64,000 nt of DNA from Rhizophagus irregularis (Eukaryota > Glomeromycota > Glomeromycetes > Glomerales > Glomeraceae), in assembly GCF_026210795.1 (NCBI RefSeq), contig NC_089456.1, positions 2,048,501 to 2,112,500 of the forward strand. The letters are read 5' to 3'. Positions 1-64,000 of this stretch are shown here, one piece after another. The translations under genes and the position numbers were made by a program. Position 1 is the stretch's first letter. Every line of letters begins with the position of its first letter. The notes under the pieces were generated by a model. That model saw only the letters and a program-made list of their open reading frames with translations. It ran no database searches and was not told the DNA's origin.

Positions 1-458
1 CTGGATACTTGTACTGTACTGTTCTGTACTGTACTGTTCTAGTACTATATTAGTACTATAAAACTTTCAGTAAAAAATTGATAAAGATCATGCCCATATT
101 TTTAATAATGACAATGTAACCTTGGCCGATCAATTTTTTAGGTAAAAAATAAGGATGAGCAAAATTATGTTCCAAAATCCATTGAAAAAACAAAATTATT
201 TTTTAAATATGTTAATTATTATTCCAGTAAACATTATAGTGGTGTTAATTTACAGAAAGTGAAAATATTGTAATAATTAAAAATGATTGATATTATAATA
301 TTTATTATTTAATTATAAATTTAAGAAATTTAAGGAATGAAAATTGAAATTAATAATGATGAAATTATTAAAATTTTCTAGTGAAAGCTGATGTGCAGTC
401 ATCAGGTATGACTTTATTTATGTATTTAAATCACAACAATTTATCTAACATTGAATAA
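1..458. other. AT-rich flank with short GTACT-type microsatellite
   Basis: No gene is seen. Bases about 11-60 hold an imperfect microsatellite built from the word GTACTGTACTGTTCT. The rest is low-complexity AT-rich DNA forming the 3' flank of the minus-strand F-box gene that ends at 459. Confidence 0.5.
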
Positions 459-2035
459 TTAGTTAATCAAGATTTCTTTATAAATTGATAAAGTATTAAT
501 ATATAAATCATATCTTTGAACTATAATATTATAAAGCTTAAATTCCTTAATTAAATCTTTCAAATCAAACAAATCATTATTTATAAAATCCCTAAAACTC
601 AAATACCTGATTCTTTTGTTATACTTAGTATAATCTTTTATACAAAATAATATGTCATAATAATTATCTACGTGTATCATATTTTTAATTAATAACTTAC
701 TAATAAAAGTATTCTGAATATTTTCTAAGAATATTTTAAAATCACTTACTGCAATGTTAAGGATTAAATTTAAATATTCTAATTCAAGAGGAAGAATTTG
801 ACCTAAATTTCTTAATATAGTTGAACTACTTCTAATACCACTAATACTTTCATCAAATGAATGAATAGAAAGATAATTAAGATTTTGTTTTATATTTTCA
901 ATTAAATTGAGTACTGAAGAGATTATGTGATATCTAGATGTATATAAATAAAGATTTTTAATATTTCCACAATATTTTTCAATTAATTCTATTAATTGTT
1001 GATTAATATCAAACTTGAGATATTCAAAACTCTCTAAATAAACACCAGATTTTTGTAATAATAATTCTAATGAATTAATTTGTAATATTTCACTTTTTTC
1101 TATAAATAAAGTTTTCAATAAGAATGGTTTAGTTAGATTAATAATTTGTTGAATAAAGCTACTTTTTAAAAACAACAATAAATTATATGAACAGATTTTA
1201 AAACATTTAATTGTTCAAATACTTTGTCTAAGTTGGTAATACTATTAAGGTTTACACGAAAGAATATGATAGTATTTAAGGTATTTGAACAATTATAATC
1301 TTTTGATAATAATAATGATTTATATAAAGGAAAACTTTCAGTTCTGAATGTAATGGTTTTAAGATTGGAGCGTAAATTAATTATTTGTAATAGAAGATCT
1401 TTAATCAACATATATTTGTCACTATTGTTGCGATTTGAGTATCTACTAGAAGAAACACCAATAGAGAGATTTAAATTTCTAACATTGTTGATAATAAAAT
1501 TTGGATTTTGTAAAATTATTTCAAAAATGTCATAATAATAGGATTTATAATTTGAAATAGAAAAGATAACAATGTCAAGAGTATGTAAATTTACTTCATT
1601 ACCAATTAATATCTTAAATAGTAATGTTTGAATTAATTTTCTAAGACCAGATTCATTTCTATTTATAGGCTTTAAGATTCTAAGAACATCTTTGATCCAA
1701 ATATTAATAGAAGAAATCATCTTCCATATATTCAAATATCTTATAAAACAAATATAATTAAAAAGTGTGTTTGAAGGTAACAATTTATCAATATTATATA
1801 TATTTAATTTTTTTTTTAAGTCATCATCCAAATTCTGTAAATAAAATTTGATAAAATTATAATTTTTGGTACGAGTTGAAAATGGATTTTCCCATAATAA
1901 TGGAATCACTGAACGACACCATTCTCTGTTAACTAAAATACATGAATGTAAAGTTGAAATATCATTTTGAAAATATTTTGTGATGTTATATATTAGTTCA
2001 GGAAAATTTCCTGAAAATACTTTTGAACATGACAT
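459..2035 (-). pseudogene. F-box/leucine-rich repeat protein gene, one frameshift
   Basis: The minus strand encodes the same protein as the neighbouring F-box genes, but in two frames. Codons from 2035 down to 1166 give the N-terminal half (289 aa). It starts MSCSKVFSGNFPELIYNI, has the F-box core SCILVNREWCRSVIPLLWENPF at about residues 30-51 and ends ..LKSVHIIYCCF. Bases 1178-459 give the leucine-rich C-terminal half, resuming at SSFIQQIINLTKPF. In intact paralogues the two halves are continuous (SVHIIYC...TSFIQQIINL). The break lies in a run of five T (minus strand) near 1170, where one additional T would restore the frame, so it may be an assembly error. F-box proteins typically recruit substrates to SCF ubiquitin ligases; that role is inferred from the family. 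Confidence 0.75.
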
Positions 2036-3302
2036 ATTGCAAGCAAGGAGAAGATTTATGACTGATTAAATTATATCAATTGTTTAACATGAGTAAAAAT
2101 TAGACATAATAACTAATGTGGTTATGATTTATATACCAACTTAATTCCGGTCAAAAACTATATTTGGCCAGATTAAAAAAGACTTTTTTTTTTGAAGAGT
2201 AGAATATAAATAACAAATGTAAGCTCGTCCAGAATTACGACCGTCTATCGTTTAAAATGTCCTACATGTCAAATAGAACAAAATAGAAAAAAGCAAATGA
2301 CGAATAATAACTAGGCTATAAGAAGTGAGTATAAAGAAGAAAAAACAGATAAAGGGAAAATAAAAAAAAGTTTTTCAAAGGGAATAATACTATAATATTT
2401 AAACTTTTCGTTGTTTCTATGTGCATACCATGAGCTTGAGTGAGGAAAATTACTCTGAAGAATGATAGTAACGGATCTGTATTGAAAGGTGGCGTAGGTG
2501 ACGTAAACGAGTGAACATGGCTTAGTTTGCTTACGTGCGATTTTGAGTAGTCGAACGAAAAATTTGTTAATACTTCTTTTTATGTAATGTTGTGTGATCT
2601 TTAAAAAAATCGAAAATTCTCAACATGATTAATTAATAAAGCTTTAAAAGATTGAAATCATCGAAAAAAATTGAAAAGTGTTAAAATTATGGGTTTGTTT
2701 ATTAAAAGGTCAGAGTTAAAAAACACCATCTTAAGATTAAATTAAAGTTCATGTTAATATTACCACTGATGATGAGAATATATCAATCAACCCTTTTTAT
2801 TAAACTTAATTAGCAATTTAATGTATGCCAATTTTTTATACCCTTGGACCCCTCGGTACTGTATTGCAATTAATCTAACAATTAAATCACTAATATGTTA
2901 CTAGTTACTAAGATTATGCATTATTATGGAATTACTGCACTATTACAGCATCGATTCATATTTTGTTGTTTCTTGCCTGCATTCTCCTTTCTTTCCACTA
3001 TTATTACTCCTCTGTTTCAACAGTAAACAGAACAAAGAGTACACATATTTATATTTCTTTTATTTCTTTTATATATTCGGATTATTTATTGGTGGTGGAC
3101 TATATTAAATATAATTTGAATATAATTTGCAAATTTGTCCCTAAATTTTAAATCAATGATTCATATTTTTAGATTTATATAATTGTTAATATAATTATTA
3201 TTAAATACAAGTTTTAACTAGGGTAAATAAGTATATAAAAACGATTTATTTATAAAAATTATAAAGATAAATGTACATGTGTAATACTTTTAAATTATAT
3301 AA
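2036..3302. other. Intergenic region between two F-box units
   Basis: No gene is supported. Bases 2128-2160 and 2750-2830 match the 5' flanks of the other F-box units (ACTTAATTCCGGTCAAAA; ATTACCACT...AATCAATCAACCCTTTTTATTAAA). Bases 2840-3010 match the 3' flanks of others (CCCTTGGACCC; GCCTGCATTCTCC...CTCTGTTTCAACAGTAAACA). The tandem-unit junction therefore lies near 2830-2845. The CGGAA...TTCCG upstream palindrome of the intact paralogues is not recognisable upstream of the gene ending at 2035. Two short plus-strand open frames at 2926-3151 are not supported as genes. Confidence 0.6.
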
Positions 3303-4835
3303 TTAATCAAGTTGCATAAATTGACGATCTTCGATGAAATTATTACAATATTTTTGAACTCTAATATCATACAACCTAAATTCCTTCACTTCATCATTCA
3401 AATCAAACAATTCTTTATTAAAATTCCTAAAATTCAAATACCTGACTCTTTTCTCCTTCATTATATATTTTTTTATATAAGGTAAAATATCATTATTCAT
3501 TTTCCATTTTAAATCTTTAATTAACAATTCCTTAATAAAGGTACCTTTGGAGTTTTTTAGGAATACTTTAAAATCACTTGCATTAATCAAAAGATGCAAT
3601 TTTAAATATTCTAATTTGGAAGGAAGGACTTGTCCTAAATTTTGTAATAATATTGAACTACCATTAGAACATCCACAGTTGATAGAAAGATAATTAAGAC
3701 TATGTTTAATATTCTTAATCAAATTGAACAATAGGTAAGTATGGCTTTTAGGGTGATGAATATTATAAATATTAAGAAATTTGATATTTTTGCAATACTC
3801 TGTAATTAATTCAAGTAATTGTTGTTCATACAATGAATCATTATAATTTAATTCAATTCCAAAATTTTCTATACAATTACCATATTCATGAAATAGTAAT
3901 TGTAATGATTCATTAATTTTAAGTTTCTCTTTTATAAATAAAGACTTTAATTTAAATGGTTTAGATAAATTAATAATTTGTTGAATAAAACTAGTATCAA
4001 AAGAATAACAATTAATGAAATGAACAGATTTTAAAACATTTAATTGTTCAAAAACTTTTTCTAAGTTGATTATATGTTTAAGATTAACATCGTATAATAT
4101 GATAGTATTTAAAGTATTTGAACAATTATAATCTTTAAATAATGATTGGTGCAAAAGAATGCTTTTATGGCATAGCACAATTTTTTTAAGATTTTGATGT
4201 GAATTGATTAATTGCAATATACGATTATTAATTAGCGTATTATTACTAAAAAATAAAATAGAAAGTTTCAAATTTTTAATATTGTGAATGAAATTTGGAT
4301 TTTGTAAAATTAATTCAAAAATATCATTAAGATACGAGATAAAATAAAAATCAGTTAAGATCTCAATTTCAAGGGTATGTAAATTTAATTCATTTTCAAT
4401 AAACGTTTTAAATAGTGACGTTTGAATTAATTTTTTAAAATTAGATTCTGAATCTCTATTTTCAAGTTTTGAAGTTCTAAGAATATCTCCAGACCACTTG
4501 TCAATAAAATCAACAATCCTGCATATATTCAAACATTTTATAAAACTAAGATAATTGAAGAGTGTGTTTGAATATAATAAATTATCAATAACTTTATATT
4601 CATTCAATTTTGTTTTTAATTCATCATTTAAATTATTCAAATAAATTTCAATAAATTTATAATTTTTTGTAGGAATTGAAAATGGATTTTCCCATAATAA
4701 TGGAATTGCTAAACGACACCATAATCTGTTAACTAGGATACATGAATGTAAAGTTGAAAAATCATTCTGAAAATATTTTATAATATCATGGATTAGTTCG
4801 GGTAAATCTCCTGAGAATATTTTTGAACAAGCCAT
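3303..4835 (-). CDS. F-box/leucine-rich repeat protein
   Basis: An uninterrupted, intronless 510-aa frame. The N-terminus is MACSKIFSGDLPELIHDIIK, followed by the F-box-like helix pair HSCILVNRLWCRLAIPLLWENPFS at about residues 30-53. The rest is a long leucine/isoleucine/asparagine-rich region of irregular LRR type, with family motifs NCSNTLNTIILYDVN (about 235-250), FIQQIINLSKPFKLKSLFI (about 285-303), LGQVLPSKLEYLKL and IMKEKRVRYLNFR near the end. Length matches its paralogues here (508-545 aa). The start is fixed by alignment of all paralogues at M(S/A/T)CSKI. Likely an SCF ubiquitin-ligase substrate receptor (family inference); the substrate is unknown. A conserved palindrome lies 78-94 bp upstream of the ATG. 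Confidence 0.85.
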   Translation of the reverse strand: MACSKIFSGDLPELIHDIIKYFQNDFSTLHSCILVNRLWCRLAIPLLWENPFSIPTKNYKFIEIYLNNLNDELKTKLNEYKVIDNLLYSNTLFNYLSFIKCLNICRIVDFIDKWSGDILRTSKLENRDSESNFKKLIQTSLFKTFIENELNLHTLEIEILTDFYFISYLNDIFELILQNPNFIHNIKNLKLSILFFSNNTLINNRILQLINSHQNLKKIVLCHKSILLHQSLFKDYNCSNTLNTIILYDVNLKHIINLEKVFEQLNVLKSVHFINCYSFDTSFIQQIINLSKPFKLKSLFIKEKLKINESLQLLFHEYGNCIENFGIELNYNDSLYEQQLLELITEYCKNIKFLNIYNIHHPKSHTYLLFNLIKNIKHSLNYLSINCGCSNGSSILLQNLGQVLPSKLEYLKLHLLINASDFKVFLKNSKGTFIKELLIKDLKWKMNNDILPYIKKYIMKEKRVRYLNFRNFNKELFDLNDEVKEFRLYDIRVQKYCNNFIEDRQFMQLD

Positions 4836-4912
4836 TGTAAAGAGAAAGAAAAGAAAGGTATTTGTGTATCACATTTCACTACAGTATCTACCGGATAAAC
4901 TATATTAATTTT

Positions 4913-4929
4913 CGGAACGGTGATTTCCG
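4913..4929 (-). promoter_or_regulatory. Conserved upstream palindrome of F-box genes
   Basis: CGGAACGGTGATTTCCG is an inverted repeat with CGGAA/TTTCCG arms, 78 bp upstream of the F-box ATG at 4835. It is followed farther upstream by ATATTGTCGCACAATT, itself holding a TTGT/ACAA palindrome. The same block sits at a similar distance before the F-box genes starting at 28766, 31903, 39536, 41724 and 44479. CGG...CCG half-sites are typical of fungal Zn2Cys6 factors; which protein binds here is not known. Confidence 0.55.
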
Positions 4930-5457
4930 ATATTGTCGCACAATTCATTGCTAATTAACCGTGTGTAACATGTTTAATGATTTACTTACTGTCGATGATC
5001 CAACTTAATTCTGGTCAAAATTATGGGTATATAGTAAATCAGTAAACCGTATTAATACAGTACGTAAGACACGTTAATTATGCCTACAAATAATTTGATT
5101 CAAAATAGAGGATCTTTCAAATGATCCTGTAAATTAAATAGGTAATACTAAATAATTTAATTTAACAAATTAATTTTTTAATGTTTCTTAAAATTAATGG
5201 AGCTGATTAATTTTTAAAACAAAAGAATCTTTAGAATTACCATAAAATAATATTATGTGATGCTACATGTAAATTTATATTAAATAAAATTATTATTAAA
5301 GAATTGCGAAATTATTAAATTAACATCGAAAGGGTGCATTTTCTCGAAAAAGGGTCAGATACGAACGGTCACGTGATTCCGGACGAGAAGTGCTCGACGT
5401 CATTAATGATTTCAGGAAAAAAGGAAAAACGGAGAAGTACCAGTTTCCGAAGAGGAC

Positions 5458-5763
5458 ATGAGTCTATATAATAAGGTGAATCAACCTTGTTCATCGCGTC
5501 TGCCTGAAATTAAAAAAGAAGAAATTTCAGAAGAAAAAATTGGTCACAAGCGATGTAGCAAGGAGAAATTGAGTAGGGGGTCAGTTAGTAGTGATGAAAC
5601 TGATGGGAAGATTGAATCAGAAAATATTGCTACAATAGTGGCGAAAAAAGAAAAATCTGCTCAAGCAGGGAAAGGTAAAAAGGTGGGAAATCGAAGAAAA
5701 AGAATAAGAAAAAGTGATAAATTTATTAGTAAAGTATCTATCGCTAGTGATAGTAGGTATTAG
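5458..5763 (+). CDS. Small basic low-complexity protein, hypothetical
   Basis: A 101-aa frame, rich in Lys, Glu and Ser, ending in a basic stretch (KKVGNRRKRIRKSDKF) that looks like a nuclear localisation signal. No domain is recognised. Support for reality: its base composition is clearly less AT-rich than the flanks; a less AT-rich upstream region with CACGTG and CCGGA words precedes the ATG; and an AATAAA signal near 5947 is followed by an A-rich run, as expected of a 3' end. A possible GT-AG pair (GTAGGTATT...TTTTTAACAG) spans the stop codon, so an alternative spliced C-terminus is conceivable. Function unknown. Confidence 0.45.
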   Translation: MSLYNKVNQPCSSRLPEIKKEEISEEKIGHKRCSKEKLSRGSVSSDETDGKIESENIATIVAKKEKSAQAGKGKKVGNRRKRIRKSDKFISKVSIASDSRY

Positions 5764-6500
5764 AGTAGATTTTAATTAAAAATTTAAAATTAAAATTATA
5801 AATAGCTAGTACGTTTTGGTAGTTTATAGTTTGTTTAGTTTTATTTTTATTTTTATTTTTTAACAGGTTTTTAGATAGATACTTTATTAGGAGATGCATG
5901 TCGTCTAAATTATGACAAATTGTTTTGCAATAATTGTTATAATATTAATAAAGTTTTTAAAAAAATAAAAAAATAAAAAAAATTATTAAATTAAATTTTT
6001 AATTTATTGTTTATTAATAAGAAATGTTTTCGCAACATTTTTTGTTAAAATAATTAAAACCGTTTGAGAAAAACGTTTTTTTTTTATGAAATTATTAATG
6101 AAAAACGGTTTTTTTTTTTAATTAAAAAATATTGCGTAATTTAAAGGTTCTAAAATCATGGGGACTTTCTTATTTAAATTTGTCCGGTCCCGGTCCGGCC
6201 AGGTTGAAAGACCGGTCTTTTTGGACCGGACCGTACAACCAGAGTCAAAAAAAGCACGTTTTAATAAAATTAATAAAATTTATATTTATCGTATTAAAAT
6301 ATATATATATAGTATATGTTTTTTACATTTTATTTATTGGTTGTGTCAATAATATTACTATTGACATTAAGTTGGTTGACCCTCTTCATTAAGTAATTTA
6401 GTGTATTAAGTGAATTATTTGAACATTGGAACTTCTATGAAAATTTTTTTCTATATTCCCTCATATTGCCAACTTTTTATTTCCTATACATGGTGGTCCA
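5764..6500. other. Intergenic DNA with GC-rich GGTCCGG motif cluster
   Basis: No gene is supported. Bases 6055-6120 contain inverted AAAACCGTTT/AAAACGGTTT words. Bases 6180-6240 are unusually GC-rich for the window (GGTCCCGGTCCGGCCAGG ... GGACCGGACCG). A related ACCGGTC motif cluster occurs at about 42240-42300, so both are probably ends or relics of one repeat family. Confidence 0.4.
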
Positions 6501-6508
6501 TGGTAATT
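6501..6508. repeat. Target-site duplication, left (TGGTAATT)
   Basis: TGGTAATT directly precedes the left terminus CACCCCATTCGCC and is repeated exactly at 24323-24330 directly after the right terminus. An identical 8-bp duplication fits the length reported for Zisupton/KDZ-type elements. Confidence 0.9.
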
Positions 6509-6688
6509 CACCCCATTCGCCTGATCGGCAAAGGATATAACCTTATCCATCGTGTCTCAAATGCATAGGTTATATCCTCCATGGAAACCACGGTTTTTAT
6601 TGGCCAATACTAAGCAGTGATCATGTGACCTTATAAGTGTAGACATTTTATCCTCGTAACTTAAGGACATTATTGTCTTAATAAATTT
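6509..6688 (+). repeat. Left terminal inverted repeat of KDZ element
   Basis: 180 bp matching 24143-24322 in reverse complement, with one difference seen (near 6671, ATTATT against ATAATT). It contains GGATATAACC (6533-6542) and its reverse complement GGTTATATCC (6568-6577), so each terminus can fold into a 10-bp hairpin with a 25-base loop. GGATATAACC is repeated in the right terminus at 24254 and 24289. Confidence 0.9.
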
Positions 6689-8895
6689 GAGGACATTTTT
6701 GTCCTCATAATTTTGAGGGCATTGTTGTCCTCATAATTTTGAGGGCATTGTTGTCCTTGTAAATTTTGAAGAGATTTTTGTCCTCATAATCTTGAGGACA
6801 TTGCTGTCCTTGTAAATTTTGAGGACATTTTTGTCCTCGTAATCTTGAGGACATTGCTGTCCTTGTAAATTTTGAGGACATATTTGTCCGAGAACATTGT
6901 TGTCCTTGTAAATTTTGAGGACATGTTTGTCCTCATAATCTTGAGGACATTGTTGTCCTTGTAAGTTGAGGACATGTTTGACCTCATAATATTGAGGACA
7001 CTGTTGTCCTTGTAAATTTTGAGAATACCATTGCCCTTGTAAATTTGAGGACATTTTTGTTCTTGTAATTTGAGGACATTCTTGTCCTTATAATTTTGAA
7101 GATTTTGCTGTCCTCAGGACATTGTTGTCTTTGTGGATTTTGAGAACATGCATTGTTGTCCTTATAAATTTGATGTCCTGACATATTTGTCCTCATAATT
7201 TTGATAATATTATTGTTCTCGTAATTTTAATGATATTGCTGTCCTCTACTGTTCTTATAAGTTTGAGGACATTTTTGTCCTTGTAATTTTGATAATATTG
7301 CTATTCTTATAATTTTGAGAACATTGTTGTCCTTGTAAATTTTGAGAACATACATACATTGTTGTCCTTGTAAATTTGAGAACATTTTTGTTCTCATGAT
7401 ATTTTGTCCTCATAATTTTGATGATATTTTTGTCCTCATAATTTGGATGATATTGTTGTCCTCATAATTTTGAGGACATTTTTGTCCTCATAATTTTGAT
7501 GATATTATTTTCCTCATAATATTAATGTTATTGCTGTTCTCATAATTTGAGGACATTTTTGTCCTTGTAATTTGAGGATGTTGTTGTCCATATAATTTTA
7601 ATGATATTGCTGTCCCCATAATTTTGAGACATTGTTGTTTTTGTAGATTTAGAACATACATTGTTGTCCTTATAGATTTGATGTCCTTGCAATTTAAGGA
7701 CATTTTAGTCCTCATAATTTTGATAATATATATTATTGTTCTCATAATTTTGATGATATTGCTATCCTCATAATTTTGAGGACATTTTTGTCCTCATAAT
7801 TTTGATGATATTGCTATCCTCATAATTTTGAGGACATTTTTGTCCTCATAATTTTGATGATATTGCTATCCTCATAATTTTGAGGACATTTTTGTCCTCA
7901 TAATTTTGATGATATTGCTATCCTCATAATTTTGAGGACATTTTTGTCCTCATAATTTTGATGATATTGCTATCCTCATAATTTTTAGGACATTTTTGTC
8001 CTCATAATTTTGATGATATTATTGTCCTCATAATATTAATGTTATTGCTGTTCTCATAATTTGAGGACATTTTTGTCCTTGTAATTTGAGGATGTTGTTG
8101 TCCTTATAATTTTAATGATATTGCTGTCCCCATAATTTTGAGACATTGTTGTTTTTGTAGATTTAGAACATACATTGTTGTCCTTATAAATTTGATGTCC
8201 TTGCAATTTAAGGACATTTTAGTCCTCATAATTTTGATAATATATATTATTGTTCTCATAATTTTGATGATATTGCTATCCTCATAATTTTGAGGACATT
8301 TTTGTCCTCATAATTTTGATGATATTGCTATCCTCATAATTTTGAGGACATTTTTGTTCTCATAATTTTGATGATATTGCTATCCTCATAATTTTGAGGA
8401 CATTTTTGTCCTCATAATTTTGATGATATTATTGTCCTCATAATATTAATGTTATTGCTGTTCTCATAATTTGAGGACATTTTTGTCCTTGTAATTTGAG
8501 GATGTTGTTGTCCTTATAATTTTAATGATATTGCTGTCCCCATAATTTTGAGACATTGTTGTTTTTGTAGATTTAGAACATACATTGCTGTCCTTATAAA
8601 TTTGATGTCCTTGCAATTTAAGGACATTTTAGTCCTCATAATTTTGATAATATATATTATTGTTCTCATAATTTTGATAATATTGCTATCCTTATAATTT
8701 TGAGAACATTGTTGTACTTGTAGATTTTGAGAATATACATTGCTGTACTTGTAAATTTGAGGCCATTTTTGTCCTTGTAATTTTAATGATATTGCTATCC
8801 TCATAATTTTGAGGATATTTTTATCCTTGTAATAATTTGAAGATATTGTATCCTTGTAACTTGTGTTTTCATAATTTTAAAAACATTTTGTCTTC
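6650..8895. repeat. Palindromic minisatellite, left subterminal array
   Basis: About 2.2 kb of 26-28-bp units of the form GAGGACATTTTTGTCCTC + ATAATTTT and variants (TTGATGATATTGCTATCCTC). The core is an inverted repeat (GAGGACA/TGTCCTC), so every unit can form a hairpin. There is higher-order structure: a block of several hundred bp containing TAATATTAATGTTATTGCTG recurs at about 7507, 8029 and 8437 with only a few changes. Open frames across it are by-products of repeat length and are not proteins. Confidence 0.9.
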
Positions 8896-9133
8896 ATTAC
8901 TTGAGTTGCCTCACATTTTTGGATTTAATTATTAGAGATTATTTTTATCTATATGTTGTATCTTAATTAAATAGACTACATTCATATATCATTTTCCATA
9001 ATTCATATTAATCTTATGATCATTTACGTAGGTAACAGTTGGATTTGCATTTTTGTTTGCCGATCATTCATTAATATCATATAAAGAGATTATCTTAATA
9101 ATTGATCTTTTTCGATTTTTTTTAATTAATAAA

Positions 9134-12100
9134 ATGTCAGATTTCAACAAAGTATGTTTTAATAATGTTAAAAATAATTTATGAATACTAATATAAACAT
9201 CTTTATTTATTAAATTTAAGGTTAAAGAGATAAATTCTATGAATTTTGAGAAAAATACTCTTAATACTAAAACAAAAAAAGGTCAGTCAATATAATTAAA
9301 GTTTAAATTTTTTAAGATGTAATAACAATTTTCCGCTTTATTTTACATTTAAAGGACCAAAATTTTATAGACCTTATAGAGTTTCCTTTAATAATAAAGA
9401 TGCTGGAAGAGTTATAAACAATAAATTTTCTAAAGGAATAAATAAGTATAAAGCATCCAGTTATACAAAACTTCAAGTTAAGCAAATTTTAGAAGCAAAG
9501 AATGATGAATATGAAAATACTGGTGAAATAGAATTTGCTGATAATAAATCCAATCACAAAAATATTAGTTATCAACAAAGACAAATTACACTTTCAACAA
9601 ATTGGAAAATGGGGATGGATGATATTTATAATATTATGTTAGAAAATGAAGCAATTCCAAGCAATGCAACTTGCATTAATTGTAATAATTTGGCTGTATT
9701 AAGGTGCTTGGATTGTGGAACAAAAATATTTTATTGTAATTCATGTTTTAATATTTTTCATCACAAGGTCAATTTATTTCATCGTACTCTTATATTTGAA
9801 AATTTTCAAATTCAATCAAATGATGTAAAATTGCCACAATTATGTGAAGGAAATTGTGAGCATTCTATAATTAGAATTTTAACAATTACATTAAAAGGTA
9901 ACTAAAGTAACTTTAATTTTTCTAAACTTCAGTTATTTAATAATTTATAATTCTAATTGTTTATATTTTAGGATGGTTTTATATTCAGCTTCCAGCATGT
10001 GATGGAAATGTAAATTCATTAATCAAAAATGGATTATTTCCTGCAACACCTTGCAACCCTTCACTTGCTTTTGATTTTGAAGTATTTGAACTTTATTATA
10101 AATTACTTTTTGAAGCACATGTGCCATATTTGGCATTTTGCAAAGTTTTAGAAGCATTACAAAGTAAACAAATTATAACACAAGTAAGTTTTTCAGCTTT
10201 ATATATTAAAATTTTATTGTAATAATTCTAATTTTATATAATTTGTAGAATATATATCATTCATTTATTTCTTCATTTCATCAATATCTTGGATTGAAAT
10301 CAAGAATTCAGACTAATTTTAGAAAAGCTTATAAAAATAATGATAATGAGTTTGGATGTCCTGCATGTCCACAAGTATATTTTTATTTTTACTTATTTAT
10401 AACAAAATAAATAATTCATATTTATAGTATAAAAATATTATATTCATTCTTTAGACCAATATTTTATTAAAACATTAATCAATATAATTAATAAAAGCTA
10501 ACTATAATATTTTTACAACTTTTATTTAGCCAAATGAAGAAAATTCAAATACTATTATAGCATTTGATGGAAACTTTCAGCTAAAAAGATTAAAAAGTGC
10601 GGGAAATGATGTTGAAAATCGATTAGTTAATGATAGATTTATTATTTCTGAAGATAATTTTAGATGTTGGTTGTTATCAAATAATCAAGCTTCAACTACT
10701 AATATTCACTTAATGAATAATAACAATAAATCCGAGGTAAATATTAATTTATTTATAAGCTATATAAGTTGTTAATATATTTATTAACATATATAAGATT
10801 TTTAATTTTTATTTATTTATTTATTTATTTATTTTAAAAAAATAGACCGGGCCAACATCATGTGAATCCAATTTTAAGGCCACTAACCAAATAAAATCTC
10901 TTCAAAAATTTAAACATTTAGATGATACAGGAATATTTGGAAGTACATGTCGGCATGGAATTCCCTTAAAATTTTTAAATTTGCGTAATATGGGTGAAAG
11001 GTAATAAATAAATTTGACTATTATAATATTATTATTCATATTAATTTAATAATTATTAAATAATTTAATTAGATATGTTCTAGCAGAATGTTTAATTGAT
11101 CATTTTCAACAGCAATTTTCAAAATCAAATCAGAAATTTATATTTTTATATGATATTGCTTGTTTTCTTGATGCTCATATTGCCAATCCAAACAATATCC
11201 TTTACCCTTATCATGAAAGATTTACATGGGCAGTTTCTATATTTCATGCATATGCCCATACATCAAAATGCCAACAAAAATACCATCCAAGGGTAATTAA
11301 ATCAGTAGGTCTTACTGATGGTGAATCACTGGAGAGATTGTGGTCTTACCTTGGCAAATTTGCCAAAACTACTAAATATATGAAATTTGGTCATAGATTG
11401 GATATTATAGGAACAGCACTTGAATTTCATTATCAAAAATCTGTAGAAAAATTAGGTTTGAAATGTATATTATCGATTATAATTATTTTCTAAAAGTAAA
11501 TTACTAATTATTATTTATTTATTATAGCAAATAATCTGTTCAAGAGATACAAAAATGCAAAAAAAGTAGAACATGAATCATTAGAAAAATTAAGTCTTCT
11601 AAATCAACAACATAATATAGATTTCAAGTTAATTGAAGAAACAATAGAAAAACAAAAGACTTCTGAATATGGTACAGTATAAATATTATTATTAAAATAT
11701 GTTAGATTGTATATAACTAATATTTTTTTACCATTAGCATTTAAGCATCATTTAGAAGGAGAACATGCATACTTTGAATTATTAATGGAATTAAGAAGTA
11801 TTAAGTTAGTGTATTGCATTATATATTGTAATAATTTGCAATTATTAATAGAATACTAAAATTTTATAATTCTACTATTAGCACTGAAACTACAAAGATT
11901 AATAATATAAAGAAGAAAGAACTTTTAAGAAAAAAACATGATAATATACTTAAAAAAATTGAAAATTATGAAATATCATTAAGTATACCTAAAACACATC
12001 GGTGGGATCCTATGGATTCAAAATATAGTGCATATCTTGAATTTTATTGTATTAATCAACTATCTAAATTTATTGATGGATTGAGAAAAGAAAGAAATGA

Positions 12101-12920
12101 ATATTTATTCAATTCATCTTATTTATATAATGAATTTCACAAAGGTAATAAAATTTTTTTATATGTAATGTATAAATTGTTAATTATATATTAATTATAA
12201 TATTATTTTTAAAAGGTCAAAAGTTAGCATCAAAAATTAAAAATTTGAATGCTAATGCATTAACCAATATAAATAAGACAATTGAAAATTATAATCAAAC
12301 AAGAGAATTTTTATCGTCTACACAAAAGAAAAAATATCTAACAGCATCAATCAAGAATGTTTTAGATAATCAATCTAATTTTTGGATATCACTAGATATT
12401 ATTTTAGATGAAAATTGCAATATACCACGAATTATTATGTACAATGCAATACAAAATTTCAATAACCTTAATAGAAGTAAAGAAGAGCAAGAACTTGTCA
12501 AATCTGAAATTACAAGACTTGTTATTTTTTGGTTAGAACAAAAGGAACTCATTGAAAAAGCTATTAAATTTCAGGAAAAAAAGGTAAATAAATTTATATG
12601 ATTGAATTACTTTATTAATAAATTAATAAATTTTATTATTTTAGGATGGAATATATTGCAATTTAATGAAAGAGTTAGATAAGATATCATTAAATTTAGA
12701 AATAGCTAAAAATATGAAAAATAAGATTTTTGGAGACGATGATAATAATCAAAATATTATTTATGATGAGGATTTTAACTTTATTGAGGAAGATGAAGAA
12801 GAAAGATATGAAGAAGAGAATGAGGAAGTAGAGGATAAGGAAGAAGAAAATGAAGAAGAGGAGAGTGAAGAAGAGGAGAGTGAAGAAAAAGAAAATAAAG
12901 AAGAGGAAAATGAAGATTAA
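9134..12920 (+). CDS. KDZ-family transposase with CxC cysteine cluster
   Basis: I infer 13 exons: 9134-9151, 9221-9281, 9355-9897, 9972-10183, 10249-10374, 10530-10736, 10846-11000, 11073-11455, 11528-11671, 11738-11804, 11882-12144, 12216-12583, 12645-12920. All junctions are GT-AG and in frame; the sum is 2823 nt (940 aa). A cysteine cluster C-x2-C...RCLDC...CNSC...H lies at about residues 133-170 and is typical of KDZ-associated CxC domains. The family segment FPATPCNPSLAFDF follows, then CPACP and DGNFQLKR. The RNase-H-like acidic residues are probably in DDTGIFGSTCRHG (about 416), FLYDIACFLDAH (about 468) and TDGESLERLW (about 525). The C-terminus is strongly acidic (Glu-rich, last 70 residues). 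It should cut and join the 180-bp termini of this element. No break was found. Confidence 0.88.
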
Positions 12921-14578
12921 GATAAAATTAAAGAACAGAAAGAAGTAATAATATAATGATTATAAAAATATTGAAAGAGGTGGATACCAGAACTTTTACC
13001 TCAGTTGGACATTTTTACTTTTTCATTTTGTGATTTATTTGAATATTTAGCATAGTATACACAACAATAAATTTATACATATTATTGTATTATATATTAT
13101 AAAAAAAGAAAATTTTGTATGAATTTTTCTTGCATACCAGTTTATACTATTAGAAAAAAAAATTAAAAAAATTTCAATAATGATTATTATTATGTGAACT
13201 CATTGTTATTTATTATTATTTGTTAAAAAATACTTAGAAAAAAATTTATTTAATGATATATCTGTATAATTTATTTTTTTAAATGATGGCATTCAAATGC
13301 CTTTTTTAATTAATAAAAATAAAAGATCAAGGTTTTAAATTTTAATGGGTACTAGGAATTATAAGAAATTCCTTGATGTGTCAAGAAAATACCATCTGAT
13401 TGGTCAAGATCAATACTTTTGCATCCAAGCTAAAGCAGCCATATTTTAGATAACAAAAAAAGTAAACTTGCTATAAAACTCAAATTTAGATATATTTAAT
13501 AAACTTTTATCTATTTATTAAATAATAATTATCAACTGATTAAATTACTAGTAATTATTGTATGAAAAATATGCTTTTAACACACTAAATAATATGCATT
13601 TAAATTCCTAATATTCAAATTTAAAATACTAATTTTTTTTCCTTTAATGTTGATTTTTTTATTATGAAGATATTAGTATTTTTAAAATTATTAAACAGTA
13701 AATAAATTTAATTAAATAAAATTAAATAAATGGAGTTAAAAAAATAAAATAAAAGTGTCATAAAAATAAAAATAAAAATGCTAAAATAATTTAAAAGAAT
13801 TATTCAGGTAAATTAACTATAAATTTAAGAAAATAATAAATTACAAATATAATAAAATTAGTAAAATTAAAAAAAATCTGAAACTAAATAATACAAAAAA
13901 GGTTATTAATAATTAATTAAAGATAAATTAAAAAATATTATTATGAAATAAAATTAAAAAAAATCTGAAATAGATAATGAAAATAAAATTAAATTACATA
14001 ACAGATTAACTAAAGATAAAATTAAAAGAATTTAAGCTAAAATAGAATTCTAATAAATAAGCTATATGGACAATAGACAATTTGTCTTTGCTTTTTTTAT
14101 TGTGGTATATAAAGATATCAATTACAAAATAGATAGCAGAAACCTTTAAAAAGATTAGAAGTATAACAATAATTGCTATAAAAAGCATTTTTTTTACTCA
14201 TTACAAACTGTTTTTAAATTTGTATCCTTTTTTTGATTTTTTCACATATTAGTAATTTATTTTTTAATATTTATCAAAACAATAATTAAAATTATAAATT
14301 TATTCAAATTATAAAATTTATCTTCTGACAAAAGAACTATTAGTAAAACAAATTCCTAAAAAAAATTCCAATGAAATAATTCTTAAAAAAATTCTCTAAC
14401 AAATTTATTAAACAAAACCATACTACCCTAATACTTATTAAAAAAAATAAAAGCCTGGTTAAAATTTTTTAAAAAGGATTGACTAGAAAACTTATAATCA
14501 TATGCATTAGTATTAATGTTGTCTATTTTAAGCATAAAGAAAATATGCATTATATAGTGACCAATGTATGATGATGTA
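12921..14578. other. Non-coding AT-rich interior of the KDZ element
   Basis: No gene is supported. The 3' end of the transposase is followed by very AT-rich DNA with many AAAATTAA words. Bases 13330-13450 are a less AT-rich patch without a long open frame. A 60-aa minus-strand frame at 14006-14188 has no supporting features. Confidence 0.5.
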
Positions 14579-15469
14579 CAGTCGCGTCCGAAAGTGTTGC
14601 CCGATTACTTACAGATGAAGGCCATAATTATTAAGTCACTATGATCATCTCGGCATCCAGTGATCAGAATTCGACAAACAAAGGCTCATTGGATTCATCT
14701 CGTCAAGACGAAGTGAATGGTGGTTGGCCTATATCTCTAGGATCAATAGATGCCAAGATATAACTTAAAACATTCTTTACCTGAAAATTTTTCGAAACTC
14801 TAAATTTCACGAAATTGGGAATATCTCACTATCCAGTGATTCTATTCTGACAAACAAAGACTCATTGGATTTGTCTCATTGATACACGTCGAATGGTGGC
14901 CAGTTCATACATGTAGCATCATTATATCTCAGGATAAAGGCCAAACCATCAAAAAAATGTTTTAAGGTACACCTTAGTATCTATTAACCCTAGAGATATG
15001 AGACATTCACCATTCAACTCATCTTGACGAGACGAATCCAATGAGCCTTTGTTCATCGAATTCTGATCACTGGATGCCAAGATAATCACAGGTTTCCAGA
15101 TGATTATATCCTTTATCTTTAGGCCAAAAATAAGCTAAAATTAAATAAAATTGCAACTACTAATTTTCCAACAAATTTATTTGGTTTAAACCAAGTAGAG
15201 AACATTTAAAAATGAACCAATATATTATCCAGAAGTGTGTCCCTCTCCCAAGAGCTGTAGGCGAATTTAAAGCTATATTAAAGAAAAAATAAAAATTTAA
15301 ATAGTTCTGTTTTTGAGAAGGTTGCCACCCTGGCATTATGAAAATTTGATTTAGTATGAGAAACAAACTAGGTATGAATATTTTACTAATGTATACACTA
15401 GTGAAAAAATACAGATATTTTTGCTTTTGTCTTCATTTTCAAATCGGGCGTCACTTTCGGACGCGACTG
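14579..15469. mobile_element. Nested Tc1/mariner-like non-autonomous element
   Basis: It starts CAGTCGCGTCCGAAAGTG and ends with the reverse complement CACTTTCGGACGCGACTG, flanked by TA on both sides (14577-14578, 15470-15471). TA duplication and a CAGTCGCG-type terminus are typical of Tc1/mariner. The 891-bp interior has no transposase. A segment about 14645-14730 (CCAGTGATCAGAATTCGACA...) recurs inverted at about 15000-15080, with a diverged direct copy at 14820-14900, so it can fold back on itself. Confidence 0.8.
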
Positions 15470-15850
15470 TACAGTAATGTATAATAATATGCAATACATT
15501 TTATAAATATACAATTAACAAAAACCTATTTACATTCCTCAAAAAAAGTATTTAGAAATTAGAATTACAAAAAAAAATGCAAAAAAATAAAAAACTGGTG
15601 ATTAGGGCTTCTTCAAATTTTATAAATTTGTTATTAAATATACAAAGTTACAAACTTTATGTGTATAAAATTTCAACCTTCTATCTTGAAAAAAAATTTG
15701 TTAAAAATTTAAGCTATGAAAAATATTAAATTTTTATAAAGCATTCAATTTGCCAGTTTATTAAAAATTGAATAATTAAAATTTTGATTTATACTATCAA
15801 TTTTATTAAAAAAAGTTTAACACTTTATTATTTGATAGTTATTGAAAATA

Positions 15851-16038
15851 TCATGATGATCAACATTTATATTTAGTTTTAATCAATAATTTTCAAAATA
15901 AATAAAAAAAAATTATTAATTTAAGTTTAATATATTAAAATTAATCATGATGATCAACATTTATATTTAGTTTTAATCAATAATTTTCAAAATAAATAAA
16001 TAAAAAAAATATTAATTTAAGTTTAATATATTTAAATT
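15851..16038. repeat. Two-copy 94-bp tandem repeat
   Basis: TCATGATGATCAACATTTAT begins at 15851 and again at 15945, and the following 75 bases are nearly identical. No coding potential; it lies in the AT-rich interior of the KDZ element. Confidence 0.75.
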
Positions 16039-16470
16039 TATCTTAATTTTAAAAATTTAAATTTTGAGTCAATTTTAATTTTAATTTAATAAAAAACTAG
16101 CAAAACAAATTTTTCAATAAATTAACCCTTTATGTTTATAGTTTTTTTAATAAAAATATAGGCAGATTGACAATATTTAAGTAAGTATTTAAGTATTTTT
16201 TAAAATTTTAACAAATTTGCAAAATTTAAAGGTATTCTAATTATGATTCTTTATTTTTTGCATTTTTTATAGTTCTGATTACTTTTTTTAAGAACTGTAT
16301 ATATGAATAATATTACTATACTAATAATATTATTACTTATTTTTATTTTATTGTAGCTTTCACGTTTTACAATGAATAAGAAATGTAAATAAATAATAAA
16401 AAATTAAAAATAATAATAATAAATTTGAGAAAAAAAATTAATAAATGATAAAAAAAAAAAGGCCTAAGGA

Positions 16471-16498
16471 GGGGGTCTGGGGGGTCTTCAGACCCCAG
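16471..16498. other. GC-rich hairpin in AT-rich DNA
   Basis: GGGGTCTTCAGACCCC is a 7-bp-stem inverted repeat with a 2-base loop, preceded by GGGGGTCTGG and followed by AGAAAAAAA. It stands out against about 2 kb of AT-rich sequence. It could be a structural relic of another insertion; no function is claimed. Confidence 0.45.
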
Positions 16499-17183
16499 AA
16501 AAAAATTTTTTTGTGTTAAAATTTTTTATATGTTTTTGAGCGAAATTTTATTAAAAATAAAAATATTTTAATTAATAAAAAATGCGAAAATAGTGATAAG
16601 GTAAATCAATGATATAGACACTAATATTATAGCTATTTCAGTAATTCATTCATGCATTTACATTTTGATAAACATTTATTTAGAGATAATTTAGAGTACT
16701 GGTCAAATTATATTTTTTTAATGTAATATTAAAAAAAAAATGATTACTCCCAAAGATGAAGAACAACAAAAATCACATTCCAAAGATAAAAAATAACAAG
16801 ATTAAAAAGTAATTATGTCTAAAAGGTAAAAGAACAATAAAATTCACATGCTTAAATTCTGTAGTCCTACAAACATTAGCTAACTTTTCATTCAAAAACA
16901 AAAAAACATTTTGGTATATACCTTTGAAATGTAGAAATACATATATAGAAATGTTCAAATATAAAATAAAATGTTATTTGACATTCTATTAAAAGAAGCA
17001 ACAAAAAAATATTTTAGTATAAATTCTTTCAAAATGTCAATATTCCATCTAAAGAAATACCTAAAATCTAGAAAAAAAGAAACATTAGCAATATTTTGTT
17101 AAAATAATCATTTAAAAAGCTGTACAAATGTCTACAAAAAATTTACCATGTTTGCAGATTGGAATATGGAGTAAATAATTTTA

Positions 17184-17742
17184 CACCTGTAATAAAAATA
17201 GTTTACTAATTTTAGTATCATCTCAAATAAATCTAATAAATCTGGGACAAGTTTATTGTCTGATATCTAATTAAACATGTTTTTTCAATACTAAAAATAT
17301 AAAAATAGTCTCAAATGTTTATTGAGTTAAACGCGTTTTTCAATATTAAAATAGTAAACTGTTTTTAGTATTATCTCATTATTGAATTAAACGCGTTTTT
17401 TCAATATTAAAATAGTAAACTATTTTTAGTAGTATCTTAAATGTTTATTGAGTTAAACGCGTTTTTCAATACTAAAATAGTAAACTATTTTTAGTATTAT
17501 CTCAAACGTTTATTGAGTTAAACGCGTTTTTCAATATTAAAATAGTAAACTATTTTTAGTATTATCTTAAATGTTTATTGAGTTAAACGCGTTTTTCAAT
17601 ACTAAAATAGTAAACGTTTATTGAGTTAAACGCGTTTTTACAATACTAAAATAGTAAACTATTTTTAGTATTATCTTAAATGTTTATTGAGTTAAACGCG
17701 TTTTTCAATACTAAAAATAGCAAACTATTTTTATCACAGGTG
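17184..17742. mobile_element. Small inverted-repeat element filled with a tandem array
   Basis: The ends CACCTGTAATAAAAATAG and the complement of CTATTTTTATCACAGGTG form terminal inverted repeats of about 24 bp. The interior (about 17283-17730) is a tandem array of roughly 64-bp units, TTATTGAGTTAAACGCG + TTTTTCAATACTAAAATAG + TAAACTATTTTTAGTATTA, about seven copies, some shortened. Each unit carries an internal palindrome (CTAAAATAGTAAACTATTTTTAG). No clear target duplication was found, so mobility is inferred. Confidence 0.6.
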
Positions 17743-17794
17743 CGTAATGCTTCAGAATATGTATCATTTTGTGAAACATTTAAGAATATAAAAT

Positions 17795-17913
17795 AAACAT
17801 CACGTCTATTTTTTTTTTGCTCTATTTGACCATAAACATCACGTCTATTTTTTTTTTGCTCTATTTGACCATAAACATCACGTCTATTTTTTTTGCTCTA
17901 TGCTCTATTTGAT
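17795..17913. repeat. Three-copy tandem repeat of about 46 bp
   Basis: AACATCACGTCTATTTTTT...GCTCTATTTGACCATA occurs three times in a row. The T-run length varies and the last copy is altered (GCTCTATGCTCTATTTGATT). Non-coding. Confidence 0.7.
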
Positions 17914-18070
17914 TAAAAGTTCAAAATAAAAGCTAAACTGGTAAGCTTTATATTTTGTATTGTGGATATGCATTATATACATAAAACCAAAAATTTTTAA
18001 AAGGAAATACTATGACCTTATTTTTTCTTAAGAGTATTATAAGCAAGTCTGTATTATTGATAACAAAAAT

Positions 18071-19975
18071 ATGGCAGAAATATTTACCTTAAGTGAAGAT
18101 GACATAACTCAAATTAGCAAGGCATTATCACTAATTTGGAGAAGAACTAAATATCGGTTACGTAATGTTACTATAACAGATAATATTGCAAATATTTCTT
18201 ATGGTAAACGTATTGACAGGATAACAGTTAACCTTGAAGATTCCAATTATATTATAACCGATCAGGTTCATATAATTAATATTTTAATTATATATATTGT
18301 AATTTTTTAATAAAAGTATTAAATGGTAATCATTTTAATAATTTAACTTCTAGGATTCTGAAAAAAATTGCGATGTTGAGCATGTAAAGAAAATAGATCA
18401 ATTGCAAGTAAGGTTTACATATATAATAAACCTTGTTTATTAACGTTAATTTAAGCAGCTTATCTTTATAATTTAATTTTATATTAGGAAAAGTTGCTAA
18501 TTGCCGAAAAAACTTATGAAAAATTAAAAATAAAAAATAAGCAACTTAATGATGAGTTAAATTCATTGCAAATTTATAATCATAATCTTGAGGTAAATGT
18601 AAATGCATATTAGATTTAGTTTTTACGTTTTAAAGATTAATTCAATTTAATGAAATTCTTAATTGCAAATAGAAAAAAATCAATAAGTTCAGAAGAAAAT
18701 CCGACCAAATTAATATGTCAAAAAGCTCTTCAACAATAGTTTCTAGTTCAGATAGTGAAGATGAGGATAATACTTCACTACAAAGAAATAATGACCATAT
18801 TAATATACTTGTAAATGATTTACATCAAATGGGATTTACGATAGAAAGCAATCCAGATGATGTTTGGGAGTCACTAAATAAACGTTGTCATGAAAAATTT
18901 GGTTTTGAAGAACTTATTAAAGAATCAACTGATATAGAAGAATTACGATGGGCAGAAAAAACATTACCTTCTTATACAATTTGGGATAAATTTAATCAAT
19001 ATTATTTACTTGTTGAACTTTGGATTAATAAAGTTAATATAACTCTTATGAAAAAAAAGGAAGAAGGTAAGAATTTCAAGTAGCAATAATATTTATTTAT
19101 ATGGCTTATATTAATTTATTTGTTTTATTAAAATATATTGATATTATAAATTTACCATAATTAATCAATCTATATTCTTATATTAAAAAAGGTCGTAATA
19201 TGGTAGTTGAAAATTTTGAGAAAAAAGTTATTGCTAGCAAAGGTAAATGACATTAAAATATTGATAATTCTAAATTTATTTTAATTTTTATAATTTGATT
19301 GAATTTTTTAAATTAAATAACAGAATCACAAGAAAGTGAAAAGAAAAAAAATATTCTAATTTTGGAAAAAGTCTAAATAGTTTGGTAGTAAAAACCATTG
19401 AGAACAAGACTTTAGTAGAAATTAAAGACTACCAAATTCGCACAAATTTTAACCAGGCTTTAAAAGTTATGACTTCAGAACCAATTCAAATTACAGATGA
19501 AGAGTCTGCTAAGGAAAGAATTACGCAATGGGTCGATCAAAAAAATCATTCTAAACAAGTTGAGCTTGCTACTAAAGCTTATAAGCTTTATCATCGAATG
19601 TCACTTGTTTATATTTACAATGATTTACATATCATTTCAGTGGAAAAACATCCAAATGATGAGAGAGAACAAAGAAGATTTGAACGAAACTTTATGTGCA
19701 CCCAATTAGGTATTCATACTAGAACTGAACGGCGACAAAAGAAAAGTGCTTTTAGAATATATAAATTAATTAATATTGGGATTACGCTTGATCAGTTAGT
19801 AAATACTGGTCTTAACATTTCAAATTTTGAAGTTACAGATTATTATTACGATATATTTTTGACTGATTTAAAACTAGGAACGATCAAAAATTTATTTCAA
19901 AATCCTAATATGCAAGATAATATGGATCTAGATACGGAAGATAGTGAAAGTAACGAAAGCAATGTTGCAAATTAA
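18071..19975 (+). CDS. Unrecognised KDZ-element accessory protein (spliced)
   Basis: Inferred exons: 18071-18265, 18354-18407, 18488-18592, 18673-19066, 19192-19242, 19324-19975. Phases agree through exon 5. The product would be about 483 aa: MAEIFTLSEDDITQISKAL..., a coiled-coil-like Lys/Glu segment in exons 2-3, a Ser/acidic patch (SSSTIVSSSDSEDEDN), then a helical region with Trp-rich words (DDVWESLNKRC, LRWAEKTLPSYTIWDKF) and a C-terminus ending in an acidic tail (MDLDTEDSESNES). No family recognised. Within exon 6 the reading frame shifts at a run of eight A (19344-19351); nine A would give one continuous frame, so this is either a real lesion or a homopolymer error. The first intron has an unusual GTTCAT donor. 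Position inside the transposon suggests an accessory or regulatory role (inference). Confidence 0.6.
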
Positions 19976-20229
19976 AGTAGTTAGACATTATTATTTACTT
20001 TTTTACATGTACTTTCTCTTTTTGTTTTATTCTATCTTGTTATTAAATAAAATCAATAAAATTTGGTGGATTTACTATGAGATAATACAATAAATTTGTT
20101 TAGATTGTAAATTTACATTAAGATATATAATTTTTTGAAATAACGTTTTATCACCTGACTGATCGGCAAATATATATATGTTATATTATGACGCATTGTT
20201 ACGCGTTATTCTTGGCTTCGTTCATTGAG

Positions 20230-21762
20230 ATGGAAAATAATAACTTTGACTTAGATTCTGACTTAAGTGGTAAATATTTATAAAATACAAGAATATATGC
20301 TAACAAAGAATAGAAAAATAGAATAAAAAAACTAAAATATATTTTTGGCTAAACAGTATAATGGGTTGATATACTAGATTTTATTAAATGCAAATTTTAT
20401 AAATTTAATTTAATAAAATATTTTATTTAGTAATTTTTTTTAAAAAAGGAATAAATACTAATAATTTAACAATTTATAGTTTCAGAATTAAATGTAGAAG
20501 CATTTGCAAAAATTAAAAATTTGCAGCAACAGCATGATTCTGAAATTGAATTATTAGCTAATGAACTTAATGTGCATTCATATTTTATTAAGGTAGGCAA
20601 ACTTAATAATGTTTAATCCTTAAAAATTTGATATTTAAAATGCTCATTTTATATTAGAGTGTAATGAAAGATTATAGAGAACCTGCTATTAGAAAACAAA
20701 GAAAAATCAGTGGATTTAATATTTGGCAATCTAATTGGTGGGCAACACATGGAAAAGGTGTGTATATATAAACTGATTTATATTACTTAAAATTTAAATT
20801 TCAATGTTTTAACAATTTTACTTTATTTTAAAGGCTTAAATATTAAAGATAAAGGGTCCCAAAAACTCTGTGCAGATGCATGGAATGCATTAAATAATGA
20901 TACACGTAAATATTATGAAGAAGAAGCTAAAAATGCTGCAAATTTACGTGTTAAAGAGCAAAACTCATTTATTACAAATGCAAAATCACGAAAAACACAA
21001 CTAAATAATGGAATTCAAGATATCCGAAAAATGGTAAATTAATATTATCTTGGTAGTATCAATCTAATTTTGTAATAATAATAAATTACAACTTGTAGTT
21101 TCGAACTTTACATGTTACTTGTGGCATGGAGTTTATTACATTGGCTGTATCCAATTATGATGAGCTTAGAAGTCATTGGTTTGGATCAAATATTGGTGAA
21201 GAATTTTATCAGACTTATAGCAACTTAAGTGATGCAATCATTCCATTTCGTTGTTTCTCTATTTTAAAAAAAAAGGTATATAATGTTCATATATTATTAT
21301 ATATTACATTTGATTTTTTAACAACAACCTGTATGTATTTATTCTGTATATAAGAAAATGAAGGAGTAATCAAATCTGTTGCTGAAACTAAGTCATCTGA
21401 AATTTTGCCAGATGAATCTGAAACTGGACATACTTTTAATCTATCTGCTATCAATATTTCAAAACCTAATAGCATTGAAACAAGAAATAAAGTAAGATTT
21501 ATTTTGCGGCAAAAGTTTGGTAAGTATTCAATTAATTTTAATTCAAGTTTAATTTAAAAATAACATTTACTGTAATTATATTATAGAACAAGATGTAAAA
21601 GGTAATAATATACCATATAAAAGATGGAAAACACAAACTTCATATAAAGTTATAGGATGGCCATTAGATGTTGAATTTCAGGATTATTCTAATCTTAAAG
21701 AAGAAGAAAGAATTAAAGTTCTGGATTCACTTTATAACATTAGATTTGAACAAAATGAATAG
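20230..21762 (+). CDS. HMG-box-like protein encoded by the KDZ element
   Basis: Inferred exons: 20230-20269, 20480-20592, 20658-20757, 20834-21033, 21099-21275, 21355-21519, 21587-21762; about 323 aa. Exons 3-4 encode an HMG-box-like fold, about residues 60-130: SGFNIWQSNWWATHGKG, then SQKLCADAWNALNNDTRKYYEEEAKN, with the aromatic/Trp and basic pattern of HMG domains. The C-terminal part contains RFILRQKFEQ and KRWKTQTSYKVIGWP and has no recognised family. The junction of exons 5 and 6 is out of phase by one base, next to a run of nine A (21267-21275); ten A would restore phase. A DNA-bending partner of the transposase at the hairpin-rich termini is plausible but inferred. Confidence 0.6.
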
Positions 21763-22094
21763 GATATTGGTGAACTAATTAGTGCAATAAGAATAATAAT
21801 ATTAATCAATAATAAATAAAATACTCAACAAGTTTAATTCATGTAATCAAATCTGTTGCTATATTATAATTTAATCAATACATTTGAATTAATTAATTTT
21901 TCATTAATAAACAGATGAAAAGAAATAATAATCTTAAAGATTGATTAAATAATCATAAAATTGATTTCCGCATTTCTTACATTACAGGTTGTTTATAAGA
22001 ACAAATTTTTTTGCATTTATAAAGTCTTATTTTTATGTAATATTTAGAGCTTTTCATATATATATGTGTATATATATGTGATATGTCCATTAAA

Positions 22095-22247
22095 TCCCAG
22101 TAAATAGTTTTTGTATAAATTTATACCAAACGGGCTCATTGGCTCGAAATTAGCTCAAATTTATGCAAAAAATAATCCAAATTTAAGCCAAATTATATAT
22201 GGATGAGCCCATTTGGTACAAATTAATACAAAAACTATTTACTGGGA
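22095..22247. mobile_element. Palindromic MITE, TCCCAGTAAATAG ends
   Basis: TCCCAGTAAATAGTTTTTGT at the left and its complement at the right; almost the whole 153 bp is one inverted repeat (ACCAAACGGGCTCAT against ATGAGCCCATTTGGT). Its inner arms resemble those of the MITE at 22397-22559, so the two are relatives with different tips. Confidence 0.7.
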
Positions 22248-22324
22248 ATAATATTAATACATTTTAACATTTTAAATAATGAAATAAAAGTTAATTTTAA
22301 ATTACCACTATACAAAAAATATGA

Positions 22325-24142
22325 ATCATGAGGACATAAAAAAATGTCTCAAATTTACTAATGTCCTAAAATTTACAAGGACAACAATGTCATCAGCCCT
22401 ATAAAAAAGGTTTGTGCTAAATTTGTGCCAAATGGGCTAATCATGCAATATTTATTCGAAATTTGTACTAAAAATTATATAAAATTCAAACAAATTCTAA
22501 ATAAATATCATATGATTAACCCATTTGGCACAAATAAAGCACAAAATTTTTTTATAGGGCAAGACTACAAGGACAATAATGTCCTCAAATTATGAGGATA
22601 ACAATATCATTAAAATTACGAGGACAAAAATGTCCTCAACTTATGAGGACAGCAATATAATCAAAATTACAAGGACAAAAATGTCCTCAAATTACAAGGA
22701 CAAAAACATCCTTAAATTATGAGGACAGCAATACCATCAAAATTACGAGTACAAAAATGTCTGTAAAATTATAAGGACAATAATATCCTTAAATTTACGA
22801 GGGCAACAATATCATCAAAATTATGAGGACAAAAATGTCCTCAAATTATGAGGACAGCAATATAATTAAAATTACAAGAACAAAAATGGTCTCAAATTTA
22901 CAAGCTCAAATTACAAGTATAACAATATCATCAAACTATGAGGTCAAAAATGTCCTCGAAATTATGAGGACAAAAATATTCTCAAATTATAGGGACAATA
23001 ATGTTCTCAAATTACAAGAACAAAAATGTTTTCAAATTATAAGGACAAAAATGTCCTCAAATTTATAAGGATATAGTGTCCTCAAAATTTACAAGAACAA
23101 TCAAAATTATGAGAATAGCAATATCATCAAAATTACGAGAATCACAATTTCAAAATTTCTCAAAATTTACAAGAATAACAATGTCCTCAAGATTACAAGG
23201 ACAAACATGTCCTCAAAATTTACAAGGACAACAATGTCCTCAAAATCTACAAGGACAGCAATGTCCTCAAGATTACAAGGACAAACATGTCCTCAAAATC
23301 TACAAGGACAGCAATGTCCTCAAGATTACAAGGACAAACATGTCCTCAAAATTTACAAGGACAACAATGCCCTCAACATTACAAGGACAAACATGTCCTC
23401 AAAATTTACAAGGACAGCAATGTCTTCAAGATTACAAGGACAAACATGTCCTCAAAATCTACAAGGACAGCAATGTCCTCAAGATTACAAGGACAAACAT
23501 GTCCTCAAAATTTACAAGGACAACAATGTCCTCAAGATTACAAGGACAAACATGTCCTCAAAATTTACAAGGACAACAATGTCCTTCAAGATTATGAGGA
23601 CAAACATGTCCTCAAAATTTACAAGGACAGAAATGTCCTCAAGATTATTACGAGGACAAAAATGTCCTCAACATTACAATTTACAAGGACAAACATGTCC
23701 TCAAAATTTACAAAAACAGCAATGTCCTCAAAATTTACAAGGACAGCAATATCCTCAAGATTACAAGGACAAACATGTCCTCAAAATTTACAAGGACAAC
23801 AATGTCCTTCAAGATTATGAGGACAAACATGTCCTCAAAATTTACAAGGACAGAAATGTCCTCAAGATTATTACGAGGACAAAAATGTCCTCAACATTAC
23901 AATTTACAAGGACAAACATGTCCTCAAAATTTACAAAAACAGCAATGTCCTCAAAATTTACAAGGACAGCAATATCCTCAAGATTACAAGGACAAACATG
24001 TCCTCAAAATTTACAAGGACAACAATGTCCTTCAAGATTATGAGGACAAACATGTCCTCAAAATTTACAAGGACAGAAATGTCCTCAAGATTATTACGAG
24101 GACAAAAATGTCCTCAACATTACAAGGACAAACATGTCCTCA
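22325..24142. repeat. Palindromic minisatellite, right subterminal array
   Basis: The same unit family as the left array in reverse orientation (AGGACAAACATGTCCTCAAAATTTAC, AGGACAACAATGTCCTCAAG). From about 23150 the units are very homogeneous, with alternating dimers and a repeated block of about 260 bp (for example 23570-23760, 23810-24000 and 24010-24110). It is interrupted by the MITE at 22397-22559. All three plus-strand frames stay open over long stretches purely because of unit length and composition. Confidence 0.9.
22397..22559. mobile_element. CCCTATAAAAAA-type MITE inside the right array
   Basis: It begins CCCTATAAAAAAGG and ends TTTTTTTATAGGG; the arms TTTGTGCTAAATTTGTGCC and GGCACAAATAAAGCACAAA pair over most of the length. 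It interrupts the AGGACA minisatellite, so it inserted after the array had formed. Confidence 0.75.
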
Positions 24143-24322
24143 AAATTTATTAAGACAATTATGTCCTTAAGTTACGAGGATAAAATGTCTACACTTATAA
24201 GGTCACATGATCACTGCTTAGTATTGGCCAATAAAAACCGTGGTTTCCATGGAGGATATAACCTATGCATTTGAGACACGATGGATAAGGTTATATCCTT
24301 TGCCGATCAGGCGAATGGGGTG
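24143..24322 (-). repeat. Right terminal inverted repeat of KDZ element
   Basis: Reverse complement of 6509-6688 with one difference seen. The hairpin arms lie at 24254-24263 and 24289-24298. It ends GGCGAATGGGGTG directly before the TGGTAATT duplication. Confidence 0.9.
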
Positions 24323-24330
24323 TGGTAATT
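24323..24330. repeat. Target-site duplication, right (TGGTAATT)
   Basis: Exact repeat of 6501-6508, directly after the right terminus of the KDZ element. Confidence 0.9.
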
Positions 24331-24339
24331 CGACAATAC

Positions 24340-26765
24340 ACCATATAATGTCGAAATATATTACACCAGTCATCACCAGACCTGATTTAAAAGCACGTGC
24401 CGATTGCCGAATTGCCGTAATGCCGATTTGTGCCGATTTGGTGAATTGACGTAATGCCGAATTGCACCTTATTTTAGTGACACAGATGATACTGAACCCC
24501 CATATAAAGGTAGACAAAATTTTTTTTTTTGATAAAATTTAGGGGTCAAAGGTGTTTCTTTTTCCTGTTCGAAGTACTATATTTAGAAAAAATTATTAAG
24601 ATCATTGATGCCATTAGTGATACAACTGATATATAATCTCCATATAAAGGTAGGTTTGATTGTTGTATAATTTAAAGGGGAGTTGGACGTTTGTTTTTTT
24701 TCAGGAAAATTGCGCGACTTCACCAAAAACTTCTTTCCTGATAGGATTTTTAATTTTTTTATAATTTATAGACGAAACTCCTTTTACTAGAGAACCAGTT
24801 TTGTCATTTCAATGGAATTTGTCCTTCTATTATTATTGCAATTTAACCAGAAAGTATTAAATTGCTGACATAATGGCATATAGCACGTAATTTACTTACA
24901 AGTGCTGTACGTTACTTCTTTATCATGATTACTCGAAGCTTTTTAATTTTTATTATTTTATTTAGGGACATTTCTAACGTGTTTTCTTTTTATTATTTTC
25001 AGATATTGCTTTCTTGGGCTGATGGTTAGATAATAGTACAGGGTGATGGTGATCTAAGAGGACGTTTCTTCGATTTTCTTCAGAAACATTGTTAGTACTT
25101 CATTTCTTGTAGAATGAACTACCTTTCCTTGGAGTGCACCTTAAGCAGTTGAGCTATATTTTTTATGGTATGTTTCAAAGAGGGTTCCTTGTTTTTTTTT
25201 ATTTTTGGGAATATCATTTATAATTATATACAATATATTTTTTAGAGAACGGTTCAGTTTTGGTTTCTATTTAATAAAATTCAAATAAATTATCAACCCG
25301 AAAATTTAAGACTGAATTAGTAAGAATAATAAAACTGAAATTATGATTATTTGCGAAACTTAATTATTTTGCCAGTGGTTAAGAAATAAAATATTTTTCG
25401 TATCATAAGAATGAATTTCATGTAATCTTTAAATTTTATTATTTATTCATTTTCAAAAAAACGTAAACTTTAAAATCATAAACTTTATTAAACCTAAAAT
25501 TTTTCGTTATTACTTTCTTTTTATTTTAATACTGAGCATTTCTAGGCGATTTTTTTTTTAATTCTAATATCATTATCCTAAAAGTTGTATGATTGACGCT
25601 CCAGTTAATGATTGGCTAAAAATGTAATTAGGTTAATCGAAAAAGGTTTTCGCGCGTTATTTTTTTTTCAAATTTTCTATTACAAAAGATAACTAAAAGA
25701 GAAATTATGGCTTGTGAAACAGGTTCTCTTGATGAAACAGGATCTTTTTAAGATTTAAATGTTGTAGAATTACCAGATCTTCCAGAAACAGAACAATTCA
25801 AGAAGCCTGGCAGGAAGAAAAATGATGTTTGGAATTATTTTATCAAAGAAGAAGCTAGAAAATTTGACCACTCACCTAGTACTTATGTATGGGCGGAGGA
25901 TCAAAATCAGCATTTACACTTGCTGTTCAAATGAATAATTATGATGATTTTTAAGTCTCCTTTTAGTTTTTCTTATATTGACGAACTTCATATGGTTAAG
26001 ATGTAAACAATCAAATCATTATTTGCAAAAATTGGCTTTATATATTCTTTCTATTGTTCCTCATAGTGCAAGCTGTGAGCGTATTTTCTCAGTATTAAAT
26101 TGGTTTATCCAAAAAAGACTAAGTATATTTATAGAATACTTTTATTTTATTAAAATTTAAAATTTTTTTATTAAATTCGTTTTTATTTTTATTAGACATA
26201 AGGTAGAAAAAGTATCCAATATGGCAAGATTGCATTCATTTTATATTTTGAATGCACAACAAGAGCTTAATTATCTGATGACGCTTTTAATGAAATAATG
26301 CAAAATTATACTAATTCACTTACTTCAGATTCAGATGTGTTTATTAATGAAATAGAAAATGATAATGATCCTTTTGAAAATTTGGTTTCAGATGATGAAG
26401 AAGAAAATAAACAGAAGATGATTCAGATTTAATTAAATCATGGAACCTGAAAAAATTGATCATGGTGAAATGGATTTAATGTAGGTGATATTCTCGCTTA
26501 ATAACACTAAAGAAAATGAAACGCAGTAATTACAGTAGTATTTTTTTTTTTTTTGCTTTTTATAGTTTTTTCTATGAGTAGTAGTTTTATATATAATAAT
26601 TTTTTTTTGTACTGCTTTTATACATGTTATAAACTTATAATTGATTTACAATAAAGATTTATAATTTGAATTAAAAGAAAAATTTTATTAAAGTTAGCAA
26701 TTCATCGGTATAATATATTTTATCAATTCGGCAATTCGGCATTACGGCAGTGTAATTCATTTTGA
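24340..26765 (+). mobile_element. Decayed hAT transposon
   Basis: The left part has CACCATATAATGTCGAAATA (from 24340) and the right part the reverse complement of CACCACAAAATGTCAAAATG (26735-26765), matching at about 23 of 28 positions. Both sides also carry dense GCCGAATTGCCGTAATGCC words (about 24400-24470 and 26725-26755). Between them are two pieces of a hAT transposase. The KDZ element inserted at the outer edge of its left terminus. Exact outer ends and target duplication were not resolved. Confidence 0.6.
25707..26432 (+). pseudogene. hAT transposase remnant, internally deleted
   Basis: The N-terminal piece encodes ...KPGRKKNDVWNYFIKEEARKF (about 25800-25865), typical of the zinc-finger BED-like start of hAT transposases. 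The C-terminal piece (25978-26160) encodes LALYILSIVPHSASCERIFS followed by VLNWFIQKRLS, the hAT dimerisation signature. An acidic tail follows up to about 26430. The whole catalytic middle is missing, there are stops in the early part, and the two pieces are only about 100 bp apart, so the gene is dead. Confidence 0.7.
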
Positions 26766-26769
26766 CATT

Positions 26770-27191
26770 TTGTGGTGCACCGCCGTAATATTTTGGCATC
26801 CCCATCATTTCAACGTCTTAATGATACTAGTATCTATAAATCTTATTAAAGTTATGCTTTACGATAGAATTACTACTATAACGATACTTGGACTTTTTTC
26901 TTTCCCGCCTGCATCCTCTTTCTACTATTGTTATCCTCTGTTTAAACAGTAAACAAACAGTAGGAACTCAGTATACTTTCAATAGACTATTTTTTTTGAG
27001 TGATGAGCTCTATGACGTAAAATTATCATGTGCATCAAAGATTCATATTTGAATCAATAAAATTTTTAATATAATCAATAATAAATACATGTGCATCATA
27101 TTTTAACTAGATAAGTAAATATATAAAGAAGCTTTATTTATAAAGATGAATGTTCGTATTAGTATTAGTATTTTAAATCATAAATAAATGA
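26770..27191. other. 3' flank of F-box unit
   Basis: Matches the 3' flanks of the other F-box units (AACGTCTTAATGATACTAG; ATACTTGGACTT; TCCTCTGTTTAAACAGTAAA). No gene seen; a 60-aa plus-strand frame here is not supported. Confidence 0.55.
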
Positions 27192-28766
27192 TTAATCAAA
27201 TATCTGTATAAGCTGACGATTGTCAATAACTAAATCATTATATTTTTGAACTTCAATATTATGCAACTTAAATTCATTTACTTCGTCACTAAAGTCAAAC
27301 AATTCCTTACCATTATTCTTAAAATTCAAATACCTAACTCTTTTCTCCTTCATAATATATTCCTTTATATAAGGTAAAATATTATTATTATATTTTTGCA
27401 TAAGATCTCTAATTAACAATATCTTAATAAAAGTACCCTGGGAATTTTTTAGGAATACTTCAAAATCATTTGCATTAATGTAAAGAAACAAATTCAAATA
27501 TTCTAATTTTGAAGGAAGAATTTGTCCTAAATTTTGTAATAAAATTGAACTACTATTATCTAATTTAGACCTTTCACAACAAATAGAAAGACAATTAAGA
27601 TTCTGTTTCATATTTTCAATCAAATTGAGTACTGGATAAACAATCTCATCATTCATATTATAAATACCAAGTAATTTGATATTTTTACAATATTCTATAA
27701 CTGATTCAAGTATTTTCTGTTGTTCAACTTTGCTCAAGAAATTCACGCTCCTGAAATTCTCTAAATAACCACCAAATTTTCGTAGTAATAATAACAATGA
27801 TTCATCGACTTTTGATGATGCATCTATGAATAAGGATTTTAATTTAAATGGCTTAGTTAAATTAAGAATTTGTTGAATAAAACTAGTATTTATATAATGA
27901 CAATAAATGATATGAACAGATTCTAAAACATTTAATTGTTCAAACATTTCATTTAAATTGATTATACCTTTAAAATTAACGCGGTATAATGTGATAGAAT
28001 TTAAAGTATTTGAACAATGATTGTAATCTTTTGATAACAATAATGGTTGATAAAAAAGAAAATCATTACTATTACTTAATACAATTTTTTTAAGATTTTG
28101 ATGTGAATTAATTATTTGCAATATATATTTGTTAATTTGCGTATTATCATAAAAACTTAAAATAGAAAGTTTTAAATTTTTAATATTGCGAATAAAATTT
28201 ATATTTTGTAAAATTAACTTAATAATATCTGCATAATCATGTAAGATCATACTATGAGTTTTTATCTCAATTTCAAGAGTATGTATATTTATTTCATTTT
28301 CAATAAATATTTTTAATAGTGATGTTTGAATTAATCTTCCAAAATCAGATTCTGAACCTAAATCTTCCAAAGGATACTTATATTTGGATTTTCTAAAAAC
28401 ATCTTCAGACCATCTTTTAATAGAATGAATGAACTTCCACATATTCAAATATTTTATAAAACTGGGATAATTGAAAAGTGTGTTTGAAGATAATAAATTA
28501 TCATTAATTTCAAATTTATTAAATTTTGTTTTTAATTCACCATTTAAACTTAATAGGTAAATTCCAATAAAGCCATAATTTCTAGTAGAAAATGAATTTT
28601 CAGTAATTAAAAATGGATTTTCCCATAATAATGGAATCGTTAAACGACACCAAAATCTGTTGACTAAAGTACATGAATATAAAGTTGAAAAATCATTTCG
28701 AAAATACTTTATAATATTTTCTGTTAATTCAGGTAAGTTTCCTGAAAATATTTTTGAACATGTCAT
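27192..28766 (-). CDS. F-box/leucine-rich repeat protein
   Basis: A 524-aa intronless frame starting at MTCSKIFSGNLPELTENIIK, chosen by alignment with all paralogues although the frame stays open 47 codons farther upstream (there it would translate the conserved promoter block). F-box-like segment LYSCTLVNRFWCRLTIPLLWENP at about residues 29-51, then irregular leucine-rich repeats. Family motifs: CSNTLNSITLYRVNF, FIQQILNLTKPFKLKSLFID, LGQILPSKLEYLNL, IMKEKRVRYLNF. Closest relative in the window is the gene at 30326-31903, which shares the ENPF-(I/L)-(I/T)-ENS(I/F)STRNY insertion. Presumed SCF adaptor; substrate unknown. Confidence 0.85.
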   Translation of the reverse strand: MTCSKIFSGNLPELTENIIKYFRNDFSTLYSCTLVNRFWCRLTIPLLWENPFLITENSFSTRNYGFIGIYLLSLNGELKTKFNKFEINDNLLSSNTLFNYPSFIKYLNMWKFIHSIKRWSEDVFRKSKYKYPLEDLGSESDFGRLIQTSLLKIFIENEINIHTLEIEIKTHSMILHDYADIIKLILQNINFIRNIKNLKLSILSFYDNTQINKYILQIINSHQNLKKIVLSNSNDFLFYQPLLLSKDYNHCSNTLNSITLYRVNFKGIINLNEMFEQLNVLESVHIIYCHYINTSFIQQILNLTKPFKLKSLFIDASSKVDESLLLLLRKFGGYLENFRSVNFLSKVEQQKILESVIEYCKNIKLLGIYNMNDEIVYPVLNLIENMKQNLNCLSICCERSKLDNSSSILLQNLGQILPSKLEYLNLFLYINANDFEVFLKNSQGTFIKILLIRDLMQKYNNNILPYIKEYIMKEKRVRYLNFKNNGKELFDFSDEVNEFKLHNIEVQKYNDLVIDNRQLIQIFD

Positions 28767-28835
28767 TATAAGCGAAGAGTAAAAAGAAAGAGAATTGTGT
28801 ATCACAGTATCGACCGGATAAATTATATTAATTTT

Positions 28836-28850
28836 CGGAAGTGATTTCCG
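28836..28850 (-). promoter_or_regulatory. Conserved upstream palindrome of F-box genes
   Basis: CGGAAGTGATTTCCG, 70 bp upstream of the ATG at 28766, with the shared neighbour ACCGGATAAATTATATTAAT on the gene side. The spacer is two bases shorter than in the copy at 4913. Confidence 0.55.
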
Positions 28851-29490
28851 ATATTGTTTTACAATTCCGTCAATTGTGTGTAACGTGTTTAGGGAAAATC
28901 TTACCATTAATGTTTTGTCATGCCGTCACGTGATGACCTGCTTACGTTTTTATTATTTTTTCCCACTTTAGAAAAATTGCGTTTTTTATTATATTTCTGA
29001 GGGGGACAGACGGACAGTTAGCCTGATCTCTACTTGTCACCGCATTATATATGTCACCTGTACTACCACGTTAAATGGCGGGAGTGCTATTTATGTGTGG
29101 TAAGATTCCCCCGTGTTTAGTGATTAGTTTATGATTTACATACTGTGCCAATACTGGTGAAGAACCGATTGAACCATATAGATAAGCATGTCTTATTATA
29201 ATTTATATTTAAATTGTTGTCTTTTATTAAATCAAATTTTACACATTCTTCTAAACAACATCATTTTTTGACCTAAGAAGAACTTATTCCATTAATGACC
29301 TATTTTAGTTTTGAAGATCAAAAATAATTTTGTGTATTATTACCACCGTTGTTGACAAATATAATTCTCAATAAATCAATCAACTTTTTTTAACCCTCTT
29401 TATTAAACGCAATTAATAATTTAATGTATTATTGCCGCTTTCAAATGGTCGAAATTGATGTTGATCACGTTACAGTCGTTACATGGTGAC

Positions 29491-29522
<32 letters not shown>

Positions 29523-30325
29523 AAGAACAAATAAAAAAAAATGTTTTTTATTTATTTGTATTATATTGTCTTTAATGCTAAAAATCTTGTTACATTCTCA
29601 AAAAGGTTAGTAAAATATATGATTGCTAGTAGTCATTTGATTTCTTAAACTTTTATAAATTTTTGGCGCAAAAAAATAGTGTATCTATAACCTGTGTCAC
29701 ATTACATACTATACATTATACATCCTTTGTCTTATGTACTTTTTGAAACTTTGTTTTTGTGTTTTTTTCTGTCACCACCTTATGTGATCCAAATTAACTT
29801 CACCCTTTTTGAAATGGATAAGTACCTAGTAAAAAATTTTCTTATACTTTTGGACCCTTGTTGCCAACCATTCATTTAATTATGTAATCCATTATTTAAT
29901 GTTACTACTAGAATCTATAAATCTATAAATCCAGAACTACATTTATACCTAGTTTATGCTTTATGATAAAATTACTATTACTATGATACTTGGACTCCAT
30001 TTCGTTTTATCTCCCGCATTCTCATTTTCCTAACACCATCGCCATTCCCCCGCTAAAACAGCAAACAAACATACATCTAAATGATAGTTTTTTGTAAATG
30101 ATCAAATTATTTGTGAGCGGCGAATTGGTTTTCATTTTGTAACGTAAAATTACTTTATCATCCAATTAAAGGTATCAATGATTTGTATTAATAAATTTTT
30201 AATAATAATCAATAGTAAATGAATACATGAACACCATGCTCTTAACTAGAATGAATAAACATATAAAGAAGCTTTATTTATAAAGATGAATATTCGTATT
30301 AATATTTTAAATTATGACCAAATAT
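28851..30325. other. Intergenic: 5' flank, poly-A run, 3' flank of next unit
   Basis: Bases 29131-29470 are homologous to 32055-32420 (upstream flank of the next gene), and 29820-30100 to the 3' flanks of other units, so the unit junction is near 29820. A less AT-rich patch at 28980-29110 (GAGGGGGACAGACGGACAG; CGTTAAATGGCGGGAGTG) is absent from the sister unit and is probably an insertion. A long run of A follows at about 29491-29517. No gene. Confidence 0.55.
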
Positions 30326-31903
30326 TTAATCAAGTTTCTGCATAAATTTATAATTGTCAATAACTGAATCACTATATCTTTGAACTCTAATATTATGTAA
30401 CTTAAATTCCTTTACTTCATCACTAAAATCAAACAATTCTGTATCTTTAAAATTCCTAAGATTCAAACACCTGACTCTTTTTTCCTTCATAATATATTCC
30501 TTTATATAAGGTAAAATATCATTAATTAATTTCCATGATGTTAAATCTTTAATTAACAATTTCTTAATAAAAGTACCTTGGGAATTTTTTAGGAATATTA
30601 CAAAATCACTTGCATTAATGTAAAAAAATAAATTTAAATATTCTAATTTAGAAGGAAGGATTTGTCCTAAATTTTGTAATAAAATTGAACTACTATTATC
30701 TAAACTAGATCTTTCGCAGCTGATGGAAAGACAATTAAGATTTTGTTTTATATTTTCAATCAAATTGAGTACTGGATAAACAATCTCATCTTTAACATTA
30801 AAAATACCAAGTAATTTGATATTTTTACAATATTCTATAACTGATTCAAGTATTTTCTGATGTTCAAGTTCGCTCCTGAAATACACGTACCTGAAATTCT
30901 CTAAATAACCACCAGACTTTTGTAATAAGAATAATAATGATTCATCTATTTTTGATGATGCATCTATGAATAAGGATTTTAATTTAAATGGCTTGGTTAA
31001 ATTAAGAATTTGTTGAATAAAACTAGTATTTAAAGAAATACAATGAATGATATGAATTGATTCTAAAACGTTTAATTGTTCAAACATTTCATTTAAATTG
31101 ATTATATCTTTAAAATTAATGCGGTATAATGCGATAGAATTTAAAGTATTTGAACAATTATAATCTTTTGATAATGATAATGGTTGATAAAAAAGAAAAT
31201 CCTTACTATTACATAATATAACTTTTTTAAGATTTTGATGTGAATTAACTATTTGCAATATACGATTGTTAATTGGCGTATTACAATTAATACTTAAAAC
31301 AGAAAGTTTTAAATTTTTAATATTGTGAATGAAATTTGTATTTTGTAAAATTAATTCAAGAAAATCTTCAAAATATATATCAAAATAAGATTTTGTCTCG
31401 ATTTCAAGAGTATGTATATTTATTTCATTTTCAATAAATATTTTTAATAGTGATGTTTGAATTAATATTCCAAAATCGGATTCTGAACCTAAATCTTCCA
31501 AAGAAGACTTATATTTGGATTCTAAAGTTCTAAAAACATCTTCAGACCACCTTTTGGCAGAAGAAATAAACTCCCACGTATTCAAATATTTAATAAAACT
31601 AGGATAATTGAAAAGTGTGTTTGAAGATAATAAATTATCATTAATTTTATATTCATTAAATTTTGTTTTTAATTCACCATTTAAATTATGTAGGTAAATT
31701 CCAATAAAGTTATAATTTCTAGTAGAAATTGAATTTTCAATAATTGAAAATGGATTTTCCCATAGTAATGGAATCGCTAAACGACACCAAAATTTGTTAA
31801 CTAAAGCACATGAATTTAAAGTTGAAAAATCATTCCGAAAATATTTTATAATACTTTCTGTTAATTCAGGTAAGTTTCCTGAAAATATTTTTGAACATGA
31901 CAT
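30326..31903 (-). CDS. F-box/leucine-rich repeat protein
   Basis: A 525-aa intronless frame from MSCSKIFSGNLPELTESIIK; the open frame extends 47 codons upstream but the conserved start is used. F-box-like segment LNSCALVNKFWCRLAIPLLWENP, then leucine-rich repeats with the family motifs FIQQILNLTKPFKLKSLFID, NLIENIKQNLNCLSISCERS, LGQILPSKLEYLNL and IMKEKRVRCLNLR. Very similar to the 27192-28766 gene over its full length and flanks, so the two arose by recent tandem duplication. Presumed SCF adaptor. Confidence 0.85.
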   Translation of the reverse strand: MSCSKIFSGNLPELTESIIKYFRNDFSTLNSCALVNKFWCRLAIPLLWENPFSIIENSISTRNYNFIGIYLHNLNGELKTKFNEYKINDNLLSSNTLFNYPSFIKYLNTWEFISSAKRWSEDVFRTLESKYKSSLEDLGSESDFGILIQTSLLKIFIENEINIHTLEIETKSYFDIYFEDFLELILQNTNFIHNIKNLKLSVLSINCNTPINNRILQIVNSHQNLKKVILCNSKDFLFYQPLSLSKDYNCSNTLNSIALYRINFKDIINLNEMFEQLNVLESIHIIHCISLNTSFIQQILNLTKPFKLKSLFIDASSKIDESLLFLLQKSGGYLENFRYVYFRSELEHQKILESVIEYCKNIKLLGIFNVKDEIVYPVLNLIENIKQNLNCLSISCERSSLDNSSSILLQNLGQILPSKLEYLNLFFYINASDFVIFLKNSQGTFIKKLLIKDLTSWKLINDILPYIKEYIMKEKRVRCLNLRNFKDTELFDFSDEVKEFKLHNIRVQRYSDSVIDNYKFMQKLD

Positions 31904-31986
31904 TGTAAGCAAGCGAAGAAGTAAAAAGAAAGAGATTTGTGTATCACATTTCACTACAGTATCAACCGGATAAATTATACTAATTT

Positions 31987-32004
31987 TGGAGTGGTGATTT
32001 TCCG
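31987..32004 (-). promoter_or_regulatory. Conserved upstream palindrome, one arm altered
   Basis: TGGAGTGGTGATTTTCCG lies 84 bp upstream of the ATG at 31903; the CGGAA arm is changed to TGGAG while TTTTCCG is kept. The CACTGTCACACAATTTATTG block follows upstream. Confidence 0.45.
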
Positions 32005-33500
32005 ACACTGTCACACAATTTATTGTGTGTAACGTGTTTAGCAAATAATTAGGCGTAATGATTTACATACTAATACTGGTGATAACCCACTTAATTCCGG
32101 TTAGAATTATAGATAAGCACGTCTTATTCGTCTTAATATAAATCTATATTAATCAAAATAAAATTTGTTTTTTTATTTTACTTATTAAATCAAAATTTTA
32201 CATTCTCAAAAACAATCTAAAAGATAGCATTTTTGATCTAAGAGAAGATTATTCTACTCATGACCTATTTTAGTTTTGAAATCCAAATAATTTTGTGTTA
32301 ATGTTACCACTATTGGCAATAAGTTCAATAAGTAGATCAATTTTGATCTTTATTAAACGTAATTATTTAGTTCATTATTGTCATTTTCAAAATGGTTGAA
32401 ATTGATGACGATCACGTAAGATGGAAAAATTTTGAAGAACGCATAAGAAAAAATATGTCGTATCAGTACTGTAATAAAAGAACATAAAATGCGCTTTTTT
32501 TTAATGCTGAAAATCTTATATTACGTTCTCAAAAAGTTTATAAAATATCATATAATTTTAATCATTTGGGTTTCAACATTACCTCTTATAAGATTTTAGC
32601 TGGAGGTAGAAATCGATAAGGTTAATCAATTAATCGATTAAGACGATTAATCGACTAAGATACCTCAAAAATCGGTTAATAGATTAATTTTATCGATTAA
32701 TTTAACCAATTAGAACGTAGAACATCTAAAAAAATTAGATATTTATTACTTCGATAAGTTTTTTTTAGTTAGACTGACTTCGTAAAAAAATAAAAAAAAT
32801 AAAAAAATCTCATTTTATGAAATTTTTTTTAAAAATAAGTCATTGTTTATCTTTGTAAAGCAGTTATTATAACCACCGGTCGAAGTGGTATAGTTTCCAC
32901 TATGAAATCCTTCCAATTTGCATTGCATTTCCACAATAACTGGAAACTTCATTGAAATCTAGAGTACACTATGGAAATTGGACAGGATCACCAAATTTTA
33001 ATAGTATAAACTTCATGTAAACCATATCTCTTCGACTTGTGATTTTTCTGAATATATCAACTATAGTAGTGTTGAAAATGTTAAAGAATCCTTCTTTTAC
33101 TACAATTTCTAAAAGGTCATCATTTTTGGGTTCATAACTAGTAGTCAATAGCGCAGTAAACAAAAAAAAAATTTTCTTTAAAAGAAATTTAAAATATATT
33201 ATATGCTCACGTTGCTAATAAGAATTACATAATTGAAACAATCTCTTATAGTAAACTTATAAAGTTTTATTTATTAAATTAATTAACATTGTATTTTACA
33301 AAATTTTCATATTTTTATTTTTTTTAGCATGATAATACGCTAAATAAACTTAAATCGTATCTCTCGTAATTTTTGGTACGGATTATTTTTTAACGTTCTC
33401 GTTAAAACTTTGTTTTAATAATTAACCTCTTTTACCAAAATAACCTTGAGAATAGTTTTCTACCCTATAAATTATAGCTTTTTATGCCCTTTTTTTATTC
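32005..33500. other. Intergenic, upstream flank plus ATCGATTAA repeats
   Basis: Up to about 32500 it is the shared upstream flank of F-box units. Bases 32610-32710 hold an imperfect cluster of ATCGATTAA/TTAATCGAT words. Bases 32880-33180 carry short inverted words (GTGGTATAGTTTCCACTATG) and a 64-aa minus-strand frame that I do not recognise. No gene is supported. Confidence 0.4.
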
Positions 33501-34560
33501 TCTTTAGATATATTTTCGGTTTTGAAAATTTTAGGAATAATTAATTCTTTTTCGTCCTAATGCTTGCAAAATCTTTTTATGTCTACAGATGACACCTGTA
33601 CACACCCAAAAAGCCGTTTTTTTGACTTTACAAAGCAATAAAATCCAAAAATATCCTTTCTCTTTCGACAGCTGTGCCACGCTTAAGAGGTAGTGGTACA
33701 CTTTACTCAAAATTCGCAAGATATTACTTTTTATAACTAGATCTGGCTACACTCACCGTGATTTCTTTGTTATGACAACAACAAAGTTCTATGCCTGTAA
33801 AACGTTTAGATCCTCAAGCAAGATACCCTTACCGGCCTTACGTGATTAAATATATGAGTGGTCGTCATAAGACGTCACCATAACCCTCGACAACATAGAG
33901 TATGTTCGAACACCTCATTCTATGTATCGAGTCGCCATTTTTTATAAACTATACTAATCACCTCAATTCAACGTTATTCATATGAAACAGCAAATAAAAA
34001 GATGGAACTGGATCACACGCTTCCGTTTACCCATCCCTGATTCTAATATGCTTGAAACCCTCAGATAAGAATAAGATTCCTATTATCGGCAAGGTTGTTA
34101 AAGTAATCCAACACTTACCAGAAAAAATTTTATTATATCCAGTTTCAAACAGAAACTTAAAAATGTTAGGTTTAGATATAATAATAAAAATTACGGGAAA
34201 GGCTAACAACGATTAGATGTTCACCAACGATGACTTGCCAATAAAAAAATTTATCATCACCCAGGTTTCACTAATCTATTAGAAATGAATGAATGAATTC
34301 TTCGTCCCATACTACCCATGAAACTTTTCCTTCTCCGGTATTAAATTGTAGATGATATTACTAAATTTATTCCGATGAGCAATTAGATGATTTACTTAGC
34401 CAACCTGACTTTTTATCTACCTTTGATTTCAGATGAAAACGATATTACGAATGATCATACTCCTAAATGATCAATGATGATTTCCAAACTCCTTCCTCAC
34501 AACATGAATAAAAGTTTATTTTGAAAATGATATCACGGTTTACTATAATGTGAAAGATCA
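33500..34560. other. Unrecognised decayed coding-like sequence
   Basis: Base composition is less AT-rich than the surroundings and several short frames on both strands are interrupted. It looks like an old insertion whose family I cannot name. No intact gene. Confidence 0.35.
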
Positions 34561-34764
34561 ATACAGCTTGTTTAAATTAGACTTTTTCTTTTAATTAATG
34601 CTTTTTCTTACTCAGTATGTTGTATTAACCAATTAATTAATTTCGGTCGATTCCAACTTCTAATTTTAGCACAAAAAAAGTGTTTTATGATCCTGCGTTA
34701 TATTACATACATACACATGTTTTTTTTACTGTGATTTTAAAACTTTTTGTTTTTTTGTTACCAC

Positions 34765-35048
34765 TAGAGTTCGGAATCAGTCGTAAAAGCCGGTTTAAAC
34801 AGTGGTTTAAACCCAGTTCATTGTTTGGACCCGAATTTTTATTCAGTTATAACCGGGTTGATTTAATTGACAATCAAGTAGAGCTGACATAATATAACTA
34901 ATAATTGGGTCCGGAACCAGATTAAAATATAACTAATAATTGGGTCTGAAGTCTGAACCAGATTAAAATATAACTAATTAATCGGTTATGCCTACTAGTT
35001 TACTAACATACTGATCACCCAAATTTTTCCAACCAATTCCAAACTCTA
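34765..35048. mobile_element. Possible MITE with TAGAGTTYGGAAT ends
   Basis: TAGAGTTCGGAATCAGT at the left and the reverse complement of TAGAGTTTGGAATTGGT at the right. The interior includes a short direct repeat of ATATAACTAATAATTGGGTC (34896-34980). The flanking 8-mers GTTACCAC and ATCACCAT agree at only five positions, so a target duplication is not established. Confidence 0.45.
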
Positions 35049-35847
35049 ATCACCATCTTACATCAATTTGAAAATGAGCAATAAGTGCAATTAGTGCAAT
35101 TGTTGGTTTCCATAGACTCCTAGCTAAAATTTTTTCTACACTTTTGGACCTTCTTATTGCCAAACTTTCATTTACTTGCGCTATCCATTCTAACGTCTTA
35201 ATGATACTAGATAAATTAGTAATTTAGTACATTAACTGTTAAGTGCAATTGTTAAAAGCTGTAGACTCCAAGTTAAAAATTTTTCTACAATTTAAACCCA
35301 TTCAGCCATTCGCTGCCGAAGATTGACTATTCTATAGACTCCTAGTAAAAAATTATACTTTTGGACCTCTTGTTGCCAATCTTTCATTTACTTAAATGAT
35401 CCATATCAACGTCTTAATGATACAAGAATCTATAGAACTATACATTTAAAACTACAGTTATTAAGATTATGCTTTATTTATTAAAATCACTATTACTATG
35501 ATACTTGGACTTCATTTTGTCTATCCTTATAAAATTTTATGGTAAAAACTCAGATAAATGATCATATTTCTAGTTTTTATTCCCAAAAAAATCCGAGTCA
35601 GTCTCCACATGGAATAATTTTCTAAAAAATTTTTATAGGACATCTCTTTATTATTATTCCTCAGTTTTTTTTATGAAGAATCATATTATTCATATGAGTA
35701 GTTGTAAATTTAATTTGCAAATTTGTTTATTTTGGTTCAATAATATTGTAATACATGAAAATCATGAAAATCATATTTTTAATATAAAGAAACTTTATTT
35801 ATAAAGATAAAAGCTCGTATGTAATATTTGAAGTGATAATTAAATAA
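35049..35847. other. 3' flank of F-box unit, partly duplicated
   Basis: Contains the words shared by other F-box 3' flanks (CTTTTGGACCT, AACGTCTTAATGATAC, GATACTTGGACTTCATTTTG). The segment CTCCTAG...TTTTGGACCTTC...GTCTTAATGATAC occurs twice (about 35128-35215 and 35338-35425), a local duplication. No gene. Confidence 0.5.
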
Positions 35848-37230
35848 TTAATCAAGTTTCTGTGCAAATCGATAAATGTCTATATACAAATCACTATAAC
35901 TTTGAACTTCGATATTATGTAACTTAAATTCTTTCACTTCTTTACTAAAATGAAACAATTCTTCATAATTGTAGTAAATACTAAAACTTAAATACCTGAC
36001 TCTTTTCTCCTTCATAATATATTCCTTTATATAAGTTAAAATATTATCCTTATCTTCTCGCATAAGATCTCTAATTAACAATTTCTTAATAAAAGTACCC
36101 TTGGAATCTTTTAGGAATACTTCAAAGTCACTTGCTTTAATGAAGAGAGTCAAATCTAAATATTCTAATTTAGAAGGAAGGATTTGTCCTAAATTTTGCA
36201 AGATTATTGAACTACCATTTAAACATTCAAGGCTGATAATAAGACAATTAAGATTTTGTTTTATATTTTCAATTAAATTGAGTACAGGATAAACATCTTT
36301 AATTCCATAAATTTTAAAAAATTTGATATTTTTACAATACTTTATAACTGATTCAAATATTTGTTGCCCTAAACGATCGACACTGAGATTCTCTAAATAA
36401 TCACCAGATTTTTGCAATAATAGTGATAATGATTCATCAATTTTTGAACGCTCATCCATGAATAAGGATTTTAATTTAAATGGTTTAGTTAAATTAATAA
36501 TTTGTTGAATAATACTAGTATTTAAAGAAGGACAATAAATGATATGAACAGATTCTAAAACATTCAATTGTTCAAACATTTTATTTAAATTGATTATACC
36601 TTCAAAATTAATGTGGTATAATGTGATAGTATTCAAAGTATTTGAACAATTGTAATCTTTTGATAATAATAATGGTTGATAAAAAAGAAAATCATCAATA
36701 CTTTTACATAATACAATTTTTTTAAGATTTTAATGTGAATTAATTATTTGTGATATACGATTGTTAACTAGCGTTTTACCATAGGAATGTATAATAGAAA
36801 GTTTTAAATTTTTAATATTGCTAATGAAATTTGTATTTTGTAAAAATAACTCGAGAATATCATCAATATATGAGATGTGACTAGTATTTATCTCAATTTT
36901 AAGGGTATGTAAATTTACTTCATTTTCAATAAACATTTTTGATAGTGATATAATAATTAGTTTTATAATATTTTTTTCTGGATTAAAACCTGACCTTTGT
37001 GTAAAAGGATTGAACCACTTTATAACAGATTTAGGAATCTTCAACAAATTCAAATATTTTATAAAACTAGGATAATTGAAAAGTGTGTTTGAAGGTAATA
37101 AATTATAATTAATATTATATTTATATAATTCTGTTTTTAATTCATCGTTTAAATTATGTAGGTAAATTCCAATAAAGTTATGATTTTTAGCACGAATTGA
37201 ATGTTCAGTGATTGAAAATGGATTTTCCCA
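35848..37230 (-). pseudogene. F-box family gene, N-terminus deleted and one nonsense codon
   Basis: The minus strand reads continuously as family protein from WENPFSITEHSIRAKNH (37230) to the stop at 35848, except for one CAA-to-TAA change in the SHQNLKK motif near 36730. Open parts are therefore 37230-36733 and 36729-35848. The F-box itself (about 45 codons), the ATG and the proximal promoter are missing: the codons for LLWENPF abut upstream sequence ATTATCGTCGCACATTGATT, which normally lies about 100 bp before the ATG. Motifs CSNTLNTITLYHIN, IIQQIINLTKPFKLKSLFMD and LGQILPSKLEYLDL are intact. Dead or at least F-box-less. Confidence 0.8.
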
Positions 37231-37898
37231 TTATCGTCGCACATTGATTGTGTGTAATGTTTTTAATAATCAGCCCGTACAAATTAAATAAATTAAATAA
37301 AGTTACGATTTACATATCAATGATCTCATTTGTAAGACCACTTTAATTCCAGCTAAAAATTATAGTTGACCAGAATTAAAAAATCATTATTTATTAATCG
37401 TTATTCGTACTAAAATTTTTCTTTTATTTTTTTTTGCTTATTTACGGGTTTTCTCAAAAACTATTGAACAATTATTTATTATTGGATTTATTTTTAATTA
37501 ATAGTTTTGAAAAGATTTCGGGTTCATATTACCACTAGCGACAAGTCCATTAATATTTTTTAGACTTTCTTTATTAAACCCCGTTTAGTAAACGTACAAT
37601 TGTTGACAAACCCCTGTTAAAAATTTTTCTATAACCCTCACATGCGTGATGCTGTGATCCATTTCTGACGGTCCGTTGATCTTTCTGAATCAAGTCATGT
37701 CAATTTTTAGCGGAGTCATTGTGAATTCACGTTCATATATATTTATAAACAGTGATTCGCTTAAGATTACTTGATTATAAAGCTTGCCATTCATTTAATA
37801 ATGAGTTTTAAAATTGTCATTATATAATTTAATAAGTAATAGTAAAAAAAAATATAAAATTTATTATAAAATATAAAAAAAAATTATTACATGATTGA
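37231..37898. other. Shared upstream flank relic and intergenic DNA
   Basis: 37231-37600 matches the upstream flank of other units (GATTTACATATCAATGATC; CTTTAATTCCAGCTAAAAATTATAG; CATATTACCACTAGCGACAA). The remainder is AT-rich and the 3' flank of the next gene. No gene. Confidence 0.5.
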
Positions 37899-39536
37899 TT
37901 AATCCATTTCTTTAATAAATTCATAAACTTTAATAAATAAATCATAATAATATTGAATTTTAATATTATATAATTTAAATTCTTTCACTTCATCTTTCAA
38001 TGAAAATAAATCTTTACTTTTAAAGATAACTTCTGAAGAATTTTCAAAAAAAGTATCCATAATAGCCAAATATTTAACCCTCCTCTTTTTCATAATATAT
38101 TCCTTTATAAAAGGTAAAATATCTTCACTATCTTCTCTCATTTTATTATTAATTAATAATTTTTTAATAAAAGTATTTTGAGAATTTTTTAAGAAAATTT
38201 CAAAATCACTTACGTTAATATTAAGAGTCAAATTTAAATATTCTAATTTAAAAGGTAAAGTTTGACCTAAATTTTTTAATATTATTGAACTACGTTTAAT
38301 ACCATCACTTAATAATAAATTTTCACATACGTTAATAGAAAGATAATTAAGATTTTGTTTTATATCTTCAATTAAATCAAAAGAAAGATAAATAATTTGA
38401 TCTTCAAATCCATATAAATCAAAAAATGAAATATTTTTACAATATTCCATAATTAATATAAATAATTGACGTTTAAATAATAAATCATAACCAAAACCAA
38501 AACCAAAATTTTCTAAATAATCACCAGATTTTTGTAATAATGATTGTAATGGATCAACATGTGACATTTCATTTATAAATAAAGATTTTAATTTAAGTGG
38601 TTTTGTTAAATTAATAATTTGTTGAATAAAATGAGTATTTAAAGAATAACAATAAATAATATGAACAGATTCTAAAACATTTAATTGTTCAAATACTTTA
38701 TTTAAATTAATCATACTTTTAAAATTAACATAATAAAATATGATTGTATTTAATGTATTAGAACAATTTGAATTTAATATTGTTTGATATAAAGGAAGAC
38801 TATTATAACTAAATAAGATTTTCTTAAGATTTTTTTGTGAATTAATAATTTGTGATAAAGATTTTATAGTTAAAGTATTTTCATTATTATCACGAAATGG
38901 ATAATAAAATGGGGTATCACCAACATATAATTTTAAATATTTAATATTATTAATAAAATTTGGATTTTGTAAAATTAATTCAAGAATATCATTAAAATAA
39001 TCATGATAAATATATGAAATAATTTCAATATCAAAAGTATTTAATTTTACTTCATTTTCAATAAATAATTTAAATAATGATCTATTAATTAATCTTTTAA
39101 ATTCAAATTCTGAACGTGAAATTGAATCTTGTAAAAAAAAATTTAAAAGTCTTTTTTCAGTAGTTAAAGTTCTAAAAATTGTAGAAGAAACCCATTTTTC
39201 AATAGATGAAATAATTTTCCATGTATTTAAACTTTTAATAAAATTTGGATAATTAAATAATGTATTTGAATTAAATAAATAATTTTTAATCTCATATTCA
39301 TTTAATTTTGTTTTTAAATCATTATCATTTAAATTATGTAAATAGATTATAATAAAATTAAAATTTTTGGTAGGAATTGAAAATGGATCTTCCCATAATA
39401 ATGGTATCGCTAAACGACACCATAATCTGTTAACTAAAATACATGAATATAAAGTTGAAAAATCATTATGAAAATATTTTATGATTTCAGATATTAATTC
39501 TGGTAAATCTCCTGAAAATATTTTTGAACAAGACAT
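37899..39536 (-). CDS. F-box/leucine-rich repeat protein
   Basis: A 545-aa intronless frame from MSCSKIFSGDLPELISEIIK; 15 upstream in-frame codons are ignored because the conserved start aligns. F-box-like segment LYSCILVNRLWCRLAIPLLWEDP. Leucine-rich repeats include VGDTPFYYPFRDNNEN, shared only with the next gene, plus FIQQIINLTKPLKLKSLFIN, DYLENFGFGFGYD and YIMKKRRVKYLAIMD. The pair 37899-39536 and 40090-41724 forms its own subclade. Codon use is more extreme in A+T than in its neighbours. Presumed SCF adaptor. Confidence 0.85.
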   Translation of the reverse strand: MSCSKIFSGDLPELISEIIKYFHNDFSTLYSCILVNRLWCRLAIPLLWEDPFSIPTKNFNFIIIYLHNLNDNDLKTKLNEYEIKNYLFNSNTLFNYPNFIKSLNTWKIISSIEKWVSSTIFRTLTTEKRLLNFFLQDSISRSEFEFKRLINRSLFKLFIENEVKLNTFDIEIISYIYHDYFNDILELILQNPNFINNIKYLKLYVGDTPFYYPFRDNNENTLTIKSLSQIINSQKNLKKILFSYNSLPLYQTILNSNCSNTLNTIIFYYVNFKSMINLNKVFEQLNVLESVHIIYCYSLNTHFIQQIINLTKPLKLKSLFINEMSHVDPLQSLLQKSGDYLENFGFGFGYDLLFKRQLFILIMEYCKNISFFDLYGFEDQIIYLSFDLIEDIKQNLNYLSINVCENLLLSDGIKRSSIILKNLGQTLPFKLEYLNLTLNINVSDFEIFLKNSQNTFIKKLLINNKMREDSEDILPFIKEYIMKKRRVKYLAIMDTFFENSSEVIFKSKDLFSLKDEVKEFKLYNIKIQYYYDLFIKVYEFIKEMD

Positions 39537-39597
39537 TGTAAGTGAAAGAAAATAAAATAAAAAAAAAAAAAGGCCGTTCACCGGATAAATTGATTTT

Positions 39598-39613
39598 CGG
39601 AACGTTACTCCCG
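39598..39613 (-). promoter_or_regulatory. Conserved upstream palindrome of F-box genes
   Basis: CGGAACGTTACTCCCG, 62 bp upstream of the ATG at 39536, preceded on the gene side by CACCGGATAAATTGATTTT and followed by ATAATGTCGCACAGC. Confidence 0.5.
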
Positions 39614-40089
39614 ATAATGTCGCACAGCTGATTTTTTAATTTGTAATCATGATCAACATGTGAAGGCTGTGAAGCGTAAAGCGTAACCAATCATTATTCA
39701 ATGATTTATCACGTGTTCAACTGATAATTTTACCGACGAAAAAATTTGAAATAATGAAAATTAATAATATAAATTAGGAATTTATTCAAAAAAAAAAGCG
39801 AAAACATCTAAGAGCGCTCATAAAATAGTATGTTGTAATAGATTACCCTTAAAGATTGCTAAGATTTGTCCGCCAAAAGTTATAGTAAAAAAGAAAGACG
39901 ATGGAGTACGCGAACATAAATTTCGTTGTAAAAGAATTTATATTATATAAACAATTCGCTTTTTTATTTATACGCAAATATATTTTTTATAACGTTCAGA
40001 CATAAAATTTTCATTATATAGTAAATTTAAAAGATAATAAACTTTATTTATAAAATATATATGTTGTGTGTTCTAATAATAATAATCAA
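39614..40089. other. Intergenic between paired F-box genes
   Basis: AT-rich; 39620-39720 carries the promoter-distal part of the shared module. No gene and no clear repeat. Confidence 0.5.
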
Positions 40090-41724
40090 TCACATTTCTT
40101 TAATAAATTCATAAACTTTAATAAACAAATCATAATAAGCTTGAACTTTTATATCATGTGACTTAAATTCCTTCACTTCATCTTTTAAATAATATAAATC
40201 TTTACTTTTTGTAAGAACTTCTGCGGAATTATTAAAAAAAGAATCCATAATAGCTAAATATTTGACTCTTTTCTCTTTCATAATATATTCCTTTATATAA
40301 GATAAAATATTTTCGCTATCCTTTCTCATTTTATTATTAATCAACAACTTTTTAATAAAAATATTTTGGGAATTTTTCAAAAATATTTCAAAATCACTTG
40401 CATTAATATGAAGTATCAAACTTAAATATTCCAGTTTAGAAGGAAGTATTTGTCCTAAATTCCTCAATATTAATGAACTACGTTCAATATCATCAACCAA
40501 TTGAAAAGTTTCACAAACATTGATAGAAAGATAATTAAGATTTTGTTTAATACTAACAATTAAATTGAACGCCAAATAAATTATTTGATTTTCAAAACCA
40601 TAGAAATCAAAAAATTTGACATTACTACAATATTTTATAATTAATTCAAGCATTTGTCGTTTTAATGTATCATAACCAAATCCGAACCCACAATTTTCTA
40701 AATAACGACCAGATTTCTCTAATAATAATTTTAATGGTTCAATTTGTAATATTTCATCTATAAATAAGGATTTTAATTTAAATGGTCTAGATAAATTAAT
40801 AATTTGTTGAATAAAATCGATATTTAAAGTATAACAATAAAAGATATGAACGGATTCTAAAACATTTAATTGTTCAAATGCTTTATTTAAAGTGGTCATA
40901 TTTTTGAAATTAATACAATAAAAAACGATCGTATTTAAAGTATTTGAACAATTATAATTATCTAATGATAATATAGATTGATATAAAGGAAGACTATTAG
41001 AACTAAATAAAATTTTTTTAAGATTTTTTTGTGAATTAATAATTTGACATAAAGATTTTTTAATCATATTATTTTCATTTTTATCACGAAAAGGATAATA
41101 AAATGGGGTATCACCAACATGAAGTTTTAAATTCTTAATATTATGAATAAAATTTGAATTTTGTAAAATTAAATTAAGAACATCTTGAAAATAATCATGA
41201 TAAATATATGAAATGGTTTCAATTTCTAAAGTATTTAAATTTACTTCATTTTCAATAAATATTTTAAATAATGATTTATTGGTTAATCTAATAAAATTAA
41301 ATTCTGAACGTGAATCTGTAAAATGATTTGTTGGCCATTTTTCAGTCATTAATTTTCTAAGAATCACAGTTGAAACCCATTTTTCAATAGAAGAAATAAT
41401 TTTCCATGTGTTTAAATATTTGATAAAAATAGGATAATTAAATAATGTACTATTATAAGGAAATAAATAATTTTTAATATCATATTCACTCAATTTTGAT
41501 TTAAAATCATCATCATTTAAAGTACATAAATAAATTTCAATAAAATTATAATTTTTGGTAGGGATTGAAAATGGATCTTCCCATAATAATGGTATCGCTA
41601 AACGACACCATAATCTATTAACTAGAATACATGAATGTAATGTTGAAAAGTCATTCCTAAAACATTTTATAATTTCATATATTAATTCAGGTAAATTTCC
41701 TGAAAATATTTTTGAACAAGACAT
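40090..41724 (-). CDS. F-box/leucine-rich repeat protein
   Basis: A 544-aa intronless frame from MSCSKIFSGNLPELIYEIIK. F-box-like segment LHSCILVNRLWCRLAIPLLWEDP at about residues 28-50. The leucine-rich body shares VGDTPFYYPFRDKNEN, CGFGFGYD and KYLAIMDSFF with its neighbour at 37899-39536, indicating a recent duplicate. Full family length, no lesion. Presumed SCF substrate receptor; substrate unknown. Confidence 0.85.
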   Translation of the reverse strand: MSCSKIFSGNLPELIYEIIKCFRNDFSTLHSCILVNRLWCRLAIPLLWEDPFSIPTKNYNFIEIYLCTLNDDDFKSKLSEYDIKNYLFPYNSTLFNYPIFIKYLNTWKIISSIEKWVSTVILRKLMTEKWPTNHFTDSRSEFNFIRLTNKSLFKIFIENEVNLNTLEIETISYIYHDYFQDVLNLILQNSNFIHNIKNLKLHVGDTPFYYPFRDKNENNMIKKSLCQIINSQKNLKKILFSSNSLPLYQSILSLDNYNCSNTLNTIVFYCINFKNMTTLNKAFEQLNVLESVHIFYCYTLNIDFIQQIINLSRPFKLKSLFIDEILQIEPLKLLLEKSGRYLENCGFGFGYDTLKRQMLELIIKYCSNVKFFDFYGFENQIIYLAFNLIVSIKQNLNYLSINVCETFQLVDDIERSSLILRNLGQILPSKLEYLSLILHINASDFEIFLKNSQNIFIKKLLINNKMRKDSENILSYIKEYIMKEKRVKYLAIMDSFFNNSAEVLTKSKDLYYLKDEVKEFKSHDIKVQAYYDLFIKVYEFIKEM

Positions 41725-41801
41725 TGTAAACGAAGAGAGTAAAAAGGAAAGAAGGGTAGGGCGTTCACTTTATTTGGAAACGGTTAAATTATATTAATGT
41801 T

Positions 41802-41817
41802 CGGAATATTGATTCCG
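41802..41817 (-). promoter_or_regulatory. Conserved upstream palindrome of F-box genes
   Basis: CGGAATATTGATTCCG, a clean CGGAAT/ATTCCG inverted repeat 78 bp upstream of the ATG at 41724; TTGTCTCACAAATT follows upstream. Confidence 0.6.
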
Positions 41818-42024
41818 ATTGTCTCACAAATTCAATGGCAATTAATTGTGTAACATACTTAATCAATGATTAGGCGCAGTTTTGATTGATGTACTCTGAA
41901 TAACTCCGCATGTATCTCTGTACGCACAAAGAACATTCTGTAAATTATAAAATTATTAAAATACGTCATAATTTCATTCACAATGCAAATATTGCAAATA
42001 ATAATGAAAATACGTTACTTGAAT

Positions 42025-42225
42025 ATCGTGTATTTAAATTATTGAATTTCTAAATTTTTATGGATTTGAAAATCAGATTACTATCAAACACTCAATTTAG
42101 TTGAAAATATCAAACAATACGTAATCACCTTTCAATTAATATAGGGAACGTAGCTTTCAACATATTAAAAAATTTAGGACAAAATCTCCCTTATAATCTT
42201 GAACGCTTGACTCTTACTATCTAAC
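42025..42225 (+). pseudogene. F-box family C-terminal fragment
   Basis: The plus strand contains TTTTTATGGATTTGAAAATC, TTTAGTTGAAAATATCAAAC and AATTTAGGACAAAATCT...CTTGAACGC, which align in order to the 'YGFEN...NLIENIKQN...NLGQILP.LE' region of the plus-strand gene at 44479-46005. Frames are lost. The orientation matches that gene and opposes the other cluster members. Confidence 0.6.
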
Positions 42226-43317
42226 TAGGATTGAATTGGTCTGATCCCACAAAAAGATCGGACTTTTTGGTCAGGACCGGTCAGGACCGGTCTTTTAGTC
42301 TACATCACTATTATTAAATTTTTTTAATAAAAATTAACGTAGACGGACTAAAATTGGTCCGTAATATCTAATACATAATATCTAATACGCTTTTCTGTTA
42401 CCGTGACTTGATTTTTTGATACAATTTAAAAGTTTGTTAAACATTTTTTTAAGGCATAATATGGAAATACATCACATACATTCTATTATGTCCTCTAGCT
42501 ACTGTATTCTCTACGTCCACAATATACAATATACTATGTATTCCTATATATTTACACTGTTTTCTTTTTTTTTTGTTTTGTATTATCTAATATGTCTCCT
42601 TTAATCTCTTTTTTTCTTTTATCAAATTTATTAATAATAGACTCTTTTCTAGTTCTATAATATCGTTACATCTCTTTTTCCGATTTTTCTCTTTAATATA
42701 TTATGGCATCTACTATCCACTAATATTAATATTAAATCTTTGATTCCATAGTTTCTCTTGATTTTATAAATTCCCCTTAGTCCTGGCCTGAGAGAATATT
42801 TGAGTTTCTTGTACGATCTAGTATACATATTAACCCCCTATAGACTTAATAATCCCAAGTTCTTCTTCCTCTCACTTTCGAATTCTATTAAACTCTCTTA
42901 TATCATTTCTTGTTCCGTCATCTCATTGACTTTAAAAGTCCAAATAAGGTCTCTGTAGCTTCTGTTAAATTTAAATTTTCCATACAGATGTCCTATATCT
43001 TCTTTTGTTATTTCTATATCCTTCCTATATTCATTGTCTCTTCATTTTGGTATTTTTTCCATTTGTTATTCTCTTTGGCCACGAAAAAATTTTTCAAAAA
43101 AATAATGTAATTATTATTAATATTCTCTTTATTATTATATTGTCATATATGTCTTTTAATCCTACAAAAAATACAATAGTTTTTTAAACCTATTATTGTC
43201 AAATTCAGTTCTTAATTATTCTAAAATATTGTTAATAACGTATAATTTATTGATTTGAGCCTCTTTTTTATTGCTAACTCTTCATCACAACTAAATATGA
43301 CAATATTATACTGGTTA
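42226..43317. other. Intergenic; GGTCAGGACCGGTC cluster then T-rich DNA
   Basis: 42240-42300 has repeated TCAGGACCGG words, similar to the GC-rich patch at 6180-6240. The rest is C/T-rich on the plus strand with small open frames that lack any recognisable feature. No gene is supported. Confidence 0.4.
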
Positions 43318-43551
43318 GGTCTCACCAATTTGAAAGTATGCTTAACATAACGCTGGAAAGAAAATTTAAGAGGAAAAATAATCAACAGTAAAAATGGAAA
43401 TAAAATTTCAAAAGAAAAGCGTAAAAAAAAAATGTATAGATTGTGCTATATGACAATAATGTCACATTACCATGTGACACTATGGTTTTACTGTTGATTA
43501 TTTCATGGTTTTTGACCAACAGTGGAAACGAACTTTTAAATTGGTGAGACC
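43318..43551. mobile_element. PIF/Harbinger-like MITE with TTA duplication
   Basis: The ends GGTCTCACCAATTTGAAAG and CTTTTAAATTGGTGAGACC are inverted repeats, flanked by TTA at 43315-43317 and 43552-43554. A second inner inverted pair is ATCAACAGTAAAA and TTTTACTGTTGAT. 234 bp, no coding capacity. A 3-bp TTA duplication with GG-starting ends is characteristic of PIF/Harbinger. Confidence 0.75.
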
Positions 43552-44050
43552 TTACCTTGTTCGTAACATGTTTTAACCACCAAAATTATATTTTGTTTTT
43601 ATAATGTTGACATTTCTATTTCGTTAGGTATATTCATGAGCGTGGATTTATGCTTATTTTTATTTTTTCTCTTATATAATTATTTAATCTATATGGAGTA
43701 ATATTTATTCTCTTCAATAGGTAAAAACCCTGATCTGAGCACGTGACTGCAATATTTGACTTTTACCGCGTGACCTGCATACTAAAAAATTTTGTTGATC
43801 ATTTCGGAAATTCATTTCGTCATAGGTTTGCCAATATGACTTTATTAAGTAAAGTACTATCTTTTTTTAGACTATTATTGGAAATGAAACTAAGCCTTTC
43901 TTGATTAGAATGAAAATTGTTGATAAAATATTGGTTCGAATTGATCAATTTTTTTTCCAATTTTTGTTAGTTCGTAATTTAAGTTTTTTTTCTTTGTTTA
44001 ATATCCTGTTAATTAAAATTAATATAGTAGCACCATAATTTACTAAGCAA

Positions 44051-44235
44051 TTTCCCAGCGTAACCTAAAAAAGTCTGAAAATCACGTGACTTTTACACTT
44101 CCATTTTTCAATTTTTCAGATGTATCTGTGGGGCTTGTGAATTTTTTTGTAACAAAAATCCTATTCGTAACGCCCGTATCTGCCAAATATGTGCCACACC
44201 TATTTCAACATCTTTTCTTTAGGTTACGCTGGAAA
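44051..44235. mobile_element. Probable MITE, CCAGCGTAACCTAAA ends
   Basis: CCCAGCGTAACCTAAA at the left and TTTAGGTTACGCTGG at the right; 15-bp inverted ends around a non-coding 185-bp core. A target duplication is not clear. Confidence 0.6.
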
Positions 44236-44387
44236 TACTAAAAAATTCCTCCGTCAGTATGAAGAAGTCACGTGATTTCGGGACATTTTTCCATTATGCA
44301 CCACCGCGCCTAATTGAATATTCTCTAATAAATCTAATCATTAGTCACGTTACACACATTAGTTAAAATGAATCTGTGAAACACTAT

Positions 44388-44403
44388 CGGAATCACCGTT
44401 CCG
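44388..44403 (+). promoter_or_regulatory. Conserved upstream palindrome of F-box genes
   Basis: CGGAATCACCGTTCCG, 76 bp upstream of the ATG at 44479, preceded by ACGTTACACACATTAGTTAA and followed by AAAATTATTATATGGTCGAC. Same module as in the minus-strand genes, here in plus orientation. Confidence 0.6.
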
Positions 44404-44478
44404 AAAATTATTATATGGTCGACATCATCACACCATAGTAAATAAATACCCCTCCTCTTTTTTCTCTTCGCTTATAAT

Positions 44479-46005
44479 ATGGCATGTTCAAAAATATTAT
44501 CAGGAGACTTACCTGAATTAACATATGATATTATAAAATATTTACTGGATGATTTTTCAACTTTACATTCATGCATTTTAGTTAACAGATTATGGTGTCG
44601 TTTAGCGATTCCATTATTATGGGAAAATCCTTTTTCAATTCCTACAAAAAATTACAAATTTATTGAAATTTACTTACTTAGTTTAAATGATGATTTTGAA
44701 ACAAAGCCTTCAAACACACTGTTCAATTATCCTAGTTTTTTAAAATATTTAAATATATGGAAATTTATGATTTGTGTTGAAATATGGTCTAGAAATGCTA
44801 TTAGAACCTTAAAACCTGAAAGATATTTTATATATGATACATATAAATATTCAAAAACTGAATTTATGAAATTAATTAGTATATCATTATTTAAAATATT
44901 TATTGAAAATGAAGTAACTTTACATACACTTGATATTGATATTAGCGATCATCGTTATTATTGTTCCTATTTTAATGATATTTTTGAATTAATTTTACAA
45001 AATGGTACAAATTTCATTCATAATATTAAAAATTTAAAATTTTGTACTAGTACTCATAGTTCATTTGATAATGAAGATATGTTGCTTAAAAATCGTATAT
45101 CACAAATAATTGATACACATCAAAATCTTAAAATAATTTTATTATGTCATAATTATTTACCTTTATATCAATCATTATTGTTATCAAAAAATTCTAATTG
45201 TTCAAATACTTTAAATACTATCATGTTTTATCATATCAATTTTGGGAGTATATTTAATATAGATATATTATTTGAACAATTAAATGTTTTAGAATCTGTT
45301 CATATCTTTTTTTGTTATTCTTTAAATAGTTTTATTCAAAAAATTATTAATTTACCTAAACCATTTAAATTAAAATCTTTATTTATAAATGAGAAATTAC
45401 GAATTGAATTATTACCATTATTGTTACAAAAATCTGGTGATTATTTAGAGAATTTTGAATGTGAACTTAATTATGATGAACAAAGATTATTAGAATTAAT
45501 TACAAAATATTGTAAAAATATCAAATTTCTTGATATATATGGATTTGAAAATCATTTTACTTCTCTAATATTCAATTTAATTGAAAATATTAAACAAAAT
45601 CTTAATTATCTTTCGATCGGTGTAGATTATCAAAATGGTAATATCGAATCTAATTCAATATTATTACAAAATTTAGGACAAATCCTTCCTCCTAAATTAG
45701 AATATTTAAATTTAGTTCTTTACTTTAAAGTAAATGATTTTAAAGTTTTCTTAAGAAATTCTCAAGGAACTTTTATTAAGAAATTGTTAATAAATCAAAA
45801 AGGTAGTGATGATATTTTACATTGTATAAAGGAATTTATTATGAAGGAAAAAAGAGTCAAATATTTGGCTATAAGGAATTCTAATGATGGTGAATTACGT
45901 CGTTTTGAAAATGAAGCAAAGGAATTTGAGTTATATAATATTAAATTACAATATTATTATGCCATATTTATTTATTCTTATAATTATATGAAGGAGCTTT
46001 ATTAA
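44479..46005 (+). CDS. F-box/leucine-rich repeat protein, opposite orientation
   Basis: A 508-aa intronless frame from MACSKILSGDLPELTYDIIK. F-box-like segment LHSCILVNRLWCRLAIPLLWENP at about residues 28-50, then the usual leucine-rich body with NCSNTLNTIMFYHINF, FIQKIINLPKPFKLKSLFIN, NLIENIKQNLNYLSIG, LGQILPPKLEYLNL and IMKEKRVKYLAIRN. The only family member in this window on the plus strand with a complete frame; a fragment of a second lies at 42025-42225. Presumed SCF substrate receptor. Confidence 0.85.
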   Translation: MACSKILSGDLPELTYDIIKYLLDDFSTLHSCILVNRLWCRLAIPLLWENPFSIPTKNYKFIEIYLLSLNDDFETKPSNTLFNYPSFLKYLNIWKFMICVEIWSRNAIRTLKPERYFIYDTYKYSKTEFMKLISISLFKIFIENEVTLHTLDIDISDHRYYCSYFNDIFELILQNGTNFIHNIKNLKFCTSTHSSFDNEDMLLKNRISQIIDTHQNLKIILLCHNYLPLYQSLLLSKNSNCSNTLNTIMFYHINFGSIFNIDILFEQLNVLESVHIFFCYSLNSFIQKIINLPKPFKLKSLFINEKLRIELLPLLLQKSGDYLENFECELNYDEQRLLELITKYCKNIKFLDIYGFENHFTSLIFNLIENIKQNLNYLSIGVDYQNGNIESNSILLQNLGQILPPKLEYLNLVLYFKVNDFKVFLRNSQGTFIKKLLINQKGSDDILHCIKEFIMKEKRVKYLAIRNSNDGELRRFENEAKEFELYNIKLQYYYAIFIYSYNYMKELY

Positions 46006-46802
46006 TTATTTGATAGCGATTTAAATTATTATATATTAACATTCATCATTATAAATAAAAACCCAAAATTTTTATTAGTTTATACTATAATTTGACATGT
46101 TTTATTTTATACTTTGCAATTTATCTACAATGTAAATATTCAATTCTCACGCAATCTGTCCTCCGCATAATTGGGGAGAATGTTGATCTTAGTGGACCGA
46201 TTTGATTAATAAAGAATCTAACTATTAAATATTAAATAAACAATTTTTCTTCATTACATTTCCATATTTGAGTTCAGTTATTTTGTTAATTCGCCATATC
46301 GTATTACATCTTATATTTTGAGTTTACCTTTACGACTAATAACAGTGATAAAAAGGTTTTGAAAGAGAAACCTTTTAGTATCACTGTATTTGCATCATTA
46401 ATTCGTGATCCGTGAGTTAACTGTAAATATATGATTTAAGTAAAATTTATGTTCAATCATTAGTAATTTTTTTCTAAATACCAAAATGTTATAATCCCGA
46501 CATTTCATAAGCCCGACACTTCATAAACTCGAAATTCAAAGTACCGAAATGAAAAATCTTGAAATTTATTAATAAAAGAAAGAATATCAGTGTCAGGATT
46601 ATAAAGTTTCAGGATTATGATATTTTGGGATCATGACATTTTGGGATTAAGATTTTTTGAGTATCGGGATTTAGAATGTCAGGGTTTAGAATGTTGGAAT
46701 ATTGTACCATCGGGATTCCGAGTTGAACGGATCACAATTTTTTCACATAATTTTTTATTTTTGTATTTTTGTTTGACGCCTCCCATTTTCTCAGATCCTT
46801 TA
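46006..46802. other. Intergenic with inverted ATCCCGACATT repeats
   Basis: 46489-46720 contains repeated CCCGACAYTTCATAA words on one side and their inverted forms (TCGGGATTTAGAATGTC, GGGATTCCG) on the other, so it is probably an old palindromic MITE. No gene. Confidence 0.45.
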
Positions 46803-46900
46803 TATGGCAAGCCGAGTTGGACAAAATTATCAGACATTGTGCGGTAAAAAATCAAGCATGGGCTAGACAAAATGTCACCCCGTGTCTGACATTTACCTGT

Positions 46901-47809
46901 TGTAAGACCTAAGCCCGTAATGAATCTTAGTCTTAACTAGGGATTGGAACCGGTTAAGATGGTTAACCGGTTAAAGGATTTTGAAAATTGGTTAACCGGT
47001 TAAAACTATATTTATCATAATCCTAGTCAGATTTATATAATGCGGCCCAGAGATATGTAAATTGCGGCCACGTGTTCCTAAACTTGAAGTTTTAATGCCG
47101 AATTTTTTTCTATTTATTTATAGTAATTTTAGTGATATATAGTCTTCCTATAACTAAATATGCAAGTAAAATCAAAAATTGGTACAATTTGCAGTAAAAA
47201 AAGTTTTTAAAATATTTTTAATATTAACCGGTTATTAACCGGTTAAGACCCTTGGTTAACCAGTTTTTAACCGGTTAAGGTTTTTTTGAACGGTTCCAAT
47301 CCCTAGTCTTAACAGGATAATACTTCATTTGTAATAAAAATAAATCCCTAAAATTCGTATCTCCTTTTCATCGAGTCGAATATTGCCCCTTTTTAATTAA
47401 AAAGATAACTTGATGATAAATCTTCCTTAAGAAACAAATCTTCTGTAAATTTCACATTTTAACATTTTATACTTTTTCAATTCTTACAATTTTGAATTTT
47501 CCTCTTAACAAAACTTTTTCGTAAAATCATGTTTTAAACCCAAAATGTTATTTGTAATCATAAAATGCCTGTATTATTCTCTCCTTGCCCCTTTTTATAT
47601 TCTCTAATATAAAACGTACCCCCTCATTGATTCAATAATTCCAAATATAAATTATTACACAAATCACATGTTTCTAGTTTTATGTCATTTCGGACGTAAC
47701 ATTTATAACATCATACAATTTTAAATTCACTAAAAATTTATATACTAATTCAAAATATAATACTGCGCCCCACAATTAATAAATTCACTAGGTAAGTTGC
47801 GGCATTACA
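46901..47809. mobile_element. Solo LTR (LTR-retrotransposon fossil)
   Basis: It starts TGTAAGACCTAAGCCCG and ends CGGCATTACA, interrupting the left foldback arm. Start and end resemble those of the LTR at 63202-63809 (TGTAACACCTGAGCCC; TACTGCGCCCCACAATTAAT; GGCATTACA), while the middle differs. It contains a nested hAT-like MITE. No internal region follows, so it is a solo LTR. Confidence 0.65.
46938..47305. mobile_element. hAT-like MITE with GTCTTAAC duplication
   Basis: The ends TAGGGATTGGAACCG and CGGTTCCAATCCCTA are inverted; the 8-bp GTCTTAAC flanks it at 46930-46937 and 47306-47313. The subterminal GGTTAACCGGTTAA word is repeated several times on both sides. 368 bp, non-coding. The 8-bp duplication and TAGGG tips fit hAT. 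Confidence 0.85.
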
Positions 47810-49083
47810 CTATTTATGCTTGATTTTCATCTGTCCCGTGCTTGATATTTATCTGTACGTGCTTGATATTTTTATCTGTTCATGCTTGATGTTTTTATCT
47901 GTCCATGCTTGAGGTTTTATCTGTATGTACTTGATGTTTTTATCCAATTGTATTTGACTTTAATTTTATCTTGTCAAAAATTAGTTTCTTTGTCAACACA
48001 GAGGTGATATTTTGTCAATCACATGTTTTTTAAGTTTAGCATAGTTTTTACACGAAGAATTTTTTTTATTTTATTAGCTTTTTTTTTATAAAACAATTTT
48101 TGTAGAGAATTTTTATTTTTAATATAGGAAAAGGCTTTTTTTTATAAAATTCTTTTGGGATTTTTTTTAATAAAAAGACTTTTTTCGATAAAAATTTTGT
48201 TAGAGAATTTTTTTATTGATAGGGACATTTCTGAGTTTTTTTTTCAATGGATAATTTTGTTAAAAAATTTAAATTTCATTGGAGAATTTTTTTTTGTAGA
48301 AAATTCTTTGGAGAATTTTTTTAATGAAAGACTAATTTTGTCAAAAATTTTTTTAACAAATGAGATTTTTTTTTTGATAGAGAATTTCGTTAAGAATTTT
48401 TTTTTAATAGGAGGGAGTTTTCCTTGATAAAGAATTTCTTTTTGGAATTTTTTTTAATAGTGAAAATATTTTTTGACAGAATTTTATTAGAGAATTTTTT
48501 TTAATAGGGGGATTGTTTTTGATAGAGGATTTTATTAAAGAATTTTTCTTTAATAGTAAGATAAATGATTTCGCTGAGAATTTTTTTTTTTTGATAGAAA
48601 TTTCATCACTGTCCATACATTACACTACTTAATGTATAACTCCAAGGCTGTTCTTGCTTCATTTCAACGGAATTCATGTCTAGAATAATGTCCTAAAGAA
48701 AAAAGAGAAGGAACGTTAGTAACATTCCCAAATTAAAAAAAAACCAAGTACCCTTTCCTTAACTTACATTTCTGTCATCTTTTTAAATAATAATAAAATT
48801 ATTATTTTAAAAATGATCGGTAAAAAAAAAAATATATTTTTTTTTATACAAAAAGTTGATTATTGTTACCACCGGTTTATAACGTTTGGTAGGTAGTAAC
48901 AGAAATAAATATAAGGATCGGTTAATGAATGATAAAATAATATGACGATATATATAACAAGTGGTAAGGTAAAAGTGTTTATTAACCTTGCGTTATATAC
49001 CATTATTTATTTATAAACGATAGCAAACAATAGTGAACAATAATAATCAATGTGACAAATTAAGGGTAGATCAGAGTGGATGT

Positions 49084-49327
49084 TAAGGTTGCTTGTCTAA
49101 ACCTCTTCAAAATTCTATGATTAGTTTCATCAAAATTTTACTATAGATTTGTTATAGTTTCGGCAGAGTTTCGGCAGTTTCGGCATTTATAATAAGTTTC
49201 GGCAGTTTCACCTTTCTCCAAAGTTTCACCAGTTTTTTAATATAACTTTAATATAGTTTCAGCAGAATTTCACTTTTCGGCAAAATGCCATCTTGCCTAA
49301 ACCCCTAGGTTTCGGCAAGCAACCTTA
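49084..49327 (+). mobile_element. hAT-like MITE, TAAGGTTGC ends, copy 1
   Basis: It starts TAAGGTTGCTTGTCTAAACC and ends GGCAAGCAACCTTA, with GTGGATGT at 49076-49083 and 49328-49335. Interior rich in TTTCGGCAG words. 244 bp, non-coding. Confidence 0.85.
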
Positions 49328-49337
49328 GTGGATGTGT

Positions 49338-49562
49338 TATACATGTAGCCGAAACCTCTATGAAGCTGGACAGGGTTTCAGACTTTCAGTAATTTAATTA
49401 TAATAAATTATTAAAAACTATCCAGAAATCCATCCGAAACTCCAAAGACTTTATATTATAGTTTCGGCTGGATGTAGAGATTAATTTTTATCATTTATTA
49501 ACTTAATTTTGATTTAAAGACGTGGCTGAAAATCACGTGAAAAGGTTTCGGCTACAAGTATA
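49338..49562. mobile_element. MITE with TATACWTGTAGCCGAAACC ends
   Basis: TATACATGTAGCCGAAACCT at the left and the reverse complement of TATACTTGTAGCCGAAACCT at the right; flanking 8-mers GGATGTGT and GGGTGTGT differ at one position. It lies two bases after the previous MITE's duplication. 225 bp, non-coding. Confidence 0.7.
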
Positions 49563-50137
49563 GGGTGTGTATAAAATAGTTAATAATGTGATGCATACGA
49601 ATAATCAACAATGTATAATGAAAAAGAAATAAATAATAATAAAATATAATGATAATAAACGATATGAAACAATAATAAACAATGTGATAAAATATGATAA
49701 GCGTGTATAAATAATTCAGAAGCAAATCGATAGGTTTATTCGTTAAAAAAAATACGATATTATTGCCTCAACCGGCGCTCTGTAATATCCGTATGTCTAC
49801 TTATAATAATAAAACTATACGATATCTAAACTTATCATGAACTAGAACTTAGAACTTTATCCTCCAACATCATCCCTTTATATAATGTTAAATTTTTAGG
49901 ACGAATCTGTTCTTTGGACATAATTGTCTCCTGGCCAATATCGTCTTCCGGCCAATTGTGGCGATCTGGGCACATTTGTCTATACAGCCACTTATATTCA
50001 GCCACTTTACATCGCTAAGCTTCCACTTTTTATCTAATCTATAAACAACTAAAAACAACTACAGGTAAAAATAACTAAAAATAACTAAAAATAACTATAA
50101 GATAAAAATAAATAAAAAAAATATCCCGTGACATTAT

Positions 50138-51229
50138 CAATCAACCGATTGGATTGGTAGATCGAAATATCGGAAAGTCATATGATTAATTTTACTTTGT
50201 AGGCGAGCCAGCTTGTCAAGCATCAAGACAATTTAAGTATGGCTCAGCTTGCAAGCCGGCTCAGCTCATTACCTTACTATACTATTTAGGATTCTATCAT
50301 AGTTTTTTTTAATTTTATCTTAATCTTATTAATGTAATTTAATATTTTTTAATTTTATTCTTAGTATATGATTCAGCTTTTTTTTTTAATATTTTATTTT
50401 ATAGTACTGTATTTCTTTGTTTAATTAATATAATATCTATATGATTAGCATGCTTTTTTAATTTTATCGATTTTATCTTTATAATTATTTTCTTAAATTT
50501 ATTATTAGTTTTAGTCTTGGTATTTTTTTAATTTCATTTTTATTTAATATTTAATTTTAATTCTTTTTAGTATTTTTTTTTTTTTTTTTTGTTTCATTTT
50601 AATAATTTCAGATTTCTAGAATTTATTTTTATGGTATTTTTTTAAAAAATTTATCTTACTTTATTTAATAATTTTCTTTAGTTTGGTAATTTTTGATTCC
50701 ATTTTTAACTTTAATTTTTAGCATTTTTTTTTTAACTTAATATTTTTTAATTTCATAAATTATATAATCATGTAATATTCATATAAAGTATATAGCAGAA
50801 ATTTGTTTGAAGTGTTTTCTCTTTTTATCATAATGATATTAAATAATTGGCATAAAAACATTTTTTTGAAAATCTACTATTTTAAATACTTTAATACTTT
50901 TAATATAGTACAGTATATAAATAAAAATTGGGGATTGCTAAACATCGCCTGGTTTTTTTAAACATGTCATATGATGTATCTAATTTTTGACTGGTTATTA
51001 TTGCAAAAGATATTTTTATAAAAAATTTTTTTGCAAACATATTTATTCAAAATAATCTTATTTAATGAAATTTTATTTGCAAATATTAAAATTTAAGTAA
51101 CACATTTACGCTTTTAAAGAAAAAGATCACCATATTTATTTTTATTGAAGTGTACAAATAAAAGAAACAATAACAATAAATAAAAAGATAAGTAAATTAT
51201 AATGATCAAGGAGAAAGATGCTAATAAAA
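50138..51229. other. T-rich non-coding interior of the foldback element
   Basis: Apart from a patch with GGCGAGCCAGCTTG/AAGCCGGCTCAGCTC (50200-50270) this is T-rich low-complexity DNA with runs of 8-14 T. No gene. Confidence 0.5.
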
Positions 51230-51860
51230 AAATGAAATAACAATGGAGTAATGGAAAGTAATAGAAGATGAAAGGGAGTATAAAAGAGTAATGAGAAGTG
51301 ATAGGAAACAAAAAGGAGAAATAGGACATTATGAGAGATGAAAAGGAGTAATGAAAAAGGAGTGATGGGAGACGAAAAGAAGTAATGGGAAGATGAAGAG
51401 GAGTGATGGGAGACAAAAAGAAGTGATGGGAGACGAAGAGGATGGGAGATAAAGAGGAGAGATGGGAGACGAAAAGGAGCAATGGAAGACAAAAAGGGGT
51501 GATGGGTAAGGTTGCTGGAGAAACTAGGGGGTTTTGGCAAGTTGGCGAAATGCCAAAATAGCGAAACTTTGCCAAAACTATATGAAAGTCTTATTAAAAA
51601 GTTGGCAAAACTCTGGAGAAAGGCGAAACCTGACGAAACTTATTATAAATGCTGAAACTGCCGAAACTTTGCCAAAACTATAATAAAACTATAGTAAAAT
51701 CTTGGAGAAACTAATTGTAGAATTTTGGAGGGGTTTAGGCAGGCAACCTTAGTGATGGGAGACAAAAAGGGGTGATGGGAAACGAAGAGAAGTGATGGGA
51801 GACGAAAATGAGCGATGGGAGATGAAAAGAAGTAATGGGAAGATGAAGAGGAGTAAAAAT
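51230..51860. repeat. Purine-rich minisatellite (GTGATGGGAGACGAAAAGGA)
   Basis: Imperfect units of about 20 bp, GTGATGGGAGACGAAAAGGA/AGTAATGGGAAGATGAAGAG, strongly purine-biased on the plus strand. Minus-strand open frames across it (Ser/Pro/Leu-rich) follow from repeat composition. It is interrupted by a second copy of the TAAGGTTGC MITE. Confidence 0.8.
51507..51751 (-). mobile_element. hAT-like MITE, TAAGGTTGC ends, copy 2
   Basis: Reverse-oriented copy of 49084-49327 (TAAGGTTGCTGGAGAAAC ... GGCAGGCAACCTTA) with the 8-bp GTGATGGG at 51499-51506 and 51752-51759. The duplication is itself a minisatellite word, so the target was the purine-rich array. Confidence 0.85.
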
Positions 51861-52971
51861 TTATTAAAATTGTAAAATTTAATAAAAAATTTTCCAATAA
51901 ATTTTCAATCAATTTTTTATAAAAAAAAAAGATCTCAAAAAAAAAAAAAAAAAAAATTTCAAGCCAAAATTCTTGATATACTTATCTTACCTATTAAAAA
52001 AAAAAATTCTATGATGAAATATCTATTAAGGAGAAATTCTTTAATGAAATCCTCTATCAAAAAAAAATCTTCCCTATTAAAAAAATTCTTCAAATAATTT
52101 TCTACAAAAAAAAAAAAAATTCTCAATGAATTCTCTATCAAAAAAAAAATCTCTCCTGTTAAAAAAATTGTTTCAACAAATTAAGTATATGTCAAAAAAA
52201 AAAATCTTATTAAAAAAAAATTCTCCAATGAAATTTCTATCAAATAAAAGTTTTTAACGAAATTATCCATCAAAAAAAAAACTCAGAAATGTCCCTATCA
52301 ATGAAAAAAATTCTCTAACGAAATTTATTATCAAAAAAAAATCTTTTTATTAAAAAAATTCCCAAAGAAATTCTATCACACAAAGCCTTTGCCTATATTA
52401 AAAATAAAAATTCTCTACAAAATTTGTTTATAAAAAAAAGCCAATAAAAAAAAATTATTTAAAAACTACGCTAAACTTAAAAACATGTGATCAACAAAAT
52501 ATCAACCCTGTGCTGACAAAGAAACTAATTTTGACAAAGATAAAATTATCGAGTGTAGTTGGATTAAATCAAACACAGTTGGACAAAAACATCAAGCACA
52601 GACGGACAAAAATATCAAGCAAAGATGGATAAAAATGTCAAGCATGATCGGATAAAACCATCAAGCACGTACAGATGAACAACAAGCACATACAGATAAA
52701 CATCAAGCACATACAGATAAAACATCAAGCACATACAGATAAAACATCAAAGCACGTACAGATAAAACATCAAGCACGTACAGATAAACATCAAGCATAA
52801 ACAGATAAACATCAAGCATAAACAGATAAAAATATCAAGCTGATTCAAGCACGTACAGATAAATATCAGATTAAGCATGAACAGGTAAAATGTCAGGCAC
52901 GGTGTAACATTTTGTCAATCCATGCTTTGATTTTTCACCCGCGATAGTTTAGTCCAACTCGGCTTGCCATA

Positions 52972-53798
52972 CACTCGTAAATCACGAATTAATTTTGTTA
53001 CACGTCAATTTATTAAGCATGTTAAGCATGTTACACAAATTAATTAAAACAAATTGTGCGACAATATCGCTCGGCGGACGGCGATTCGGGAAAACTCATT
53101 TTTCAATTTGTACTAGAAATTATTAAAGATGCAATTAGCTCCTTTAAACCTAAAAATAGATATTTATAAAACAATTTATTATCGTTTTCAAAAATGGTTG
53201 AAATTGTTGTCGATCATATAAGGTTGTGGCAAAAAACACATAAGAAAAAATATATGTAATATGTGTAAAATAATGTAAAATCATAGAACATTTATTTTTT
53301 GTGCTAAAAATCTTATTACGTTCTCATAAGCTGATCAAATCATTGGTTTTTGTATCTTCAACCTTTTTTAATTCGTGATCCACGAGTCAATTGCAAACGA
53401 TTAACAGAAAATGGGAATCTGGCGTGGCGTCAAATAAGAGCAAGCTATTTGAAACTTTGGGACAAATATTATGTATTAAAATATGTTGGTGTTGAATGGT
53501 TTTACATAAAGAGTATTATTTAAGAAATGAAAATCGGGTATTAGAAAGAAATTACTAATGATTGACATACTGTACAAATTAATTTTGCTACATTACATAC
53601 AGTATGTGTATTTGTTTGTCACTACCTTACATGATCGACATCAATTTCAAACATTTTGAAAACGGAATAATTTTGATTTTAAAACTTCGTAATGCATAGT
53701 AATTTATGCAAATTGTGTGTTACCTGTTACTTGTACGTCACAGTTTATTATAAATAAGTTTTTATTCGAAAAAAAAAAAGTTGGAATTTTAAAAAACA
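52972..53798. other. Relic of an F-box upstream flank, then kinase promoter region
   Basis: 53025-53100 carries TGTTACACAAATTAATTAAA and AAATTGTGCGACAATATCG followed by a degraded CGG...CGATTCGGG, the F-box promoter module in plus orientation. 53190-53260 (TTTTCAAAAATGGTTGAAAT...ACACATAAGAAAAAATAT) matches the flank at 32380-32455. No F-box coding sequence follows. The last 150 bp contain TATAAATAAG about 50 bp before the kinase ATG. Confidence 0.6.
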
Positions 53799-56700
53799 AT
53801 GTTTTCTCAAAAAATACCTTTGACAAGAAATAATATTCTGAAATATTTAAGAAACAATTTTACAAATTGGACCAGTGGAAATGAAAGAATCGATAATTTC
53901 ATTCAAGAAAGGCAATTAAAAATAAACGACTATGAATATGATAATATAATGCTTGAATGGATACCATACAATCAGTTTAATGAAATTAAAGAGACAGGCA
54001 AAAATGACCTTATTACAGTATATTCAGCAACATGGAAGGATGGTCCATTATATAAGAAGGAAAGATGGAATAATTATACAAGAATTTCAAATAAAAAAGT
54101 TGCTTTAAAATGCTTATATAATTCACAAGAATCTATTGATTTAATAAATGAGGTATGAAATTTTTTTAAGTATTTAAATACTTTCTTTTCTAATTAGTAT
54201 AATTACAATTTTTTTTATTTAGGCTAAAAAATATACAATACAACATAATGCATTTCAAGTATTGTATGGAATTTCTCAAAATCCAGATACAGGAAATTAT
54301 ATTTTAGTTCAAAATAGTTCTATAAACTTGGCAAATTGGATCAGTGGAAATGAAAAAATTGATAATTATATTCAAGAAAGGCAATTAAAAGCAAATGATT
54401 ATGAAGATACAGTACTTGAATGGATACCATATGATCAGTTTAATGAAATTAAAGAAACAGGCAGAAATGGGTTTATAACATTATATTCAGCAATATGGAA
54501 GGATGGTCCATTATGCAAGAAGCATTGGCGGGATGAAAATTATACAAGAAATTCAAATAAAAAAGTTGGTTTAAAATATTATTCACAAGAATCCATTGAT
54601 TCATTAATGAATAAGGTATGAATGAAGTTTTTTAAATATTTAAATATTTCTTCTTTTAATTAGTATCATAATTACTACAATTTATTTTATCTAGGTTAAA
54701 AAGTATTTAACAAAACATAAAGCATTTCAAGTGTTATATGGATTATCCCAAAATCCAGATACAGGAAACTATTTTTTAGTTCAAAATAGTTCTATAAACT
54801 TGGCAAATTGGATCAGTGGAAGTGAAAAAATTGATGATTTCATTCAAGAAAGGCAAATATTTAATTATTATGATGATACAGTGCTTGAATGGATACCATA
54901 CAATCAGTTTAATGGAATTAAGGAGATAAGCGAAAATGGCCTTACAACAGTATATTCAGCAATATGGAAGGATGGTCCATTATATTATGATCATGAGAAA
55001 TATGAATATAAAAGAAATTCATATAAAGAAGTTGCATTAAAATGTTTATATAATTCACAAGGATCCATTGATTCTTTAATTAATGAGGTATGAAATTTTT
55101 TTAAATATTTAAATACTTTTTTTTTGTTGATATATTTACAATTTTTTTATTTATAATTAGGCAAAAAAATATCCAACAAAACATAAATCATTTCAAGTAT
55201 TGTATGGTATATCCCAAAATCCAGATACAAGAAATTATATTTTAGTTCTTATCTGGACAAGTGGGAATGAAAAAATTGATGACTTCATTCAAGAAAGACA
55301 ATTAAATATTAATGACTGTGAGGAAATAGTGCTTGAATGGATACCATACAATCAGTTTAATGAAATTAAAAGAACAGACAAAAATGGCCTTGTAAAGGTA
55401 TATTCAGCAATATGGAAGGATGGTCCGTTATGCAAGAAGGAGAATTGGAGGAATTATACAAGAAAATCAAATAAAGAAGTTACTTTAAAATGTTTAAATA
55501 ACTCGCAAGAATTTATTGATTGTTTAATTAATGAGGTATTTAATTTCTTTAAATATTTAAGTACTTTGTTTTAATTAATATTTTTACAATCTCTTTTATT
55601 TTATATTTAGGCTAAAAAATATCCAATAAAACATAATTCTTTTCAAGCATTATATGGAATATCTCAAAATCCAAATACAGGAGATTTTATTTTGGTTCTT
55701 ATTTGGACAAGTGGAAATGAAAAAATTGATGATTTTATTCAAGAAAAGCAATTAAAAATTAATAATTATGACGATGATATAGCACCTGAATGGATATCAT
55801 ATAATCAGTTTAATGAAATTATAGAGACAGAAAAAAATGACGTTATAACAGTATATTCAGCAATATGGAAGGATGGTCCATTATATTGGAATGTACAGAA
55901 TAAAAATTACGTAAGAGAATCAAATAAAAAAGTTACTTTAAAATGTTTATGTAATTCACAAGAATCCATTGATTCTTTAATAAATAAGGTATTTAATTAT
56001 TTTTATATATTTAAATAATATTCTTTAATTAATATATTGCTTTTTTATTTATAATTAGGCTAAAAAATATCCAACAAACCGTAAATCATTTCAAGTATTG
56101 TATGGTATATCTCAAGATCCCGATACGGGAGATTATATTTTAGTTCTTATTTGGACAAGTGGAAATGAAAAAATTGATGACTTCATTCAAGAAAGGCAAT
56201 TAAGTATTAATGTTTATAATGATATAGTGCTTGAATGGATACCATACAATCAGTTTAGTGAAATTAAAGCGTCAGGTAAAAATGGTTTTATAACAGTATA
56301 TTCAGCAATATGGAAGAATGGTCCATTATACAAGACGGATAATTGGAGGAATTACTATATAAGAAATTCAAACAAAAGAGTTGCATTAAAATGTTTAGAT
56401 AATTCGCAAGAATTTATTGATTATTTAATAAATGAGGTATTTAAATTTCTTTAAATATTTAAATAGTACCTTTTTTTAATTAATATACTTACAGTCTCTT
56501 TCATTTATATTTAGGCTAAAAAATATCCAACAAAGTATAATACATTTCAAGTATTATATGGATTATCTCAAGATCCAAACACAAGAAATTATATTTTGGT
56601 TCTTATCTGGGCAAGTGGAAATGAAAAAATTGATGAATTTATTCGAGAAAAGCAATTAAATATTAATTACTATGATGATATAATGCCTGAATGGATATCA

Positions 56701-59268
56701 TATAATCAGTTTAATGAAATTAAAGAGATAGGCAAAAATGATTTTATAACAGTATATTCAGCAGTATGGAAGGATGGTCCACTATGCAAGATGACTAAAT
56801 GGAGTAATTATACAAGAGATTCAAATAAAGAAGTTGTTTTAAAATTATATAATATACAAGGATCCATTGATTTCTTAATAAATGAGGTATTTAATTTCAT
56901 TAAATCTTTAAATACATTTTTTTAATTAATAAATTTACAATTTTTATATTATAATTAGGCTAAAAAATATTCAACAAAATATAAATCATTTCAAGTATTG
57001 TATGGTATGTCTCAAAATCCAAATACAGGAAATTATATCTTAGTTCAAAAAAATAGTACATGGATCAGTAAAAATAAAATAATTAATGATTTTATTCAAG
57101 AAAGACAATTAAAAATAAATGATAATAATTATGAAGATATTGTATTTGAATGGATACCGTACAATCAATTTGATGAAATTAAAAAAATGGTAAAAATAGT
57201 TTTATGAAAATATATTCAGCAATATGGAAGGATGGTCCATTGTGCAAAAAGAATATGCAAAGTAAAAATTATATTAGAGATTCAAATAAAAAAGTTACTT
57301 TAAAATGTTTATATAATTCAAACGAATCCATTAATTCTCTTATAAATGAGGTATGAAATTTTTTTTAAAAATTTAAATACATTTTTTTAATTAATGTATT
57401 TACAATCTCTTTTTATTTATAATTAGGCTAAAAAGTATCCAACAAATCATAAATCTTTTCAAGTATTGTATGGTATATCTCAAAACCAACATACAGGAGA
57501 TTATATATTGGTTCAAAAAAATAGTATATGGATCAGTGGAAATGAAAAAATTGATGATTTCATTCAAGAAAGGCAATTAAAAATAAATGATGATAATTAT
57601 GATGATATAATGCTTGAATGGATCCCATACAATCAGTTTAATGAAATTAAAGAAACAGGTAAAAATGACCTTATAACAGTATACTCAGCAATATGGAAGG
57701 ATGGTCCATTATATTATGATCATCAGGAATATAAATATAAAAGAAATTCAAATAAAAAAGTTGCTTTAAAGTGTTTACATAATTCACAAGGATCCATTGA
57801 TTCTTTAATTAATGAAGTATGAAATTTTTTTTAAATATTTAAATATTTTTATTTTTGTTAAGATATTTACAATTTTTTTTATTTATAATTAGGCTAAGAA
57901 ATATCCAACAAAATATAAATCATTTCAAGTATTGTATGGTATATCTCAAAATCCAGATACAGGATATTATATTTTAGTTCTTATCTGGACAAGTGGAAAT
58001 GAAAAAATTGATGATTTTATTCAAGAAATGCAATCAAAAATAAATGACGATGATGATGACATTATAGTATTTGAATGGATACCATATAATCAGTTTAATA
58101 ATATTAAGGAAATAGGTAAAGGTGGCTTTGCTACAGTATATTCTGCAAATTGGAAAAATGGTATATTAAAATATGATGTAGATAGAAAAATATATAATAG
58201 GGACCCAAATAGAGTAATTGCCTTGAAATCTTTACATAATTCCCAAAATATTACTAATAAATTTTTAAATGAGGTATGAATTTTTTTTAAAAAATTATTA
58301 TAATAGAATAATTTTTTATGGGTTTAATTTATAATTTAATTTAAGTACAATGTAATAATAATAATTTTTGCTATTAATAGGTTAAAGAATACTCAATAAA
58401 TAAAAAAAGTAATGTCCTCAATATATATGGAATATCTCAAAATCTAAACACAAAAGAATATGTTATGGTTCTTCAATATGCAAAAGATGGCAATTTTAAT
58501 CAATGGATAAAAGAAAATTATGAATATTTTATTTGGGAAAATAAATTATCTGCATTGCTTAATATTATTAATGGTATTAAAGAAATTCATCAAAAAAGTT
58601 TAGTTCATCGTGATTTTCATACAGGAAACATTTTATTTTTAAGTAATATAGATAATTTTGGTAATTGTATATCAATTTCAGATATGGGATTATGTGGAGA
58701 AGTTGGTAATATAGATGAAACAAAAATTTATGGAGTTATGCCTTATGTAGCTCCTGAAGTATTAAGAGGTAAACCTTATACACAAGCAGCAGATATCTAT
58801 AGTTATGGTATGATAATGTATTTTGTAGCAACTGGAAAGCAACCTTTTGGTGATTGTGCACATGATCATAATTTAGCATTAGATATTTGCAAAGGAGTTA
58901 GACCTGAAATAAGTGAACCAGAAGCACCAAGATGTTATATTGATTTAATGAAAAAGTGTTGGGATATTGACAAAAATAATAGACCAGATATTTTTGAAAT
59001 AGATAAATTAATCAATTCATTTCATAAGTCATATGGAGGAGATATTTTCATTGTAGAAGATGAAGAAATTGAAATGCAATTTAAGATAGCAGAAGAATAT
59101 AGAAAAGAAAATCCTTCATCTATTGAAAATTACAAAACAGTTACTCATCCACAAGCTATTTATACATCTCGATTACTTAATCCTTTTACAAAAGACCTTC
59201 CAAAATATGATGATGATTATAATTCTCAATATTTAGACGATTGTGCACTTCCAATTAATTTCAATTAA
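53799..59268 (+). CDS. Protein kinase with ten tandem N-lobe exons and one C-lobe
   Basis: I read 11 exons: 53799-54152, 54223-54615, 54695-55087, 55161-55535, 55611-55988, 56059-56436, 56515-56886, 56959-57350, 57427-57816, 57893-58273, 58381-59268. Introns are 70-107 nt, GTAT...AG, all phase 0. Exons 1-10 each encode one copy of SGNEKIDDFIQERQLKIN + LEWIPYNQFNEIKE + GKNGxxTVYSAIWKDGP + KVALKCL + SIDSLINEV, i.e. kinase subdomains I-III. Exons 2-10 open with subdomain IV-V sequence (FQVLYGISQNPDTGNYILV). Only exon 10 has a canonical loop GKGGFATVYSA. Exon 11 has the catalytic part: HRDFHTGN, SDMGLC in place of DFG, VAPEVL, and ADIYSYGMIMY. TKL-like fold expected to be active with exon 10. Exon 8 is one base short (392 nt). 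Full product about 1,430 aa without exon 8. It could also be a row of partial duplicates with only the last module expressed. Confidence 0.75.
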
Positions 59269-59345
59269 TATTAGTATAATAAAACTTGTTCAACATTCGT
59301 ATAACTATTATTTTATAGAAATTAAATATGAATATATAATATTAT

Positions 59346-59510
59346 TTATATAAATAAAATCAATTGGATAATATAATAAACAAATACTAGTAATATTAAT
59401 ATTTTAACAACAGTTGTAACCTGTTGCTTCGCACCAGGATTGGCTGTAATGCTAGCTGGAATTATATTATCGTCACATAAATTTTGCTTTTTTAATTTGT
59501 TTAACATCAT
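59346..59510 (-). CDS. Small tail-anchored membrane protein, hypothetical
   Basis: A 54-aa frame starting at the first ATG (MMLNKLKKQNLCDDNIIPA); the N-terminal part is polar and the last 20 residues form one hydrophobic helix (VKILILLVFVYYIIQLILFI) ending at the stop, the layout of a tail-anchored protein. Composition of the first half is less AT-biased than flanking DNA. The palindrome TGACGTCA overlaps the start at 59510-59517, and a second CGTCACG lies just upstream. It converges with the kinase gene, 77 bp apart. No family recognised. Confidence 0.45.
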   Translation of the reverse strand: MMLNKLKKQNLCDDNIIPASITANPGAKQQVTTVVKILILLVFVYYIIQLILFI

Positions 59511-59517
59511 GACGTCA

Positions 59518-59850
59518 CGGTCGTCACGTAATAAACTGGCCAATGGAAGTAATGTTGCACAATTTAGAATTTATTTATGCAGGTAATCTAAACGTTACAA
59601 ATTTTATTAATTATATAGATTTTGCCAGCTAAATTATTTTCTGATTATTGCTTTATAGAAACACATTTGTTAAATCTAAATTTTATTAATTTATATGAAT
59701 TTTTATGTTTATTTGCAATTCTTTATATTTTGGAAGTGAAGGAATTTAAAGTATTTAATTGGCTCAAAAAGTTTCCTTAAGGGATTGCGGGTACGCTCTA
59801 CGGGTTTAGAAGTTATCTTAAAGACCTCTAATGAAATGTTTGTTCAACCT
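59518..59850. other. Intergenic DNA
   Basis: AT-rich; no gene. It ends with a less AT-rich stretch (GGGATTGCGGGTACGCTCTACGGG split over 59780-59805) directly before a palindromic MITE. Confidence 0.4.
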
Positions 59851-60106
59851 ACCCATAAAAAAAGTAGATACGTTTTTTATAGTGAAAGATAACTGAGAGA
59901 TACGTCTAGATACGTTTTGAGATACGGAAAAATGCACAATTCCGTATCTTGCAAGACACGTTTTGTATACGGAGACACTAAAAAAACGTATCATGTGAGA
60001 TACGGAATTGTGCATTTTTCCGTATCTCAAACCGTATCTAGACGTATCTCTCAGTATACAAAACGTATCTTTCAGTATAAAAAACGTATCTACCTTTTTT
60101 ATAGGG
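59851..60106. mobile_element. Near-perfect palindromic MITE with GATACG words
   Basis: ACCCATAAAAAAAGTAGATA at the left and TATCTACCTTTTTTATAGGG at the right. Nearly the whole 256 bp folds on itself; GATACGGAAAAATGCACAAT pairs with ATTGTGCATTTTTCCGTATC in the middle. Same tips as other CCCTATAAAAAA elements in the window. Confidence 0.8.
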
Positions 60107-60202
60107 CTAAAATATTGACCGAAAACCTTCATGCTCCACAATCCTAGTATCTGGAACTGCAAATCTGCAATTAGGCTTATTGCAGAAGATTTTGGAGGTA
60201 TT

Positions 60203-61695
60203 CCCTATAAAAAAATTGGGATACGTTTTTTATAATGTTTTTATACGATTTTTTTCCTTAGAAATAACGTATCATAATAGGATACGGAAAAATGCACAAT
60301 TCCATATCATTAAAAATATGGTTTGGATACGCAATTTGCACGGAATTCATATGGAATTTACATGATTTGATCACTGATTTTATCACAAAATTTATACGAT
60401 TTGGTCACTGAATTTACTATTTGTATTACAGTTTACTATAATTATATTTACATAAATCTAATTTTACTTTATTAAATTAAATAAAAAATAAAAAATAAAC
60501 AAAATACAAATACATTATGAAAATTCCCTCCTTATTAAAACCACCTATTGCAACCAAAATTATCTATAAGTTCAGGTTCATTTGGAGTCAAACAACAAAA
60601 AAAGAAACATAAGAATGTCTAGCTTAATTGGAAACAACCCCCCCCTTCATATAGTATCTGCAATCGTCCAAGTCACCAAAGGTCAGCATTCCTACAAAAA
60701 AAGAAAGAGAACTCCAGAATGTCTGACCTACATAAATGAAAAGAATTATGAAGCATCTGATGAAAAAGAAACCAAAACAACAAAATAAATCCAAAACTGA
60801 CCTACAAAAAAAGAAGACTCTGAAGCAACAAACTAAAACAACCTACAAAAAGAAAAGAATTTGAACCCAACTTACAAAAAAAAAAAGAAAATTTGAACTG
60901 ACCTAAAAAAAGAAAAAAAAATCCTAAACAATCCTACAAAAAGGAAAGGACTCCCAAACTGATCTACAAAAAAGAAAAAAGAAACTGAATCTTCTCACAA
61001 AAAAAAATCTGCGATATATATAAATAAAAAAGAAAGGGGAATAAAGAATAAATCAAAAAAAATATTTTTTTAAAAAGAGGGTAACGAAGTTAGGAAAGTT
61101 AAAAAAATTTTTTTTTTAAAGGGAGGACGTCAAAGTTAGAAAAATAAAAAATTTTTTATAAAGAGGAAATAGAAATAGAAAGAAGAAAATTTTTTTAAAA
61201 AAAAGAAGAGTGGGAATAGTGGGAATAAAAGAATAAAATCAAAAAAAATTTTTAAAGTGAGGTACGAAAAAAAAAATTTTTTTTTAAAAGGGGGGTGACG
61301 AAAAAAGAAGAAAAATTTAGAAAAAATAACAAAAATAAAACAAGAGAAAAGAGAAGGAAGGGAAAGACAGAAAGGAAGATCGGAAGATCAAACTCATCAA
61401 AGTAAGGGTTTATATAAAAAACAAAAAACGTATCATAACAAAACAATAAACAATCACGCACGTGATCACGTGTTATGTTACGAGATTTTTGTAAAATTAT
61501 CTTCTAAAAATATTAAGTTTAAAAATTCCGTATACATTCCGTATGATTAATTTTTTCCGTATACATTTCATATACATTAGTTTTTTTAAAAAATGTTCAA
61601 TTATTAAATATACGGAATTTGTATACGGAATCTATAGAAACGTACATAAAATGTATACAAAACGTTTCCTTTCCGTATACATATTTCTTATAGGG
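60203..61695. mobile_element. Larger CCCTATAAAAAA element with an A-rich array
   Basis: It starts CCCTATAAAAAAATTGGGAT and ends ATATTTCTTATAGGG, both followed inward by words of the type ATACGTTTTTTATA or GTATACGGAA/CGTATAC; ATT flanks both sides. The interior holds an A-rich tandem array of CTACAAAAAAAGAAA-type units (about 60570-61010) and further purine-rich low-complexity DNA. A 68-aa open frame at 60582-60788 lies in the array and is not believed. Confidence 0.5.
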
Positions 61696-62104
61696 ATTCC
61701 CTTAGATATGGCGAAAAATGTTATGAATTAGTGTTGAATACAGATTTTATATTCATAAAGATAGTAATTCGAGTAATACGTAAATTTTGTTTGTTTAATG
61801 TATTGTATTTTTATACATTTTTCTATGTTATTTTCAAGTACACCAAAGTAAATAATTAATATAAAAAATAGTTATAATTCCCAAACTACTCTTTGGAATC
61901 AATTCACAACTCAAGAAGAAAAAATATGTTAATTATAAAAGTTGTTATATCCCAAAATTTACAACAGCACAAAGAAATTTAACTTATGCACATAAATAGT
62001 ATAATCCGCAAATTTCTTTAACATTATTGAGGGAGAGTAGATTTATTTCAATTTTTTTTTTTCGAGAGCGAGTGTTAACTAACAAACATATTTGTTTGAA
62101 CCTT
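61696..62104. other. Intergenic DNA
   Basis: AT-rich; no gene or clear repeat seen. Confidence 0.4.
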
Positions 62105-62201
62105 CCTATAAAAAATTTTATCCGTTATTTCTGTGATATAAGGTTAGCCTTTTATGTTAAAAAGTTGGAATATAAAAAATAGATCAACTTTTTTTACAGG
62201 G
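62105..62201. mobile_element. Short CCTATAAAAAA-type MITE, weak
   Basis: CCTATAAAAAATTTTATCC at the left and TTTTTTTACAGGG at the right around 97 bp. Tips fit the family but internal pairing is poor. Confidence 0.35.
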
Positions 62202-62589
62202 TTTCTTTTATTATGAGATTCAAGAAAGAAGGATTATGAATATTTAGAGTTCAGCAGAAAAACTAAAAAAAACTTTCGTAAAAGATGCCGTATCACTTTT
62301 AAAATTTACATCTTTTGTATAGGATAATTATGTAGAAATGTTGATATGTGGTAGTTCCTAATTTTGATTTAATCGCTTCAGTAAGAGATAGTTTCTTTGA
62401 GTCATTATTTCCGTTACGATCTTTAAAAGGTCAACAGGGAAGATATATTATAAATAATTTAAATTACATATTAAATATAATTTAATAAAATTATAGCATC
62501 CTAAATATAAATATAATAGTATTTATTTCATTAACTAATTTTTTGGTAGTCGTTATTTAAATAAGAAAAGTGAGTTTATATAACCAGAA

Positions 62590-62788
62590 CCCTGTAAAAA
62601 ATCTGATCTGTGTTTTATCTTTCCATATTTTTTCCGTGAATGTATCATTTTAATGGAATTTATAGCCTTAAATTATGGAAATTTTCATCACGCTAACACG
62701 GATATCTGTGAATGTATCATTTTCACAGAATTTTTACGGAAGACACGGAGAAATAATGGAAATATTCGGATAAAAATTTTTTATAGGG
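62590..62788. mobile_element. CCCTGTAAAAAA-type MITE
   Basis: CCCTGTAAAAAATCTGATC at the left and GATAAAAATTTTTTATAGGG at the right. Internal direct repeats TGTGAATGTATCATTTTMA (about 62636 and 62709) and inverted ATTTCC/GGAAAT words. 199 bp, non-coding. Confidence 0.6.
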
Positions 62789-63201
62789 GGAGAATGATCC
62801 TGAAAGAACGACATTCCAAATCAGTCATGTGATAAACCTTTATTAGAATTTACATTACAATAATGTACTATTTGATTACAATTTGACATCATATGATATC
62901 CTTTATTCCTTTTCAAGGAAGTATATCAAATATTTATCTCATGTTTACTAATTGGTCGCCAGTGATTTTTTTGATGTAATTTTTCTGATGATATTTTTCA
63001 TGCTCACGTGATTTTACAGTCTTTTCCACTCTTTCCCGTTAGTCTCCATGAGATCAAAGAGTTAGCATAAATATTATGATTTTTACGGCAGCGCCATGAA
63101 AATCATTAACATTCATGACTCCCGTGAAATAAATAATGGTGGTGTAGTTAGCCGAAAAATAATAAGCCGCAACGTGTGGCTCAGCTGCTCAGCTCAGCCG
63201 T

Positions 63202-63809
63202 TGTAACACCTGAGCCCATAGAGAATTATGTTTGCCACCTCAGGTATTAACAAAATGACTCTTTATTAATAATATAAATAAATACAATAATATGCTTGGT
63301 TTAATAACATTAAATAATAAAATAAATAATTCATAACAAAATTCGTCCCATTTTCTCCTTTTCCAAAAGGTGATCTTCACGCCCTTTTATGTTTGTTTTT
63401 GTGTAACTAAATTCATAATTTCGATTCATGGATTTAAATTATTAAAGTATTTCCATTGTTTTAAAGTATTTCCATTATCTTAATTTTGTATCCATTTGAT
63501 CATCATGAACTCCTGAATTATGATTTATAATATTAACGTAGTGATCAACAAATTAATCACTTGACACCTCAGATCACTTGATTTCATTCAATTTAGTATC
63601 TTTCGGATCTTCATTTATCCTTAAATCTCGTGACTAATAGTTTAAGGTCATCACGGACCAACTACCTTAATCCATGTGATTATTAGTTTAACGACTTCTC
63701 GGTCCAATTAAAATAAAAATAAAAATAAGTTAAAATTTTATACACTAAGACTAAATGTAATACTGCGCCCCACAATTAATAAATTTACTAGGTATACTAC
63801 GGCATTACA
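63202..63809 (+). mobile_element. LTR of an LTR retrotransposon (fossil)
   Basis: It begins TGTAACACCTGAGCCC and ends TACTACGGCATTACA, about 608 bp, with tips similar to the solo LTR at 46901-47809. The sequence after it (63810-64000) could be the start of an internal region running out of the window or simply flank. Family within the LTR elements not resolved. Confidence 0.55.
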
Positions 63810-63845
63810 ACTATCCCCCGCATAAAAATTTAATGCCCACATTAA

Positions 63846-63910
63846 ATTTATTCCAAGAATCGAACTCGTGTCTCGAAGTGGTAGGTGCGAATTATACCAC
63901 TAAATCAAAC
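63846..63910 (-). ncRNA. tRNA-Gly-like sequence (pseudo-tRNA or SINE head)
   Basis: On the minus strand TTTAGTGGTATAATTCG is a good A box and GAGTTCGATTCTTGG a B-box/T-arm. Between them the anticodon loop reads CTACCAC, which would give an ACC (Gly) anticodon; the pattern follows tRNA-Gly. The acceptor stem (GTTTGAT against AATAAAT) and the T stem pair poorly, so it is unlikely to be a functional tRNA. It lies 36 bp past the end of the LTR and is antisense to it. Confidence 0.5.
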
Positions 63911-64000
63911 ATGCATTGTCACTTGACTCAGCTGCGTTTTAAATATTCCTTTTTGCTGCGTCTACATCTGCGGTTTATCATGTGTTTGTTAAGTCTACGG

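Follow-up and report, generated by a model that had tools for sequence, protein, structure and literature searches.

A stretch of 64,000 nucleotides from the arbuscular mycorrhizal fungus Rhizophagus irregularis (NC_089456.1, positions 2,048,501 to 2,112,500), hereafter the window, carries on its forward strand an array of ten homologous exons derived from a repeat of about 448 bp, followed by one catalytic exon (53799-59268). The underlying tandem repeat spans 53868-58162, with a period of 448, 9.4 copies, 78% matches, and a score of 4292 in TRF, which is far above chance expectation. Together with exon/intron mapping, this bears out the coordinates, the ten-fold repetition, and the phase-0 introns given in the initial annotation.

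Exon 1 (53799-54152) comprises the ATG, a 22-residue leader, a linker (NWTSGNERIDNFIQERQ), and kinase subdomains I-III, with a changed glycine loop (GKNDLI) and VALK. The following exons share a permuted order, namely subdomains IV-V, linker, and I-III: exon 2 (54223-54615; GRNGFI, VGLK), exon 3 (54695-55087; SENGLT), exon 4 (55161-55535; DKNGLV), exon 5 (55611-55988; EKNDVI), exon 6 (56059-56436; GKNGFI), exon 7 (56515-56886; GKNDFI), and exon 9 (57427-57816; GKNDLI). Exon 8 (56959-57350) is a module of the same type, with a frameshift near position 57190. Exon 10 (57893-58273) opens with IV-V and linker of the array type and continues into a I-III segment whose glycine loop looks canonical (GKGGFA; IALK, FLNE). 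Exon 11 (58381-59268) provides the remainder of helix alphaC, IV-V, the sole C-lobe (HRDFHTGN, DMG, APE), a C-terminal tail, and the stop. As annotated initially, subdomains I-III thus close each of exons 1-10, IV-V open each of exons 2-10, and, among the 11 exons, HRDFHTGN and APE are confined to the last. Only one C-lobe is present, both in the gene and in the whole window, and at an E threshold of 0.01, tblastn with exons 9-11 as queries detected no additional copy elsewhere in the window.

All ten introns are GT-AG introns in phase 0, of 70-107 nt, and reading through them meets an in-frame stop. Intron 1 (54153-54222, 70 nt) belongs to a set of nine homologous introns within the array, 70-79 nt long, while intron 10 (58274-58380, 107 nt) links exon 10 to the catalytic exon. 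The length is divisible by three in nine of the ten array exons, as had been noted, exon 8 (392 nt) being the exception. Every intron cuts alphaC at the same position, so that one N-lobe consists of the end of one exon and the start of the next; the gene therefore holds nine surplus complete N-lobes, and the tenth is part of the complete kinase of exons 10-11. Nine of these joined units were compared, leaving out the one starting in exon 8, and measure 96-98 residues each. With the unit of exons 9-10 as the reference, identity is 71-85% for array units and 54% for the canonical unit. Any two of the modules M1-M9 differ by 12-23% (identities of 0.77-0.88 over whole units). The predicted spliced product has 1,433 residues without exon 8, or about 1,560 when the length of exon 8 is counted.

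Degenerate N-lobes and the terminal kinase

The surplus modules lack the GxGxxG motif that characterizes the N-lobe of an active kinase. Its second glycine is Asn in all nine, and its first glycine is additionally lost in three of them (exons 3, 4, and 5); among the ten array exons, only exon 10 (GKGGF) has a normal-looking loop. The beta3 lysine is retained in 9/9 surplus modules and the alphaC glutamate in 7/9, its position being occupied by Lys in exons 2 and 5. The glycine-to-asparagine change common to all nine suggests that the module from which the array grew had already been altered. A block copy of two modules (4-5 to 6-7) is suggested by the whole-unit tree, but only the 4-6 pair recurs in the codon tree.

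Spliced exons 9-11 match PF07714 over nearly its full length (142.8 bits against a cut-off of 23.1; positions 4-255 of the 258 in the model). On its own, exon 11 gives matches to 2253 PDB sequences, with EGFR, Roco4, and TAK1 as the best among the top 60 of the 2253. The motifs are distributed over both exons, with GKGGF, IALK, and FLNE in exon 10 and HRD and APE in exon 11; DMG replaces DFG, and HRDxKxxN lacks its Lys. Judged by its sequence, the terminal domain is a complete, tyrosine-kinase-like protein kinase domain of PF07714.

Single modules are recognized far less readily. Pfam finds no kinase in exon 1 or exon 2 alone, nor in spliced exons 1-7, and exon 10 alone gives a kinase match below the cut-off (E 0.021). 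Spliced exons 1-7 do match BCS1_N above the whole-protein cut-off, along with seven other Pfam families; no stretch passes by itself, and these sums of weak repeat scores are taken as chance. A PDB profile search with nine N-lobe units returned no kinase, and three unrelated PDB chains (E 0.09 or worse) were rejected. The AlphaFold model of one exon module is weak (mean pLDDT 56.4), and Foldseek gave no match to it at E <=0.001, with kinases (FGFR1, EGFR, JAK1) appearing only at E > 1 among the best 50 of 483 matches; the fold of the module is therefore assigned from its homology, at the sequence level, with exons 10-11. Scans of viral and of bacterial/archaeal contigs with the catalytic exon, its core, or the module alignment yielded no relative, which says nothing about uniqueness.

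Selection on the array exons

The reading frames of the array are better preserved than expected from neutral decay. The eight array exons tested (1-7 and 9) contain no in-frame stop, versus a neutral mean of 29.0 and a minimum of 14 in 2000 runs. In pairwise comparisons, gap lengths are multiples of three in 91 of 107 cases for exons 2-10 (counting exon 8), versus 28 of 105 for introns 1-9. For the same eight exons, pN/pS is 0.58 over 106 of the 139 codon columns, exons 8 and 10 being dropped, versus 1.04, 1.02, and 0.90 in null simulations that purged only stops under three mutation spectra (150 runs each, none as low in any). Over all 139 columns, the ratio is 0.57, and none of 200 null runs is as low. 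Counting stop-producing changes as nonsynonymous sites overstates the constraint (median of 0.46 for nine exons without exon 8; 0.86 for the hairpin).

Constraint varies along the module, as seen in the same eight exons with one mutation spectrum and 200 null runs. Ratios are low in the heads (0.38), the linker (0.49), the beta1 region (0.47), and beta2 (0.44), each with 0/200 null runs as low, and in alphaC (0.41; 1/200). The beta2-beta3 hairpin (0.97) and beta3 (0.75; 45/200 null runs as low) are indistinguishable from drift. Diversifying selection on the hairpin was considered and is unsupported, as 38/200 null runs are as high; no region exceeds 1, the hairpin being the highest. Pairwise distances are nearly equal in exons 2-10 (0.195) and introns 1-9 (0.190), so the exons are not under strong constraint, and purifying selection on them is moderate. 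Given the missing stops and the lowered pN/pS, the array copies look as if they had been translated, and kept as protein, over most of their history.

Exon 8 departs from this pattern. It lacks one base relative to the neighboring exons, beside a run of seven A, and three in-frame stops follow the deletion; both pieces are otherwise open, the remainder reading through to the donor in a frame of its own. This leaves the present allele in doubt: it could be recently damaged or mis-sequenced, or exon 8 could be skipped.

Origin of the array and competing explanations

The architecture is moderately likely to have arisen by tandem duplication inside a kinase gene of two exons, with serial splicing yielding one protein of about 1,430-1,560 residues, in which an N-terminal array of pseudo-N-lobes precedes the kinase. 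The ancestor would have been a tyrosine-kinase-like gene, and the duplicated segment would have extended from the linker at the N-terminus (NWTSGNE...) across the phase-0 alphaC intron as far as strand beta5, multiplying to nine surplus copies. Exons spliced in order would then encode a single, presumably stable product: nine pseudo-N-lobes in series, with the second loop glycine replaced and the beta3 lysine kept, and then a complete kinase domain. The initial annotation had proposed one protein with ten degenerate ATP-lobe repeats. The degenerate repeats kept as protein stand, backed by the stop-free frames (0 in eight exons versus 29 expected), the pN/pS of 0.58 versus 0.90-1.04, the GT-AG borders of 10/10 introns, and the altered glycine loop in 9/9 modules; their number is corrected to nine surplus N-lobes, the tenth belonging to the kinase.

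As to function, the array might form an N-terminal scaffold of repeats whose N-lobe faces dock partners or mediate self-association, and would thereby position or restrain the terminal kinase. More tentatively, and with the odds somewhat against it, the N-lobe may have been turned into a protein repeat in the full sense: nine N-lobes with defective ATP loops, each completed across an exon junction, would be held by purifying selection, with the beta2-beta3 hairpin freely varying on a conserved frame, and would recruit partners or restrain the sole active kinase at the end. Copy number could then be altered by unequal crossing-over, and isolates would thus differ in array length.

A job for the array is what a first competing explanation denies: the repeats would be present in the mRNA, drifting, and kept open only to allow production of the terminal kinase. 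Such a passenger role fits the loss of the glycine motif in all nine surplus modules, the near-equal distances of exons and introns, and the drift-like ratios of the hairpin and beta3; however, the overall pN/pS lies under all 3 x 150 stop-purged runs, and the heads, linker, beta1, beta2, and alphaC have low ratios of their own. Misfolding avoidance alone could yield ratios of this kind, and the explanation, while unlikely, keeps some weight. The frameshift and stops of exon 8 point instead toward decay, in which the gene would now begin at or near exon 10, or the entire locus would be a recent pseudogene. A Met in the exon 10 linker (EMQ) and the normal-looking glycine loop of that exon alone agree with this, but the other eight array exons tested are free of stops, GT-AG is retained at 10/10 introns, and the remainder of exon 8 is open. 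Open frames and splice sites reject a long silence, though not a recent one, and decay is rated improbable. The same holds for the idea, raised initially, that exons 1-9 are silent, which is unlikely for the past given the open frames and pN/pS, while the exon 8 frameshift makes the present allele doubtful.

The initial annotation also offered a cassette system, in which alternative transcripts would splice a single N-lobe tail, or a small number of them, straight to exon 11, producing kinases with varied N-lobes. Phase permits it: all introns are in phase 0 at the same place, and any tail could join exon 11 in frame (that of exon 8 from its own frame only). Exons 1 and 11 together would also match a normal two-exon kinase in size. 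Yet duplicating an intron-containing unit yields the same phase symmetry, the glycine loop is changed in 9/10 tails, and no region has a pN/pS over 1. Short introns (70-107 nt) favor the joining of neighboring exons, an argument taken from ascomycete fungi, where introns shorter than 100 nt are read as a sign of intron definition, alternative splicing nevertheless being frequent in fungi (PMC6616335). Positive evidence for a choice among N-lobes was not found, and such a system is very improbable. Tandem repeats are prone to misassembly, and a shorter array could have been expanded in this way, but pairwise differences of 12-23% among M1-M9 are too great for duplicated reads, and frames and splice sites are kept in the array exons; an artefact of this kind is hardly credible.

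Comparison with known kinase architectures

If serial splicing of an internally duplicated gene is the correct reading, the gene would point to intragenic duplication as one source of new architectures in an arbuscular mycorrhizal fungus with many expanded signalling genes. PF07714 is reported as the most frequent motif among the expanded genes of R. irregularis (PMC6123716), and members of expanded families are occasionally found as duplicates arranged in tandem arrays (PMC8647823). The present gene encodes a PF07714 kinase like those expanded PF07714/TKL families; what is described there is copies of genes, whereas here a half-domain is repeated inside one gene. No paper on repeated kinase N-lobes, or on a kinase of such a build, was found among open-licence papers, and a search of their text for four sequence motifs also came back empty; this agrees with the initial statement that no described kinase is known to be built this way. 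A kinase with N-lobe half-domains repeated before a single kinase would be an unusual build.

Plant tandem kinase proteins (WTK1/Yr15, RPG1, and others) are similar in pairing a kinase with a degenerate kinase portion in one polypeptide, often through duplication, to which 52 of 92 are attributed (PMC6170490). The proteins described there have two kinase/pseudokinase domains, whereas nine N-lobes without C-lobes, then a single kinase, are found here in a fungus. The plant proteins are defined by two or more bilobal kinase/pseudokinase domains, and the present gene has one C-lobe.

If only the N-lobe was amplified, dropped its glycine motif, and was nonetheless retained in protein form, one half of a catalytic domain would prove reusable as a repeat unit, and the array gene would allow testing of whether isolated N-lobes fold and bind. 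Kinase domains are, as far as is known, usually acquired or lost as entire units. JAK-type pseudokinase-kinase pairs and the tandem kinases obscurin and SPEG likewise have a degenerate or extra kinase unit beside an active one, but their units are whole bilobal domains and few in number. Ankyrin, spectrin, and similar repeat proteins arose from an amplified exon with equal phases at both ends, a likeness shared by the array; the difference is that the symmetric exon amplified here encodes half an enzyme domain, in permuted order.

Structure of the gene and its repeats

A tandem repeat (period 448 bp, 9.4 copies, 78% matches) lies within positions 53799-59268 of the window, an interval that reads on the + strand as a gene of eleven exons. 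Its ten introns (70-107 nt) start with GT and end with AG in 10/10 cases, all lie between codons (phase 0), and read-through of each meets an in-frame stop. The catalytic kinase half is encoded solely by exon 11 (PF07714, 109.1 bits). Both the intron phase and the confinement of the C-lobe to the last exon, as described in the initial annotation, are borne out.

With strands and helices labeled according to general kinase knowledge, each of exons 2-10 encodes a permuted N-lobe, in which strands beta4-beta5 (FQVLYGISQNPDTGNYILV) come first, followed by a linker (W.SGNEKIDDFIQERQL) and then by beta1-beta3 with the N-terminal half of alphaC (EWIPYNQF to LINE). In its second half, the low-confidence AlphaFold model predicted for exon 9 (mean pLDDT 56.4) has elements in an order that agrees with this labeling. 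As alphaC is cut by each intron, a complete N-lobe combines the end of one exon with the start of the next. The chain thus contains nine surplus N-lobes in addition to a single complete kinase; the N-lobe of the kinase itself is made of the exon 10 tail (subdomains I-III) and the exon 11 head (IV-V).

Exon 8 has one base fewer than its neighbors, adjoining a run of seven A, and its first frame meets stops. The rest of exon 8 can be read without stops, in its own frame, as far as the donor; the break is, therefore, either recent or a sequence error. If real and included, the frameshift would end the protein ahead of the kinase, while skipping of exon 8 would preserve the frame, since the neighboring exons meet at phase 0.

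Constraint on the modules

Eight array exons (1-7 and 9) accumulate 321 substitutions from the consensus and zero stops, versus a mean of 29.0 and a minimum of 14 in 2000 neutral simulations using the intron spectrum. Pairwise gaps are divisible by three in 91/107 cases among exons 2-10, versus 28/105 among introns 1-9. Both patterns would also be expected under the main rival to a functional array, a passenger that is kept open and has no job of its own; drift was, therefore, simulated on the tree of the modules, with removal of stops, under three mutation spectra (150 runs each). The overall pN/pS was 0.58, versus 1.04, 1.02, and 0.90 in the simulations, with 0/150 runs as low under each spectrum. 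By region (one spectrum, 200 null runs), no null run was as low for the head (0.38), linker (0.49), beta1 with its loop (0.47), or beta2 (0.44), one was for alphaC (0.41), and 45 and 162 were for beta3 (0.75) and the beta2-beta3 hairpin (0.97), respectively; in this comparison, no module region exceeded 1. The modules are, therefore, under moderate amino-acid constraint, hairpin and beta3 excepted, although exon distances (0.195, exons 2-10) are close to intron distances (0.190, introns 1-9), contrary to constraint.

The beta2 stretch VYSAIWKDGPL has a synonymous distance of 0.10 in exons 1-7 and 9, versus about 0.3 overall, below 200/200 null runs; this could reflect local gene conversion or constraint at the DNA/RNA level.

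Probable origin and splicing, and possible role, of the array

The surplus modules are degenerate. Where exon 10 has GKGGFATVYSA, the second glycine is Asn in 9/9 other modules, with exon 8 translated in the frame of its second part (in order, GKNDLI, GRNGFI, SENGLT, DKNGLV, EKNDVI, GKNGFI, GKNDFI, GKNSFM, and GKNDLI). The beta3 Lys is kept in 9/9 surplus modules in the same reading, whereas exons 2 and 5 carry Lys in place of the alphaC Glu. The G-to-N change being common to all nine, the sequence suggests expansion from a single module with an already altered loop. Exon 10 is a hybrid: its first two 80-column blocks reach 94-96% identity to some array module, and later blocks at most 83%, 72%, 65%, and 73%. 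The whole-unit tree pairs modules 4+6 (support 0.965) and 5+7 (0.724), which would fit copying of a two-module block; the 4-6 pair alone recurs in the codon tree (0.897). Nearest neighbors differ from one part of the unit to another, so the modules look mosaic.

Most economically, an intron-containing segment would have been tandemly duplicated inside the gene, and the exons would be spliced serially into one long protein, where the array may act ahead of the kinase as a scaffold of repeats, used for docking or for self-association. The initial annotation offered, besides one protein with ten degenerate ATP-lobe repeats, a splicing cassette that the phase-0 symmetry would allow, in which alternative N-lobe exons are joined to the catalytic exon. 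The symmetry is the expected product of duplicating an intron-containing unit, and does not speak for a cassette. An excerpt of PMC6616335 gives introns < 100 nt as implying intron definition in ascomycetes, which favors joining of adjacent exons here, although the window is probably not of ascomycete origin and alternative splicing is, according to the same excerpt, frequent in fungi.

Genomic surroundings and comparison with known kinases

The window has a GC content of 0.19-0.30 (2-kb steps) and holds a cluster of long ORFs that resemble one another, most of them beginning with an M.CSKIFSG.LPEL-like sequence, at 459-2065, 3303-4868, 27192-28925, 30326-32062, 35848-37230, 37899-39635, and 40090-41769 on the - strand, and 44446-46005 on the + strand; the copies at 459-2065 and 35848-37230 each lie in two ORFs. 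An F-box-like model matched both ORFs scanned (30329-31990 and 44476-46002) weakly, below the cut-off. A piece of KDZ (Kyakuja-Dileera-Zisupton) transposase lies at 11053-11493 (100.3 bits). Two large satellite arrays in opposite orientation (6642-8859 and 22570-24167) have 26/52-bp units based on TTGTCCTCATAATTTTGAGGACA-like sequence, the second with an additional 223-bp higher-order unit (93% matches). A 21-23 bp repeat occurs, in opposite orientation, at 52568-52840 and 47816-47944 (ATCAAGCACGTACAGATAAA / TTTATCTGTACGTGCTTGAT); some 5 kb separate the two sites, and the one closer to the kinase gene lies about 1 kb upstream of it.

In excerpts of the literature on Rhizophagus irregularis, expanded genes contain PF07714 more often than any other motif (PMC6123716), and expanded families occasionally form tandem gene arrays (PMC8647823). 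The window probably comes from this fungal group, an assignment supported by its GC content, the ORF cluster with weak F-box-like matches, and the KDZ transposase piece. Repeated kinase N-lobes were not found in open-licence papers, in agreement with the initial annotation, which knew of no described kinase built this way. Plant tandem kinase proteins carry whole second domains, as stated in an excerpt of PMC6170490. The gene studied here differs in this two-domain feature and is, therefore, placed outside that group, being filed with multi-unit (pseudo)kinase proteins.
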